From the NCBI GenBank assembly GCA_003152215.1, contig PLZP01000069.1:1-48549 (forward strand): DNA of 48,549 nt. Direction: 5' to 3'. The stretch is from Acidimicrobiaceae bacterium (GTDB lineage Bacteria; Actinomycetota; Acidimicrobiia; Acidimicrobiales; RAAP-2). A model generated the notes under the pieces. That model saw only the letters and a program-made list of their open reading frames with translations. It had not been told where the DNA came from and made no database searches. Shown here piece by piece: positions 1-48,549 of this stretch (positions are counted from its first letter, which is position 1; the number at the start of each line of letters is the position of its first letter). The position numbers and the translations under genes were made by a program.

Positions 1-11
1 CCAATAACTCG

Positions 12-1172
12 TCAGGTGCTCGTCGTCGTTGTCGATGTCGGACACGACAATTGATTTCGCGCAGCGAGCACTTGCGCGGCGGCACCGACCAACGTGGCTC
101 TCGGAATCGTTCCCGCACTCACGGCGTTGACAATGGCGGTCGAAATCTTGGCCGCGAGTGCCAACGATGCGCTCGGTGACGAGGGGGAGCCGTAGAGGAT
201 CAGGTCGTCGCCCGCCGCGAGGGCCTGCACCGAGGCCGCCGGTTCCGCCAAGTGCAGCGCGCTGATGGCCCCGGCGGAGAGCGAATCCGTGACGATGAGT
301 CCCGTGAAGCCGAGTGTCTTTCGAAGTGCCTGCACGACCACCGTAGAGAGTCCGGCCGGAAGCAAGGAGAGGCCAGGCACTCGAGCGTTGGACATCATCA
401 CCGCGGTCGCTCCGTTGGCGATGGCCTGTTTGAACGGCACGAGACCGGTGGTCTGGAGTTTCGGCCACGTCAGCGTGTTCGCGGGACCGTAGTCAGTGTT
501 GCGCGTGGCGTAACCGAGCCCCGGGAAGTGCTTCACCACCGACAGCACGCCGGCCTGGCTCAGTCCCTTCATGAACGCGGTGCCGTCGGTCGCCGCAATC
601 GCCGGATCGCCACTGAACGATCGATAGCCGTCGGGGTTGGCGGCACCCGGTTCCTGCGCCCGACCGTCGACGTCGAGCACGGGCGCCAGGTCAGTGTTCA
701 CCCCGGCACCGATGAGCTTCTTGCCAACGCGCACTCCGACCGCCGTTATTTGCGCGGCAGTGAGATTCTTGCCCATGGTCTGAGCCCAGGGAAACGATCC
801 GACGAGATTGGTGAGTCGCACGACGCCGCCGCCCTCCTCGTCCGTCATGACCACTAGTGCGTAGTGTCCCGGCCGTTGACGCTGGAGCGTGGCCAGTATC
901 GGCGCGAGCGTCGGCGGCGCCGTCGAGCCAAAGAGAAGGAGGCCGCCGTACCCGGCACGGGCGGCCGGACCCATCGCGCCAATATTTGTTGCGTACACCG
1001 GGACCGCAATCGTCTCGTTTGCCAGTTGGGGCAACGTCCACGCGTTGACAATCTGCGTGGCGCACGTCAGATTTGACGCGGCGCTCGCACCGTCACCGGC
1101 ACCCGCCGAGGCGACGATGCTGGCCGCAACGAGCACGCCAACTCCAAAAAATCGCCAGGTGCGCATCATCAA
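12..1172 (-). CDS. Secreted glycoside hydrolase family 3 protein (NagZ/LpqI-like beta-N-acetylhexosaminidase)
   Basis: Signal-peptide-like N-terminus; TDEEGGGVVRL, GVNTDLAPVLDVD, SVVKHFPGLGYAT and GLIVTDSLSAGAI motifs typical of GH3 N-terminal domains. Confidence 0.85.
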   Translation of the reverse strand: MMMRTWRFFGVGVLVAASIVASAGAGDGASAASNLTCATQIVNAWTLPQLANETIAVPVYATNIGAMGPAARAGYGGLLLFGSTAPPTLAPILATLQRQRPGHYALVVMTDEEGGGVVRLTNLVGSFPWAQTMGKNLTAAQITAVGVRVGKKLIGAGVNTDLAPVLDVDGRAQEPGAANPDGYRSFSGDPAIAATDGTAFMKGLSQAGVLSVVKHFPGLGYATRNTDYGPANTLTWPKLQTTGLVPFKQAIANGATAVMMSNARVPGLSLLPAGLSTVVVQALRKTLGFTGLIVTDSLSAGAISALHLAEPAASVQALAAGDDLILYGSPSSPSASLALAAKISTAIVNAVSAGTIPRATLVGAAAQVLAARNQLSCPTSTTTTST

Positions 1173-1236
1173 AGGCTACGACGACACTGAAGTCAAAACC
1201 GGCCGGTACGCTCGCATTGATTGAAACGAGGAGCAC

Positions 1237-2019
1237 ATGACGTCTCTACTTCCCGCGGCGTTCATTGGTCACGGGTCGCCCATGAACGCGATCGACCACA
1301 ACCGCTATACGGAGTCGTGGGCGAGGTTTGGAGCGTCAATTGAGAAGCCCAAGGCAGTCCTCGTGGTCTCGGCTCATTGGTACGTGAACATCACGGCGAT
1401 TACCGCGATGCGCATGCCTCGAACCATTCACGACTTCTATGGTTTCCCTCCGGAGCTTTTCGCTGTGCAGTACCCCGCACCCGGTGATCCGTCCATCGCG
1501 GAGCGGATCGTCGACGTCGTGCAACCGACCTACATGGGCTTGGACGAAGATAGTTGGGGCATTGACCACGGCACGTGGTCCGTCCTCGTCCACATGTTCC
1601 CCCAAGCCGACGTGCCGGTACTCCAACTCTCGATCAACGCGGAACTCCCCTTCGACTACCACTTCAACCTCGGTGCACAGTTGCACGCGCTGCGCAGCGA
1701 AGGCGTCCTGATCGTGGGCAGCGGCAACGTGGTGCACAATTTGCGACTGGTTGATTGGAACTCACCGGGCAAGGGCACCGACTGGGCGCAACGATTCGAC
1801 GACGACGTCCGCGCAATCATGACGAGCGACGCCAATGAACTCGGCCAAGCGGGATCGCACCACGACTACTCCCTGGCCGTGCCGACGCCCGACCACTTCT
1901 TGCCCCTCGCGTACGTGGCCGGTCTCTCCGCCGCGGCCAATACGCCCACTCGCACCTTGATCGACGGCTACGAGATGGGCTCACTTTCAATGACCGCCTA
2001 CGAACTGCCGGCGGCGTAG
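1237..2019 (+). CDS. 4,5-DOPA dioxygenase extradiol family protein (LigB-type)
   Basis: [30 protein letters not shown] and [10 protein letters not shown] motifs of the YgiD/DODA family. Confidence 0.88.
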
Positions 2020-2024
2020 CTCAC

Positions 2025-2258
2025 TCAGCGCGATGTGCGTTGCGCTCGATAGAGCGAAATGCCCAACGACGCAACGACGAGCAGCGGAAGAACGATGATG
2101 GCGGCGACATTCACCCCAGCGACTTCGCTCAGTAGCGCGATGACGCCAATGACAGTGAGCGCGGCGACAAAGAGTTCGGGCGTGTCACCAATGAGAAAGT
2201 CCCACCAGAATCGGGCGAAACCAATGAGGAGCCGAAGGACCAGTGGTCGACGATTCAC
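2025..2258 (-). CDS. Small membrane protein
   Basis: 77 aa with hydrophobic segments; overlaps the upstream membrane-protein ORF by 4 nt, suggesting an operon. Confidence 0.6.
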   Translation of the reverse strand: MNRRPLVLRLLIGFARFWWDFLIGDTPELFVAALTVIGVIALLSEVAGVNVAAIIVLPLLVVASLGISLYRAQRTSR

Positions 2259-3046
2259 GTGGCCACCGCACTAGTTGTGGCTTGACGGCGACGAAGCAGA
2301 CTGACGCCGAGCCACGAGACAACGGCGTAGATGCCGATAAGACCGAAGAGCATTGTGTCGCCGCCCGGCCATCGAACTCGTAACCCTTCTCCGGTCCAGA
2401 ACGTTCCATAGGTAATGAGGAGGATGCCGACCGACATCTTCATGGCATTTTCGGGAACCCGTGACAACTGTTTGGCAACAACAACGCCCGTCACTGCGAC
2501 CACCACGATGGCGACGCCCGCCACACTCGCCGCCAAACCCAATCGATGTGCTGAGGTTCCCAGCGTCAGAACTGCGACGACGACCTCGAGTCCTTCGAGG
2601 AAGACTCCCTTGAACGCCATCACGAAGGCAATGCGATCGCGCCCTTGGCTCTGTCCCGATGCGCGCAGCTCTGCCACCTTCGCTTCATAGATGGCGTCTT
2701 CATCGTGCATCGACTTGAGCCCACTTGATCGCAAGATCGCCTTTCGAAGCCACTGCATTCCGAAGATGAGTAACACGCCACCAACGACAAGTCGCAAGAT
2801 ATTCAGTGGGATGCTCACGAGCGCCGGACCGAACGCGGCGACTAATGCCGCGAGCACGAACAACGCCGCAGCCACTCCCTCGAAGGCGGATCGCCAACCG
2901 CGGGTATGGCCAACCGCGAACACGATCGTCAGCGCTTCGACCATTTCAACGCAACAAGTGAGGAAGACGGCGCCGACCAGGACCACAACTCCCGACGAGA
3001 CCGACGCGGCAATGAACACGCTCAACGCTACCCGTTGGCGTACCAC
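2255..3046 (-). CDS. Multi-pass membrane protein (COG4280-like)
   Basis: EMVEALTIVFAVGHTRGWRSA plus several TM segments and FKGVFLEGLEVVVAV; the exact start may be internal. Confidence 0.7.
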   Translation of the reverse strand: MVRQRVALSVFIAASVSSGVVVLVGAVFLTCCVEMVEALTIVFAVGHTRGWRSAFEGVAAALFVLAALVAAFGPALVSIPLNILRLVVGGVLLIFGMQWLRKAILRSSGLKSMHDEDAIYEAKVAELRASGQSQGRDRIAFVMAFKGVFLEGLEVVVAVLTLGTSAHRLGLAASVAGVAIVVVAVTGVVVAKQLSRVPENAMKMSVGILLITYGTFWTGEGLRVRWPGGDTMLFGLIGIYAVVSWLGVSLLRRRQATTSAVAT

Positions 3047-3079
3047 CGATACACCAGAACAAACTCGTATATGGGCGGT

Positions 3080-3625
3080 TCAGACGTCCCGTCGACGCAG
3101 TTCGTCTTCGATCGCCGCGGGGTCGAGTCCGCGGCTTCGCAGCAACACAAGCGTGTGGAACCACAAATCGGCCGCTTCGCTCACGACACGCTCATCGTCT
3201 TCGGCGAGCGCCGCCACCACCAACTCGACAGCCTCCTCACCAACCTTTCGGGCCACGCGAGCCGTTCCATCGTGCAAGAGCGACACGACGTACGAATCAG
3301 AGGAACCGGCCTCTTCACGCTGAAGTATCTTGCGCCACAGCCAGGGCGTGAAGCACGACGTTGATCCGTCGTGACAGGTGGGTCCGGAGGGCGTGGCACG
3401 AACGAGCACCGCGTCTTCGTCACAATCGAGCGCGACGTCGACGACGCGCAGTTCGTTCCCCGAGGTCTCTCCCTTTCGCCACAGTTTCTGACGTGAACGT
3501 GAGAAGAAATGAACGAGTCCGCTCGAACGCGTGAGTGCCAACGCCTCCTCGTCCATCCATCCCAACATCAAGACTCGGCCGGTCGCATCGTCCTGGATGA
3601 TTGCCGCTCGAAGCTCGTCGCTCAT
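3080..3625 (-). CDS. hisIE: Bifunctional phosphoribosyl-AMP cyclohydrolase / phosphoribosyl-ATP pyrophosphatase
   Basis: HisI motifs MLGWMDEEAL, SRSRQKLWRKGETSGN and CDEDAVLVR..GPTCHDG followed by HisE VARKVGEEAVELVVAAL. Confidence 0.95.
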   Translation of the reverse strand: MSDELRAAIIQDDATGRVLMLGWMDEEALALTRSSGLVHFFSRSRQKLWRKGETSGNELRVVDVALDCDEDAVLVRATPSGPTCHDGSTSCFTPWLWRKILQREEAGSSDSYVVSLLHDGTARVARKVGEEAVELVVAALAEDDERVVSEAADLWFHTLVLLRSRGLDPAAIEDELRRRDV

Positions 3626-4374
3626 GGTCGCTCCTTCATTGGTCGCAGTTGAATGCCTAATGCTTCGATTTCGTCACGCAGTCCGGGTAGTCCCGCTGGG
3701 TTCTCGTGGACGATTGACGCGACCAGCGCGGCGTCCGCGATTCGCAGTGCCGCAACGACGTGCGCCGCGGACCCCGCGCCGCCAGACGCAATGACGGGAA
3801 TCGCCACGGCGTCGCGCACCGCCGCGGTCAATGCCAGATCGAATCCTTCTCGCCGGCCGTCGTGCGCAATGGACGTCAAGAGAATCTCACCCGCGCCCCG
3901 CGCGGCCGCCTCGACGGCCCACGGAATCGTCTGGGTCGTGGTCGCAACCCTCCCACCGTGGGTGTGTACGACACCGTCGCCGGCGTCAATGGCGACCACC
4001 ACGGCCTGGCTGCCGTAGCGCGAGGCAATCGCGGTGATGAGAGTTGGGTCAGCGAGCGCGGCGGAGTTGAGTGACACTCGATCGGCGCCCGATTCGATAA
4101 TTCGAATCGCATCCTCGACCGAGCGAACTCCTCCCCCCACCGTGAAGGGAATCTCCAGTACATCGGCGACTTGCGCGACGACGGATGTCATGGTCGCGAC
4201 ATCATCGGGTGTCGCCGCAATGTCAAGAAAGACAAGTTCGTCGGCGCCACCATCGCTGTAGTACTTCGCGAGCTCCACCGGGTCGCCTACGTCGCGAAGC
4301 CCGACGAAATTCACGCCTTTCACCACGCGACCGTGCGCGACGTCAAGACAGGGAATCAGGCGCGGGAGAGGCAT
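3622..4374 (-). CDS. hisF: Imidazole glycerol phosphate synthase subunit HisF
   Basis: MPLPRLIPCLDVAHGRVVKGVNFVGLRDVGDPVELA, VGGGVRSVEDA and ASGGAGS; start moved to the internal ATG at 4374. Confidence 0.96.
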   Translation of the reverse strand: MPLPRLIPCLDVAHGRVVKGVNFVGLRDVGDPVELAKYYSDGGADELVFLDIAATPDDVATMTSVVAQVADVLEIPFTVGGGVRSVEDAIRIIESGADRVSLNSAALADPTLITAIASRYGSQAVVVAIDAGDGVVHTHGGRVATTTQTIPWAVEAAARGAGEILLTSIAHDGRREGFDLALTAAVRDAVAIPVIASGGAGSAAHVVAALRIADAALVASIVHENPAGLPGLRDEIEALGIQLRPMKERP

Positions 4375-4910
4375 TGCTCGAGAAAGGCCAGTCCGGCCGC
4401 GGCACTCTTCTCCGGGTGGAACTGCACGCCCAAGAAGGATCCTCGCTCGATGGCGACGATAACTCCGTCGGACGTCGCGACGCTGTCGTTCGACTGTGCG
4501 GCGTAGGAGTGCGCGAAGTAGTAGGCCTCGCCCCACGGATCGACCTGCGCCCAACCAAGTCTCGGAACTCGACCTTCGCTCATGCGGTAGACCGAGCCTG
4601 CGAGGAGACCGATTCCCTCGACGCCGCCATCCTCTTCACTCGTTTCGAGCGCGAGCTGCATGCCAAGACAGATGCCGAGTATTGGTCCCCCGTCATCGAA
4701 TCGTTCTCGAATGGCCCGTGCCGCACCGGTCGTATTCAGATGTGCCATTGCGCTGCGCGCCGATCCGACACCAGGGAGCACGACCTGCGCACTCCCCTTA
4801 ATCGTGAACGGGTCACTGGAAACGACACTCGTTGCACCAAGGTGAGCCAGTGCCGCCCGGACCGATCGAGTGTTGCCGGCGCCGTAGTCGACGACGACAA
4901 CGTCACTCAC
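4356..4910 (-). CDS. hisH: Imidazole glycerol phosphate synthase subunit HisH
   Basis: VVVVDYGAGNTRSV, GICLGMQLALETSEE and GVQFHPEKS glutaminase motifs. Confidence 0.96.
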   Translation of the reverse strand: MSDVVVVDYGAGNTRSVRAALAHLGATSVVSSDPFTIKGSAQVVLPGVGSARSAMAHLNTTGAARAIRERFDDGGPILGICLGMQLALETSEEDGGVEGIGLLAGSVYRMSEGRVPRLGWAQVDPWGEAYYFAHSYAAQSNDSVATSDGVIVAIERGSFLGVQFHPEKSAAAGLAFLEQCLSRA

Positions 4911-6427
4911 AAGGATCCTTTGGTGGAGCGAACGAGTGAACCATCTCGCGTAAGAGCTTGGGCCAGTGCTCGGCCAACGGCCTTAAAGGACGCCTCGGCC
5001 ACGTGGTGGTCGTTCTCGCCCGTCGCGGTGACGTGCAACGTAATGCGAGCGGTCTGGGCCAGTGACTGAAAGGCGTGGGCCGCCATGCCCGGATCTGGAT
5101 CGATGGAGATGTTGGCAGTAGCTCGTCCCGATAGGTCGACGACGGCGTGCGCGAGCGCCTCGTCCATGGGAACGCGAGCCTCGCCGTAGCGGGTTAGTCC
5201 GCGACGATCGCCGAGCGCTTCGTCGAGCGCCTCGCCGAACGTTCGCATCATGTCCTCGACCATGTGGTGTTCGCCGGTCTCCAGATCCCCGACACCTTCG
5301 AGGCGAAGGTCCATGCCACCGTGAAACGCCAACTGCTGGAGCATGTGATCGTAGAAGCCCAGTCCCGTGTTGACGTACACCCGTCCTTCGCCCGGCACAC
5401 GAAGGCGAACGGTGAGGAGCGTCTCGGCCGTGGCACGACGGTGGCGAAGGGGCTGGCTCGGCAGATCCACGCCCTTCATGACGCAGCGCAGCGCGTCGAG
5501 GAGGACCTCGTCGTCCAGTTCATCTTTGACGCTGATGCGCAGACCTCCGGCGTAGGCGCGCACCACAACGCCAAAGGCCATGAGTTCATTCACCAACCTT
5601 TCGGGATCGTCCATAGGAATAAACAGGAAGTTCGTGAACGACGTAAGTGGCGTGAGTCCGAGTTTCGTTAACTCGCCCGCGAGTCGATCGCGTTCCGCGT
5701 TCTGGCCTGACACGTCCAGCGGCGTGGCGATCGCCGCCAACGCCAGCGACGCCGAGAGCGATGACACGGACAACGGAGCCTGGTACGAGGTGATTATTTC
5801 AATCAGTTCGGGGCTCGCAATGGCGTAGCCGACGCGCGCTCCGGCGAGCCCGTAGGCCTTCGAGAACGTGCGCAGCACGATCGCTCCATCGCGCACTCGA
5901 TCGAGTGCGTCAACCCCGGCGTAGTCGGCGTAGGCCTCATCGATAACGAGTTGGCCCGGGACGTCAGGGATGTCGACCAACTCCCCCGTCGGATTATTGG
6001 GGCGGCAGACGAAGACGAGATCCGCCTCGGCGGGGTTGTCCACGATGGAGGCGCCAGCCATTGACGCGGCAAACGGGTACATCGAATAGGAGAACTTCGG
6101 CACGGTTGCGACGGTGCCTCCCTCGGCGAAGAGCCTGGCGAGCAGGACGATGAACTCGTCACTCCCCGCGCCCAATGCCACCTGATCGAGACCAACGTCG
6201 TGTCGCTTCGCGATTGCCTCGCGCAGGGCGACGTAGCGTCCGCGATCGTATTCATTCACGTCGGCGAGCGCTCGGGCCAGCGCCGCCGGGCGCGCGCTGG
6301 GAGGTGGCGTCGCCGCGACGTTCCCGTCGAAACGAATGATGGCGCGAGGGTCGAGACCGGCACGTTCAGCAATGACTTCATTCGACGGAGGCCACTGGTA
6401 CGCATCGAGCGCGACGGGGCGCGTCAT
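4907..6427 (-). CDS. hisC-hisB: Fused histidinol-phosphate aminotransferase (N-terminal) / imidazoleglycerol-phosphate dehydratase (C-terminal)
   Basis: N-terminal PLP aminotransferase motifs (RPNNPTGELV, DEAYADYAG, RTFSKAYGLAGARVGY); C-terminal IGPD motifs (TGLGFYDHMLQQLAFHGGMDL, GEHHMVED, YGEARVPMDEALAHAVVDLSGR, DHHVAEASFKAVGRAL) in one uninterrupted 506-aa frame. Confidence 0.95.
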   Translation of the reverse strand: MTRPVALDAYQWPPSNEVIAERAGLDPRAIIRFDGNVAATPPPSARPAALARALADVNEYDRGRYVALREAIAKRHDVGLDQVALGAGSDEFIVLLARLFAEGGTVATVPKFSYSMYPFAASMAGASIVDNPAEADLVFVCRPNNPTGELVDIPDVPGQLVIDEAYADYAGVDALDRVRDGAIVLRTFSKAYGLAGARVGYAIASPELIEIITSYQAPLSVSSLSASLALAAIATPLDVSGQNAERDRLAGELTKLGLTPLTSFTNFLFIPMDDPERLVNELMAFGVVVRAYAGGLRISVKDELDDEVLLDALRCVMKGVDLPSQPLRHRRATAETLLTVRLRVPGEGRVYVNTGLGFYDHMLQQLAFHGGMDLRLEGVGDLETGEHHMVEDMMRTFGEALDEALGDRRGLTRYGEARVPMDEALAHAVVDLSGRATANISIDPDPGMAAHAFQSLAQTARITLHVTATGENDHHVAEASFKAVGRALAQALTRDGSLVRSTKGSL

Positions 6428-7482
6428 CGTCGTGCCGTGGCTTTGTGCGCGGACATGCCTTCGAGTTCAGCGAGTGCTTCAATCGTGGAGGCCAGCCGCT
6501 CGAGTCCATCCTTGGTCACTCGCTGTACGGTCACGGTCTTCATAAATGCTTCAAGCCCGAGACCGCCCGTCGACTTGGCCCAACCACCAGTTGGCAATAC
6601 GTGATTGCCTCCGGTGGCGTAGTCGCCCGCAGGCACCGGTGAATAGGGACCGACAAAGACCGCGCCGGCGTTTCGAATGCGGTCGGCCAGTGACTCGGCG
6701 CGGACGCCGAGCAGCGCAACATGCTCTGCGGCGTACGCCTCCACCTCGGCCAACGCTGCTTCGAGATCATCACCGACGCGAACCACGTAGGCGCGAGAGT
6801 CGGGACCGTGTTCCATCTGTGCGTCGAGTTCCTGTTGAATGATCGCTTCATCGAACCCCTCATCCGCGACGACGACGATCTCGCTTGGTCCGGCGGGCAG
6901 GTCAATCGCCACGTCGCGGCTCACCAACAACTTCGCAGTATTCACGGCACTGCCGCCAGGTCCGAAAATCTTGTCCACGGCAGCGATCGATTCCGTGCCG
7001 TACGCCATCGCGGCGATGGCCTGGGCGCCACCAATCGCCCACACTTCATCAATGCCGAGCAATGCTGCGGCGGCGGCCACGGCCGCGGAGCCATTGGGTG
7101 GGGTGCACACGACGATCCGCTCCACGCCAGCAACTTGGGCCGGAACAGCGGACATGATCAGCGACGAGACCAAGCCCTTTGGCACGTAAATGCCGATCGA
7201 GCGGATTGGTGACCAACGACGTTCGAGCGTGACGCCGGGCGACACTTCGAGGGTGAGATCGGCCGGACGTTGCGCCGCGTGCCATGTGCGAACGGACTCG
7301 GCGGCGGCCAGCACCGCGGCCGTGGGGATGTCGCCGTAGGGCACGGCACGTTCGGGCGTGGTGGCCGTCGTCGCGTCAAAGCGCTGGGACCACTCGACGA
7401 GCGCAGCATCACCACGCGCCCGAACGTCATTGACGACCTCTTCGATGGAGATCGGTTTGTCAGTACTCAAGGGCTCGCTCAC
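6424..7482 (-). CDS. hisD: Histidinol dehydrogenase (short form)
   Basis: IGIYVPKGLVSS, GGAQAIAAMAYGTESI, DKIFGPGGSAVNTAKLLV, AGPSEIVVVAD, DAQMEHGPDS, YAAEHVALL, GDYATGGNHVLPTGG and EGMSAH. Confidence 0.94.
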   Translation of the reverse strand: MSEPLSTDKPISIEEVVNDVRARGDAALVEWSQRFDATTATTPERAVPYGDIPTAAVLAAAESVRTWHAAQRPADLTLEVSPGVTLERRWSPIRSIGIYVPKGLVSSLIMSAVPAQVAGVERIVVCTPPNGSAAVAAAAALLGIDEVWAIGGAQAIAAMAYGTESIAAVDKIFGPGGSAVNTAKLLVSRDVAIDLPAGPSEIVVVADEGFDEAIIQQELDAQMEHGPDSRAYVVRVGDDLEAALAEVEAYAAEHVALLGVRAESLADRIRNAGAVFVGPYSPVPAGDYATGGNHVLPTGGWAKSTGGLGLEAFMKTVTVQRVTKDGLERLASTIEALAELEGMSAHKATARR

Positions 7483-8336
7483 TTCACCATCCGTTCGACG
7501 GGCAGCGTGAGAATTGAACTCGCGCCAGCGGCTTCCAACTTTGGCAATAGGGACCAGATCTCGGCGGCCGGCACCAAGGCGTGCACGGCCACGACGCCGG
7601 GCGTCGCGAGGTCCATCACGGTCGGTGATCCCGACGTCGGCAAGAGCGCGGTCACCTCACTTAATCGGACTTTCGCAACGTTGCACAAGAGGTAGCGATT
7701 GGCTCGCGCGTTGATGACCGAGCCGAGCACCATGGTGAGCGTTCGACGCGCTTCGTAGTCGGTCGAGCCAACGCGTCCAACCAGCACCGCTTCGGATTCG
7801 AAGACCGTGCCGATGGAGCGAAGTCCATTGGTCCGTAACGTGCTGCCCGTTGAAACGAGATCGATGATGGCATCGGCGAGGCCGAGTCGTGGTGAGATCT
7901 CGACCGAACCGGTAACTTGGACCAGTTCGGCCTTTATGCCTCGATCAGCGAGTGCGCGTTCGGCAATCTTCGGGTGCGAGGTCGCGATGCGCTGACCTTC
8001 AAGGTCCTCGATCTTCACTGCCGGATCCTCCATGGGGACCGCAGCTTGCAATGAACACGCGCCGTAGCCGAGACGCAACAACACCTCCACGTCGCACTCG
8101 CGCTCTGAGATGAGGTCCAGTCCCGTTATCCCACAGTCAACAACACCGTCTTGCACATATTCTGGGACGTCCTCGGCACGCACGAACAGGAGGTCGATGT
8201 CGGCGTTGCGACAGTGCGACTGCAGGACCCGCTCGCCCGGCTCTTGAGGTGCGACGCCGCTCGCCTCGAGGAGCAACCACGACGGTTCGCGTAGCCGTCC
8301 CTTCGAAGGAAGCGCGAGTGAAAGTCTGCGATTCAT
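7479..8336 (-). CDS. hisG: ATP phosphoribosyltransferase (long form)
   Basis: LALPSKGRL, DCGITGLDLI, IATSHPKIAERAL, LGLADAIIDLVSTGSTLRTNGL and a C-terminal extension matching HisG-long. Confidence 0.95.
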   Translation of the reverse strand: MNRRLSLALPSKGRLREPSWLLLEASGVAPQEPGERVLQSHCRNADIDLLFVRAEDVPEYVQDGVVDCGITGLDLISERECDVEVLLRLGYGACSLQAAVPMEDPAVKIEDLEGQRIATSHPKIAERALADRGIKAELVQVTGSVEISPRLGLADAIIDLVSTGSTLRTNGLRSIGTVFESEAVLVGRVGSTDYEARRTLTMVLGSVINARANRYLLCNVAKVRLSEVTALLPTSGSPTVMDLATPGVVAVHALVPAAEIWSLLPKLEAAGASSILTLPVERMVK

Positions 8337-8647
8337 CGTCGACTCCTCTTCAGTACCGCCGCGTAGCCACCTTCACCGTGGTGCAACCACTGCGCGACAC
8401 GTGTGACTGTCGCCGTCGAGGCACCAGTTCGTTTTGAAATCTCCTGATACGAGAGGCCATCATCCACGAGTCGAGCCACTTGCAGTCGTTGACCCATCGC
8501 ATCGAGTTCCGTCGTCGTGCACAGATCTCGAAGAAAGGCCGTCGTAACGTCGGGGTCTCGAAGTCGCACGAATGCCGCAACCAGCTCGTCGAATCGAGCG
8601 GCCGTTTCGGGATTCGCCTCGGCCGAGGTAACTTTGCCACTTGTCAT
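8333..8647 (-). CDS. TrpR/YerC-YecD family transcriptional regulator, first gene of the his operon
   Basis: FLRDLCTTTELDAMGQRLQVARLVDDGLSYQEISKRTGASTATVTRVAQWLHHGEGGY, matching the TrpR-like helix-turn-helix family. Confidence 0.88.
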   Translation of the reverse strand: MTSGKVTSAEANPETAARFDELVAAFVRLRDPDVTTAFLRDLCTTTELDAMGQRLQVARLVDDGLSYQEISKRTGASTATVTRVAQWLHHGEGGYAAVLKRSRR

Positions 8648-8677
8648 CTCATTATGCTAACATGCTAACACGCTGCT
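8648..8677. promoter_or_regulatory. Divergent regulator-hisG / hisA promoter with tandem GCTAAC repeats
   Basis: 30-bp spacer ctcattatGCTAACatGCTAACacgctgct; minus strand reads TAGCAT-N6-ATG, a leaderless-type -10. Confidence 0.5.
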
Positions 8678-9370
8678 ATGCAAATAATCCCCGCGCTCGA
8701 TCTCCTTGGCGATGACGCCGTCCGCCTCGAGCAGGGAGATTTCGACCGCGTCCTCTTTCGCCAACCCATCGAATCGTTCATGCAGCGCATCGTGGCCACC
8801 GAACCTCCGTTGATCCACATCGTCGACCTCCAGGGTGCTCGAGACGGCGCCATTCGCTCCGATGTCATCGCGCGATGCGCTCGGGTGGCGGGCTCGATTC
8901 CACTCCAGGTGTCGGGCGGCATTCGTTCTACGGAGGCGGCGCATCAGGCGTTGACGGCCGGGGCCGCGAGAGTGATCATCGGCACCGCGGCCTGGGCCGA
9001 TGAATCCTCCCTCCGTGAGTTCGTCGTATCGCTCGGCGAACAACTCGTCGTCGCCATTGACGTGCGCAATGGAAAACTTGAAGTTCGAGGCTGGACCGAG
9101 TCAAGCGGACTCGACGTTGACAGCGCACTCAATCGCTGCGCCGACGCCGGCGTGACGAGACTCCACGTCACCGCAATCGATCGCGACGGCACGATGCGCG
9201 GACCCGATGTCGGACTCTACGAACACGTCTGTCAAAGCGGCATCAAGGTGATCGCCGCGGGGGGCGTCCGCGATGGACGAGATCTTGATGCCTTGTCGTC
9301 GACGGGGTGCGAGGCCGCCGTCATGGGCGTCGGCTACCTCGCCCGGTTGGGCATAAGTCTCGATTCATAA
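8678..9370 (+). CDS. hisA: Phosphoribosylformimino-5-aminoimidazole carboxamide ribotide isomerase
   Basis: MQIIPALDLLGDDAVRLEQGDFD, LIHIVDLQGARDG, QVSGGIRS and IAAGGVRDGRDL. Confidence 0.93.
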   Translation: MQIIPALDLLGDDAVRLEQGDFDRVLFRQPIESFMQRIVATEPPLIHIVDLQGARDGAIRSDVIARCARVAGSIPLQVSGGIRSTEAAHQALTAGAARVIIGTAAWADESSLREFVVSLGEQLVVAIDVRNGKLEVRGWTESSGLDVDSALNRCADAGVTRLHVTAIDRDGTMRGPDVGLYEHVCQSGIKVIAAGGVRDGRDLDALSSTGCEAAVMGVGYLARLGISLDS

Positions 9371-9490
9371 ACGCATTGGTGCGCTGCACTCTGCAGGGCA
9401 CCAATGCGAAAATGACCTTCTCCTCTAGGGCGTTTCTCGCCACGGGTGCCAATCTATTGAGGTCCGAGAAATACGAAATTAGGAGTTGTT

Positions 9491-10036
9491 ATGCGTCGCA
9501 AGACCCTCGATTTAATACTCAACTGGGTGGGAGTGCTTCTTACCGTGGTGTTCCTCGTCGGCGGCATCGGAATGCTCGTTGGCTACAGCTTCACGAGCTC
9601 GCAGGTGAAGTCACAGTTGGTTGAACAGAAGGTGTTCTTCCCCACGAAGACCCAGTCGGACTACCGCGACCTCGTCGCCGCCCATGAGACGCAGTACGCC
9701 GGCCAGGAAGTGCTGACCGGCTCACAGGCCCAGATTTTCGCCAACGACATCATCGGTGTGGATACCGCCGCCATTAGCGGTGGTAAGACCTACTCCCAGA
9801 TCAGCGCTGCCTCGTTGGCCGACCCGTCCAATACCTCGCTCGCCAATCAGGTGCAACTCGTCTTTCGCGGCGACACACTTCGCGGCCTGCTTCTGAACGC
9901 GTACGCCTTCGGTTTCATGGGCGTCATCGCGCTCTATGGAGCGATCGGCATGTTCATCGCCGCACTCATAATGCTGGTGCTCACGCTGTTGGGTATACGT
10001 CACTACCGCAACACGGAAGAGAGTGACGTCATCTAA
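9491..10036 (+). CDS. Hypothetical membrane protein
   Basis: 181 aa with N- and C-terminal TM segments; AGGAG-like RBS (ttaggagttgttATG). Confidence 0.65.
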   Translation: MRRKTLDLILNWVGVLLTVVFLVGGIGMLVGYSFTSSQVKSQLVEQKVFFPTKTQSDYRDLVAAHETQYAGQEVLTGSQAQIFANDIIGVDTAAISGGKTYSQISAASLADPSNTSLANQVQLVFRGDTLRGLLLNAYAFGFMGVIALYGAIGMFIAALIMLVLTLLGIRHYRNTEESDVI

Positions 10037-10055
10037 AAGCGTCCGCTTTCCACGA

Positions 10056-10090
10056 CCAACAATCCCGGGCTCTGAGCCCGGGATTGTTGG
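10056..10090. terminator. Bidirectional intrinsic terminator between convergent genes
   Basis: Perfect 17-bp inverted repeat CCAACAATCCCGGGCTC-t-GAGCCCGGGATTGTTGG. Confidence 0.75.
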
Positions 10091-10119
10091 TTCTTCAACG
10101 CCTCAATCGTCAGTTGAGA

Positions 10120-11130
10120 TCAGTGACGTGTTGCGACCGTGATAACGACTTTGCCCCGCGGCTCGTGCTCGCCAACGCCACCACGAAGGGCAGCGATGGC
10201 CCCCTCGGACTCATCCAACGAGAATCGATGCGTGATCAGAAATGAGGGCTTCAGTTCCCCCGCGTTCACCTTCTCGACGACCTGCGCCCACGCCGATCGC
10301 GTGTACCCGAAGCTCCCCTGAAGAATCTGATCGTTGTTCACGAAATCTTCGGGCGAAATCTCAATGGTCGTACCGTGGACGGGAAGGCCCAAGAGAATCA
10401 CCATCGCGCCACGCGCGGCAAGGGCAATCGCCGTACGGACGGCCGGTCCGGTACCCGCTGCCTCGATCACCAAATCGAAGTGCTGCTCGGGAATGTCGGT
10501 TACGAATGCGTCGGCGCCGGCCCTCATCGCGAGATCACGTTGAACTTCTCGTAGACCGACGACGACGACGCGACCGGGATTCATTCGACGAATCAAATGG
10601 GCCGCCAAAAGTGCGATGGTTCCATCACCGACAATGGCGACACTGAGCCCTGCACGGAGTGGAATCCTGGTTAATGCCCGCCACACCCCCGACATGGGCT
10701 CGATGAACACAGCGTCCTCGATCTCGACCGCAGGATCGATCCGATGCACGAGACGCGACGGCACCGCAACGAGCTCGGCGATCCCTCCGGGCCTCGTGAA
10801 GCCGATCTCGTCATAGATCGCGCACCGATTGCAGTCGCCGTGGAGACATTCGGAGCACACATCGCAGGGAATGATGCCTTCCACAACAACCCGGTCGCCG
10901 GCGACGGCGACGCCTGGAACGTCGCCGCGAAGCACCCCAACCCATTCGTGGCCGAGAATCAGTGGGTAGCGAACGTACATTGGGTCGACGCCACCGTCGA
11001 TGAGTTCAATGTCGGTACCGCACATCCCCGAGATGAGAGGCGCCACCATAACTTCAAGATCAGCCGGCAATGGATCGTCGTGTGCTTCTACCGCGACTGT
11101 TCCGGGAGCGCGAACGACGAGCGCCTTCAC
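10120..11130 (-). CDS. Zinc-dependent medium-chain alcohol/polyol dehydrogenase
   Basis: SGMCGTDIELIDGG, LGHEWVGVL, structural-Zn Cys cluster CDVCSECLHGDCNRC and VAIVGDGTIALLAAHLI. Confidence 0.88.
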   Translation of the reverse strand: MKALVVRAPGTVAVEAHDDPLPADLEVMVAPLISGMCGTDIELIDGGVDPMYVRYPLILGHEWVGVLRGDVPGVAVAGDRVVVEGIIPCDVCSECLHGDCNRCAIYDEIGFTRPGGIAELVAVPSRLVHRIDPAVEIEDAVFIEPMSGVWRALTRIPLRAGLSVAIVGDGTIALLAAHLIRRMNPGRVVVVGLREVQRDLAMRAGADAFVTDIPEQHFDLVIEAAGTGPAVRTAIALAARGAMVILLGLPVHGTTIEISPEDFVNNDQILQGSFGYTRSAWAQVVEKVNAGELKPSFLITHRFSLDESEGAIAALRGGVGEHEPRGKVVITVATRH

Positions 11131-11930
11131 GTTCGACTCCGCTGACGAACACCGCCGAGCAGGAGCGTGATGCGGTCCGAGTGGTCCTTGACGATTTCGC
11201 CGAGTCGTTGCACCTCACGTTGCGGCACGTCGACTTTCAGTCCAGTGATACTGAGCGCACCGGCACACGTGCCGTGGTGGTCGAAGAACGCGGCACCGAC
11301 GCAGAACACGCCCTCCGCCTCTTCTTCGTCATCAGTGGCGTACCCCTCGACCCGGACTCGACTTAACTCTTCGAGCAAAAGGTCAATGTCGGTCAGCGTG
11401 TGCGACGTGTGCACGGCCATACCGGTCTCGGCAATCAGTGCACGAACATCCTCTTCACTCATCTCGGCGAGAATTGCTTTGCCAGCGGCCGTCGCATGTG
11501 GCTCTTCGCGTTGACCCAAGGGCGCGTGGAAGCGTATTGAACCTTCGCCGTCGATTCTCTCCAAGAACACGGGGTAGCCGTGCTCGTTCATGGCGAGACG
11601 CGCGGTGAAACCAGTAGCGCTCGATAGGTCGCGAAGCGTTGGCAGTCCGAGTTCGGCAATCGACGTCTGTTGGCCGACGAGGTCACCGAGTCGAAGCAAG
11701 TTGAATCCGAGCACGTAGCGAGGACCTGGTTCAACGGCTCGCAGTAACCTTGCGGTGCTCAGCGTTCGCGCCAAGGAGAGCGCGGTGCTTTTGGCGACCT
11801 TAAGGTGACCGGCGATTTCGGTCACACCGAGGCCACCGGCACCGGCATTGCCGACCAAATCCAAAAGCACCGCAGCACGCGCCACCGATTGCACTTCATA
11901 TCGTTTATCTTGGTCATTGGCGTTCGGCAC
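11127..11930 (-). CDS. IclR family transcriptional regulator
   Basis: YEVQSVARAAVLLDLVGNAGAGGLGVTEIAGHLKVAKSTALSLARTL and an IclR effector domain; GTG start at 11930 preferred to the ORF start at 11981 because a palindrome and a -10-like box lie just upstream. Confidence 0.85.
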   Translation of the reverse strand: MPNANDQDKRYEVQSVARAAVLLDLVGNAGAGGLGVTEIAGHLKVAKSTALSLARTLSTARLLRAVEPGPRYVLGFNLLRLGDLVGQQTSIAELGLPTLRDLSSATGFTARLAMNEHGYPVFLERIDGEGSIRFHAPLGQREEPHATAAGKAILAEMSEEDVRALIAETGMAVHTSHTLTDIDLLLEELSRVRVEGYATDDEEEAEGVFCVGAAFFDHHGTCAGALSITGLKVDVPQREVQRLGEIVKDHSDRITLLLGGVRQRSRT

Positions 11931-11945
11931 AAGCCAACACAATAC

Positions 11946-11960
11946 GGTATAGCCGATACC
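11946..11960. promoter_or_regulatory. Candidate IclR autoregulatory operator
   Basis: 15-bp palindrome GGTAT-agccg-ATACC just upstream of the iclR-like gene. Confidence 0.5.
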
Positions 11961-12112
11961 TCTCGGACGCGCGGGCGTCACAGTCGGCGATCAATTGAAC
12001 GTACGCTTCAATGTCGAGCACCTGCACTTCTTCGACGCCAACTCCGGAATGAGCCTTCGCAAACGCTCGTAGTGAAGAGCATGCAACGATTTACGAGGAG
12101 AGAAGAGGCCCC

Positions 12113-13633
12113 GTGACCACAGTGACCAGTACGAATCCATCGAGTGGTGCGCAACGTGACCTCGCGATGAGTGAGTCCACCGACGCCGACGTCCTCGAGG
12201 CCGCGCGGCGAGCAGCAAACGCGGCGGACGACTTCGCCCATCGACCCCTGATGTGGCGCGCCGGTCTCTTGCAGGCAATGGCCGAAGAGCTCGAGGCGGA
12301 CGCCGCGAACCTCGTTGCGCTGGCCCACGAAGAGACCGCGTTGCCCCTGCCTCGCCTTGAAGGCGAGTTACGTCGCACCGCTTTCCAACTGCGATTCTTT
12401 GCCGACGTCATCAAGGACGGCTCATTCCTCGACCCAACAATCGACCACGCCGTTGACTCACCGATGGGGCCACTGCCCGACCTGCGTCGCGTGCGAGTAC
12501 CTCTCGGCGCCGTTGGCGTCTTTGGAAGTTCGAACTTCCCCTTCGCGTTCTCGGTACCGGGCGGTGACACGGCCTCGGCGCTCGCCGCTGGTTGTCCCGT
12601 CGTCATCAAGGCGCACCCGGCCCATCCGGCGACCAGTCAGGCCGCCTTCGATGCACTGGTCCGCGGTGCGCGACGCACCGAGGCGCCGGAGGGTCTGCTG
12701 TCACTCGTCTTCGGCTTCGCTGCGGGCACGGCCCTCGTCGACGCTCCGCAGATCTGCGCCGTCGGGTTCACTGGTTCTGTCGGAGCGGGTCTGGCGCTCT
12801 GGGAGCGAGCCAATGCGCGATCTGTGCCCATCCCCTTCTTCGGCGAACTCGGTTCGGCGAATCCCCTCGTCGTCACGACCAGCGCAGCGTCAGAACGCAG
12901 CGGCGAGATTGGAAGCGGTATCGCGGGCTCGATGACGTTGGGCGCGGGACAGTTCTGCACAAAGCCCGGGCTCATCTTCGTGCCCGCGGGCGAAGCCGGT
13001 GACGTCTTGGTCGCCGCCATCGTTGCTTCGCTCGAAGAACTCGATGGATTCACCATGTTGTCAACCGGTATCGCCGACCACTTTCGACGTGGCGTCGACG
13101 CGATTGCGTCCACAAGTGCGCACGCGCTCGTCCAGCGTGATAAAGGCGAAAGTGCGCACGCGTCGTGCCAACTCTTCGAAGTCGACGGTGAGAGTTTTCG
13201 ATCGCCCGGCGCCTACGCCCTGCGGGAGGAATGTTTTGGTCCACTCGCACTCGTCATCCGCTACCAGTCAGAGGAGGACCTGCGCGACAGCCTGAACGCG
13301 ACGGAGCCGGCGCTGACCTTCAGTCTCTTCGGTGTTGACGGCGACCCGGACGCGTCATGGTTACTCTCACTCGGTGCCCAACGCGCCGGTCGCTTGATTC
13401 TCAATGGCTTTCCGACGGGTGTGGGCGTCAGTTGGTCAATGCAGCACGGTGGACCGTGGCCATCGACAACGAACGCGGCGGCGACCTCGGTTGGCGCTGG
13501 CGCCATTGAGCGATGGCTGCGTCCGGTCACTTACCAGTCGGTGCCCGACACGCTTTTACCGCCTTCGCTCCAAGAGTCGAACCCGCTCGCACTTTCGAGA
13601 CGTGTCGACGGTGTCTGGAGCCCACGCTCCTGA
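12113..13633 (+). CDS. NADP-dependent aldehyde dehydrogenase (alpha-ketoglutaric semialdehyde dehydrogenase-like)
   Basis: VPLGAVGVFGSSNFPFAFSVPGGDTASALAAGCPVVIKAHPAHP, VGFTGSVGAGLAL, FFGELGSANPLVV, GAGQFCTKPGL and GFPTGVGVSWSMQHGGPWPSTT. Confidence 0.87.
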   Translation: MTTVTSTNPSSGAQRDLAMSESTDADVLEAARRAANAADDFAHRPLMWRAGLLQAMAEELEADAANLVALAHEETALPLPRLEGELRRTAFQLRFFADVIKDGSFLDPTIDHAVDSPMGPLPDLRRVRVPLGAVGVFGSSNFPFAFSVPGGDTASALAAGCPVVIKAHPAHPATSQAAFDALVRGARRTEAPEGLLSLVFGFAAGTALVDAPQICAVGFTGSVGAGLALWERANARSVPIPFFGELGSANPLVVTTSAASERSGEIGSGIAGSMTLGAGQFCTKPGLIFVPAGEAGDVLVAAIVASLEELDGFTMLSTGIADHFRRGVDAIASTSAHALVQRDKGESAHASCQLFEVDGESFRSPGAYALREECFGPLALVIRYQSEEDLRDSLNATEPALTFSLFGVDGDPDASWLLSLGAQRAGRLILNGFPTGVGVSWSMQHGGPWPSTTNAAATSVGAGAIERWLRPVTYQSVPDTLLPPSLQESNPLALSRRVDGVWSPRS

Positions 13634-13743
13634 GAACAAGCGACAGCTCGCTTCGCGGATCCGAAGGCCCCATCAGGCGTTCAGTTGAGAATCAGTTGTA
13701 ACGTTTTTGCCGGTGAGGATACGTTGAGTTCGAGGGAACTGCG

Positions 13744-14349
13744 GTGATTGGTCGAACGAGTTCGAACCGTGGGACGTCGCACGTGCAGCGTGTTGGCCTT
13801 AGATCGCTGGTCGGCGCACTCATGCTCGTCCTCTTCAACGAATCTCCCGTCTGGGGTGTGGGAAGAGTGGTCGTGGCGTCGAAGACCGCCAACGCCACGA
13901 GTGGCGCGGGGCTCCTTCTCGCCATGGGCGCCGGTGTCTTGATACTCGGCGTCGGCGGGTTCACGATACTTACGTGGTCGCGCCGTAAGCGCGCTCCGCA
14001 ACAGTGCGCGCTCGAGCGAGAGGCACTTGCAGTGGCCGAACAAGCGGTCCGGCACTGGGAAGGCGCGCTCGCTCATCTCCAGAACGCCGCGCATGGTCAA
14101 GCCGTAGCGGCGATCGACAACGGAGGTGCCGAGGGCACGTCACGCGAGTCCCAGGCTTCACTACTCGAGAAAGCACTGAGTGGGCACGCCTCCGCACTAC
14201 AAATCCGCGATGCGCGCCAACTCGATCTGATTCAGTGCATGACGTCGGGCGTGGGGAAGACTCCACTCAGTGTCCCCACCATTTCCAAACTCGAACCTCT
14301 GACGTTCGATACCGAGCCTCCGAGGACCCCTCCAACCACCTTCGAATAA
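13744..14349 (+). CDS. Hypothetical protein with a TM segment
   Basis: 201-aa ORF, hydrophobic stretch followed by RRKR; no recognisable family. Confidence 0.45.
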   Translation: MIGRTSSNRGTSHVQRVGLRSLVGALMLVLFNESPVWGVGRVVVASKTANATSGAGLLLAMGAGVLILGVGGFTILTWSRRKRAPQQCALEREALAVAEQAVRHWEGALAHLQNAAHGQAVAAIDNGGAEGTSRESQASLLEKALSGHASALQIRDARQLDLIQCMTSGVGKTPLSVPTISKLEPLTFDTEPPRTPPTTFE

Positions 14350-14413
14350 CTCATGGATGTGCAGCCGCTGGCGCCGCAACCCATCAGCTGACATCGGGAA
14401 AAATTGACGGCGA

Positions 14414-14440
14414 ACACTACTACGCACCACGTAGTAGTGT
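14414..14440. promoter_or_regulatory. Candidate PadR operator overlapping its own promoter
   Basis: Perfect 11-bp inverted repeat ACACTACTACG-cacca-CGTAGTAGTGT; TAGTGT-N6-ATG leaderless -10 within the right arm. Confidence 0.65.
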
Positions 14441-14446
14441 CACAGT

Positions 14447-14785
14447 ATGAAGAAGACGCCCGCGAACGAGGGTCTGCGACGGACGAACGACCCTCCATTG
14501 TTGATTCTCACCAGCCTCGCGTCCGGACCGAAGCATGGTCACGCACTCGCCAAGGACATCGCGGCCTTCGCCGGTGTCGAACTTGGCCCCGGCGCGCTCT
14601 ACGGAGCGATCACCCGACTGGAAGAGCGCGGACTTATCGAACCACTCAATGACGACGACCGCCGACGTCCCTATCGAATCACCGAAGCCGGTTCCGCGTC
14701 GTTGGCTTCCGCGATCGCGGACATGCGTCGACTCGTCGACGTCGGCACCGCACGACTCCGTTTGGCCTTGGGGGGGCTGTCGTGA
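14447..14785 (+). CDS. PadR family transcriptional regulator
   Basis: LLILTSLASGPKHGHALAKDIAAFAGVELGPGALYGAITRLEERGLIEPL..RRPYRITEAG. Confidence 0.88.
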   Translation: MKKTPANEGLRRTNDPPLLILTSLASGPKHGHALAKDIAAFAGVELGPGALYGAITRLEERGLIEPLNDDDRRRPYRITEAGSASLASAIADMRRLVDVGTARLRLALGGLS

Positions 14786-15714
14786 AACGCCGCCCCTACG
14801 ACGCGACACGCCTCCTGAAGTGGTATCCCGCAAGTTGGCGCGCACGATACGGCGACGAGTTTGTTTCGTACGTTGACGACACGCTCGACGGCACGCGACC
14901 GACTGCTGGCTTTGTGATCTCGATTGCCCTAGGCGCAGTTCGCGAACGAGGACACGCCTCCGGACTCCTGGGCGAGCATCCAGCGCCCGATGTCCAATCG
15001 CGCGCCGGCTCGCTGCTCGTACTTTGTGCGTGGTCCGTATTCATTCTCGCCGGCGCCACCTTCTCCAAACAGTCTGAGCACTTCGCGCGGGCGATGCCCG
15101 CCGGCTCGAGTTCGTCGGCCCGAGTGGGATTCGAGATCGTTGCGTGGTGCGGTGCGATGGGAATGATCCTCGTCCTCACCGGCGCCTGCGTCGCGCTACC
15201 GTCGTTCGTTGCCTTCCTGCGGTCTGGCGGCTGGACAGTCGCTCGTCGACGAGTACTCCACGCTTTGGCGCTGACCGTGCTCGTGCTCGGCGCCATCGTT
15301 CCGCTCACGCTGTGGTCACGTCACTTGAGCACGGTGCAGCGCAACGGTGGTGACGCAACGTACTCGTTCGCCTTTGTCGCCTGGGCGATAGCGATTGCGC
15401 TGACGCTCGTGAGCTGGGACCGCGTTTTTGTACAGTGCGTGACGAGGATGGCCCTTTCGCCGCGAGTCCTTCGCACCGAAGCACTCCTCGCCACTGCGGT
15501 GTCGTTATTGATGGTCGTCATCACGGCCGGTGCCGCGTTCTGGTGGGCTGATGTCGCGAGCAACGCACCGTGGTTCCTTCAGGGAGCGAGCTTCGGCTCC
15601 TCATCGTCACCGTTGTCGCCGAACTTAATCATCACGTTGGCCCTGATGATGGTCGCGGCGTGCGCCGGCGCACTCGGAGTGAGTCGAATCGTGCGCTCGT
15701 GGCGACAGGCGTGA
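14782..15714 (+). CDS. Multi-pass membrane protein co-transcribed with PadR
   Basis: 4-nt overlap with the padR-like gene; several TM segments. Confidence 0.65.
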   Translation: MKRRPYDATRLLKWYPASWRARYGDEFVSYVDDTLDGTRPTAGFVISIALGAVRERGHASGLLGEHPAPDVQSRAGSLLVLCAWSVFILAGATFSKQSEHFARAMPAGSSSSARVGFEIVAWCGAMGMILVLTGACVALPSFVAFLRSGGWTVARRRVLHALALTVLVLGAIVPLTLWSRHLSTVQRNGGDATYSFAFVAWAIAIALTLVSWDRVFVQCVTRMALSPRVLRTEALLATAVSLLMVVITAGAAFWWADVASNAPWFLQGASFGSSSSPLSPNLIITLALMMVAACAGALGVSRIVRSWRQA

Positions 15715-15777
15715 CCAGCGCGTCGTCCCTCGATGGCCCTTGCCGTTCCCATTCGTCGGGAACCCCTTCGCCCGACC

Positions 15778-16353
15778 TCAGTCGTCGGGGCCGAGAAGTC
15801 CCATCATCATCAACGTGCGAACGACCTCGTCCGCCTCGTCGTCACTCGTCGAATGCGTCGAGTCGATCCGAACCTCGGGGTTGAGCGGCGCCTCGTAGGG
15901 GGAGTCAATACCGGTAAAGTTCGCCAATTGGCCGGACCGAGCCTTTCGATAGAGACCCTTGGTGTCTCGTGATTCCGCCACCTCAAGAGGCGTGTCGACG
16001 TGCACTTCAACGAAGCGACCCGGACCAATCAAGGCGCGCACTTGATCACGGCCCGCTCGAAAAGGAGAGATTGCGGCGACGAGGACGCTGACACCAGCGA
16101 TATTGAAGAGTCGGGCGACTTCACCGATTCGACGTACATTCTCTGTCCGATCGTCATCGCTAAAGCCAAGGTCGCTGTTCAGACCAGTTCTCAACGAATC
16201 GCCATCAAGGTTGTGGATGGACAAACCGTGCGCTCGCAGACGTTGCTCCACGCCCGAGGCGATGGTCGACTTGCCCGCACCCGAGATACCCGTGAACCAC
16301 ACCACAAAGGTGGGAGGAGTCGACTCAACCATGTGACCTCTTGGAGTCGTCAC
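15778..16353 (-). CDS. cysC: Adenylylsulfate (APS) kinase
   Basis: [16 protein letters not shown] Walker [44 protein letters not shown] and [29 protein letters not shown]. Confidence 0.94.
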
Positions 16354-16538
16354 ACGGCAACGGCCATCGATGAAACGCCCTTGGCCATGAGCCGATCTTC
16401 AGATCTGACATTCGATGCTCACCTATTCATTGAGATGTGGTCGCGTTCCGAGATTGGTCGACGCCCATTGGAATTTACTGCACTGAGCCAACGCGATTGA
16501 ACAGAGCGTGCCCCGCGTTTCGTTGCGTGGACGGAGCG

Positions 16539-17579
16539 TTACGTCCCTTTCGAGCGCTTGGTGACTGCCCGAAACAACGGTGCGGGGATCAACTTCTTCA
16601 CGTGGTCGACCCGCCCCTGCAGCGCCTGCAACTCGCGCTCGGTGTCCTCAAAGCGCTGCCGCCATATTGCGTTCTCGGCCATGAGATTTGCGCTGTGGGT
16701 CTCGAGGTTCGCCCCGTGTGCCTCGAGGACGGCGATTCGATCGAGCGCCCAATTCAGTAAGACCCGGCGCTCTTCGAGCAACGCTCGCTCCCACCAACCC
16801 GGTTCGAGTGACGCGTTGACGGCGAAGTGATCGTGTCGGCCACGCCGATCGAGAAGGAGGGTGAGCAGGTCAGCAATCTCAACGGGAAGGTGCGACGACT
16901 CGTCCACATTGTCGTCAGTGTTATTACGCCGCAGATCGGGACGAATTGACGCACTCGCCGATGAGAGATCGACATCCTCGGTGACGACGGCCCACGCCTG
17001 GAGGCTCTCATGCACTTGGGACAGCACGGTCGTCGGATCGTTCACCAGGTCGGTGTAACTACATATGTGAACCGCCATACCTTCGAGGTCGCGCAGCAGC
17101 GCTCTGTTATACGCGGCCCAGAGCGCGAGTCCGCTGGCCGTCGGCAGACCGTTTCGGCGAGTTAGTGACGCCGCGACCTCGAGCGGCTCGCGCACGATCA
17201 CCATCGCGCAGGTGCGCGCATCCGTGACCTGGCGCCAGAGAGGCAGGAGCAGCGAGATTCGTGGGTCCTTGAGGACGTAGGCATCACTCGCGTAGACCTC
17301 AGCGAGCGCGTCGCGAGCGCGCGTCGCGTACGCCAGCGCCGCGTCGTCGTGTTCCCAGCCCGGCGCAAACAACGGTGGGCTGTCCCAACGACCTCGGTAG
17401 TGAGCGAGAATCTCGTCATTCAGCGACGCAATCGAACGAAGTTCGAAGTACCCCTGAGGATTACCTTCGTCGCCCTCCATCAAGTCGTCGGAGGGACCGG
17501 CCTCAAAACCCATGGCGTCAAGCGCACCGGCGAGCGCCGACGTGCCCGAGCGGTGCATGCCAACGACGAGAACTCCCAT
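16539..17579 (-). CDS. Sulfotransferase family protein with C-terminal coiled coil
   Basis: VVGMHRSGTSALAGALDAMG (5'-PSB-like loop), YVLKDPRISLLLP, VIVREPLEVAASL; heptad-like C-terminus. Confidence 0.8.
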   Translation of the reverse strand: MGVLVVGMHRSGTSALAGALDAMGFEAGPSDDLMEGDEGNPQGYFELRSIASLNDEILAHYRGRWDSPPLFAPGWEHDDAALAYATRARDALAEVYASDAYVLKDPRISLLLPLWRQVTDARTCAMVIVREPLEVAASLTRRNGLPTASGLALWAAYNRALLRDLEGMAVHICSYTDLVNDPTTVLSQVHESLQAWAVVTEDVDLSSASASIRPDLRRNNTDDNVDESSHLPVEIADLLTLLLDRRGRHDHFAVNASLEPGWWERALLEERRVLLNWALDRIAVLEAHGANLETHSANLMAENAIWRQRFEDTERELQALQGRVDHVKKLIPAPLFRAVTKRSKGT

Positions 17580-17736
17580 CTGAAAAAACTAGTTCGGTCC
17601 ACCCATGGCCAGCCAGTTCGCTGACAACCCTACGTTCGACGTACACGAACGTCTCGCACACCGCGGTGCTCGATGAGGGGCTACGGTTTGTTCGCAGGAA
17701 CCGTTGCGCACATCGGTCAGCCTCTCGCGGAGCCCC

Positions 17737-18678
17737 ATGACCCTCACCACTTCCATCGTCATCCCCGCCTTCAACGAGTCCCTTCGACTCGCCGCCGGCT
17801 TCGAACGACTCGCGCCAGTTCTCGACGAGATGGGAACCGACAACATCGAGGTGATCGTCGTCGACGACGGATCCAGTGACGACACGTTGCGTACGGCACA
17901 CGCCGTCTACGGGCATCTCCCCCACACTCTTTTCGTTCAGCAGCCCAAGAACATGGGCAAGGGAGCGGCAGTCCGTTTGGGTATTTCGGTCGCTCGCGCA
18001 CCGTACGTGATCGCAACCGACGCCGACCTTTCGATCAGGCCCGTCCACCTCCCCGACATCGTCGTCGCGCTGCGCACCAGCGCCCTGGTGCCGGGATCAC
18101 GCGAACACGAGGGAAAGACGGGCTACGACGCTGCTCTGCGGAGTGTCGCGGGCAAAGTGTTCAATCGACTGGTCCGCCACTACACCGGCACGACGCTTCG
18201 CGATACCCAATGTGGTTGCAAAGGATTCCAGCTCGGACCAGCGAGGATACTCTCGCTGCTCGGTTTCTACGACCGATTCATCTACGACGCCGAGATGCTC
18301 TATCTCGCCGACCAGCTGGGCCTCTCGATCACGCCCATCGATGTCACCTGGGACGACATCGCGGGGTCGTCCGTGCGCGTTGGTCGAGACTCGATTCAGA
18401 TGATCCGCGACCTGCGCTCGTTCAGCCGCACCCACTACGAGAACCCTGTCGTTGAGTTGCCGCGACTCGTCGACGTCGGACTGGTCGACCAAGTGGCACG
18501 TCAGTCGCGAATGCAGGGGCTGGTCGTCGCGCGCGGCGCCCTCGACTCGTTGCTCGTACTACCACGCGATGGTGCGCTCAGCGGGCTCAACGTTGCGACG
18601 GCGCTCGGCGGAACGTTTCGCACCGCGGGGCTCTCTGAACTCAGTGGACGCACATTCGACGCGGTGGTGTCGGCGTAG
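17737..18678 (+). CDS. Family 2 glycosyltransferase (dolichyl/polyprenyl-phosphate glycosyltransferase-like)
   Basis: SIVIPAFNESLRL, EVIVVDDGSSDDTL, NMGKGAAVRLG, YVIATDADLSI and DTQCGCKGF; internal ATG at 17737 chosen as start. Confidence 0.87.
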   Translation: MTLTTSIVIPAFNESLRLAAGFERLAPVLDEMGTDNIEVIVVDDGSSDDTLRTAHAVYGHLPHTLFVQQPKNMGKGAAVRLGISVARAPYVIATDADLSIRPVHLPDIVVALRTSALVPGSREHEGKTGYDAALRSVAGKVFNRLVRHYTGTTLRDTQCGCKGFQLGPARILSLLGFYDRFIYDAEMLYLADQLGLSITPIDVTWDDIAGSSVRVGRDSIQMIRDLRSFSRTHYENPVVELPRLVDVGLVDQVARQSRMQGLVVARGALDSLLVLPRDGALSGLNVATALGGTFRTAGLSELSGRTFDAVVSA

Positions 18679-18710
18679 ACGTCACATTTCGACCGTGCAG
18701 CAATGAGACG

Positions 18711-19310
18711 TTAGATGCGACCTTCGAGTGTCGAAAGGAATCGATTCAGCGAATCGAGCGTCGCCTTGACCGCGGAGACAAGGTCATCCTCGGAGCGCGC
18801 AATGCCGAATCGGTCCGCTTCATTTGCGAGTGACCGTAGCGTCACAATGACGGGCCAATCGCGGCCGTTCGTGACGTTGGTAACAGTCATCAATGAGTAC
18901 GGGACGTCGTAACCAAGGTCGCGAAGCGCCGCGAGTGTCGCCTCGGCGCCACCAATGAGTGGACCGCTCCCCGCCCGGCCAATCCCGGTACGTCCGTCGA
19001 CGGACAGTTGTACTTCACAGAAGCCGTCGCTCGTGTCGTAGTCGGCGCGGATGAGAGCGACGCGCGGACCTTCCCCACGGTTCTTGTCGGCCAACGCGCG
19101 GTTTGCGTCTTCGATGACGACGGCCGCTTCGGGGTAGTACAGGCTGGCGATCTGGGTGGCCGCGCTGCGCGTCGCAATCGGGTCCTTGCTGTTCGCGACG
19201 AGCGTCACCACGTCAACGTCGCCGTTGGGGTGCTTCGTTATGCCAACGTTCAGCACACCTGGGAGCGAGCGGAGTTCGAGTTCGAAGTCCTCTTCGGTTC
19301 TTGACATCAT
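18711..19310 (-). CDS. Conserved hypothetical protein in a c-di-GMP operon
   Basis: 199 aa, overlaps the upstream GGDEF gene by 4 nt. Confidence 0.65.
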   Translation of the reverse strand: MMSRTEEDFELELRSLPGVLNVGITKHPNGDVDVVTLVANSKDPIATRSAATQIASLYYPEAAVVIEDANRALADKNRGEGPRVALIRADYDTSDGFCEVQLSVDGRTGIGRAGSGPLIGGAEATLAALRDLGYDVPYSLMTVTNVTNGRDWPVIVTLRSLANEADRFGIARSEDDLVSAVKATLDSLNRFLSTLEGRI

Positions 19311-20200
19311 GAGATGCGAATGCCCTTCTTTTCGTAGAGACGTCCGTCGGCCAATCGCAACAACTCACCGGGGTCGGTGGAGTCGCGCGGCGACGTAGCC
19401 GTGCCAATCGTGAACTCGACGGGATTGCCCAGCGTGACGAGGTGACCGCGGAGTCGCTCGGTGAACCCCGAGGACTCGTGTCCTTCCGCGTTACTCAAGA
19501 TGACCGCAAATTCGTCGCCACCAATGCGCGCCGCCATGTCGCCTTGGCGAACCGCTTGACGAAGGGCGAAGCCGAACTGACGCAAGAGGTGATTCCCGTA
19601 TTCGTGCCCGGAACGGTCATTGACGGCCTTGAAGTTGTTGAGGTCGACGAGGACGAGCGTGAAGGCCCAGCCGTAGCGGGCACTTCGAGCGGCCGCGACT
19701 TCCAACGCTTCGTCAAAACTGCGGCGGTTCGCGATATTGGTGAGTGGATCGTGCGCGGCGCTGAAACGGGCCAGGTGGAGCGACATCGCTAATTGGCACG
19801 CGGTACGAACGGCATCGCATTCGGCAACCGGCACGTGGTCGGGCTCGCAGTAGACACCGGGTGACGCACTCAGGTGGGCCGCCATATCTGGCGTCACTGC
19901 TTCTCCACCCAAACGGAACATCTGCGTGCCGAAGTTGTCGTTGACGAGCACAACCGCGACGTCGGTCAGCTGGTGACGTTCGGCGAACAGTTCAAGGATT
20001 GCGTAGATGAATCCGACGCCGAGTTCGCGCTCGGACAGTTCGTTCAACATTGTCTGAAACAACCACGGTTCGTAGTCCTCGCCGTTCGCGTCGCTACGCC
20101 GCATTTCAGGGTGAATCGAAGAAAGCGTCGCTCCAGTTTCGTCGGTCCCGTCACCTGACTCGTGAGCTGAATCGGCGGTCGAACCGTTTTTTGAACTCAC
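19307..20200 (-). CDS. Diguanylate cyclase (GGDEF domain)
   Basis: DPLTNIANRRSFDE, VDLNNFKAVND and RQGD(I-site)-MAARI-GGDEF. Confidence 0.9.
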   Translation of the reverse strand: MSSKNGSTADSAHESGDGTDETGATLSSIHPEMRRSDANGEDYEPWLFQTMLNELSERELGVGFIYAILELFAERHQLTDVAVVLVNDNFGTQMFRLGGEAVTPDMAAHLSASPGVYCEPDHVPVAECDAVRTACQLAMSLHLARFSAAHDPLTNIANRRSFDEALEVAAARSARYGWAFTLVLVDLNNFKAVNDRSGHEYGNHLLRQFGFALRQAVRQGDMAARIGGDEFAVILSNAEGHESSGFTERLRGHLVTLGNPVEFTIGTATSPRDSTDPGELLRLADGRLYEKKGIRIS

Positions 20201-22497
20201 AGCTGTAAGTCTGCCAGTTCCAGCGGTGTCTTCTCCACGGGTCGCAAGAGTGACGACGGTACCGAGCCCGCACGAAGCATTTCGGAGAGTTCAGAGGCTG
20301 GGACCGGACGAGAGATGAGGTAGCCCTGGCCGCGGTAGCAACCGAGTTCGAGCAGCTTCTCAATGATGGCCCCGGACTCGATGCCCTCGGCGATAACGCC
20401 GAGGTTGAGTGCCGCACCGAGTCGGATGATCGATTCCACGATCGCCCGGTCGTAATTGTCCGTTGTGATACCGCGTACGAAACTCATGTCCAGCTTCAGG
20501 AGGTTGACGGGGAGGTTCTTCAGGCCGGTCATCGACGCGAAGCCCGTACCGAAGTCGTCGAGCGCAATCTCAACACCCAAGGCCTGAAAGCCCTTTAGAA
20601 TTCGCGCAATTCGCTCGGGCTCGTCCATCACCGCATACTCAGTGATCTCGATGCACAGGCGGTTGCCCGGAACGTTGTTCTCGCGCAGACAGCGTTCGAC
20701 GAATTCGACGAGGTCGCCCATTTTGAAGTCGGCCGGGGACATATTGATGCGAACAATGAAGGGCAGATCTGGGTACTCGTTTTCCCATTTCGACAGCTGG
20801 CGACAGGCCTCGGCAAAGACCCATCGACCGATTTCGGTGACGAGACCGGTCTCTTCGGCCACGGTGATGAACTCCGAGGCCGCGAGGAGTCCACGGGTTG
20901 GGTGCTCCCAACGCACCAGCGCTTCGGCGGCGAGCACCTGACCGGTGCGCAGATTGACCTCGGGCTGGAAATGCAGGCGAAGGCCGCCCGTTTCAATGGC
21001 CTCACGAAGCATGAGTTCGGTGCGCGAGCGGTCGTTGACCTCTTCGCGAAGTTCCCGGTCAAAGACGACGGCCTGGTTTCGACCACGGGCTTTGGCGGCG
21101 TACATTGCCACGTCGGCCCACCCGAGAAGGTCCAGCCCGCTCTGCTCACCGAGCTCCGCCATGGCGATGCCGATACTGGCCGTGTGCGTGACTTCCTGGC
21201 CGGCGATGGCAACGGGCTGGGCGATGACGTCCAGCATTCGATAGGCGGTGGCCAGAATCTCCATCTCACTCTTGGCCTTGTCGACGATGAACACGAATTC
21301 GTCGCCACCGAGTCGGGCGGCGAAGTCGTTCACCCGGATGCTCGTGCGGAGGCGGTCGGCAATCGTCACGAGGAGTCGGTCGCCGCTGCCGTGACCGAGG
21401 TAGTCATTCATGATCTTGAAGCGGTCGAGGTCGATAACCATGACCGCCGTCTCACGCTTCGCGTCGAGACGGCTCTTCAACTCTTGAATGAGGGCGCGTC
21501 GGTTCGGCAGTCCGGTGAGCTCATCGTGATTGGCGTTGTAGCGAGTGCGCTCTTCGGCGTCAATCCGCCCTTGGAGTTGAACGAGCATCGAGGCAACGGC
21601 CTGCAGAGCGTTGATTTCGGCCGGGACCCAGTTGTGCAAATTGAAGTGGAGGAAGCCGAGCGTGCCCCAGGTCGAGTCGCCGAGCAGTAGCGGCACGGCA
21701 GCACCGGCGGCCGGTGTCTCCCCGCCGGCCTCCACCGAGCGGTCGCGGTAATCCTCGGTTAGGTCATCGGTGCCGGTGAGATACGGAGAACGCAAATCGC
21801 GCAACGCCATGAAAATAGGGTCCGCATCGAAGGGCACTTCACCGAGCGGGTCGGGGTCGGGAATGTCACGGACTGGCCATTCGGCTTCGAGGATCGTAAG
21901 GCCTCGCGTCAGATCGTTGCGACGGATGAATGCGACATCGGCGCTGAGGAACTCCGCGAGCACGGCACAGACCCAGTCGAGCACTGCCTGACGGTTCGTC
22001 GCCGAAGCCGACATCAATTTTTCCGCCACTTGAGCGACCAATTCGTCCAGACGACGCTGGTGCAACAAGACGCCCTCGCGCGTGGCAAGGGTCGCCACGT
22101 GACTGAGCAAACTTCCAAAGGCCTTGGTCAATGATCGTTCGCGGCCGGACCACGTGCGACCGTGTCGAGCGACCACGAGCGCACCGACGACGTCGCCATC
22201 TGCAACGACGATGTGATCAACGAGGACACCCCATTCAACCCCGAGTACGACGCAGGAGAACGAGCCGGGCGGCACGTCACCCGACAACTGTCCGCGGACG
22301 CGTTCGCTGATCGTCTCGAACGCTTTCTCGGAATCGGTGCCGACGAGTGGTTCGAGCTCAAACCCGGGGATGGGTCTCGCGAGATTCGTCACGACGGCGA
22401 CGATTTGTGTACCAGGAACTACCTGGAGAAGTGTCTCGACAACTAGACGGGTCTCTTCACCCGCGCGGTCTAGATACGAATGGTTGACACTTCTCAT
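20197..22497 (-). CDS. GAF-GGDEF-EAL bifunctional c-di-GMP synthase/phosphodiesterase
   Basis: GLPNRRALIQ, RVND(I-site)-FAARL-GGDEF, then EALVRW, EITE, DDFGTG, KLDMSFV, AEGIES and GQGY; all EAL catalytic motifs appear intact. Confidence 0.93.
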   Translation of the reverse strand: MRSVNHSYLDRAGEETRLVVETLLQVVPGTQIVAVVTNLARPIPGFELEPLVGTDSEKAFETISERVRGQLSGDVPPGSFSCVVLGVEWGVLVDHIVVADGDVVGALVVARHGRTWSGRERSLTKAFGSLLSHVATLATREGVLLHQRRLDELVAQVAEKLMSASATNRQAVLDWVCAVLAEFLSADVAFIRRNDLTRGLTILEAEWPVRDIPDPDPLGEVPFDADPIFMALRDLRSPYLTGTDDLTEDYRDRSVEAGGETPAAGAAVPLLLGDSTWGTLGFLHFNLHNWVPAEINALQAVASMLVQLQGRIDAEERTRYNANHDELTGLPNRRALIQELKSRLDAKRETAVMVIDLDRFKIMNDYLGHGSGDRLLVTIADRLRTSIRVNDFAARLGGDEFVFIVDKAKSEMEILATAYRMLDVIAQPVAIAGQEVTHTASIGIAMAELGEQSGLDLLGWADVAMYAAKARGRNQAVVFDRELREEVNDRSRTELMLREAIETGGLRLHFQPEVNLRTGQVLAAEALVRWEHPTRGLLAASEFITVAEETGLVTEIGRWVFAEACRQLSKWENEYPDLPFIVRINMSPADFKMGDLVEFVERCLRENNVPGNRLCIEITEYAVMDEPERIARILKGFQALGVEIALDDFGTGFASMTGLKNLPVNLLKLDMSFVRGITTDNYDRAIVESIIRLGAALNLGVIAEGIESGAIIEKLLELGCYRGQGYLISRPVPASELSEMLRAGSVPSSLLRPVEKTPLELADLQL

Positions 22498-22637
22498 GGG
22501 GGATCTACCTTTGCCGACAGATAAAGGCCTGGATCAGGGGTCGCGCCTTTCGGCACGGCCTCTGATTGCGTTCACTTCCAGGGAACGATTATTGCACAGG
22601 CGCTGGAGTAAGTAAACCCCAACATTTGCACCATTTC

Positions 22638-25600
22638 TCACCTATTTTGTATTGGAAATGACTCGATTGGCGACAAAGTTTCAGTCTCGCGACTTAAAAC
22701 GTGGCTCAGCGGAAGTCGAACACTGTGCACCGAGGGCGGTGGGGCCTGGAACACACGAAAAACCATGATTGCGGTCTCTCCGTCAGTGAGACCCCAGAAC
22801 TGATTGAACCGTTCGGAGAGAGCGAACATCTCATCGAGGTACCGTTCGCCCGCCATTTCTCGCATGTCGGCCTCGTCGATGGCGTAGAGGAAGACCGGCG
22901 AGGCCGGCTGGACGGCCAAGCCGTGCATCTCGGCGCTCAACCAGAAGCGTTCCATCGCCGCTCCCCCTCGCACGTACCACATCGGATCGGCGCGCGGCAC
23001 CGTAATAATCGCCAGCGCCGAACTCGTCACAATCGAGGCCTGCATACGCAGCCCGAGTGCCGATCCGGCGCGCCAGTCCGAGAGGTGGCTCATGACGTCG
23101 GGCCGGCTGAGTAGTTCGAGTGCCGCGTAACCGCCTGGGTCCATTTCGAGTGTGCGGACGTCGAGGCCCTCCTCGAGCGAATCGCGACCGGGCCACTTGA
23201 TCTCAGAGAGCATCTCTTGGTGCACCGTGGGAAGGAGAAACCGCAATCGGTCCGACGCCGCGAGAAGCTCCGCGCCAACTTTGACCTGTTCGCGCTCGGT
23301 CGCCAGATGAAGGTGTGCGCCTTCACGCTCGACGCCGCGCATCAGCGACCGCACGGTCTCCGGGTCGATGGTTGTTGGCTGTCCCATTCGCCGGTTCGAC
23401 GACCGGCTGAGAAGGTAGTCGCGGAGCGGCGCGATTGCCACGTCGTCTGAAGTGCCCAGCGTCATCGACGCCACGTGGTGCGAGGGTCGACCCTCGGGGA
23501 AGAGTTTCACTAGACCGAGTTTGCGAAGTGACGCGGCCTGCACCCTTGCGTTGAAAAGCGCGGCGCCAATTCCAACGTAGGTGCCACGATGCGCGACGTC
23601 CATCGTGGAGGTGCGTTCAGGCAGCATGAAAAAACGAATCTCATCGCCGTCGGCTTCGAATCGCCACGGCTGCACGTTGCCGCCCGAGGGTGCCCTGCGA
23701 GCGGCGTCAACGATTAACTCAATAGGGTCGTCGCTCACGAGCGGTGGATCCTCGGGCGCTGGGGCGAAGAGGTCAGCTTCGGCTTCGAGGTTCACTTCTA
23801 CCGGTCCGAGAGCCGAGAGGATCTCTTCCACGTCGAAGCGCACACGGCCAGAGGGCAGTTCGCCCGCGAGGCCGAATCGTCGCACGGCGGCCGCGACCGT
23901 GGCCGCGCCGAGAGTGATCTCGCTTCCGAGCTGCGGCCATCCGGTGATGGTCTGGCCGACCTCTAACAGCGAAGCCGCGCCGCGCGATGACGCTTCCTTG
24001 GCGCCAATGAGTCGAATGACGTACGGCCCCTTCTGGGCGGTCGTCAGGTTCGCCAACTTAGATGAGTCCATATCACCAAGCAGCCCGTGAAAGATCGGAC
24101 GGTCCGGTTCGAGGTCGAATCGTTCGACGTCGAGGACGCCACGATCACTCGTTTCCATGATGACGGGGATTCGACGTTCGCGGGCCGCCTCTCGAATGAG
24201 GAACTTCATGTCGAGCGAATCGCACTCCTCAATGACAAGGTCGAGTCCGTCCAGGAACTCACCCAGGTTCTCGGGACGAATGCCGGTCGGATCAACGGTG
24301 ACGCGCAGGTAGGGATCAATCTCTGCGATACGACGGGCGGCCACCACTGCTTTGTTGACGCCCAAGTCGAGCACGCTCGCGGGAACTCGGTTGAGATTGG
24401 AGAGTTCAAGGGTGTCGAAGTCCGCGAGACGGATCTCGCCGGCCAGTCCCTCCATGGCAATGACGTGGGCAATCGTGTGGCCGGCGCTGAGTCCGACGAC
24501 GCCAATGCGCAGCGAGCGTTGTCGGGCCTGTTCGGCGCGCGTGATCTTGTTACGGTTTCGGTCCAGTCGAAGCGTCGAGAACGAACGTGGTGCGAGTAGC
24601 CGCACAACGGCTCGGCGCCACGGGTAGTACACCCAGCGCGAGCCCTCTTCAATGATGGCGGTGGCGGGGGGAGGAATGATTTCGGCGAGTTGTTCACGCT
24701 GTTCGGCCAGGCGGTCGACAATCTGCAACGCCGAGTCCTCACGAAGGATGCGCAGCACCTCGCGTTGGGCGCGCTCGCCTACGTCGAGGACCAAGGGCCT
24801 GACCGCTCGCGTACGGATGGACGCCGGTTCGATGGGTCCAAGTCCCAAGCGCGCGGGACCGCGAAGCAACTGCTCCGACTCGCGCCGCAGAGCCTGTTGG
24901 TTACCGGGATTCGAGAGTTCGTAGGAGCGCGCCCTATGCCACGACACGGCGACCGTGCGATAGCGCTCGTCGGGAAAGGGTACCCACTGCGTCCCAACTT
25001 GCACCCCACCGGTCACGTCACCCACGGGCATCAGCGAGTCCGAGACTGCCGCGATAGCGAACTCTGCGCCGAGCCAGGTCATGGCGTGCGTGACCGACCT
25101 CGAGATAGCAGCCAGAAGTCGGGTGCCGACTACGGTCGCTCCCTTGGACCACGCACCCTTCACTTCAAGTGCACCGAGACGAATCTCGCGCTCGATCACG
25201 TCGTGAATCACACCAATCTCGGGTGAGGACGCCATCTCTTCGAGGATTGCTGCTTGGTAACTCCCCTCTAAGGGTCCATGGAAACGCACGCCCGCGACGG
25301 GCGCACCCTCTGCGTCGAATCCAAGAATGAAGAGCGGGACGTTGTTGCCTTCTTCGAGTTCGAGGCGTCGCAACGTTCCCTCAAAACCACGGCTTCGAAA
25401 GATGCCCTCGGCTTCATCGAGGTATATCTTCCATAAGTCGGGCCGTTCGAGCGGGTGATGACCTTCGAAGCGAACACCGGACTCTTGGTCCACAAAGCTC
25501 GAGCCATACCAGTAGCGACGCCCGATTGTGTTAGCCACTGACCACCATTTCCGTTCTTCGTAAAGGCTCCGACAACCTTGGAATTCGCCGCGATTTTCAA

Positions 25601-25796
25601 CAAAACTATAGTGAAACGAGCCCGAAAATTGGTGGACCTCGCTCCGCCAACTTTGCTCATTCGAGAGAGAAAAATCGCACTCAGCACCAACCTCGCTCGC
25701 GGTGCCACGACGAAGCGTCGCCTCAGATTTCCAGAGGGACAACCGGAATTCACACGCCACGTCCATAGAATGGACAACGTGTCGACCACACAGCAT
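22638..25796 (-). CDS. Multidomain fusion: acyltransferase-like N-terminus, E1/ThiF adenylating domain and nitroreductase-like C-terminus (Rv1355c/MoeY-like)
   Basis: ThiF motifs RIGVVGLSAGHTIAHVIAMEGLAGEIRLADFDTLELSNLNR; nitroreductase motifs AARRAPSGGNVQPWRF and MWYVRGGAAMERFWLSAEMHGLAVQPAS. First ~85 residues look like upstream readthrough; GTG at 25538 is a likely start. Confidence 0.85.
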   Translation of the reverse strand: MLCGRHVVHSMDVACEFRLSLWKSEATLRRGTASEVGAECDFSLSNEQSWRSEVHQFSGSFHYSFVENRGEFQGCRSLYEERKWWSVANTIGRRYWYGSSFVDQESGVRFEGHHPLERPDLWKIYLDEAEGIFRSRGFEGTLRRLELEEGNNVPLFILGFDAEGAPVAGVRFHGPLEGSYQAAILEEMASSPEIGVIHDVIEREIRLGALEVKGAWSKGATVVGTRLLAAISRSVTHAMTWLGAEFAIAAVSDSLMPVGDVTGGVQVGTQWVPFPDERYRTVAVSWHRARSYELSNPGNQQALRRESEQLLRGPARLGLGPIEPASIRTRAVRPLVLDVGERAQREVLRILREDSALQIVDRLAEQREQLAEIIPPPATAIIEEGSRWVYYPWRRAVVRLLAPRSFSTLRLDRNRNKITRAEQARQRSLRIGVVGLSAGHTIAHVIAMEGLAGEIRLADFDTLELSNLNRVPASVLDLGVNKAVVAARRIAEIDPYLRVTVDPTGIRPENLGEFLDGLDLVIEECDSLDMKFLIREAARERRIPVIMETSDRGVLDVERFDLEPDRPIFHGLLGDMDSSKLANLTTAQKGPYVIRLIGAKEASSRGAASLLEVGQTITGWPQLGSEITLGAATVAAAVRRFGLAGELPSGRVRFDVEEILSALGPVEVNLEAEADLFAPAPEDPPLVSDDPIELIVDAARRAPSGGNVQPWRFEADGDEIRFFMLPERTSTMDVAHRGTYVGIGAALFNARVQAASLRKLGLVKLFPEGRPSHHVASMTLGTSDDVAIAPLRDYLLSRSSNRRMGQPTTIDPETVRSLMRGVEREGAHLHLATEREQVKVGAELLAASDRLRFLLPTVHQEMLSEIKWPGRDSLEEGLDVRTLEMDPGGYAALELLSRPDVMSHLSDWRAGSALGLRMQASIVTSSALAIITVPRADPMWYVRGGAAMERFWLSAEMHGLAVQPASPVFLYAIDEADMREMAGERYLDEMFALSERFNQFWGLTDGETAIMVFRVFQAPPPSVHSVRLPLSHVLSRETETLSPIESFPIQNR

Positions 25797-25843
25797 CTCG
25801 AAGCGTCACCAAGTGGCTGCGACGCCAGTGCGTCAGGTAGCCA

Positions 25844-25861
25844 TTGTCACGTTTTTGTCAC
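25844..25861 (+). promoter_or_regulatory. PhoB/OmpR-type direct-repeat box upstream of the response regulator
   Basis: TTGTCAC-gttt-TTGTCAC: two identical 7-mers with 11-bp periodicity, about 30 bp before the TTG start at 25892. Confidence 0.6.
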
Positions 25862-25891
25862 AAATTTGGTTGAGAAAGTAGACGGAGAGAA

Positions 25892-26602
25892 TTGACCAAG
25901 ATCCTGGTCGTTGATGACGACGCCGAGATGACCAAACTGCTCGACACGTTCCTCACGGGCGAGGGGCACGAAGTGCTCATCGCCACCGACGGAGCGCTCG
26001 CAGTGCGGGCCACTTCGTCAATGGAACCGGACCTCGTCCTCTTGGACATCGTGCTGGGAAGCGAAGATGGCCGCGACGTTTTGCGTGAACTGCGACTCAT
26101 CAGCGACGTACCGGTGATCTTTCTCACCGGTCGCGGTCTCGAATCCGAACGTATTGCTGGGCTGAAACTGGGTGCCGACGACTACATTGTCAAACCGTTT
26201 TCGCTGGGCGAGGTTTCGGCGCGAATCGAATCTGTGCTTCGTCGTTCGGGTGCGAATTTGGCCCAACTACACATCGACGCTCCGACCATGCACTTCGGCG
26301 ATCTTTTGATCAATGAGAACACACACGAAGTGCATCTGCGCAGCGGGTTGCTCGAGTTGACGTCCAAGGAGTTTGCGCTCCTCGCGTTTCTCGCTCGTTC
26401 ACCCCGTCAGGTTTTCTCGCGCGAACAGTTGCTCGAGCACGTCTGGGAGTCCTCCAGCGAATGGCAAAACGAAGCGACTGTCACCGAACACATCCGTCGT
26501 CTGCGAGCGAAGCTGGAAGTCGATCCCGATCATCCTCGCTGGATAACAACGGTTCGCGGCGTGGGCTACCGATTCGAACCAGAGCCGATCGCTCCCTCGT
26601 AG
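25892..26602 (+). CDS. OmpR-family winged-helix response regulator
   Basis: ILVVDDDAEM, LVLLDIVLG, VKPFSLGEVSARI and C-terminal Trans_reg_C; GGAGAG RBS before the TTG start. Confidence 0.92.
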   Translation: MTKILVVDDDAEMTKLLDTFLTGEGHEVLIATDGALAVRATSSMEPDLVLLDIVLGSEDGRDVLRELRLISDVPVIFLTGRGLESERIAGLKLGADDYIVKPFSLGEVSARIESVLRRSGANLAQLHIDAPTMHFGDLLINENTHEVHLRSGLLELTSKEFALLAFLARSPRQVFSREQLLEHVWESSSEWQNEATVTEHIRRLRAKLEVDPDHPRWITTVRGVGYRFEPEPIAPS

Positions 26603-26624
26603 TACCGGGCGTGAAGTAACCGAC

Positions 26625-28667
26625 TCAGTGGCGGCGCGCCAGGAGATCGTGCACGTTGTCAACCAGTTCACTTGGCTTGAAGGGTTTCGCGAGAAACTCC
26701 GCAGATCCCTCATTGAGTTCGCCAATGACTGATCGACTCGCGGTGCCCGACACGATCAAGACCATTAACTTCGGATTCTTTGCCTGTAATGCCATCGCCA
26801 GGTCACGACCGGACATCTCGCCCATGACGAAATCACTGACGAGTAAATCAAATGTTCCAATGAAGTCGTCAACCACGTCGAGTGCGGATTCCGCGGAGTC
26901 AGCAATCACGACTCGGTAGCCGTTGCGCTCGAGGATGCGACTCATGAATCGACGCAACTCCTCGTCGTCGTCCACGATCAACACGGTTGCCGTGTCGTGG
27001 GCGCGATCGAGTTCCGCGACCGCAAAGGTCTCGACGGGCTCTTCGTCGACTGACGGCAGCAACACTTCGAAGGTCGTGCCTTCACCGAGCACCGAGTGAC
27101 ACGTAATCGCTCCGCCGCTCTCCTCGGTGAGTCGTCGAGCAGCCGCGAGGCCCATACCCGTACCCTTGAAGAGGCCCTTAGTCGTGAAGAGTGGCTCGAA
27201 GCAGTGTGCCCGCGTCTCCTCGCTCATGCCAATGCCGGTATCCGCAACCGACAGCACCACGTAGTCACCTGGACTGAGTCCAAGGGCTGGGGCCGACGTA
27301 TCGTCGAGTGTGGCCGCCTTGACCGCAATGGAGAGCTCCCCACCATCGGGCATCGCGTCACGGGCGTTGATGGAGAGGTTGATGATCATCTGCTCAAATT
27401 GGTCGACGTCCGCTCGAACATTGCCCGCGCGCTCGTCCGCTGACCAATGGACCTCAATCGCGTTGCCCAACACTCGTTCGAGCACCTCGGCATTTGATTG
27501 AATCACCGCCGCCGGATTGAACACCATCGACTCTGGCGGTCGAGTTAGTCCAATCGTCTGCAATTGACTCGTCAACATCGAGGCGCGCGACGCCGTTGCT
27601 TGAATCTCTTTCACCATTTGAATGGATCTTTCATCGCCGACAAGATCAGTGGAAAGTATCTCGGCGTATCCCGAGATGAGAGTGAGAAGGTTGTTGAAGT
27701 CGTGCGCGATGCGACTTGCGACCTGTCCGCGAATCTCCATGGTGTAGGCGTGGCGAAGTTCGGCCTTAAGTTCTCGATGATTCGTTACGTCGTCAATCAG
27801 GGTAAGAATCCCGGGCTCTTCGCCACGGGTCGGCGGCAAGCGTGCAGCCGAGGCACTGAGGACACGCATTTTGCCAGCAATTTCGACATCGACGAAGTCT
27901 CGACCATCAACCGCGCCACCACGTTGGACTTCGGACCAGAGTTCTTGGAGCTCCGGCAACGTAGCTTCGGGAAACGTCGTCGTAGAGACGTCAAGTTCGT
28001 CCGTGAAGTCGGGCCACGCGAACACGCGACTCGCGGAGCGATTCCACCAGCGGACGCGGCCGGTCATGTCCGCCTCCACGATCCCGACCGGTGCCGTTTC
28101 AATCAGTACACGGAGTCTCGCCTCGCTTGATTGGACGGTGCGTCCGAGTTCGGCAGCTCCGAGCGCGCTCGAGGCCATTTGGGCGAGGAGGACGAGTACT
28201 TCCTTGTCTTCATCGACGAAGTCCGCGTTGGGCGTTCGTCGAACCGCGACGACACCTCGGGCCAGATTCCTCCCTTCAAGGATCGGCGCGACGAGCCAGC
28301 CATCTTCGAACCTGGTCTCGCTGCCAACTTTCCAATTCGAGGGGTAGTTCGACGACTCGCTCGGCCTTGGCACCTCACACTGCGGGCTTTGACCACGATG
28401 AGCGACGCCGCGAAGCGGCGCGGCCGAACCAACCTCGAGAGTGACGATTGCCGTTTCTGCGTCAAAGACACTTCTGCTGCTCCCAGCGAGACCTCTCAAG
28501 ATGTCCCGTTCACTCCTCATCGACGTCACGGTGATTGAGGCGGCAATCAGTTGATGGAGTTGACTCGCGATTCGTTGGGATCGGCGAACGGCGTCGCGCG
28601 TCGTTTCGACCAACTCAACCTGATCGTTTTGGAGGGCGTTGCCCGGCGACTCTTTTGACGTGGTCAC
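26625..28667 (-). CDS. Hybrid sensor histidine kinase (GAF-PAS-HisKA-HATPase-REC)
   Basis: RIAHDFNNLLTLISGYAEIL, NLSINARDAMPDGGEL, DTGIGMSEE, GTGMGLAAARR; C-terminal REC VLIVDDDEEL..LLVSDFVMGEM..LAKPFKPSEL. Confidence 0.92.
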   Translation of the reverse strand: MTTSKESPGNALQNDQVELVETTRDAVRRSQRIASQLHQLIAASITVTSMRSERDILRGLAGSSRSVFDAETAIVTLEVGSAAPLRGVAHRGQSPQCEVPRPSESSNYPSNWKVGSETRFEDGWLVAPILEGRNLARGVVAVRRTPNADFVDEDKEVLVLLAQMASSALGAAELGRTVQSSEARLRVLIETAPVGIVEADMTGRVRWWNRSASRVFAWPDFTDELDVSTTTFPEATLPELQELWSEVQRGGAVDGRDFVDVEIAGKMRVLSASAARLPPTRGEEPGILTLIDDVTNHRELKAELRHAYTMEIRGQVASRIAHDFNNLLTLISGYAEILSTDLVGDERSIQMVKEIQATASRASMLTSQLQTIGLTRPPESMVFNPAAVIQSNAEVLERVLGNAIEVHWSADERAGNVRADVDQFEQMIINLSINARDAMPDGGELSIAVKAATLDDTSAPALGLSPGDYVVLSVADTGIGMSEETRAHCFEPLFTTKGLFKGTGMGLAAARRLTEESGGAITCHSVLGEGTTFEVLLPSVDEEPVETFAVAELDRAHDTATVLIVDDDEELRRFMSRILERNGYRVVIADSAESALDVVDDFIGTFDLLVSDFVMGEMSGRDLAMALQAKNPKLMVLIVSGTASRSVIGELNEGSAEFLAKPFKPSELVDNVHDLLARRH

Positions 28668-28791
28668 TGACTCAAACGTCCCGCGAAGCTTTCAGCCACC
28701 AAGAACTTGGCCGGCTTTCGGTGACGGGAGCAACTATGGCGAAGCATCGATGCTGCGCGCAAAGAGTCTCGATCGAAACTCCTGACGCGAA

Positions 28792-29634
28792 TCAAAGAGG
28801 CTTCCCAGAAAAGATTGAGAAATCCTCCAGATAGTGATCAATCTCTTGCGCTTCGTGCGGCCTGGAGAAGTGAAAACCCTGACCCACCGAGACATCTTCG
28901 AGTTGCAATTGTTGACGCTGTTCCGCGTCCTCAATTCCTGACGCGACGATCTGCAAGTTCATCTTCTTCGACAGTTCCACAAGCTCGTGCACCTGCGCTA
29001 CCGAGGTGGTTGACTCAGACATCGACGAGATAAATCGACGTTCGAGTTTGACGATGTCAATCGGTGAGCCCTCCAAATCACTGAGCTGGGACTTCCCTGG
29101 CGCAAAGTCGTCAACGGCCAATCGAACGCCAAGTTCCTTCAGGGCGCGTAGTTGGGCACCCGAAGCACCCGCCAGAATTGATTGGGCGAACTCGAGGACC
29201 AGCAGCGAACGGGGGAAGCGACTGGACATCAGGATCTCGTCCACGTCGCCAACGAAGTCCGATGACTCAAATTGGCGCACGGAGATGTTTACGGAAACGG
29301 AGAATCGATAACCCTTGTCGTGCCATTGGGCTCCCTGAGCGCAGGCCGTTGACAGCGCCCATCGACCGACCGGAAGGATCAGTCCCGTCGACTCGAGCGC
29401 CGGAACGAACGAATCCGGGTTCACTACGCCACGCTCAGGGTGTCGCCATCGAAGGAGTGCCTCCACGCCCACGAACGCATTCGTATGCAAGTCAATCTCG
29501 GGTTGGTACACCAAGAAGAACTGGCCCTTGGCCACGGCCGTTTCCAGGTCGGAGTTCACGTCGTGACGATCGTTCGCCGCATCAGATTCACTCGCTTCGT
29601 GTGCCACTGTGCATCGCTTCCCAAGGATTTCCAC
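28792..29634 (-). CDS. Degenerate EAL-domain protein
   Basis: LVYQPEIDLHTNAFVGVEALLRWRHPERG, VNISVRQF and QGFHFSRP, but LEFAQS, DDFAPGKSQ and ASGIED deviate from EAL catalytic motifs. Confidence 0.88.
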   Translation of the reverse strand: MEILGKRCTVAHEASESDAANDRHDVNSDLETAVAKGQFFLVYQPEIDLHTNAFVGVEALLRWRHPERGVVNPDSFVPALESTGLILPVGRWALSTACAQGAQWHDKGYRFSVSVNISVRQFESSDFVGDVDEILMSSRFPRSLLVLEFAQSILAGASGAQLRALKELGVRLAVDDFAPGKSQLSDLEGSPIDIVKLERRFISSMSESTTSVAQVHELVELSKKMNLQIVASGIEDAEQRQQLQLEDVSVGQGFHFSRPHEAQEIDHYLEDFSIFSGKPL

Positions 29635-30108
29635 CGTAGAAATCGGCGGTACATATTGGAGTACTCCTCGGTGGTGACGATATCAGCCAAGCAATTATTA
29701 GCGACCACTCTTCCCCACGATGCGCGCTGTCAACCCGCAACGTCAAACTCGGAAAGTGGCGCACGTCGTGATGTTGCGCTCGCCCGTGAGCGTTACGAAT
29801 GCGGCACGACGTCAGAGTAATTTCGACGGCGCCCTTCCGCGCGATTCCAGCAGGCACGACGTAAAAATCCGCTCACCCGGCTCTGAAGGTCGGTCACCGC
29901 CGGAAAATAAGTGACGTTCGAGCACACGCGATGAACAGAAACATCGTGTCCCCAGACGAGCGGGCCGATCGGTCACCGTGGGAGAAAGTGCGTATTCTCC
30001 CTTGAAAACGCAGGAATGACACGATTTGCACTACGGCATCACTACCAATTGACAAAAGAGATGGGCTCTGAGAGAATTCTGCGGCGCAGGGGCATTAGGA
30101 GAAGAATC

Positions 30109-33100
30109 ATGTTCAAGGTTCGAATTCGGCCCATTGCTGACGTCAAATTTGGACCTTCAGCGATGGCCGACATGTCAAACCTGGGCCCGTGGCGCCGCAT
30201 CGCACTTTTCTGCGGTGCGTTGGTTCTTATTGCCTCCTTCTTCAGTTTCTACGGTGTGCTCCCGTCGAGCGCCGCAACGAATGTACTGACCGCGCCCTTT
30301 AATGAGTGCCCCGCCATTGGTCACGACAGCGGTTGTGCCTTCTTGATCATCTTGAACAGTGCGGGTCCCGCGCAGATTGTTGCCAATCCTTCCGTGGGAC
30401 CTTTCGACGGCCACAACGACTCTCTCGTCGGCATCGTCAACAACAGCGGTGCCACCGTCGACTCCGTTTCTGTCGCCTCGAACAAGGACATCTTCGCCTT
30501 CGACGGTGATGGCATATGCGCACAGAACAGTCACGGCAATTTGCTCTACGCCTGGAGCGGAACCGGCCAGACCACCCAAGGTTCGAGCGACTGTCCATTC
30601 CTCCCGGCAATGGCGACGACCGCAGGATATGACGGCTTTGATTACGCCGGTCCGAACACTTCTTTCAGCAACTTCTCAAACTCAGATGACTACCACTCTG
30701 GCAACGTGAACTTCCCCGCCGGACTGGCGAACGGTACGAGCACCTACTTCAGTCTCCAGAACGTCCTCTGCTCCGCTAATTTCTCATTCCCCGCCAGCTT
30801 CAACGTCACGAAGTCAACAACGTCGACGGGCGTCACCGCTGGATCCAGCACGCCGATTGCCTACACGTTGACCGCCCACAACCTTGGTGGCGTGCAGGGC
30901 AACGTGACGGTCTCCGACACAGCGCCGGCCGGTACAACGTACGTTGCCGGATCGGCCGCATGCCCCGCTGTCGCGTCGCCCGAGACCTGCGGCGTGACGA
31001 ACAACAGCGGCACCCTCACATGGACGTTGACCAACGTGCCCGGTGGCGCGTCGGCGACTCTTGCGTTTTCCGTGACGGTCCCCATTGGTTACGGCAGCAC
31101 CACCGTCGCAAATACCGCGTCATGGAGTGGACCCGGTTGCGCGACGGCAACATGTTGGACCAATTCAATTTCCACTTCGGTTGCGCCCGCTTCGTTCACG
31201 TTGACGTACAACGCAGAGACCGGCGGTTCAGTCGTAGGCAGCACGCCGCAAACGGTTGACTTCGGACTGAACGGTACGACGGTCACCGCTGTCGCCTCAC
31301 CCGGTTACTACTTCACGGGATGGAGCGACGCCGAAGCCAACGCCGGACGCACTGATGACGACATCATGTCGAACCTCACCGTCACGGCCAACTTTGCGCC
31401 CCTGACGAGCAGCGTAAGTACGTGGGTATGGGCGAACGGCGGACCGGTGACCGGCAACCTTCTCGCGGGCGTCGTTGTCTCCGATACTGCGTCCATTTCC
31501 GTGAACCAGAGTTCAATGCCCGGTGGCACGGTGAGCTTCACCTTGTATTCGGGCGGATGGTGTGATCTTGCGACGGGCGTCGGCACCGGCGGTACCGCGA
31601 CCTCCGACTCACCGATGACGAGCCCGGTCAGCGGTGGCAGTGCCTACTCCGGCAACTTCGCACCACTCAGCCCGGGTAGTTACTACTTCGTCGCCACCTA
31701 CAGCGGCGATGGGAACTACCCGGCAGCCACCGGCCCGTGCGAACCTTTCTGGGTCTGTCCCGCCCCCGTCAGTTCGACGAGCACAACCGTCAACGCAAAC
31801 GGCTCTCCCATCGGCACCTCGCCAATTAAGACGAACGACTCGATCACCGACAAGGCGAGCGTCACTGGCAACGAAGAGACCACCGCGACCGGCATGGTGA
31901 CGTTCACGTTGTACTCGGGCGGTTGGTGCACCCAAGGTACGGGATCGGGCGGGACCCAAGTGGGCTCGCCCTTCACGACCGCGTTGGACGCGAGCGGCAA
32001 TGCAACCTCTTCAGCGTTCAAGTGGCTCGCGCCCGGGACCTACTACTTCGTGGCCAATTACCTAGGCGATGGGACCGACCCGCCGTCGAGCGGACCGTGC
32101 GAACCGTTCACGATTGTGCCCTGTCCCACGGCGGTGGTCACGACGACGGTCTGGTCGGGATCGAGCATTGTGACCGCACCCCTCACTGAACCGGCCTCCG
32201 TGACTGACGAAGTGAACGTCGCCGGCAATGAGAGCGCGAAACCTACGGGGAACGTCACGTTCACGCTCTACACAGGCGGTACGTGCAACAACGGGCAGGT
32301 CGCCTCCAACGGAACCCAAGTCGGCTCTTCATCGAGTGGTCTCCTCGACGCCAATGGCGACGCCACGTCCGCGACCTTCAGCGGACTTACTGCCGGCAGC
32401 TACTACTTCGTGGTGAGTTACGCGGGCGACGGCGTCTATCCACCCTCTACCGGCAACTGTGAGCCATTCACGGTCTGTCCCGCGCCGAAGAGTTGGACCA
32501 GCACGGTGGTGAACTCCGGCGGTGCGCCAATTGTCGGCACACCGCTCGGACTCGACGCAACGGTCACCGACACCGCCAATGTCACAGGTAACGGCAACAA
32601 CAATCCGAGTGGTTCGGTAACCTTCACTCTCTACACTGGCGGCACCTGCAACGGACAGGGATCTGGTGGCACGGTGGTGGGAACCGATACCGAAACGCTC
32701 GACGCCAATGGTTCGGCGACATCGATATCCTTTGGCCCCCTCGCGGCTGGCTCGTATTATTTCGTAGGTGTCTACACCGGTAGTGGGACCGCGTCGTATC
32801 CGGGCTCCACTGGAGACTGCGAGCCGTTTACGGTGAGCTCACAGTCGACCACGTCCACAACCTCTCCTGTGACGACTTCAACGACGTCCTCTTCATCCAC
32901 GACATCGACGACGTCAACAATTCCCGTGACATCGACGACGATGCCAACAACACCGTCAACATTGCCCGGAACGACGACGACGTCATCCACAACGTCAACG
33001 ACATCGACAACGTCAACAATTCCCGTGACATCAACGACGATACAAACAACGCCACCGGGAACAACGTCCACGACATCGACGACTTCCACAACATCGACAA

Positions 33101-33330
33101 CGACGACAACGATCCCGCCGATTACGTCAACGACGACAATCAACAACGGTCCGCCCACGACGTCACCGCATATTCCTCCCGCGACGATTCCCTCAGGCGC
33201 CCCCGGCACGGGACTCGGAGGGGCCGCGACGTCCTCGGTCAATGGTGGCGTACTCATCTTGAGCATCCTGCTCCTCTTCTTCGGCCTCGCGGGTCTAGGA
33301 CTCGTCCTGCGACGTCGTCGTCGGGCGTAG
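30109..33330 (+). CDS. Large secreted surface protein: DUF11-like domain, InlB-B-like repeat, four Ig-like repeats, Thr/Ser-rich linker, C-terminal sorting-signal-like tail
   Basis: Strong RBS aggagaagaatcATG at 30109; signal peptide; TYVAGSAACP..LTNVPGGASATLAFSVTV (DUF11-like); C-terminus GAPGTGLGG-TM-RRRRRA. Confidence 0.85.
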   Translation: MFKVRIRPIADVKFGPSAMADMSNLGPWRRIALFCGALVLIASFFSFYGVLPSSAATNVLTAPFNECPAIGHDSGCAFLIILNSAGPAQIVANPSVGPFDGHNDSLVGIVNNSGATVDSVSVASNKDIFAFDGDGICAQNSHGNLLYAWSGTGQTTQGSSDCPFLPAMATTAGYDGFDYAGPNTSFSNFSNSDDYHSGNVNFPAGLANGTSTYFSLQNVLCSANFSFPASFNVTKSTTSTGVTAGSSTPIAYTLTAHNLGGVQGNVTVSDTAPAGTTYVAGSAACPAVASPETCGVTNNSGTLTWTLTNVPGGASATLAFSVTVPIGYGSTTVANTASWSGPGCATATCWTNSISTSVAPASFTLTYNAETGGSVVGSTPQTVDFGLNGTTVTAVASPGYYFTGWSDAEANAGRTDDDIMSNLTVTANFAPLTSSVSTWVWANGGPVTGNLLAGVVVSDTASISVNQSSMPGGTVSFTLYSGGWCDLATGVGTGGTATSDSPMTSPVSGGSAYSGNFAPLSPGSYYFVATYSGDGNYPAATGPCEPFWVCPAPVSSTSTTVNANGSPIGTSPIKTNDSITDKASVTGNEETTATGMVTFTLYSGGWCTQGTGSGGTQVGSPFTTALDASGNATSSAFKWLAPGTYYFVANYLGDGTDPPSSGPCEPFTIVPCPTAVVTTTVWSGSSIVTAPLTEPASVTDEVNVAGNESAKPTGNVTFTLYTGGTCNNGQVASNGTQVGSSSSGLLDANGDATSATFSGLTAGSYYFVVSYAGDGVYPPSTGNCEPFTVCPAPKSWTSTVVNSGGAPIVGTPLGLDATVTDTANVTGNGNNNPSGSVTFTLYTGGTCNGQGSGGTVVGTDTETLDANGSATSISFGPLAAGSYYFVGVYTGSGTASYPGSTGDCEPFTVSSQSTTSTTSPVTTSTTSSSSTTSTTSTIPVTSTTMPTTPSTLPGTTTTSSTTSTTSTTSTIPVTSTTIQTTPPGTTSTTSTTSTTSTTTTTIPPITSTTTINNGPPTTSPHIPPATIPSGAPGTGLGGAATSSVNGGVLILSILLLFFGLAGLGLVLRRRRRA
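31408..32840 (+). repeat. Four tandem Ig-like repeats of about 115-120 aa within the surface protein
   Basis: Recurring VTFTLYxGGxC ... PGSYYFVxxYxGDGxYPxxxGxCEPFxVCPAP. Confidence 0.8.
32845..33180 (+). repeat. Low-complexity Thr/Ser-codon repeat encoding a cell-wall-spanning linker
   Basis: acgacgtcaacaacg-type repeats encoding (TST)n with IPVTSTT duplications. Confidence 0.85.
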
Positions 33331-33342
33331 GGCGAGAGGAAC

Positions 33343-34239
33343 TTGGAGCCAGGCTCAACTACATTGAGCGTCGTGACATCCTCAAACAAGAGGCGGCCAT
33401 CCCTGTTCTGGTGGACGGCCGCGTGTTTCGTGCTCATTGCGGCGGGGGTCGTGGGAATCATCTTCGTCCCTCGCAGTGCGCCCGTTGGGCCGACCATTAT
33501 CAAGCCGATAGGTGAAATCACTCTGCCCAAATCGGGCGTCGTGATTCCCTCGCGTACGTCGCCATCATCAACGCCGAGTACCACGACGACAGTAAAAACG
33601 ACGACCGTTGCGTCGTCGATGGGCGCGTTCGCACCGGCCAGCGCAACGCGCTCCACCTTGACCGCACTTGAATCCGGTTCCACGGGAAGAGTCCTCGGTA
33701 CGGATACGACAGCCGGCGAGTTCGCCGTGGCGAAGGAGTCGCACCTCACTAGCAAGAGCAAGTCGCCTGTTTATGTCGCCAAGCCGATCGCGCGTTCCGT
33801 ACCCGTCCACTTGGCGATACCAAAGATTGGTGTCTCGGTGCGACTTTCAGTCCTTGGATTGAATAAGAAAGGTACTGTCAACATTCCAACGAATTTCGCA
33901 GTACCGGGTTGGTACAAAGGAGATCGATCACCGGGCCAGAAAGGGTCGGCGGTCATACTCGGGCACGTAGATAGCGCGAACGGACCAGCGATCTTCTACA
34001 AACTCGACAAACTTGGTTTGGGAAACCGTATCGACGTCACGCTGCGCAATGGCAAAAAGCTGGTCTTCGCAGTCATCGGCATTCGAATGTTTGAGAAGAC
34101 AAATTTCCCCGACAAGCTCGTTTATGGTGCTCGCAATTATCCGGGCCTGCAGCTCGTAACGTGCGGCGGAATATTCGACCCGAGTACGGACCACTACCTA
34201 TCGAACATCGTCGTCTTCACAGCGCTCATTAAGACCTAG
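33343..34239 (+). CDS. Sortase (class F-like)
   Basis: VPVHLAIPKIGVSVRLSVLGLNKKGT, GSAVILGHVDSANGPAIFYKLDKLGLGNRIDV and LQLVTCGGIFD; N-terminal TM and Thr-rich linker. Confidence 0.88.
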   Translation: MEPGSTTLSVVTSSNKRRPSLFWWTAACFVLIAAGVVGIIFVPRSAPVGPTIIKPIGEITLPKSGVVIPSRTSPSSTPSTTTTVKTTTVASSMGAFAPASATRSTLTALESGSTGRVLGTDTTAGEFAVAKESHLTSKSKSPVYVAKPIARSVPVHLAIPKIGVSVRLSVLGLNKKGTVNIPTNFAVPGWYKGDRSPGQKGSAVILGHVDSANGPAIFYKLDKLGLGNRIDVTLRNGKKLVFAVIGIRMFEKTNFPDKLVYGARNYPGLQLVTCGGIFDPSTDHYLSNIVVFTALIKT

Positions 34240-34360
34240 ACGACGCCCGCGACATGAGCACTTCCCCTTTGTTTTCGTCGCACCATCAACGCCCCATCAA
34301 AGTCTGAGCAAAATAGGAACAAGTCGGAGGATTTTGCGTTTCTAGATGAAACACTCGTCT

Positions 34361-34437
34361 TGCCTCGCATTCACGCGAGGGCACTTCTCAGAACTCTCTG
34401 AGGTGGACCACCAGCATGCCCTTGCGTGATGGTCCAC
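34361..34437. other. Cluster of three consecutive inverted repeats (candidate terminator or structured RNA)
   Basis: TGCCTCGC/GCGAGGGCA, CTCAGA-actc-TCTGAG and GTGGACCA/TGGTCCAC, then ATTTTTG about 10 nt later. Confidence 0.45.
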
Positions 34438-34854
34438 GTCCCTGAACATTTTTGCTCGGGTCAATCGTCAGTTGCTGAACGAAAAAATATGGCGCTACCT
34501 ACCTGATCAGGAGCGCGAACTCGTCGATCTTGGCACCGTCGTCATGGGCAGCGACGACGCTCGCCGACAAACACCACGAATACGCAGTGCAACGTGTGCG
34601 CACAACATGCGCATTGCAAGGCCACTCTCTGATGCACGTGACTTGGCTTGGCGCACTCACGTCGTGCACGTGCGCGATCGCAGTTGGCCCTAGAGAAAAT
34701 CGTCGTGCAATTCCGGAGATCCGCGGCGACCCGTTGCTTCGCTTCGCCGTCACATATCTGTGCATTCGTCAATGAATCAAAGGGACTTACTGAGTTGAGC
34801 GGATGTTGAGCCGTCGTAGGGAGCATCGTGGAATGAGTTTCCGACAATTGATGC

Positions 34855-36126
34855 ATGTTGAATTTCACGCAAGGGCAAAACAATCCGGGCGACCCGAGCC
34901 GCGCCGCAAAGCGCGCTCCGCGACGTTCCGTCATTATTGGATCGCTGGGCTTCCTGGTTGCGGGCCTGGTGCTCAGCACAACGGTCATCCCCGCGATGGC
35001 GAGCGTAGTGTCGCCGTCAACGAGTTTGACGACTTCGTCAAGAGTGACAACCTCAACCAAGGCGACCTCTCGTTCGACGGTGGTCACGATACCCAAGACC
35101 CCGGCGCATCATCGAACTCGAGTAACTACACCGCGAACAACAACAAGAATCGCTCATGTCGCCACGTCGCGCACTGAATCCTCGGTTAAGCAAGTCTCGT
35201 CAACACCGGGCACGCCAACCACGTCGCCAACGCAGAAGCATTCGACAACAACTACGACACTTCCAGTGACGACGACGACGGTGGCCCCGACGCCCACCAC
35301 GACGGTGCCGGTGACGACGACGACAATCGCGAAAAGTCCCCCCGTCACGAGGAGCGTTCCTCTTTCAATCCCCAACCCCGCCGCCAACATTGCGCCGAAT
35401 CCGAACTTTCTTCAGACTGGTCACTGCTCGTTCGCCAACGGCGTCTGGGGGTGTGATAATCCTTGCGTCGCCGGATCCGCAACCGCACTTTCCTGGCCCG
35501 GATTTACCAACGGTGCGGCGTGCACCAACTACGTTCTCCAAGCGATCAACAACGCACGCGCCGCTGAGGGCGTTCGCCCAATGGTGCTGCCAAACAATTG
35601 GTACAGCTTGACCACAGCGCAACAGCTCTTTGTTGTCGCCGACCTCGAGCGCACCGCCCGCGGACTCCCGGCCTACGTTGGGATCAACAGTGCGCTCACC
35701 GCCAACGCGCAGCACGCCGCCGCTACCAACAACGACCCCTCCGTCGCCGCGGGATTCCCAATGGCCAACGACGCACAGGGATCGGCCGGTTTTGGCGGCG
35801 CCTGGTCCGGCGGCTTTACGGTCCTCGCCGCGGACTACGTCTGGATGTACGACGACGCGTGGGCCGGCAGCGTCGCCGCGACCTCGAACGTAGCCTGCAC
35901 CTCCGCTCACGCCGCTGGCTGTTGGGCCCACCGTGATGAGTTACTCGGATCCGATCCCGGTTACAACCCCGGCGTTGGTCTTGGGTGCACCACGTGTGAA
36001 ATGGGCACGGGCTTCGCGATGGTCAACGGCCACGCTTCCTACGTCGACCTCATCGAACTTCCCAAGGGGGACCTGCCCCCAATGACGTTCACCTGGGCCA
36101 ACAATGTCCTCCCCAACCTGAGCTGA
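34855..36126 (+). CDS. Secreted CAP/SCP-like domain protein with Thr-rich N-terminal linker
   Basis: TM/signal segment, long TTTT-rich linker, then AINNARAAEGVRPMVLPNNW..LTANAQHAA..MGTGFAMVNG. Confidence 0.7.
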   Translation: MLNFTQGQNNPGDPSRAAKRAPRRSVIIGSLGFLVAGLVLSTTVIPAMASVVSPSTSLTTSSRVTTSTKATSRSTVVTIPKTPAHHRTRVTTPRTTTRIAHVATSRTESSVKQVSSTPGTPTTSPTQKHSTTTTTLPVTTTTVAPTPTTTVPVTTTTIAKSPPVTRSVPLSIPNPAANIAPNPNFLQTGHCSFANGVWGCDNPCVAGSATALSWPGFTNGAACTNYVLQAINNARAAEGVRPMVLPNNWYSLTTAQQLFVVADLERTARGLPAYVGINSALTANAQHAAATNNDPSVAAGFPMANDAQGSAGFGGAWSGGFTVLAADYVWMYDDAWAGSVAATSNVACTSAHAAGCWAHRDELLGSDPGYNPGVGLGCTTCEMGTGFAMVNGHASYVDLIELPKGDLPPMTFTWANNVLPNLS

Positions 36127-36167
36127 TTTCCGACGCACCCGAAACGTACAGCGCTGGGCGTGACGAA

Positions 36168-38846
36168 TCAATCGGCCGACGCTCCCGTGGGCGCGGGTGA
36201 CGTTGGCATGTGCGAAGGCGACTCTGGCGAATTCGGTCGCAGGTGGAAGTACAGCATGAAGGCCAGCGAACCTATCGCGAAGGCGGCAAACGCCACAATC
36301 AGCGGCACGAGAGCGATGTGGTGCAGTTCACTCTGGCTGCCACTCCCGGGCGAGAGCAGCACCGCGACGAATCCAATTAACCCGATCGTCGTGATCAACA
36401 TCCACGCCCACTTGTTCCACTGGCGCACGTGGCGCCCCGGAAGGAACGGCAGCGGAAACATCCCAAAGGCGAGGCTGGCGAAACCGCCGAGGAACGTGAC
36501 GTTCAATGCCGGATCCAAAATAAGCCAGAACGGTGAGGGCGAGTGCGCCGTCGCCGCGTGAAGGACGGGCACCGTGAAGAAGAACGCGGCGGTGCTGACG
36601 ACGAGCACGCAGACCGACGCGATCGCGTGCAGACGCCCCCAGTCCTTGTTGTCAGTGTGCGGACGCAAGACGAAGACGGCGATGAGGCCGTAGCAGTAGC
36701 CCGGTGAGAGTCCGAGCGCTCTCGACGCACTCACGCACAGGACGGCGATGATCATGCCACCAACGAGCACGTGCATGTGAACCTTGCGCCTTTCGCGCAA
36801 CCCGCCGAAGATGATCGGCAACTGCGACGTGAGGGTCACGATGGCCACACCCAGGCACTGACCGAGGAACAGCCACAGCGTGGTGCGATTGAGTCCGAAG
36901 CCCTTGTCGAGGAATGAGTTGATGAGTCCTGCGAACAGAATGAAGCCCACGAACAACGCAGTGCCAATCGTCATGCGTCGCCCGAACGATTTCTCGACCT
37001 CACGATTAATGAACATCTTCGGAAAGCGTTTCCTCGCCCGGGCTTGGATGCGCTCTCTGTTCTCGGCGTACGTCACATCGAGCCATTCGCTGGGGAACCC
37101 GGCACCGATGAGACGACTGACGAGAAGTACCGCAATGCTGATGCCGCCAGAACTGACGAGATTGCTCTTGATTTGACCGGGCCCGGGCATGGCAACGCTG
37201 AACTCAGAGAGGTGGTTCTCGGTGACCGAGACATCGAATGGTGCCGACAGCAAATAGGGACGCGACGTCGTGCACGACAACTCCAAGCGATGATGTCCAA
37301 CCGTCGCGTCGCCGGGAATGACCAGATGATGCACGTCGAACCCGGCTCCGGTCGTTGCCACCTGATCGATCAGCTTGCTGTCGAAGAACACGTAGACCGG
37401 TCGGCAAGTACTCGTGAAGGTGGTGTCGCGCAGGGTAATTGCGATACCCGGAGGTCCCGTCGCCGGCGTTGTCTGCAGCGCTGAGGAGACGCGCAGCGCG
37501 GCGTCTGCCGTTGCCGTCGCGCTGCCGTTGTTGCTCACGGTCTGTCCGGTGAATGTCGTGCCGGTCGACGTGCCGTCAGATCCGGTCTCGGTCACTGACG
37601 CCGAGTAACTGCCCGTTTTGGTATAGACGTGTGATGTCGTCGCGGTTTTGGTCGTGGCGCTCGTGCCATCGCCGAAGTCCCAGTGGTAACTCGTGATCGT
37701 ACCGCCCGACAATGACGATCCGGATGCATCAAAGGACGAGCTCTTCCCGGCTGCCGCCGGCATCACACTCAAATGCGCCGTGGGGGCCTGTCCCGGCGCG
37801 ATGGCAATGCCAAAACTTGGTGCGCCGACCTGGACCGCGGCTTCGGGTCGCGGTGGTGAGGATGCGAGATCGATGGGCGTCACGGTGTTCGTGGCGTTCG
37901 CCACGTAGGCAGTCTTGCCGTCAGGCGCGATGGCGATGCCGTCGGGTTGGCTGAGACTCCCCACCGAGAGCGACGCGCCGGCGGAGGCGGGCGACGTCGT
38001 CAGATTGATGGGGGTCACCGTGTTGTTGTTGTTCGCGGTGAACGCCTCTGTCCCGTCAGGGGTGACGGCGATGCCCAGCGGGCCACTGGGCACGCTAATC
38101 GAGCCCTTCAGCGAAGGAGGACTTGACGCCAAGTCAATTACTGAAATAATCGAGCCGTTCGCGACGTACGCGGTTGCTCCATCGGGGGCAATCGCGATTG
38201 CCTGCGGTGCACTACTCACGGGGATGGTCGTCACCGCTCGCGAGACCGTGTTAATCACACTGACCGACGTCGCCTCGGAGTTCGATACGCAGACGAAGGC
38301 GCCGCTCGGACTTACGGCGATGCTCCAGGGTCCACTGCCGACCGGAATTGGCGCACCGGCCCTCGCGGGAGTGCTTCGAAGGTTGATGGGGGTGACGGTA
38401 TTGCTATTGAAGTTGGTGACGTAGGCCGTATCGCCGTTCGGGGTGATCGCGATAGCGGCCGGTCCGCTCCCCACTTTGATGGGCGTTTCGAACGAGGGTG
38501 GGCTGGCGTGCAGATTGATTGGTCGCACCGTGTTGCCGTCGGAGTTTGTCACATAGCCGGTCGAACCGTCGGGCGCAATGGCGATGCCAAGAGGGCCGTT
38601 CAGTTGTGGGTTGGTGGCGTGCAAGACCGTGGCGTGCGAGTTGGACCCATCGATCGCAGTGACGGTATTGAGATTCAGATTTGTGACGTACACGATGCCG
38701 GACGCGAAGCCTTGGGGCGCCGCGGACGCCGGCGACGAACTGAGGAAGGATGCGAACGCCGGGCTGAGCAGGATGCACGCCAGCGTTGCCAAGAAGCGCA
38801 CGCCCGTTCGGCGACGGCGTTCGGCGATGTCGAGCGAATGTTGCAC
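36168..38846 (-). CDS. YVTN beta-propeller + PKD + C-terminal multi-TM (FGLLP-motif-like) membrane protein
   Basis: Repeated GIAIAPDGxTAYVTNxxxNTVTPIxL; PKD TSYHWDFGDGTSATTKTATTSHVYTKTGSYSASVTET; FGMFPLPFLPGRHVRQWNKWAW in the TM region. Confidence 0.88.
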   Translation of the reverse strand: MQHSLDIAERRRRTGVRFLATLACILLSPAFASFLSSSPASAAPQGFASGIVYVTNLNLNTVTAIDGSNSHATVLHATNPQLNGPLGIAIAPDGSTGYVTNSDGNTVRPINLHASPPSFETPIKVGSGPAAIAITPNGDTAYVTNFNSNTVTPINLRSTPARAGAPIPVGSGPWSIAVSPSGAFVCVSNSEATSVSVINTVSRAVTTIPVSSAPQAIAIAPDGATAYVANGSIISVIDLASSPPSLKGSISVPSGPLGIAVTPDGTEAFTANNNNTVTPINLTTSPASAGASLSVGSLSQPDGIAIAPDGKTAYVANATNTVTPIDLASSPPRPEAAVQVGAPSFGIAIAPGQAPTAHLSVMPAAAGKSSSFDASGSSLSGGTITSYHWDFGDGTSATTKTATTSHVYTKTGSYSASVTETGSDGTSTGTTFTGQTVSNNGSATATADAALRVSSALQTTPATGPPGIAITLRDTTFTSTCRPVYVFFDSKLIDQVATTGAGFDVHHLVIPGDATVGHHRLELSCTTSRPYLLSAPFDVSVTENHLSEFSVAMPGPGQIKSNLVSSGGISIAVLLVSRLIGAGFPSEWLDVTYAENRERIQARARKRFPKMFINREVEKSFGRRMTIGTALFVGFILFAGLINSFLDKGFGLNRTTLWLFLGQCLGVAIVTLTSQLPIIFGGLRERRKVHMHVLVGGMIIAVLCVSASRALGLSPGYCYGLIAVFVLRPHTDNKDWGRLHAIASVCVLVVSTAAFFFTVPVLHAATAHSPSPFWLILDPALNVTFLGGFASLAFGMFPLPFLPGRHVRQWNKWAWMLITTIGLIGFVAVLLSPGSGSQSELHHIALVPLIVAFAAFAIGSLAFMLYFHLRPNSPESPSHMPTSPAPTGASAD

Positions 38847-38854
38847 GACGAACG

Positions 38855-39757
38855 TCAGGTCGCCTTGAGGACCGCGACGACTCGCCGATTCTTTGCACGT
38901 CCCGACGCCGTGGCATTTGTCGAAACGACGACCACGCTGTAGCCGGGCACGATGGTGATGACAACGCCGAGGTCGCCGAGTGTTGCTAGGTCGGCGGTCA
39001 ATTTAGCCGCGACGGCCTTGGCGCGATTGAGGTTGAGCGTCGTGTTGAAGGCGGCGGTGAAGACATTGTCGGTGTAACCCGTCAAGTCGACGGTCGTGAA
39101 GTGATTCTTCTTTATCGACACGGCCATGGCCTGCACTTCGGACTTCAATTTGGTCGTCAGAGTGAATGAACCTTCGGCAAAGGGCGCGACCGTGACGTTC
39201 TGATTCGCGGGAGGTTTCGGCGGTTTCGACACGATATGAACTGGAGGCAGCGTCGTGGTTGTTGTCGTCGTAGTGGTCGTAGTCGTGGTCGTGGTCGTCG
39301 TCGTGGTCGTGGTCGTCGTTGTTGACGTCGTGGTGGTCGGCGGCGGTGGCGGAGGTGGTGGAGGTGGCGGCAATGTTGTTGTCGTCGTGGTCGTCGTGGT
39401 CGTCGTGGTCGTCGTGGTCGTCGTGGTGGTCGTCGTGGTTGTTGGTGGAGGTGGCGGCGGAGGGCACCAGCACCAGTTCCAGAATGGAGGCCAAGGGGGA
39501 CCAGGATCGCCGTGGTCGTGCGCGCTCAAAGAAGAATGTCGAGAGGGATCGCACGAGTCTCGCGTAAATGTCGTCGTTACATGTACCGGTGTCCGCGGTG
39601 TCGCGTTGGACGAGAGTGCCGGAGGGACGACGACGCTGAGGACAGTGACAGCAAGAACGATGAGGACGAGACGCGCGCGATGAAGAGCGCGAAGCACCGT
39701 GCTGACACAGAATCTCAATGTCGTCGCGAATCGCCCCTGCATAGCGCCTATCCCCAA
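38855..39757 (-). CDS. Secreted OmpA-like domain protein with poly-Pro/poly-Thr linker
   Basis: LTGYTDNVFTAAFNTTLNLNRAKAVAAKLTADL..ATASGRAKNRRVVAVL; preceding Pro(n)Thr(n) blocks. Confidence 0.85.
   Translation of the reverse strand: MGIGAMQGRFATTLRFCVSTVLRALHRARLVLIVLAVTVLSVVVPPALSSNATPRTPVHVTTTFTRDSCDPSRHSSLSAHDHGDPGPPWPPFWNWCWCPPPPPPPTTTTTTTTTTTTTTTTTTTTTTTLPPPPPPPPPPPTTTTSTTTTTTTTTTTTTTTTTTTTTTTTLPPVHIVSKPPKPPANQNVTVAPFAEGSFTLTTKLKSEVQAMAVSIKKNHFTTVDLTGYTDNVFTAAFNTTLNLNRAKAVAAKLTADLATLGDLGVVITIVPGYSVVVVSTNATASGRAKNRRVVAVLKAT
39250..39460 (-). repeat. Trinucleotide-type low-complexity tract encoding Thr(n)/Pro(n)
   Basis: gtcgtggtcgtcgtggtcgtc arrays interrupted by ggcggcggtggcgg blocks. 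Confidence 0.9.
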
Positions 39758-39890
39758 AAGGCGACGCGCTTCCTCCGCCCGCTGCCTCAGCCCCCGTAAA
39801 ACAATTTTCGGTCAATATATCAACATCGACGATATTTCGCGAAAGAAGATGGGTACCTCGCGTACGGAACGTGACGTGTCCGTGACAGCG

Positions 39891-40652
39891 TTACGAGGGA
39901 GCGTCAATACGCATGGATACCGCTCGTTTTCCAGTAATCAGCCGCTCTCGATCAAACATGAGCGAGACCACGCGCCAGGCGCCCACGTCAATGATGGCGA
40001 GCGATAGCGCGAGCACGACGGCGGTGAGCGCGGTTGGCCGGAAGACCTGCAGGACCATAAGGAGCGGTAGGACCAGAGCGGGAAGACTGGCCAGGGTTCC
40101 CAACTGTTGCGCCACGCGCACGTCGGACGACCGCGCCGAGATTGCGGTGCCGACCCACACCGACCACCCGGCCAAGAGTGGTGCGAAGAGGACTTCGGCG
40201 ACGAACCACGACGGCTTCCACACCGCGTGGACGACAACACTCGGCGACGCGAGGCGTACGGCGACGACCAGCACAAGAAAGAACAGATAGGCCATGGCGA
40301 TGGAGGGAATCGTCGCGGCGAGAGATTTGCCTAAGAGAAACTCCTCTCGACTGATTGGCGTGGTGAGGAGCGGCTCGAGGGTGCCCTGATCACGTTCTCC
40401 GATGACTGAATAGGCGGCAATCGTCGCGGGCAGCACGACCGGTATTACCAGCATCAGCAGCATCGTGACGTCGACCTGCGTTCGGACAATTGCGGCGTCC
40501 GACGAAGCCGGGATGTTGAACAGCTCAATGACGGGCAACGCCATGAAGAAGATGGGCAACGTCGCCATTGTGTAGATGATGAAACGATTCCGACGGTATT
40601 CGCGGAACTCTTTTCGAATGACCGCACGAATCCGCGTAGAACTCAGACTCAT
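39891..40652 (-). CDS. ABC-2 type transporter permease
   Basis: RKEFREYRRNRFIIYTMATLPIFFMALP, IGERDQGTLEPLLTTPISREEFLLGKSLAA. Confidence 0.88.
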   Translation of the reverse strand: MSLSSTRIRAVIRKEFREYRRNRFIIYTMATLPIFFMALPVIELFNIPASSDAAIVRTQVDVTMLLMLVIPVVLPATIAAYSVIGERDQGTLEPLLTTPISREEFLLGKSLAATIPSIAMAYLFFLVLVVAVRLASPSVVVHAVWKPSWFVAEVLFAPLLAGWSVWVGTAISARSSDVRVAQQLGTLASLPALVLPLLMVLQVFRPTALTAVVLALSLAIIDVGAWRVVSLMFDRERLITGKRAVSMRIDAPS

Positions 40653-41971
40653 TGGGCCCCTCCCTTTTCCGTGGCACCGACCAGTTCTAGATACACCTCT
40701 TCGAGCGAGTGCCGAGATTCGACAATTGACAACACGTCAGCACCCGCGCGTACGAGCGCTCGAGTGACGTCGGGCGCGGCGCTACGAACATCATTGACCG
40801 TGATGACATAGTTACCAGCGTCACTCGTCCAACTCTCGACACTCGCGACGGATTTGAAGACGGCGTCGGGATTTGCGAGTGGCGACGCGGTGGTGACCAC
40901 AATCCCCTTCCGGAACATTCGTTGACGCAGGTCGTCGATGCGGCCCACGGTGCGCAACGTCGTGTTCAAGATGGCGACGCGGTCACAGAGTTTCTCAGCC
41001 TCATCGAGTCGATGCGTCGTCAGAAACACGGTGACGCCCTTCGCTCGTAGCGCATTGATGAGATCGTGCACCTCGAGCGATGCGACGGGATCCAGACCGG
41101 CCGTGGGCTCATCGAGGAAGACAATCTCCGGGTCGTTTAACAGTGCTCGGGCCAGTCCAACGCGCTGACGAAGACCCTTGGAGAGACTGCCCGAGAGGTC
41201 ACCGGCACGCGACGTGAGGTTGACGGCTTCGAGCGCCCGGTCGATTCGTGCTTGGGCGTTGCGAAAGCCGTAGAGGCCCGCAAAGAACTCAAGGTTCTCG
41301 GTGACGCTGAGCCGCAGATAAAGACCGGGAAGTTCAGTCATGACCGCGATGCGCTGACGTATCTCGAAGCCGTTGCGCGTCGTGAGATCGATGCCCGCGA
41401 CGGACGCGGAGCCCGACGTTGGAATAACGAGGGTGCTGAGTGTGCGCACGGTGGACGTCTTACCGGCGCCATTGGGACCGAGGAAACCGAAAACTTCGCC
41501 CCGATTGACACTGAAGGAGACATCACGAAACGCCACGCGCTCACCGAACTGCTTCGTGAGATGATCGACAACGATGACCGCGTCGCTCGAGGCATAACCG
41601 GCCTCGCTCTGGCCGGCGAATCGTCCCGATTGGGTCACGATCGCCTCGGCAATTTCGCTCGCCGATTGAGCGTCGAACGTGGGCGCGTGCACGGGCGTGA
41701 CCGCGACGTCAACCTGACCAGTTGACGCTTGGTCGTCGTCAACGACTCCGGGCCCCAATTTCGCTCGTTTCGTGCCGCCACTGGCGAGGGCGATCAATAG
41801 ATACACGGCGACGACGCAAACGATGGCGACATCGCCGGCCGTCTTCTTGAGGGTGAGGTACCCAGTGATGGCCGCGGCGGACGCGGCGAAGGTGATGAGC
41901 CACCCCTGCCACGTAACCGGTCGAACGCCAACACCGATTCGACGCCGAACAAACCACTCGGGTTTAGCCAC
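40649..41971 (-). CDS. ABC transporter ATP-binding protein with N-terminal TM extension
   Basis: GFLGPNGAGKTSTVRTLSTL, LSGSLSKGLRQRVGLARALLNDPEIVFLDEPTAGLDP; N-terminal ~70 aa hydrophobic (WQGWLITFAASAAAITGYL). Confidence 0.92.
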   Translation of the reverse strand: MAKPEWFVRRRIGVGVRPVTWQGWLITFAASAAAITGYLTLKKTAGDVAIVCVVAVYLLIALASGGTKRAKLGPGVVDDDQASTGQVDVAVTPVHAPTFDAQSASEIAEAIVTQSGRFAGQSEAGYASSDAVIVVDHLTKQFGERVAFRDVSFSVNRGEVFGFLGPNGAGKTSTVRTLSTLVIPTSGSASVAGIDLTTRNGFEIRQRIAVMTELPGLYLRLSVTENLEFFAGLYGFRNAQARIDRALEAVNLTSRAGDLSGSLSKGLRQRVGLARALLNDPEIVFLDEPTAGLDPVASLEVHDLINALRAKGVTVFLTTHRLDEAEKLCDRVAILNTTLRTVGRIDDLRQRMFRKGIVVTTASPLANPDAVFKSVASVESWTSDAGNYVITVNDVRSAAPDVTRALVRAGADVLSIVESRHSLEEVYLELVGATEKGGAQ

Positions 41972-42068
41972 TCGGGTTTCGCCTGGTGGTTCGGGCAGGT
42001 GGGCGCATCACCCAATCATACGAAGGGTCCGCCGTCGCCTTAATGGAGGTAGCGCGCCGGTTTGTCGG

Positions 42069-42461
42069 TCAGTGCGCGCGGCGTTGAGCGCGATAATGCG
42101 CTCGAAGAATCATTCGAAGCGTGATGAAGACCACCACGATGATGAGGTTGACGTTGACCGCGGGGATCCAACGAACCTTCTCATCCTTCACGACGTACAC
42201 CCCGACCGGCATGACGATGCCACCGAAGCCACCGCCCGAACCACTCGACGGTTCTGCGTCCGCGTCGACGGCGTCGCGGACGATATCCTCGTCATCGCTT
42301 GGGGTGCTTGCGGAGCCGGCACTCCCCTCGCCTGCACCGCCGCCACCGGTGACGAGCGCGACAGGTATGACCAACGAACCGTCCTTCTCGTAGGCACTGC
42401 CAAAGGCGCGCGTGACCGAAAGATTTTGGGCCACCTTGTTCAATAGATCCTGTACGTCCAT
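42069..42461 (-). CDS. GerW/YtfJ family sporulation-protein-like protein
   Basis: MDVQDLLNKVAQNLSVTRAFGSAYEKDGSLVIPVALVTGGGGAG..GGGFGGIVMPVGVYVVKDEKVRWIP. Confidence 0.8.
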   Translation of the reverse strand: MDVQDLLNKVAQNLSVTRAFGSAYEKDGSLVIPVALVTGGGGAGEGSAGSASTPSDDEDIVRDAVDADAEPSSGSGGGFGGIVMPVGVYVVKDEKVRWIPAVNVNLIIVVVFITLRMILRAHYRAQRRAH

Positions 42462-42527
42462 GGTGCTCCCTTCTTGATGACCCGCGGCCACCCCCCGACT
42501 GTACGGCCCAACGAGTGAACCGTACGA

Positions 42528-43004
42528 CTACTTGTCGAGTTCGGCCAGGACTTCGCCAATGATCTTGGTCATCTTGTGGGCCGGCAGTGGTTCGCCACCT
42601 TCGGCCTCGGCCACTTCACCCGAGAACGCTTGCACCGAAGGGTTACCGCCGACGAGCACGTGACGTAGGGCCTCGCCACTCGCCTCGGAGTCATTGACTT
42701 CGTCGAGTGCGGCCGCCACGTCGTGCTCTGGAGAGTCGGCCACCACGTGCACGACGTGCATTGCCTCTTCTCGACCGGACGCCGTCGAGACCGCCGGTGC
42801 GCGGTCGGGGTTTTGTTGCGCGTCCCATTCGGCGAGCGCTTCGTTGTAGCCACCTTCGCCGGCGTGCAGGACGCGGGTCGTGGGTGCTTCGGCGGCGTCG
42901 CCAGTTTCGTCAAGGGCCGGCGCGGCGTCCTCCGCCTCCTCGTGGTGGCGAACTTCGCGGATGGGCACGATGAGGCTTCCGTCGGGATTTCGTACGATTT
43001 CCAT
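42528..43004 (-). CDS. Acidic hypothetical protein
   Basis: 158 aa, Glu/Ala-rich, N-terminal MEIVRNPDGSLIVPIREV; lies upstream of the GerW-like gene in the same direction. Confidence 0.6.
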   Translation of the reverse strand: MEIVRNPDGSLIVPIREVRHHEEAEDAAPALDETGDAAEAPTTRVLHAGEGGYNEALAEWDAQQNPDRAPAVSTASGREEAMHVVHVVADSPEHDVAAALDEVNDSEASGEALRHVLVGGNPSVQAFSGEVAEAEGGEPLPAHKMTKIIGEVLAELDK

Positions 43005-43199
43005 GACAACTCCTTCTGGACATCTGTAACCGTCAAGACCAACCTAAAGGGTCGATGGGGACGCACATACGGCGCCGTCGCCCTGCTCTGGGCACGCGAC
43101 CAATACCCACCTCGTCGTACGCTGGGACCCAAGGGCATTTCGCGGCGCGATGACCGTCGAGAAGTACTTCGCCGTCGAGTGACACGGAGAGAGCGAAGC

Positions 43200-43676
43200 G
43201 TGAAACTAACGGTGGCATTCGATCGGACGGTGGGTCGTCCGCTCTATCGCGTCCACGTGCGGCTCTATCGGCTCACCCGCGGACGCATAGGTCACAAGAG
43301 TCCGGTCGGCCCAATGCTGCTCATGACGGTGACGGGTCGAAGAACCGGTCAATCTCGATCCGTCACGCTGCTCTACTACGAAGCGCGTAGCACGTACTAC
43401 GTCATGGGCTCCAACGGGGGCCGAACCGGCCATCCCACGTGGCTACTGAATGTTCGAGCGAACGGCCACGTGCGTGTTCAGGTGGGCGCCCGATGTTTCG
43501 ACGCGCTCGCGCGCGAACTGCCCCCAGAGGAACGTGCGTCGGTGTGGCCCGAGCTCACGACTTTTTACTCGGGCTGGGCTCACTACGAAACGCTGACGGA
43601 CCGCACCATCTCGGTCATCGCGCTCGAACCCAAAGTAACTACGAACGCGACGCGACGTGCGCCCCGTCAGGCGTGA
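43200..43676 (+). CDS. Deazaflavin(F420)-dependent nitroreductase family protein (Ddn-like)
   Basis: PMLLMTVTGRRTGQSRSVTLLYYEARSTYYVMGSNGGRTGHPTWLLNVRANGHVRVQVG; GTG start at 43200. Confidence 0.87.
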   Translation: MKLTVAFDRTVGRPLYRVHVRLYRLTRGRIGHKSPVGPMLLMTVTGRRTGQSRSVTLLYYEARSTYYVMGSNGGRTGHPTWLLNVRANGHVRVQVGARCFDALARELPPEERASVWPELTTFYSGWAHYETLTDRTISVIALEPKVTTNATRRAPRQA

Positions 43677-43878
43677 GGTCGCGAGTGACGCCACGCTCAC
43701 CAAAACTCGGGCGTCGCATCAAGATGTACACCGTCGTGAAGACGCCGAAGAAGAGGATCGCCACCAACACGGGTAGGACGACATTCCAGCGAAGTGCGGA
43801 GTGCGCGTGCACCCCAAGATGTGAGGCCGCGTCGATCAGCCCGGACCTCGCCTGCGGGGGGATTCCAGGAATACTCAT
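43639..43878 (-). CDS. Small single-TM membrane protein
   Basis: 79 aa, VVLPVLVAILFFGVFTTVYILMRR; RBS aaggagcacgATG. Confidence 0.6.
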   Translation of the reverse strand: MSIPGIPPQARSGLIDAASHLGVHAHSALRWNVVLPVLVAILFFGVFTTVYILMRRPSFGERGVTRDLTPDGAHVASRS

Positions 43879-43904
43879 CGTGCTCCTTCCTTGTTCCTAA
43901 TACA

Positions 43905-43949
43905 TCGTGTGCTACTTAATCGTACACTACTTCTTCGTGTACAATCAGA
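43905..43949. promoter_or_regulatory. Three adjacent 15-bp degenerate direct repeats upstream of the MarR/OhrR-like gene
   Basis: TCGTGTGCTACTTAA / TCGTACACTACTTCT / TCGTGTACAATCAGA; also GTACAC-N9-GTGTAC. Confidence 0.5.
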
Positions 43950-43979
43950 ACAAGAGGATATCTTTGGTTTTCGGGTTGA

Positions 43980-44546
43980 ATGCCGAAACCGTTGGGCCAC
44001 TCGACAGTGCGAAATGAAGGACAGGGAAATGAGCGAGCGATGAGCACTTCGCACGATGTTGCCGATACGGTCGACACCCCAGGAGAGACGAACGCCCTTG
44101 ATCCGTTGGCCCTGGAGCGTCAAGTCTGCTTCGCGTTGGTCGTGGCGTCGCGCAGCGTCCTCGCGATCTATCGACCCCTGCTCGAACCACTCGGCCTCAC
44201 CCACCCCCAGTACCTCGTGATGCTCGCGCTCTGGGGTGACGCACCGCTGAGCGTTCGTGAAATCGGTGCGCTGTTGCAACTCGATTCGCCAACGTTGTCG
44301 CCCTTGCTCAAGCGACTCGAGTCGGCCGGACTGATCACGCGTACGCGAAGTGGCGAGGACGAACGCCAGGTCAATATTGGACTCAGTGCCCGTGGTCGTG
44401 CGCTGCGCAATGAGGCGACGAAGATTCCACCGGCGGTCGTGGCCCGACTTGGCATTTCGATACCCGAACTCGAAGCGCTGCACGTATCGCTCACGAGCGT
44501 GATTGTCGCGGCGCGGCGAACGGGTGGCGTGACCGAGCTCGACTGA
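43980..44546 (+). CDS. MarR family regulator, OhrR-like with N-terminal Cys
   Basis: ALERQVCFALVVASRSVLAIYRPLLEPLGLTHPQYLVMLALWGDAPLSVREIGALLQLDSPTLSPLLKRLESAGLITR; true start may be the ATG at 44040. Confidence 0.88.
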   Translation: MPKPLGHSTVRNEGQGNERAMSTSHDVADTVDTPGETNALDPLALERQVCFALVVASRSVLAIYRPLLEPLGLTHPQYLVMLALWGDAPLSVREIGALLQLDSPTLSPLLKRLESAGLITRTRSGEDERQVNIGLSARGRALRNEATKIPPAVVARLGISIPELEALHVSLTSVIVAARRTGGVTELD

Positions 44547-44554
44547 CGAAGTCG

Positions 44555-45127
44555 TTACGTTCGAATACCGGCGATGACCAAGTCGAACATTCCTTCAACG
44601 CGCCGGGCGTCGGGTGCCTGTTCGTTGGCGAGCACGATGCCGTGGATCAGACGAAGCACGTCGACCAACTCCACCTCGGCGCGAACTTCGCCCGCTGCCT
44701 GCGCGTGCTGCAACAAGACGGCGCCGGCGTCGCGCATGCTCGCACAGGCGATTTGAATCTCCGTGCCTTCGGTGTGCTTGGCGTTCATTACTGCCGCACC
44801 CATGCTTCGTCCGTGAGCTCCAAAGTCTCGCTGAAGACGAAGCCAGCTGACGAGTGCGTCGAACGTGGATGGGGCGTCCGCGAGGGCAATGGCGCGAGCG
44901 CGTAACTCGAGCGCTTCGTCGAGGAAGGCCGCTTCGAGCAGGTCTTGGCGCGTCGGAAAGTGGCGATACAACGTGCCGATGCCAACACCGGCGTCACGCG
45001 CGATGTCCTCGAGCACGATGTTGGCGCCGCGTTCAGCAATCGCTGCACGCGCGGTGGCGAGAATGATCTCGTAGTTGCGCTGAGCGTCCGCCCGTCGTGG
45101 AGCCCGGGTTACCGTCGCTTCACTCAT
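44555..45127 (-). CDS. TetR family transcriptional regulator
   Basis: RRADAQRNYEIILATARAAIAERGANIVLEDIARDAGVGIGTLYRHFPTRQDLLEAAF. Confidence 0.93.
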   Translation of the reverse strand: MSEATVTRAPRRADAQRNYEIILATARAAIAERGANIVLEDIARDAGVGIGTLYRHFPTRQDLLEAAFLDEALELRARAIALADAPSTFDALVSWLRLQRDFGAHGRSMGAAVMNAKHTEGTEIQIACASMRDAGAVLLQHAQAAGEVRAEVELVDVLRLIHGIVLANEQAPDARRVEGMFDLVIAGIRT

Positions 45128-45187
45128 CTCGCTCCTCAACTCGGCCCCTGGAAAGAATCTTCAAAGACTACTTGCAACCGGAGGCAT

Positions 45188-45208
45188 CCTCCATATAGTA
45201 TGTGGAGG
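45188..45208. promoter_or_regulatory. Candidate TetR operator
   Basis: 21-bp near-perfect palindrome CCTCCATATAGTATGTGGAGG enclosing a TATAGT -10-like hexamer. Confidence 0.6.
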
Positions 45209-45320
45209 CACCCTCATGTTAGGCCCACCGGAGGGCCAACGCAATGGCTTTTTTCAAAAAGGGTGGCCAAGACCCAATATTCCGACTGATTCCAACCAAG
45301 TCCTCATTTAAGGAGACAAC

Positions 45321-46733
45321 GTGCCTCTCACCTCCCACGCCCAAAAACGGGCCGCGACGATCGCGTTGGCCGTCATCGTGACCTGTCAGTTGATGGTCGT
45401 CCTCGACGCCACCGTCGTCAATATTGCCCTCGTGCCCATCAAGCACTCGCTGCACTTCAGTTCCGCCGGCCTTTCGTGGGTTATCGACGCCTACAGCCTC
45501 GCCTTTGGAGGACTGCTCCTCCTCGGTGGACGAGCGGGCGACGTCTTTGGTCGACGCCGAATGCTCATGATCGGTCTCACCATCTTTACGACTGCTTCGC
45601 TGTTCGCGGGCCTCGCGACGTCGGCGACGATGTTGCTCCTGATGCGAGGGGTGCAAGGCGTGGGCGCCGCCATGGCCGCGCCGAGCACGCTGAGTTTGAT
45701 CAGCGCGACCTTCGAAGAGGGTCCCGAGCGTAACCGGGCACTGGGCATCTTCACCGCGGTCTCGGCCGGCGGTGGTTCGCTCGGTCTGATCCTCGGAGGG
45801 GCGCTCACCTCGTGGGTGTCCTGGCGCTCGGTGATGTTCATCAACGTGCCCATCGGCCTCGCGATCATTCTCCTGGCCCCGCGTTTTGTTCCCGAACCGC
45901 CGCGCAACGGTGGACGTCTGGACGTCGCGGGCGCCGCGTTGGTGACCGGTGGTCTCGCGACATTGATCTACGGCTTCATTCGCATCGCCGAGCACGGCGC
46001 GCCATCGATAACCGGCGCATCCTTCGCACTCAGTGTCGTGCTGCTGTTCAGCTTCGTGCGTGTCGAGCGCACGCGAGTACAGCCACTGCTCCCGATGCGA
46101 CTGGTCACTGACCGTCTTCGTGGGCCGGCGTACTTCACCATGATGTTGGTACCGGCAGTCATGTACGGCGTCTTCTTCTTCACGAGTCAGTTCCTTGAAG
46201 GCGTCAAGCACTTCAGCGCCCTCGAGACGGGCCTGGCCTTCTTGCCCATGACCGCACTCATCTTCACGAGTTCGAGAATTACGCCGAAGTTGGTTGCACG
46301 CATAGGGGCGCGGCCGATCCTGCTCTTCGGCCTGGTCGCCATTGGCGTGGCCACCTTATGGATCTCCAAGGCGACGCCGTCGCAGAGTTACGTGGAGAGC
46401 CTGTTCGGTCCCCTGGCACTCTTCGGCATTGGCGCGGGTTCATGCTTCTTGCCACTGAGCGTGACGATACTCACGGGAGTCCCACGTGCCGACGCCGGTG
46501 CCGCCTCGGGAATGCTCCAGACGATGCAGCAGACTGGCGGCGCACTCGGCGTGGCCGCGCTCTCCAGCATCGCCGCGGCGCACGGTAGCTCCGACGCGCT
46601 GACGGTCGGTGCCGGCATCATCGTGGTGGCGTTCCTCGTCGCCTACTTCGCGATTCGACCGACTCGTTCGAACGTGCCAGCGACCGCGGAAGAGACGGCC
46701 CAGGAGATGATTCCGCTCTTCTTGAGCGAATGA
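45321..46733 (+). CDS. MFS transporter, DHA2/EmrB-QacA family
   Basis: DATVVNIALVPIKHSLHFSSAGLSWVIDAYSLAFGGLLLLGGRAGDVFGRRRMLM; aaggag RBS and GTG start. Confidence 0.94.
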   Translation: MPLTSHAQKRAATIALAVIVTCQLMVVLDATVVNIALVPIKHSLHFSSAGLSWVIDAYSLAFGGLLLLGGRAGDVFGRRRMLMIGLTIFTTASLFAGLATSATMLLLMRGVQGVGAAMAAPSTLSLISATFEEGPERNRALGIFTAVSAGGGSLGLILGGALTSWVSWRSVMFINVPIGLAIILLAPRFVPEPPRNGGRLDVAGAALVTGGLATLIYGFIRIAEHGAPSITGASFALSVVLLFSFVRVERTRVQPLLPMRLVTDRLRGPAYFTMMLVPAVMYGVFFFTSQFLEGVKHFSALETGLAFLPMTALIFTSSRITPKLVARIGARPILLFGLVAIGVATLWISKATPSQSYVESLFGPLALFGIGAGSCFLPLSVTILTGVPRADAGAASGMLQTMQQTGGALGVAALSSIAAAHGSSDALTVGAGIIVVAFLVAYFAIRPTRSNVPATAEETAQEMIPLFLSE

Positions 46734-46752
46734 CGCCCACGTCGTCGTTCGC

Positions 46753-47370
46753 TTACGCCTTCGCGCAGATACAGAACAGCCACTGGTCCACGTCCCCGTC
46801 GACGTGGCGCATCGAGCGCAGCGTCCACGGGGACTCGTCAATGACCGCGACGAGGTCGGATTCGCTCCAGTAGGTGAAGTGGCGCGGCCCGTTCAGTTTC
46901 TTCGTGACCCATTCGGCACCCGCGCCTTCCTTCAGCGTGAAGACGAGGAGCCCCTCGCCGGTGGTCGCGTCGAAGGACTTCTCCAAGACACGCGCGAAAT
47001 CGAAACGCTCCAGGTGAAGAAAGACGGCGTTGGCGAAGATGGCGTCCCACGGACCGCCGAGATCATCAGTGATCACGTTGAGTTGGTCGGCCTCGTGGCC
47101 CGCGCGTCGAAGTGCTTCGACGAACGCGGGCGTGGCGTCACTTCGTCGAACGGCCAGACCTCGCGACTCCATGACGTTCGCCTCCTCACCCGAGGCGCTG
47201 CCGATCTCCAACACGAGCGCGTGGGCTCGAAGATTGGCCACCATGGCGTCAATGAGTGACACGACTTCGAACCAGGACCCCGAGCGCCGACTGTCGTTCA
47301 GCCATAGGTCGGCCGACTCGTCATACGTCCGCAGGGTCAGGTCGTTGGCGCTCGCCGAGTGTTCGTCCAC
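46753..47370 (-). CDS. SAM-dependent class I methyltransferase
   Basis: ALVLEIGSASGEEANVMESRGLAVRRSDATPAFVEALR and WDAIFANAVFLHL. Confidence 0.85.
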   Translation of the reverse strand: MDEHSASANDLTLRTYDESADLWLNDSRRSGSWFEVVSLIDAMVANLRAHALVLEIGSASGEEANVMESRGLAVRRSDATPAFVEALRRAGHEADQLNVITDDLGGPWDAIFANAVFLHLERFDFARVLEKSFDATTGEGLLVFTLKEGAGAEWVTKKLNGPRHFTYWSESDLVAVIDESPWTLRSMRHVDGDVDQWLFCICAKA

Positions 47371-47542
47371 CCTTTAAGTATCGCTAACGAGTCGGTGTCG
47401 TGATGTCGCGGGATGTCGAATCGTCGAATCGCCGCGTTATGGTCGCTACCAAGTTCGATAACTCATCTGGCGCCCGCGACTCCGCCGTTGCTTCGCGCGC
47501 TGTCGAGTAGTGATCGCGCATCGATTGAAGAGAGGATCCACC

Positions 47543-48421
47543 ATGACCGGTTCGACAGTTCTCGGTGGCACGTTCGACATGGCCAACGGTCTCAACGTGA
47601 CGCGTATGGGCTACGGCGCCATGCAACTCGCCGGACCGGGCGTCTTCGGGCCACCGAAGGACCGCGATGAAGCACTCGCAGTGCTGCGAGCGGTCGTGGA
47701 GCTCGGCATTACGCACATCGACACCAGCGACTTCTATGGCCCGTACGTCACGAACGAACTGATCAAGGAGGCGCTGCACCCCTACCCCGACGATCTGGTC
47801 ATCGTGACCAAAGTCGGTGCCCGTCGAGACGAAGTAGGCAACTGGCACCATGCGCGCACGCCCGATGAGATTCGAAGCGCCGTGCACGACAATCTCGTCC
47901 GCTTGGGGCTCGACGCACTCGACGTCGTGAACCTACGTTTCGGCGGCTTTGCCGCGTCAGAACCTGAATCACTCGAGGAGCAGTACACCGCCCTCGCCGA
48001 ACTGCAACAACGCGGTCTCATTCGCCACCTCGGCGTCAGCACCGTCAGCGCGGGACAGATTGCTGAAGCGCAGTCAATCGCGCCCGTTGTCTGCGTCCAG
48101 AACTTCTACAACGTCGCCCATCGCGTCGACGATGGGCTGATTGTCTCGCTCAACGATCAGGGCATTGGCTACGTGCCCTACTTCCCGCTCGGCGGATTCA
48201 CGCCACTGCAGTCCGACGCCCTCAGTGCCGTGGCCGCTCGCCTCGATGTCGCAGCAATGACGGTGGCGATTGCGTGGCTCCTGCAACGGTCGCCCAACAT
48301 TCTGCTTATTCCGGGCACCTCGTCGAGAGCGCACCTCCACGAGAACGTCGCCGGTGCGTCGCTGACGCTCTCAGAAATCGACGTTGCGCAACTCGACGCG
48401 ATTGCGTCATCGGCCCAGTAG
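47543..48421 (+). CDS. Aldo/keto reductase
   Basis: NVTRMGYGAMQLAGPGVFGPPKDRDEALAVLRAVVELGITHIDTSDFYG and IPGTSSRAHLHENVAG. Confidence 0.92.
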   Translation: MTGSTVLGGTFDMANGLNVTRMGYGAMQLAGPGVFGPPKDRDEALAVLRAVVELGITHIDTSDFYGPYVTNELIKEALHPYPDDLVIVTKVGARRDEVGNWHHARTPDEIRSAVHDNLVRLGLDALDVVNLRFGGFAASEPESLEEQYTALAELQQRGLIRHLGVSTVSAGQIAEAQSIAPVVCVQNFYNVAHRVDDGLIVSLNDQGIGYVPYFPLGGFTPLQSDALSAVAARLDVAAMTVAIAWLLQRSPNILLIPGTSSRAHLHENVAGASLTLSEIDVAQLDAIASSAQ

Positions 48422-48437
48422 GCCCGATTCAACGAGT

Positions 48438-48549
48438 TCACGCTGATGGTTGCGAATAGTACGAGTCACCGTCAAGGTCGTCGAGCGGTCCCGGGTGCGT
48501 GGGCGTCCACGCCATGAGTTCACGCGACCTGACATTCGACGCGGGACTG
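48438..48549 (-). CDS. Partial CDS (C-terminus only) running off the window edge
   Basis: Open minus-strand frame ..SPASNVRSRELMAWTPTHPGPLDDLDGDSYYSQPSA*. Confidence 0.4.
   Translation of the reverse strand, partial: SPASNVRSRELMAWTPTHPGPLDDLDGDSYYSQPSA

Follow-up and report, generated by a model that had tools for sequence, protein, structure and literature searches.

A predicted single-chain acyl-oxazolone synthase beside c-di-GMP genes in an Acidimicrobiaceae genome, and the linkage of its family to cyclases across Actinomycetota

A predicted fused synthase gene

We analyzed a window of 48,549 nt, the whole stretch of DNA considered here (Acidimicrobiaceae bacterium, GCA_003152215.1, contig PLZP01000069.1, positions 1 to 48,549), in which a preliminary description had listed a GAF-GGDEF-EAL gene, an E1(ThiF)-nitroreductase fusion, a two-component pair, and a stand-alone EAL gene. 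All of these were found where it had placed them, and their order is real. The fusion occupies an open reading frame on the reverse strand (22638–25796), with Pfam matches to ThiF (9.5e-23) and nitroreductase (1.4e-9). The first ATG of this frame is probably not the true start; we prefer a GTG at 25538 because it is common to relatives, which yields a gene at 22638–25538 and a product of 966 amino acids.

While the ThiF and nitroreductase domains had been correctly recognized, a third, N-terminal acyltransferase domain (24876–25532, reverse strand) had been missed. An HMM match tied this region to stand-alone TrzA genes adjoining TrzS, its AlphaFold model was of high confidence (pLDDT 92.4), and Foldseek retrieved FeeM (2g0b) as top match, with the acyl homoserine lactone (AHL) synthases BjaI, LasI, and TofI among the best. 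Given that Pfam, NCBIfam, and PDB sequence searches returned no name for it, its identification as a TrzA-type N-acyl amino acid synthase rests on TrzA homology and the fold search, and sequence and fold agree in placing it in the TrzA/FeeM family.

The remainder of the protein (22692–24812, reverse strand) is a TrzS-type region composed of a ThiF adenylating cyclase and a flavin-dependent oxidase of the nitroreductase fold. The match to NF005901, the Rv1355c family, scored 900 bits against a cut-off of 476 and covered profile positions 8–719 of 722, confirming the suspected relationship to Rv1355c. In our alignment of this region (A1), SNLNR, ECDSLDxK, and PSGGNxQPW were strongly conserved; ECDSLDxK and SDRxR, the latter also conserved, would by position hold the counterparts of the adenylation-motif aspartate D217 and the flavin-domain arginine R540 of TrzS, the M. 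smegmatis sequence lying outside the alignment. Rv1355c is TrzS, which cyclizes and desaturates N-acyl-tryptophan supplied by TrzA (Rv1356c) to tryptazolones (PMC12856293, December 2025), so the reaction of this fusion family, previously described as an unknown adenylation/redox reaction, is no longer unknown. A molybdopterin or MoeB/ThiF sulfur-carrier role, implied by the name moeY and already doubted, was rejected: such a role would call for zinc CxxC pairs and a catalytic cysteine, but across residues 400–680 the ThiF domain retains a single cysteine, C525, within the adenylation motif, and therefore lacks a CxxC zinc site, and MoeB models scored far under their cut-off. We predict that the fusion is a complete acyl-oxazolone synthase, a single protein with which the compound could be made; the chain presumably runs all three steps itself, on an amino acid and an acyl chain that are likewise presumed.

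c-di-GMP genes and other neighbors

Downstream of the synthase gene, at 20197–22497 on the reverse strand, lies a gene for a GAF-GGDEF-EAL protein of the Rv1354c/DcpA type, as indicated by Pfam domain order and by intact catalytic motifs in both the GGDEF domain, which has an RxxD I-site, and the EAL domain. Dual activity has been established for the bifunctional Rv1354c/DcpA, also named MSDGC-1 (PMC2994820). The GAF domain of the window's protein (21571–22086), our proposed oxazolone sensor, had an ordinary GAF fold (AlphaFold pLDDT 87.8) and matched the alignment of the TrzS-co-occurring GAF family (A2) at 3.7e-71, although the sequences in A2 include the window's own along with those from mycobacteria. 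A second diguanylate cyclase with intact GGDEF motif and I-site (19307–20200, reverse strand) overlaps the GAF-GGDEF-EAL gene by 4 bp and occurs in the window's genus, where a further gene overlapping that of the second cyclase is also kept (18711–19310, reverse strand), encoding a 199-aa protein with a weak LeuA-dimerisation-like C-terminus in Pfam.

On the other side, Pfam identified an OmpR-family response regulator, transcribed away from the synthase gene (25892–26602, forward strand), and a hybrid GAF-PAS-HisKA-HATPase-REC sensor kinase (26625–28667, reverse strand), which adjoins the cluster in some relatives only. The stand-alone EAL protein (28792–29634, reverse strand) is degenerate, with LEFAQ replacing ExTE, SGIE replacing EGxE, and DDFAPG where DDFG is expected, and the same degeneration was found at four further loci (L052, L055, L056, and L092). 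Judging by these motifs, it is probably not an active phosphodiesterase, and we regard it as a candidate c-di-GMP receptor. The proposed equivalence to Rv1357c, an active phosphodiesterase that is reported as limited to tuberculous mycobacteria among those studied (PMC6988586), was thus abandoned, since the activities would not correspond. Rfam and tRNA scans found nothing.

Linkage of synthases and cyclases

The pairing of the fusion with c-di-GMP genes had been proposed to persist across distant Actinomycetota, and neighborhood analysis showed enrichment far beyond chance. Among 201 genomes of the mycobacterial family, 83 of which carried TrzS at a total of 95 loci, a cyclase of either of two families was located within 6 kb of TrzS at 94 of the 95 loci, against approximately 2.4 expected. 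The partner was a GAF-GGDEF-EAL protein at 62 loci and a six-transmembrane (6-TM) GGDEF protein at 32, never both together, and its type followed the TrzS clade, so that the TrzS tree shows a single change of partner. The GAF family was rejected as a universal partner, failing in 20 of the 83 TrzS genomes; in these, the different 6-TM cyclase was found at the same place as its replacement.

In 397 Actinomycetota genomes, the GAF family was present in all 16 with TrzS and in 2 of 381 without it (Fisher p ∼1e-26; here, as in the other counts, shared ancestry is not fully corrected). Within the window's genus, 29 genomes had both, none TrzS only, one the GAF family only, and seven neither. Of 64 loci from named Actinomycetota, 57 had the GAF gene within 700 bp of TrzS and 52 had TrzA, indicating that the candidate sensor enzyme is about as tightly linked as the enzyme making the substrate. 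The TrzS-adjoining GGDEF gene was the sole one of its kind in nine genomes. Evolutionary distances of the GAF domain correlated more strongly with those of TrzA (0.89) and TrzS (0.83) than with those of its own protein's GGDEF (0.78) and EAL (0.69) domains; this co-divergence with the synthase enzymes is suggestive, since the GAF-over-GGDEF difference in correlation is marginal in the whole set and falls short of significance once Acidimicrobiia are set aside. Bacteroidota synthases adjoin a 7TMR-DISM sensor kinase in place of the cyclase. The shared core of the loci is TrzA-TrzS-cyclase. While the c-di-GMP neighbors in M. tuberculosis were mentioned in one sentence of PMC12856293, the link between synthase and c-di-GMP is here extended phylum-wide.

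Interpretation and comparison with known systems

This study establishes what the domains are, that catalytic motifs are intact, that synthase and cyclase genes are linked and co-occur, and that the partner type matches the TrzS clade, and the near-constant adjacency of a cyclase suggests that acyl-oxazolones are signals with a c-di-GMP readout. We give an even chance to the reading that this locus makes an N-acyl aromatic oxazolone that is read through c-di-GMP. The N-terminal domain would use acyl-CoA to acylate an aromatic amino acid, which by analogy would be tryptophan; the ThiF domain would use ATP to cyclize the N-acyl amino acid, and the FMN domain would use O2 to desaturate the product to the oxazolone. 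The oxazolone, largely intracellular in characterized relatives, may then bind the cyclase encoded beside the synthase at its sensor domain, which is GAF in the window and 6-TM in the sister TrzS clade, and could thereby shift the balance between c-di-GMP synthesis and hydrolysis. That the oxazolone is this ligand is what we infer from the genomic pattern, and several observations count against it: one of the two cyclase families occurred in 13 of 118 TrzS-negative genomes; the named loci from M. hippocampi, M. brisbanense, and Kibdelosporangium each lacked a GGDEF gene within 10 kb; deletion of MSMEG_2196 left aggregation unchanged (PMC12632254); tryptazolones were reported as not detected in M. 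tuberculosis; and the ligand of the DcpA GAF domain is GDP according to a study as cited in PMC8846402.

This last report, made for M. smegmatis, favors a GAF domain that senses a general ligand such as GDP, with synthase and cyclase merely co-expressed in a stress or stationary-phase operon, as would fit the reported co-transcription of M. smegmatis dcpA as MSMEG_2199-2196 (PMC5741613). GDP is universal and cannot account for the near-confinement of the GAF family to TrzS genomes, however, nor would a general ligand explain why, in another TrzS clade, that position belongs to a different cyclase, and we consider this explanation unlikely. We hold equally improbable a reversed flow of information, in which c-di-GMP or the cyclase protein controls the synthase and the oxazolone is an output of c-di-GMP signaling. 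Linkage and co-occurrence fit it too, the published polycistron implies co-expression, and the second cyclase, hybrid kinase, and regulator surround the synthase in the window's genus as if inputs converged there. On the other hand, Pfam and NCBIfam detected no c-di-GMP binding domain in the fusion, and TrzS is tracked by a specific sensor domain, rather than by any GGDEF, whose type changes with the synthase clade. Far less probable still is a transferred cassette whose genes co-travel without a working link. Its distribution is indeed patchy, spanning several orders, and the tree shows a single change of partner, but linkage persists through changes of gene order (as in family f72) and orientation, rearranged mycobacterial loci that lost a nearby TrzA often retain the cyclase, and where a genome has two synthase loci, each mostly has a cyclase of its own.

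Extending the oxazolone-to-cyclase reading, acyl-oxazolones might be dedicated signals of Actinobacteria, mycobacteria included, each sensed directly by its cognate cyclase, of the cytosolic GAF type for one group of synthases and of the 6-TM type for another clade; we propose this tentatively, at somewhat less than even chance. The role of bacterial oxazolones was named a major unresolved question (PMC12856293), and the near-universal, clade-matched pairing joins it with the input to mycobacterial c-di-GMP signaling into one question. If an oxazolone does switch the cyclase, mycobacteria and their relatives would possess a small-molecule signal comparable to AHLs whose output is a second messenger, and wherever a species has only one GGDEF gene, the whole of its c-di-GMP signaling would answer to this molecule.

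The closest known system is TrzA-TrzS (Rv1356c-Rv1355c; M. smegmatis, R. jostii RHA1; PMC12856293), which shares with the window the curated family of the ThiF-flavin oxidase fusion, the TrzA-type acyltransferase, and, in M. tuberculosis, adjoining c-di-GMP genes. In contrast, the window places all three predicted activities in one polypeptide, and its cluster also contains a second cyclase, together with a hybrid kinase, a response regulator, and a degenerate EAL protein that are shared by some relatives. The tyrazolone systems OxzAB from Pseudoalteromonas rubra and TyzACB from M. tuberculosis (PMC10404671) take an N-acyl aromatic amino acid through the same three steps, although the subfamilies differ and the Tyz cyclase and oxidase are separate. 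The window's GAF-GGDEF-EAL protein resembles Rv1354c/MSDGC-1/DcpA in domain order, intact motifs, and position beside TrzS, whereas its N-terminus is longer and its proposed ligand is an oxazolone rather than the GDP reported in the study cited by PMC8846402. Finally, LuxI-type AHL signaling similarly combines an acyl-CoA-using synthase of the same fold, an acylated five-ring heterocycle, and a candidate sensor next door. However, the window adds cyclase and oxidase steps, and its candidate sensor is a c-di-GMP enzyme instead of a LuxR transcription factor; the system would work like AHL signaling without being a member of the AHL family.

A single-chain enzyme of the Rv1355c family

The gene order proposed in the preliminary description for 20197–29634 (GAF-GGDEF-EAL, fusion gene, two-component pair, stand-alone EAL) was recovered by gene and domain calls on the window. 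The fusion protein (22638–25538, minus strand) is a true Rv1355c relative, scoring 900 bits against NCBIfam NF005901, the "Rv1355c family" (cut-off 476); a GTG at 25538 common to its relatives gives 966 amino acids, the apparent 1052-aa ORF beginning too early. The stretch N-terminal of ThiF matched nothing in Pfam or NCBIfam; it shares homology with the stand-alone TrzA genes that immediately precede TrzS in mycobacteria, rhodococci, nocardiae, and Jiangellaceae. The confident AlphaFold model of this domain (pLDDT 92.4) had FeeM, an N-acyl amino acid synthase, as best Foldseek match, with acyl-homoserine lactone synthases among the next. Given this homology and structural match, the protein is predicted to be a single chain that combines an acyltransferase with the ThiF cyclase and the flavin oxidase. 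Like fusions are present across the window's genus (Acidimicrobiaceae MAGs) and also in another family, f72, where the GGDEF cyclase gene sits upstream, not downstream, of the synthase. A contig titled Acidobacteria also encodes an Acidimicrobiaceae-type TrzA-TrzS fusion; its record title is probably misassigned.

While the adenylation/redox reaction was initially considered unknown, that of the Rv1355c family is known, and is predicted for the window fusion: Rv1356c and Rv1355c were characterized in December 2025 as TrzA and TrzS, which generate N-acyl tryptazolones via tryptophan N-acylation, ATP-dependent cyclization, and O2-dependent desaturation (PMC12856293). Doubt about the moeY name was well placed, since the single cysteine of the ThiF domain speaks against sulfur-carrier chemistry.

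Pairing of the synthase with GGDEF cyclases

Among named Actinomycetota loci gathered by TrzS alone, 57 of the 64 informative ones had a GAF-GGDEF-EAL gene within 700 bp of TrzS, bearing out the neighborhood suggested across the phylum, and 52 had TrzA within 700 bp or fused to TrzS. Of 397 genomes sampled evenly across Actinomycetota, 16 had TrzS and 18 had the GAF family (counted at E below 1e-40), including all 16 with TrzS (Fisher p about 1e-26). The window's genus comprised 29 genomes with both, none with TrzS only, one with GAF only, and seven with neither; in the mycobacterial family (n = 201), these counts were 63, 20, 6, and 112, respectively. Seven loci encoded GAF-GGDEF-EAL proteins of the TrzS-linked type but lacked TrzS in the flanking sequence covered, and TrzS loci of M. 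hippocampi, M. brisbanense, and Kibdelosporangium persicum had no GGDEF gene within 10 kb.

All 20 TrzS-only mycobacterial-family genomes had another GGDEF gene beside TrzA/TrzS, encoding a cyclase with about six predicted membrane segments (six-TM) and a GGEEF motif, in which Pfam named no sensor domain. In the mycobacterial-family sample, either cyclase type lay within 6 kb of 94 of 95 TrzS-family loci (62 GAF, 32 six-TM, none both); GGDEF counts, with loci treated as independent, predict about 2.4. Six-TM partners were confined to one fully supported clade of the TrzS tree, indicating that the partner changed once on that tree. Most genomes with two synthase loci carried one cyclase of each type, and in nine genomes the sole GGDEF gene was that of the TrzS cluster; a single GGDEF/EAL enzyme is likewise reported in M. 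smegmatis (PMC12632254). These exceptions to GAF pairing strengthen the c-di-GMP link.

The six-TM family, whose N-terminal part carries a [FY]DARS motif, was found beside TrzA in one TrzS clade (at 7377–8969 in locus L102) and also in seven genomes without TrzS. Ten genomes had additional, ThiF-only NF005901 members, every one of which was accompanied by a six-TM GGDEF gene of its own.

In Bacteroidota and one Azovibrio MAG, the same position next to related synthases is taken by a different signaling partner, made up of a 7TMR-DISM sensor kinase together with a REC-kinase hybrid and a receiver protein. At 13 such loci, TrzS-TrzA was followed by the 7TMR-DISM histidine kinase and REC-HisKA hybrid, with the receiver protein flanking; one also had a REC-PglZ protein nearby.

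Candidate signals and the wider gene cluster

The simplest interpretation is that the neighboring cyclase's sensor binds the oxazolone as its ligand: in one group an intracellular product would be read by the cytosolic GAF domain, and in the other the sensor would be a membrane one. GAF distances tracked those of TrzA and TrzS more closely than they tracked those of the protein's own GGDEF and EAL domains, a marginal difference that was not significant against GGDEF outside Acidimicrobiia. GDP as the GAF ligand is a real rival, being reported for the M. smegmatis domain in a study as cited in PMC8846402; however, a universal nucleotide would not account for TrzS-GAF co-occurrence. Control may also run in reverse, from c-di-GMP to oxazolone synthesis. 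Of the original proposal, the gene order is confirmed and the interpretation supported in part.

The kinase, regulator, and EAL genes of the cluster were present in some relatives only. In the window, as in four relatives, the stand-alone EAL protein has lost its ExTE, DDFG, and EGxE motifs, and therefore may bind c-di-GMP and probably does not cut it. Adjoining it is a 1104-aa surface-type protein (30016–33330, plus strand) with Big_3_5 Ig-like repeats, a Ser/Thr-rich stalk, and a C-terminal membrane anchor, a possible adhesin-like c-di-GMP output. A second, intact GGDEF gene (19307–20200) is a common feature of the genus, throughout which it is tightly linked to a 199-aa protein with a weak LeuA-dimerization-like C-terminus (18711–19310, minus strand). 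Elsewhere, a HisC-HisB fusion (4907–6427, minus strand; class I/II aminotransferase and imidazoleglycerol-phosphate dehydratase) belongs to a his operon that also contains hisG and the histidinol dehydrogenase gene.

The pairing makes a role of the oxazolone directly testable. In the fusion enzyme a known pathway takes a new, single-chain form, and the phylum-wide, clade-matched pairing of synthase with dedicated cyclase goes well past the one published sentence, in a discussion, noting that adjacency to rv1354c and rv1357c fits a signaling role (PMC12856293).
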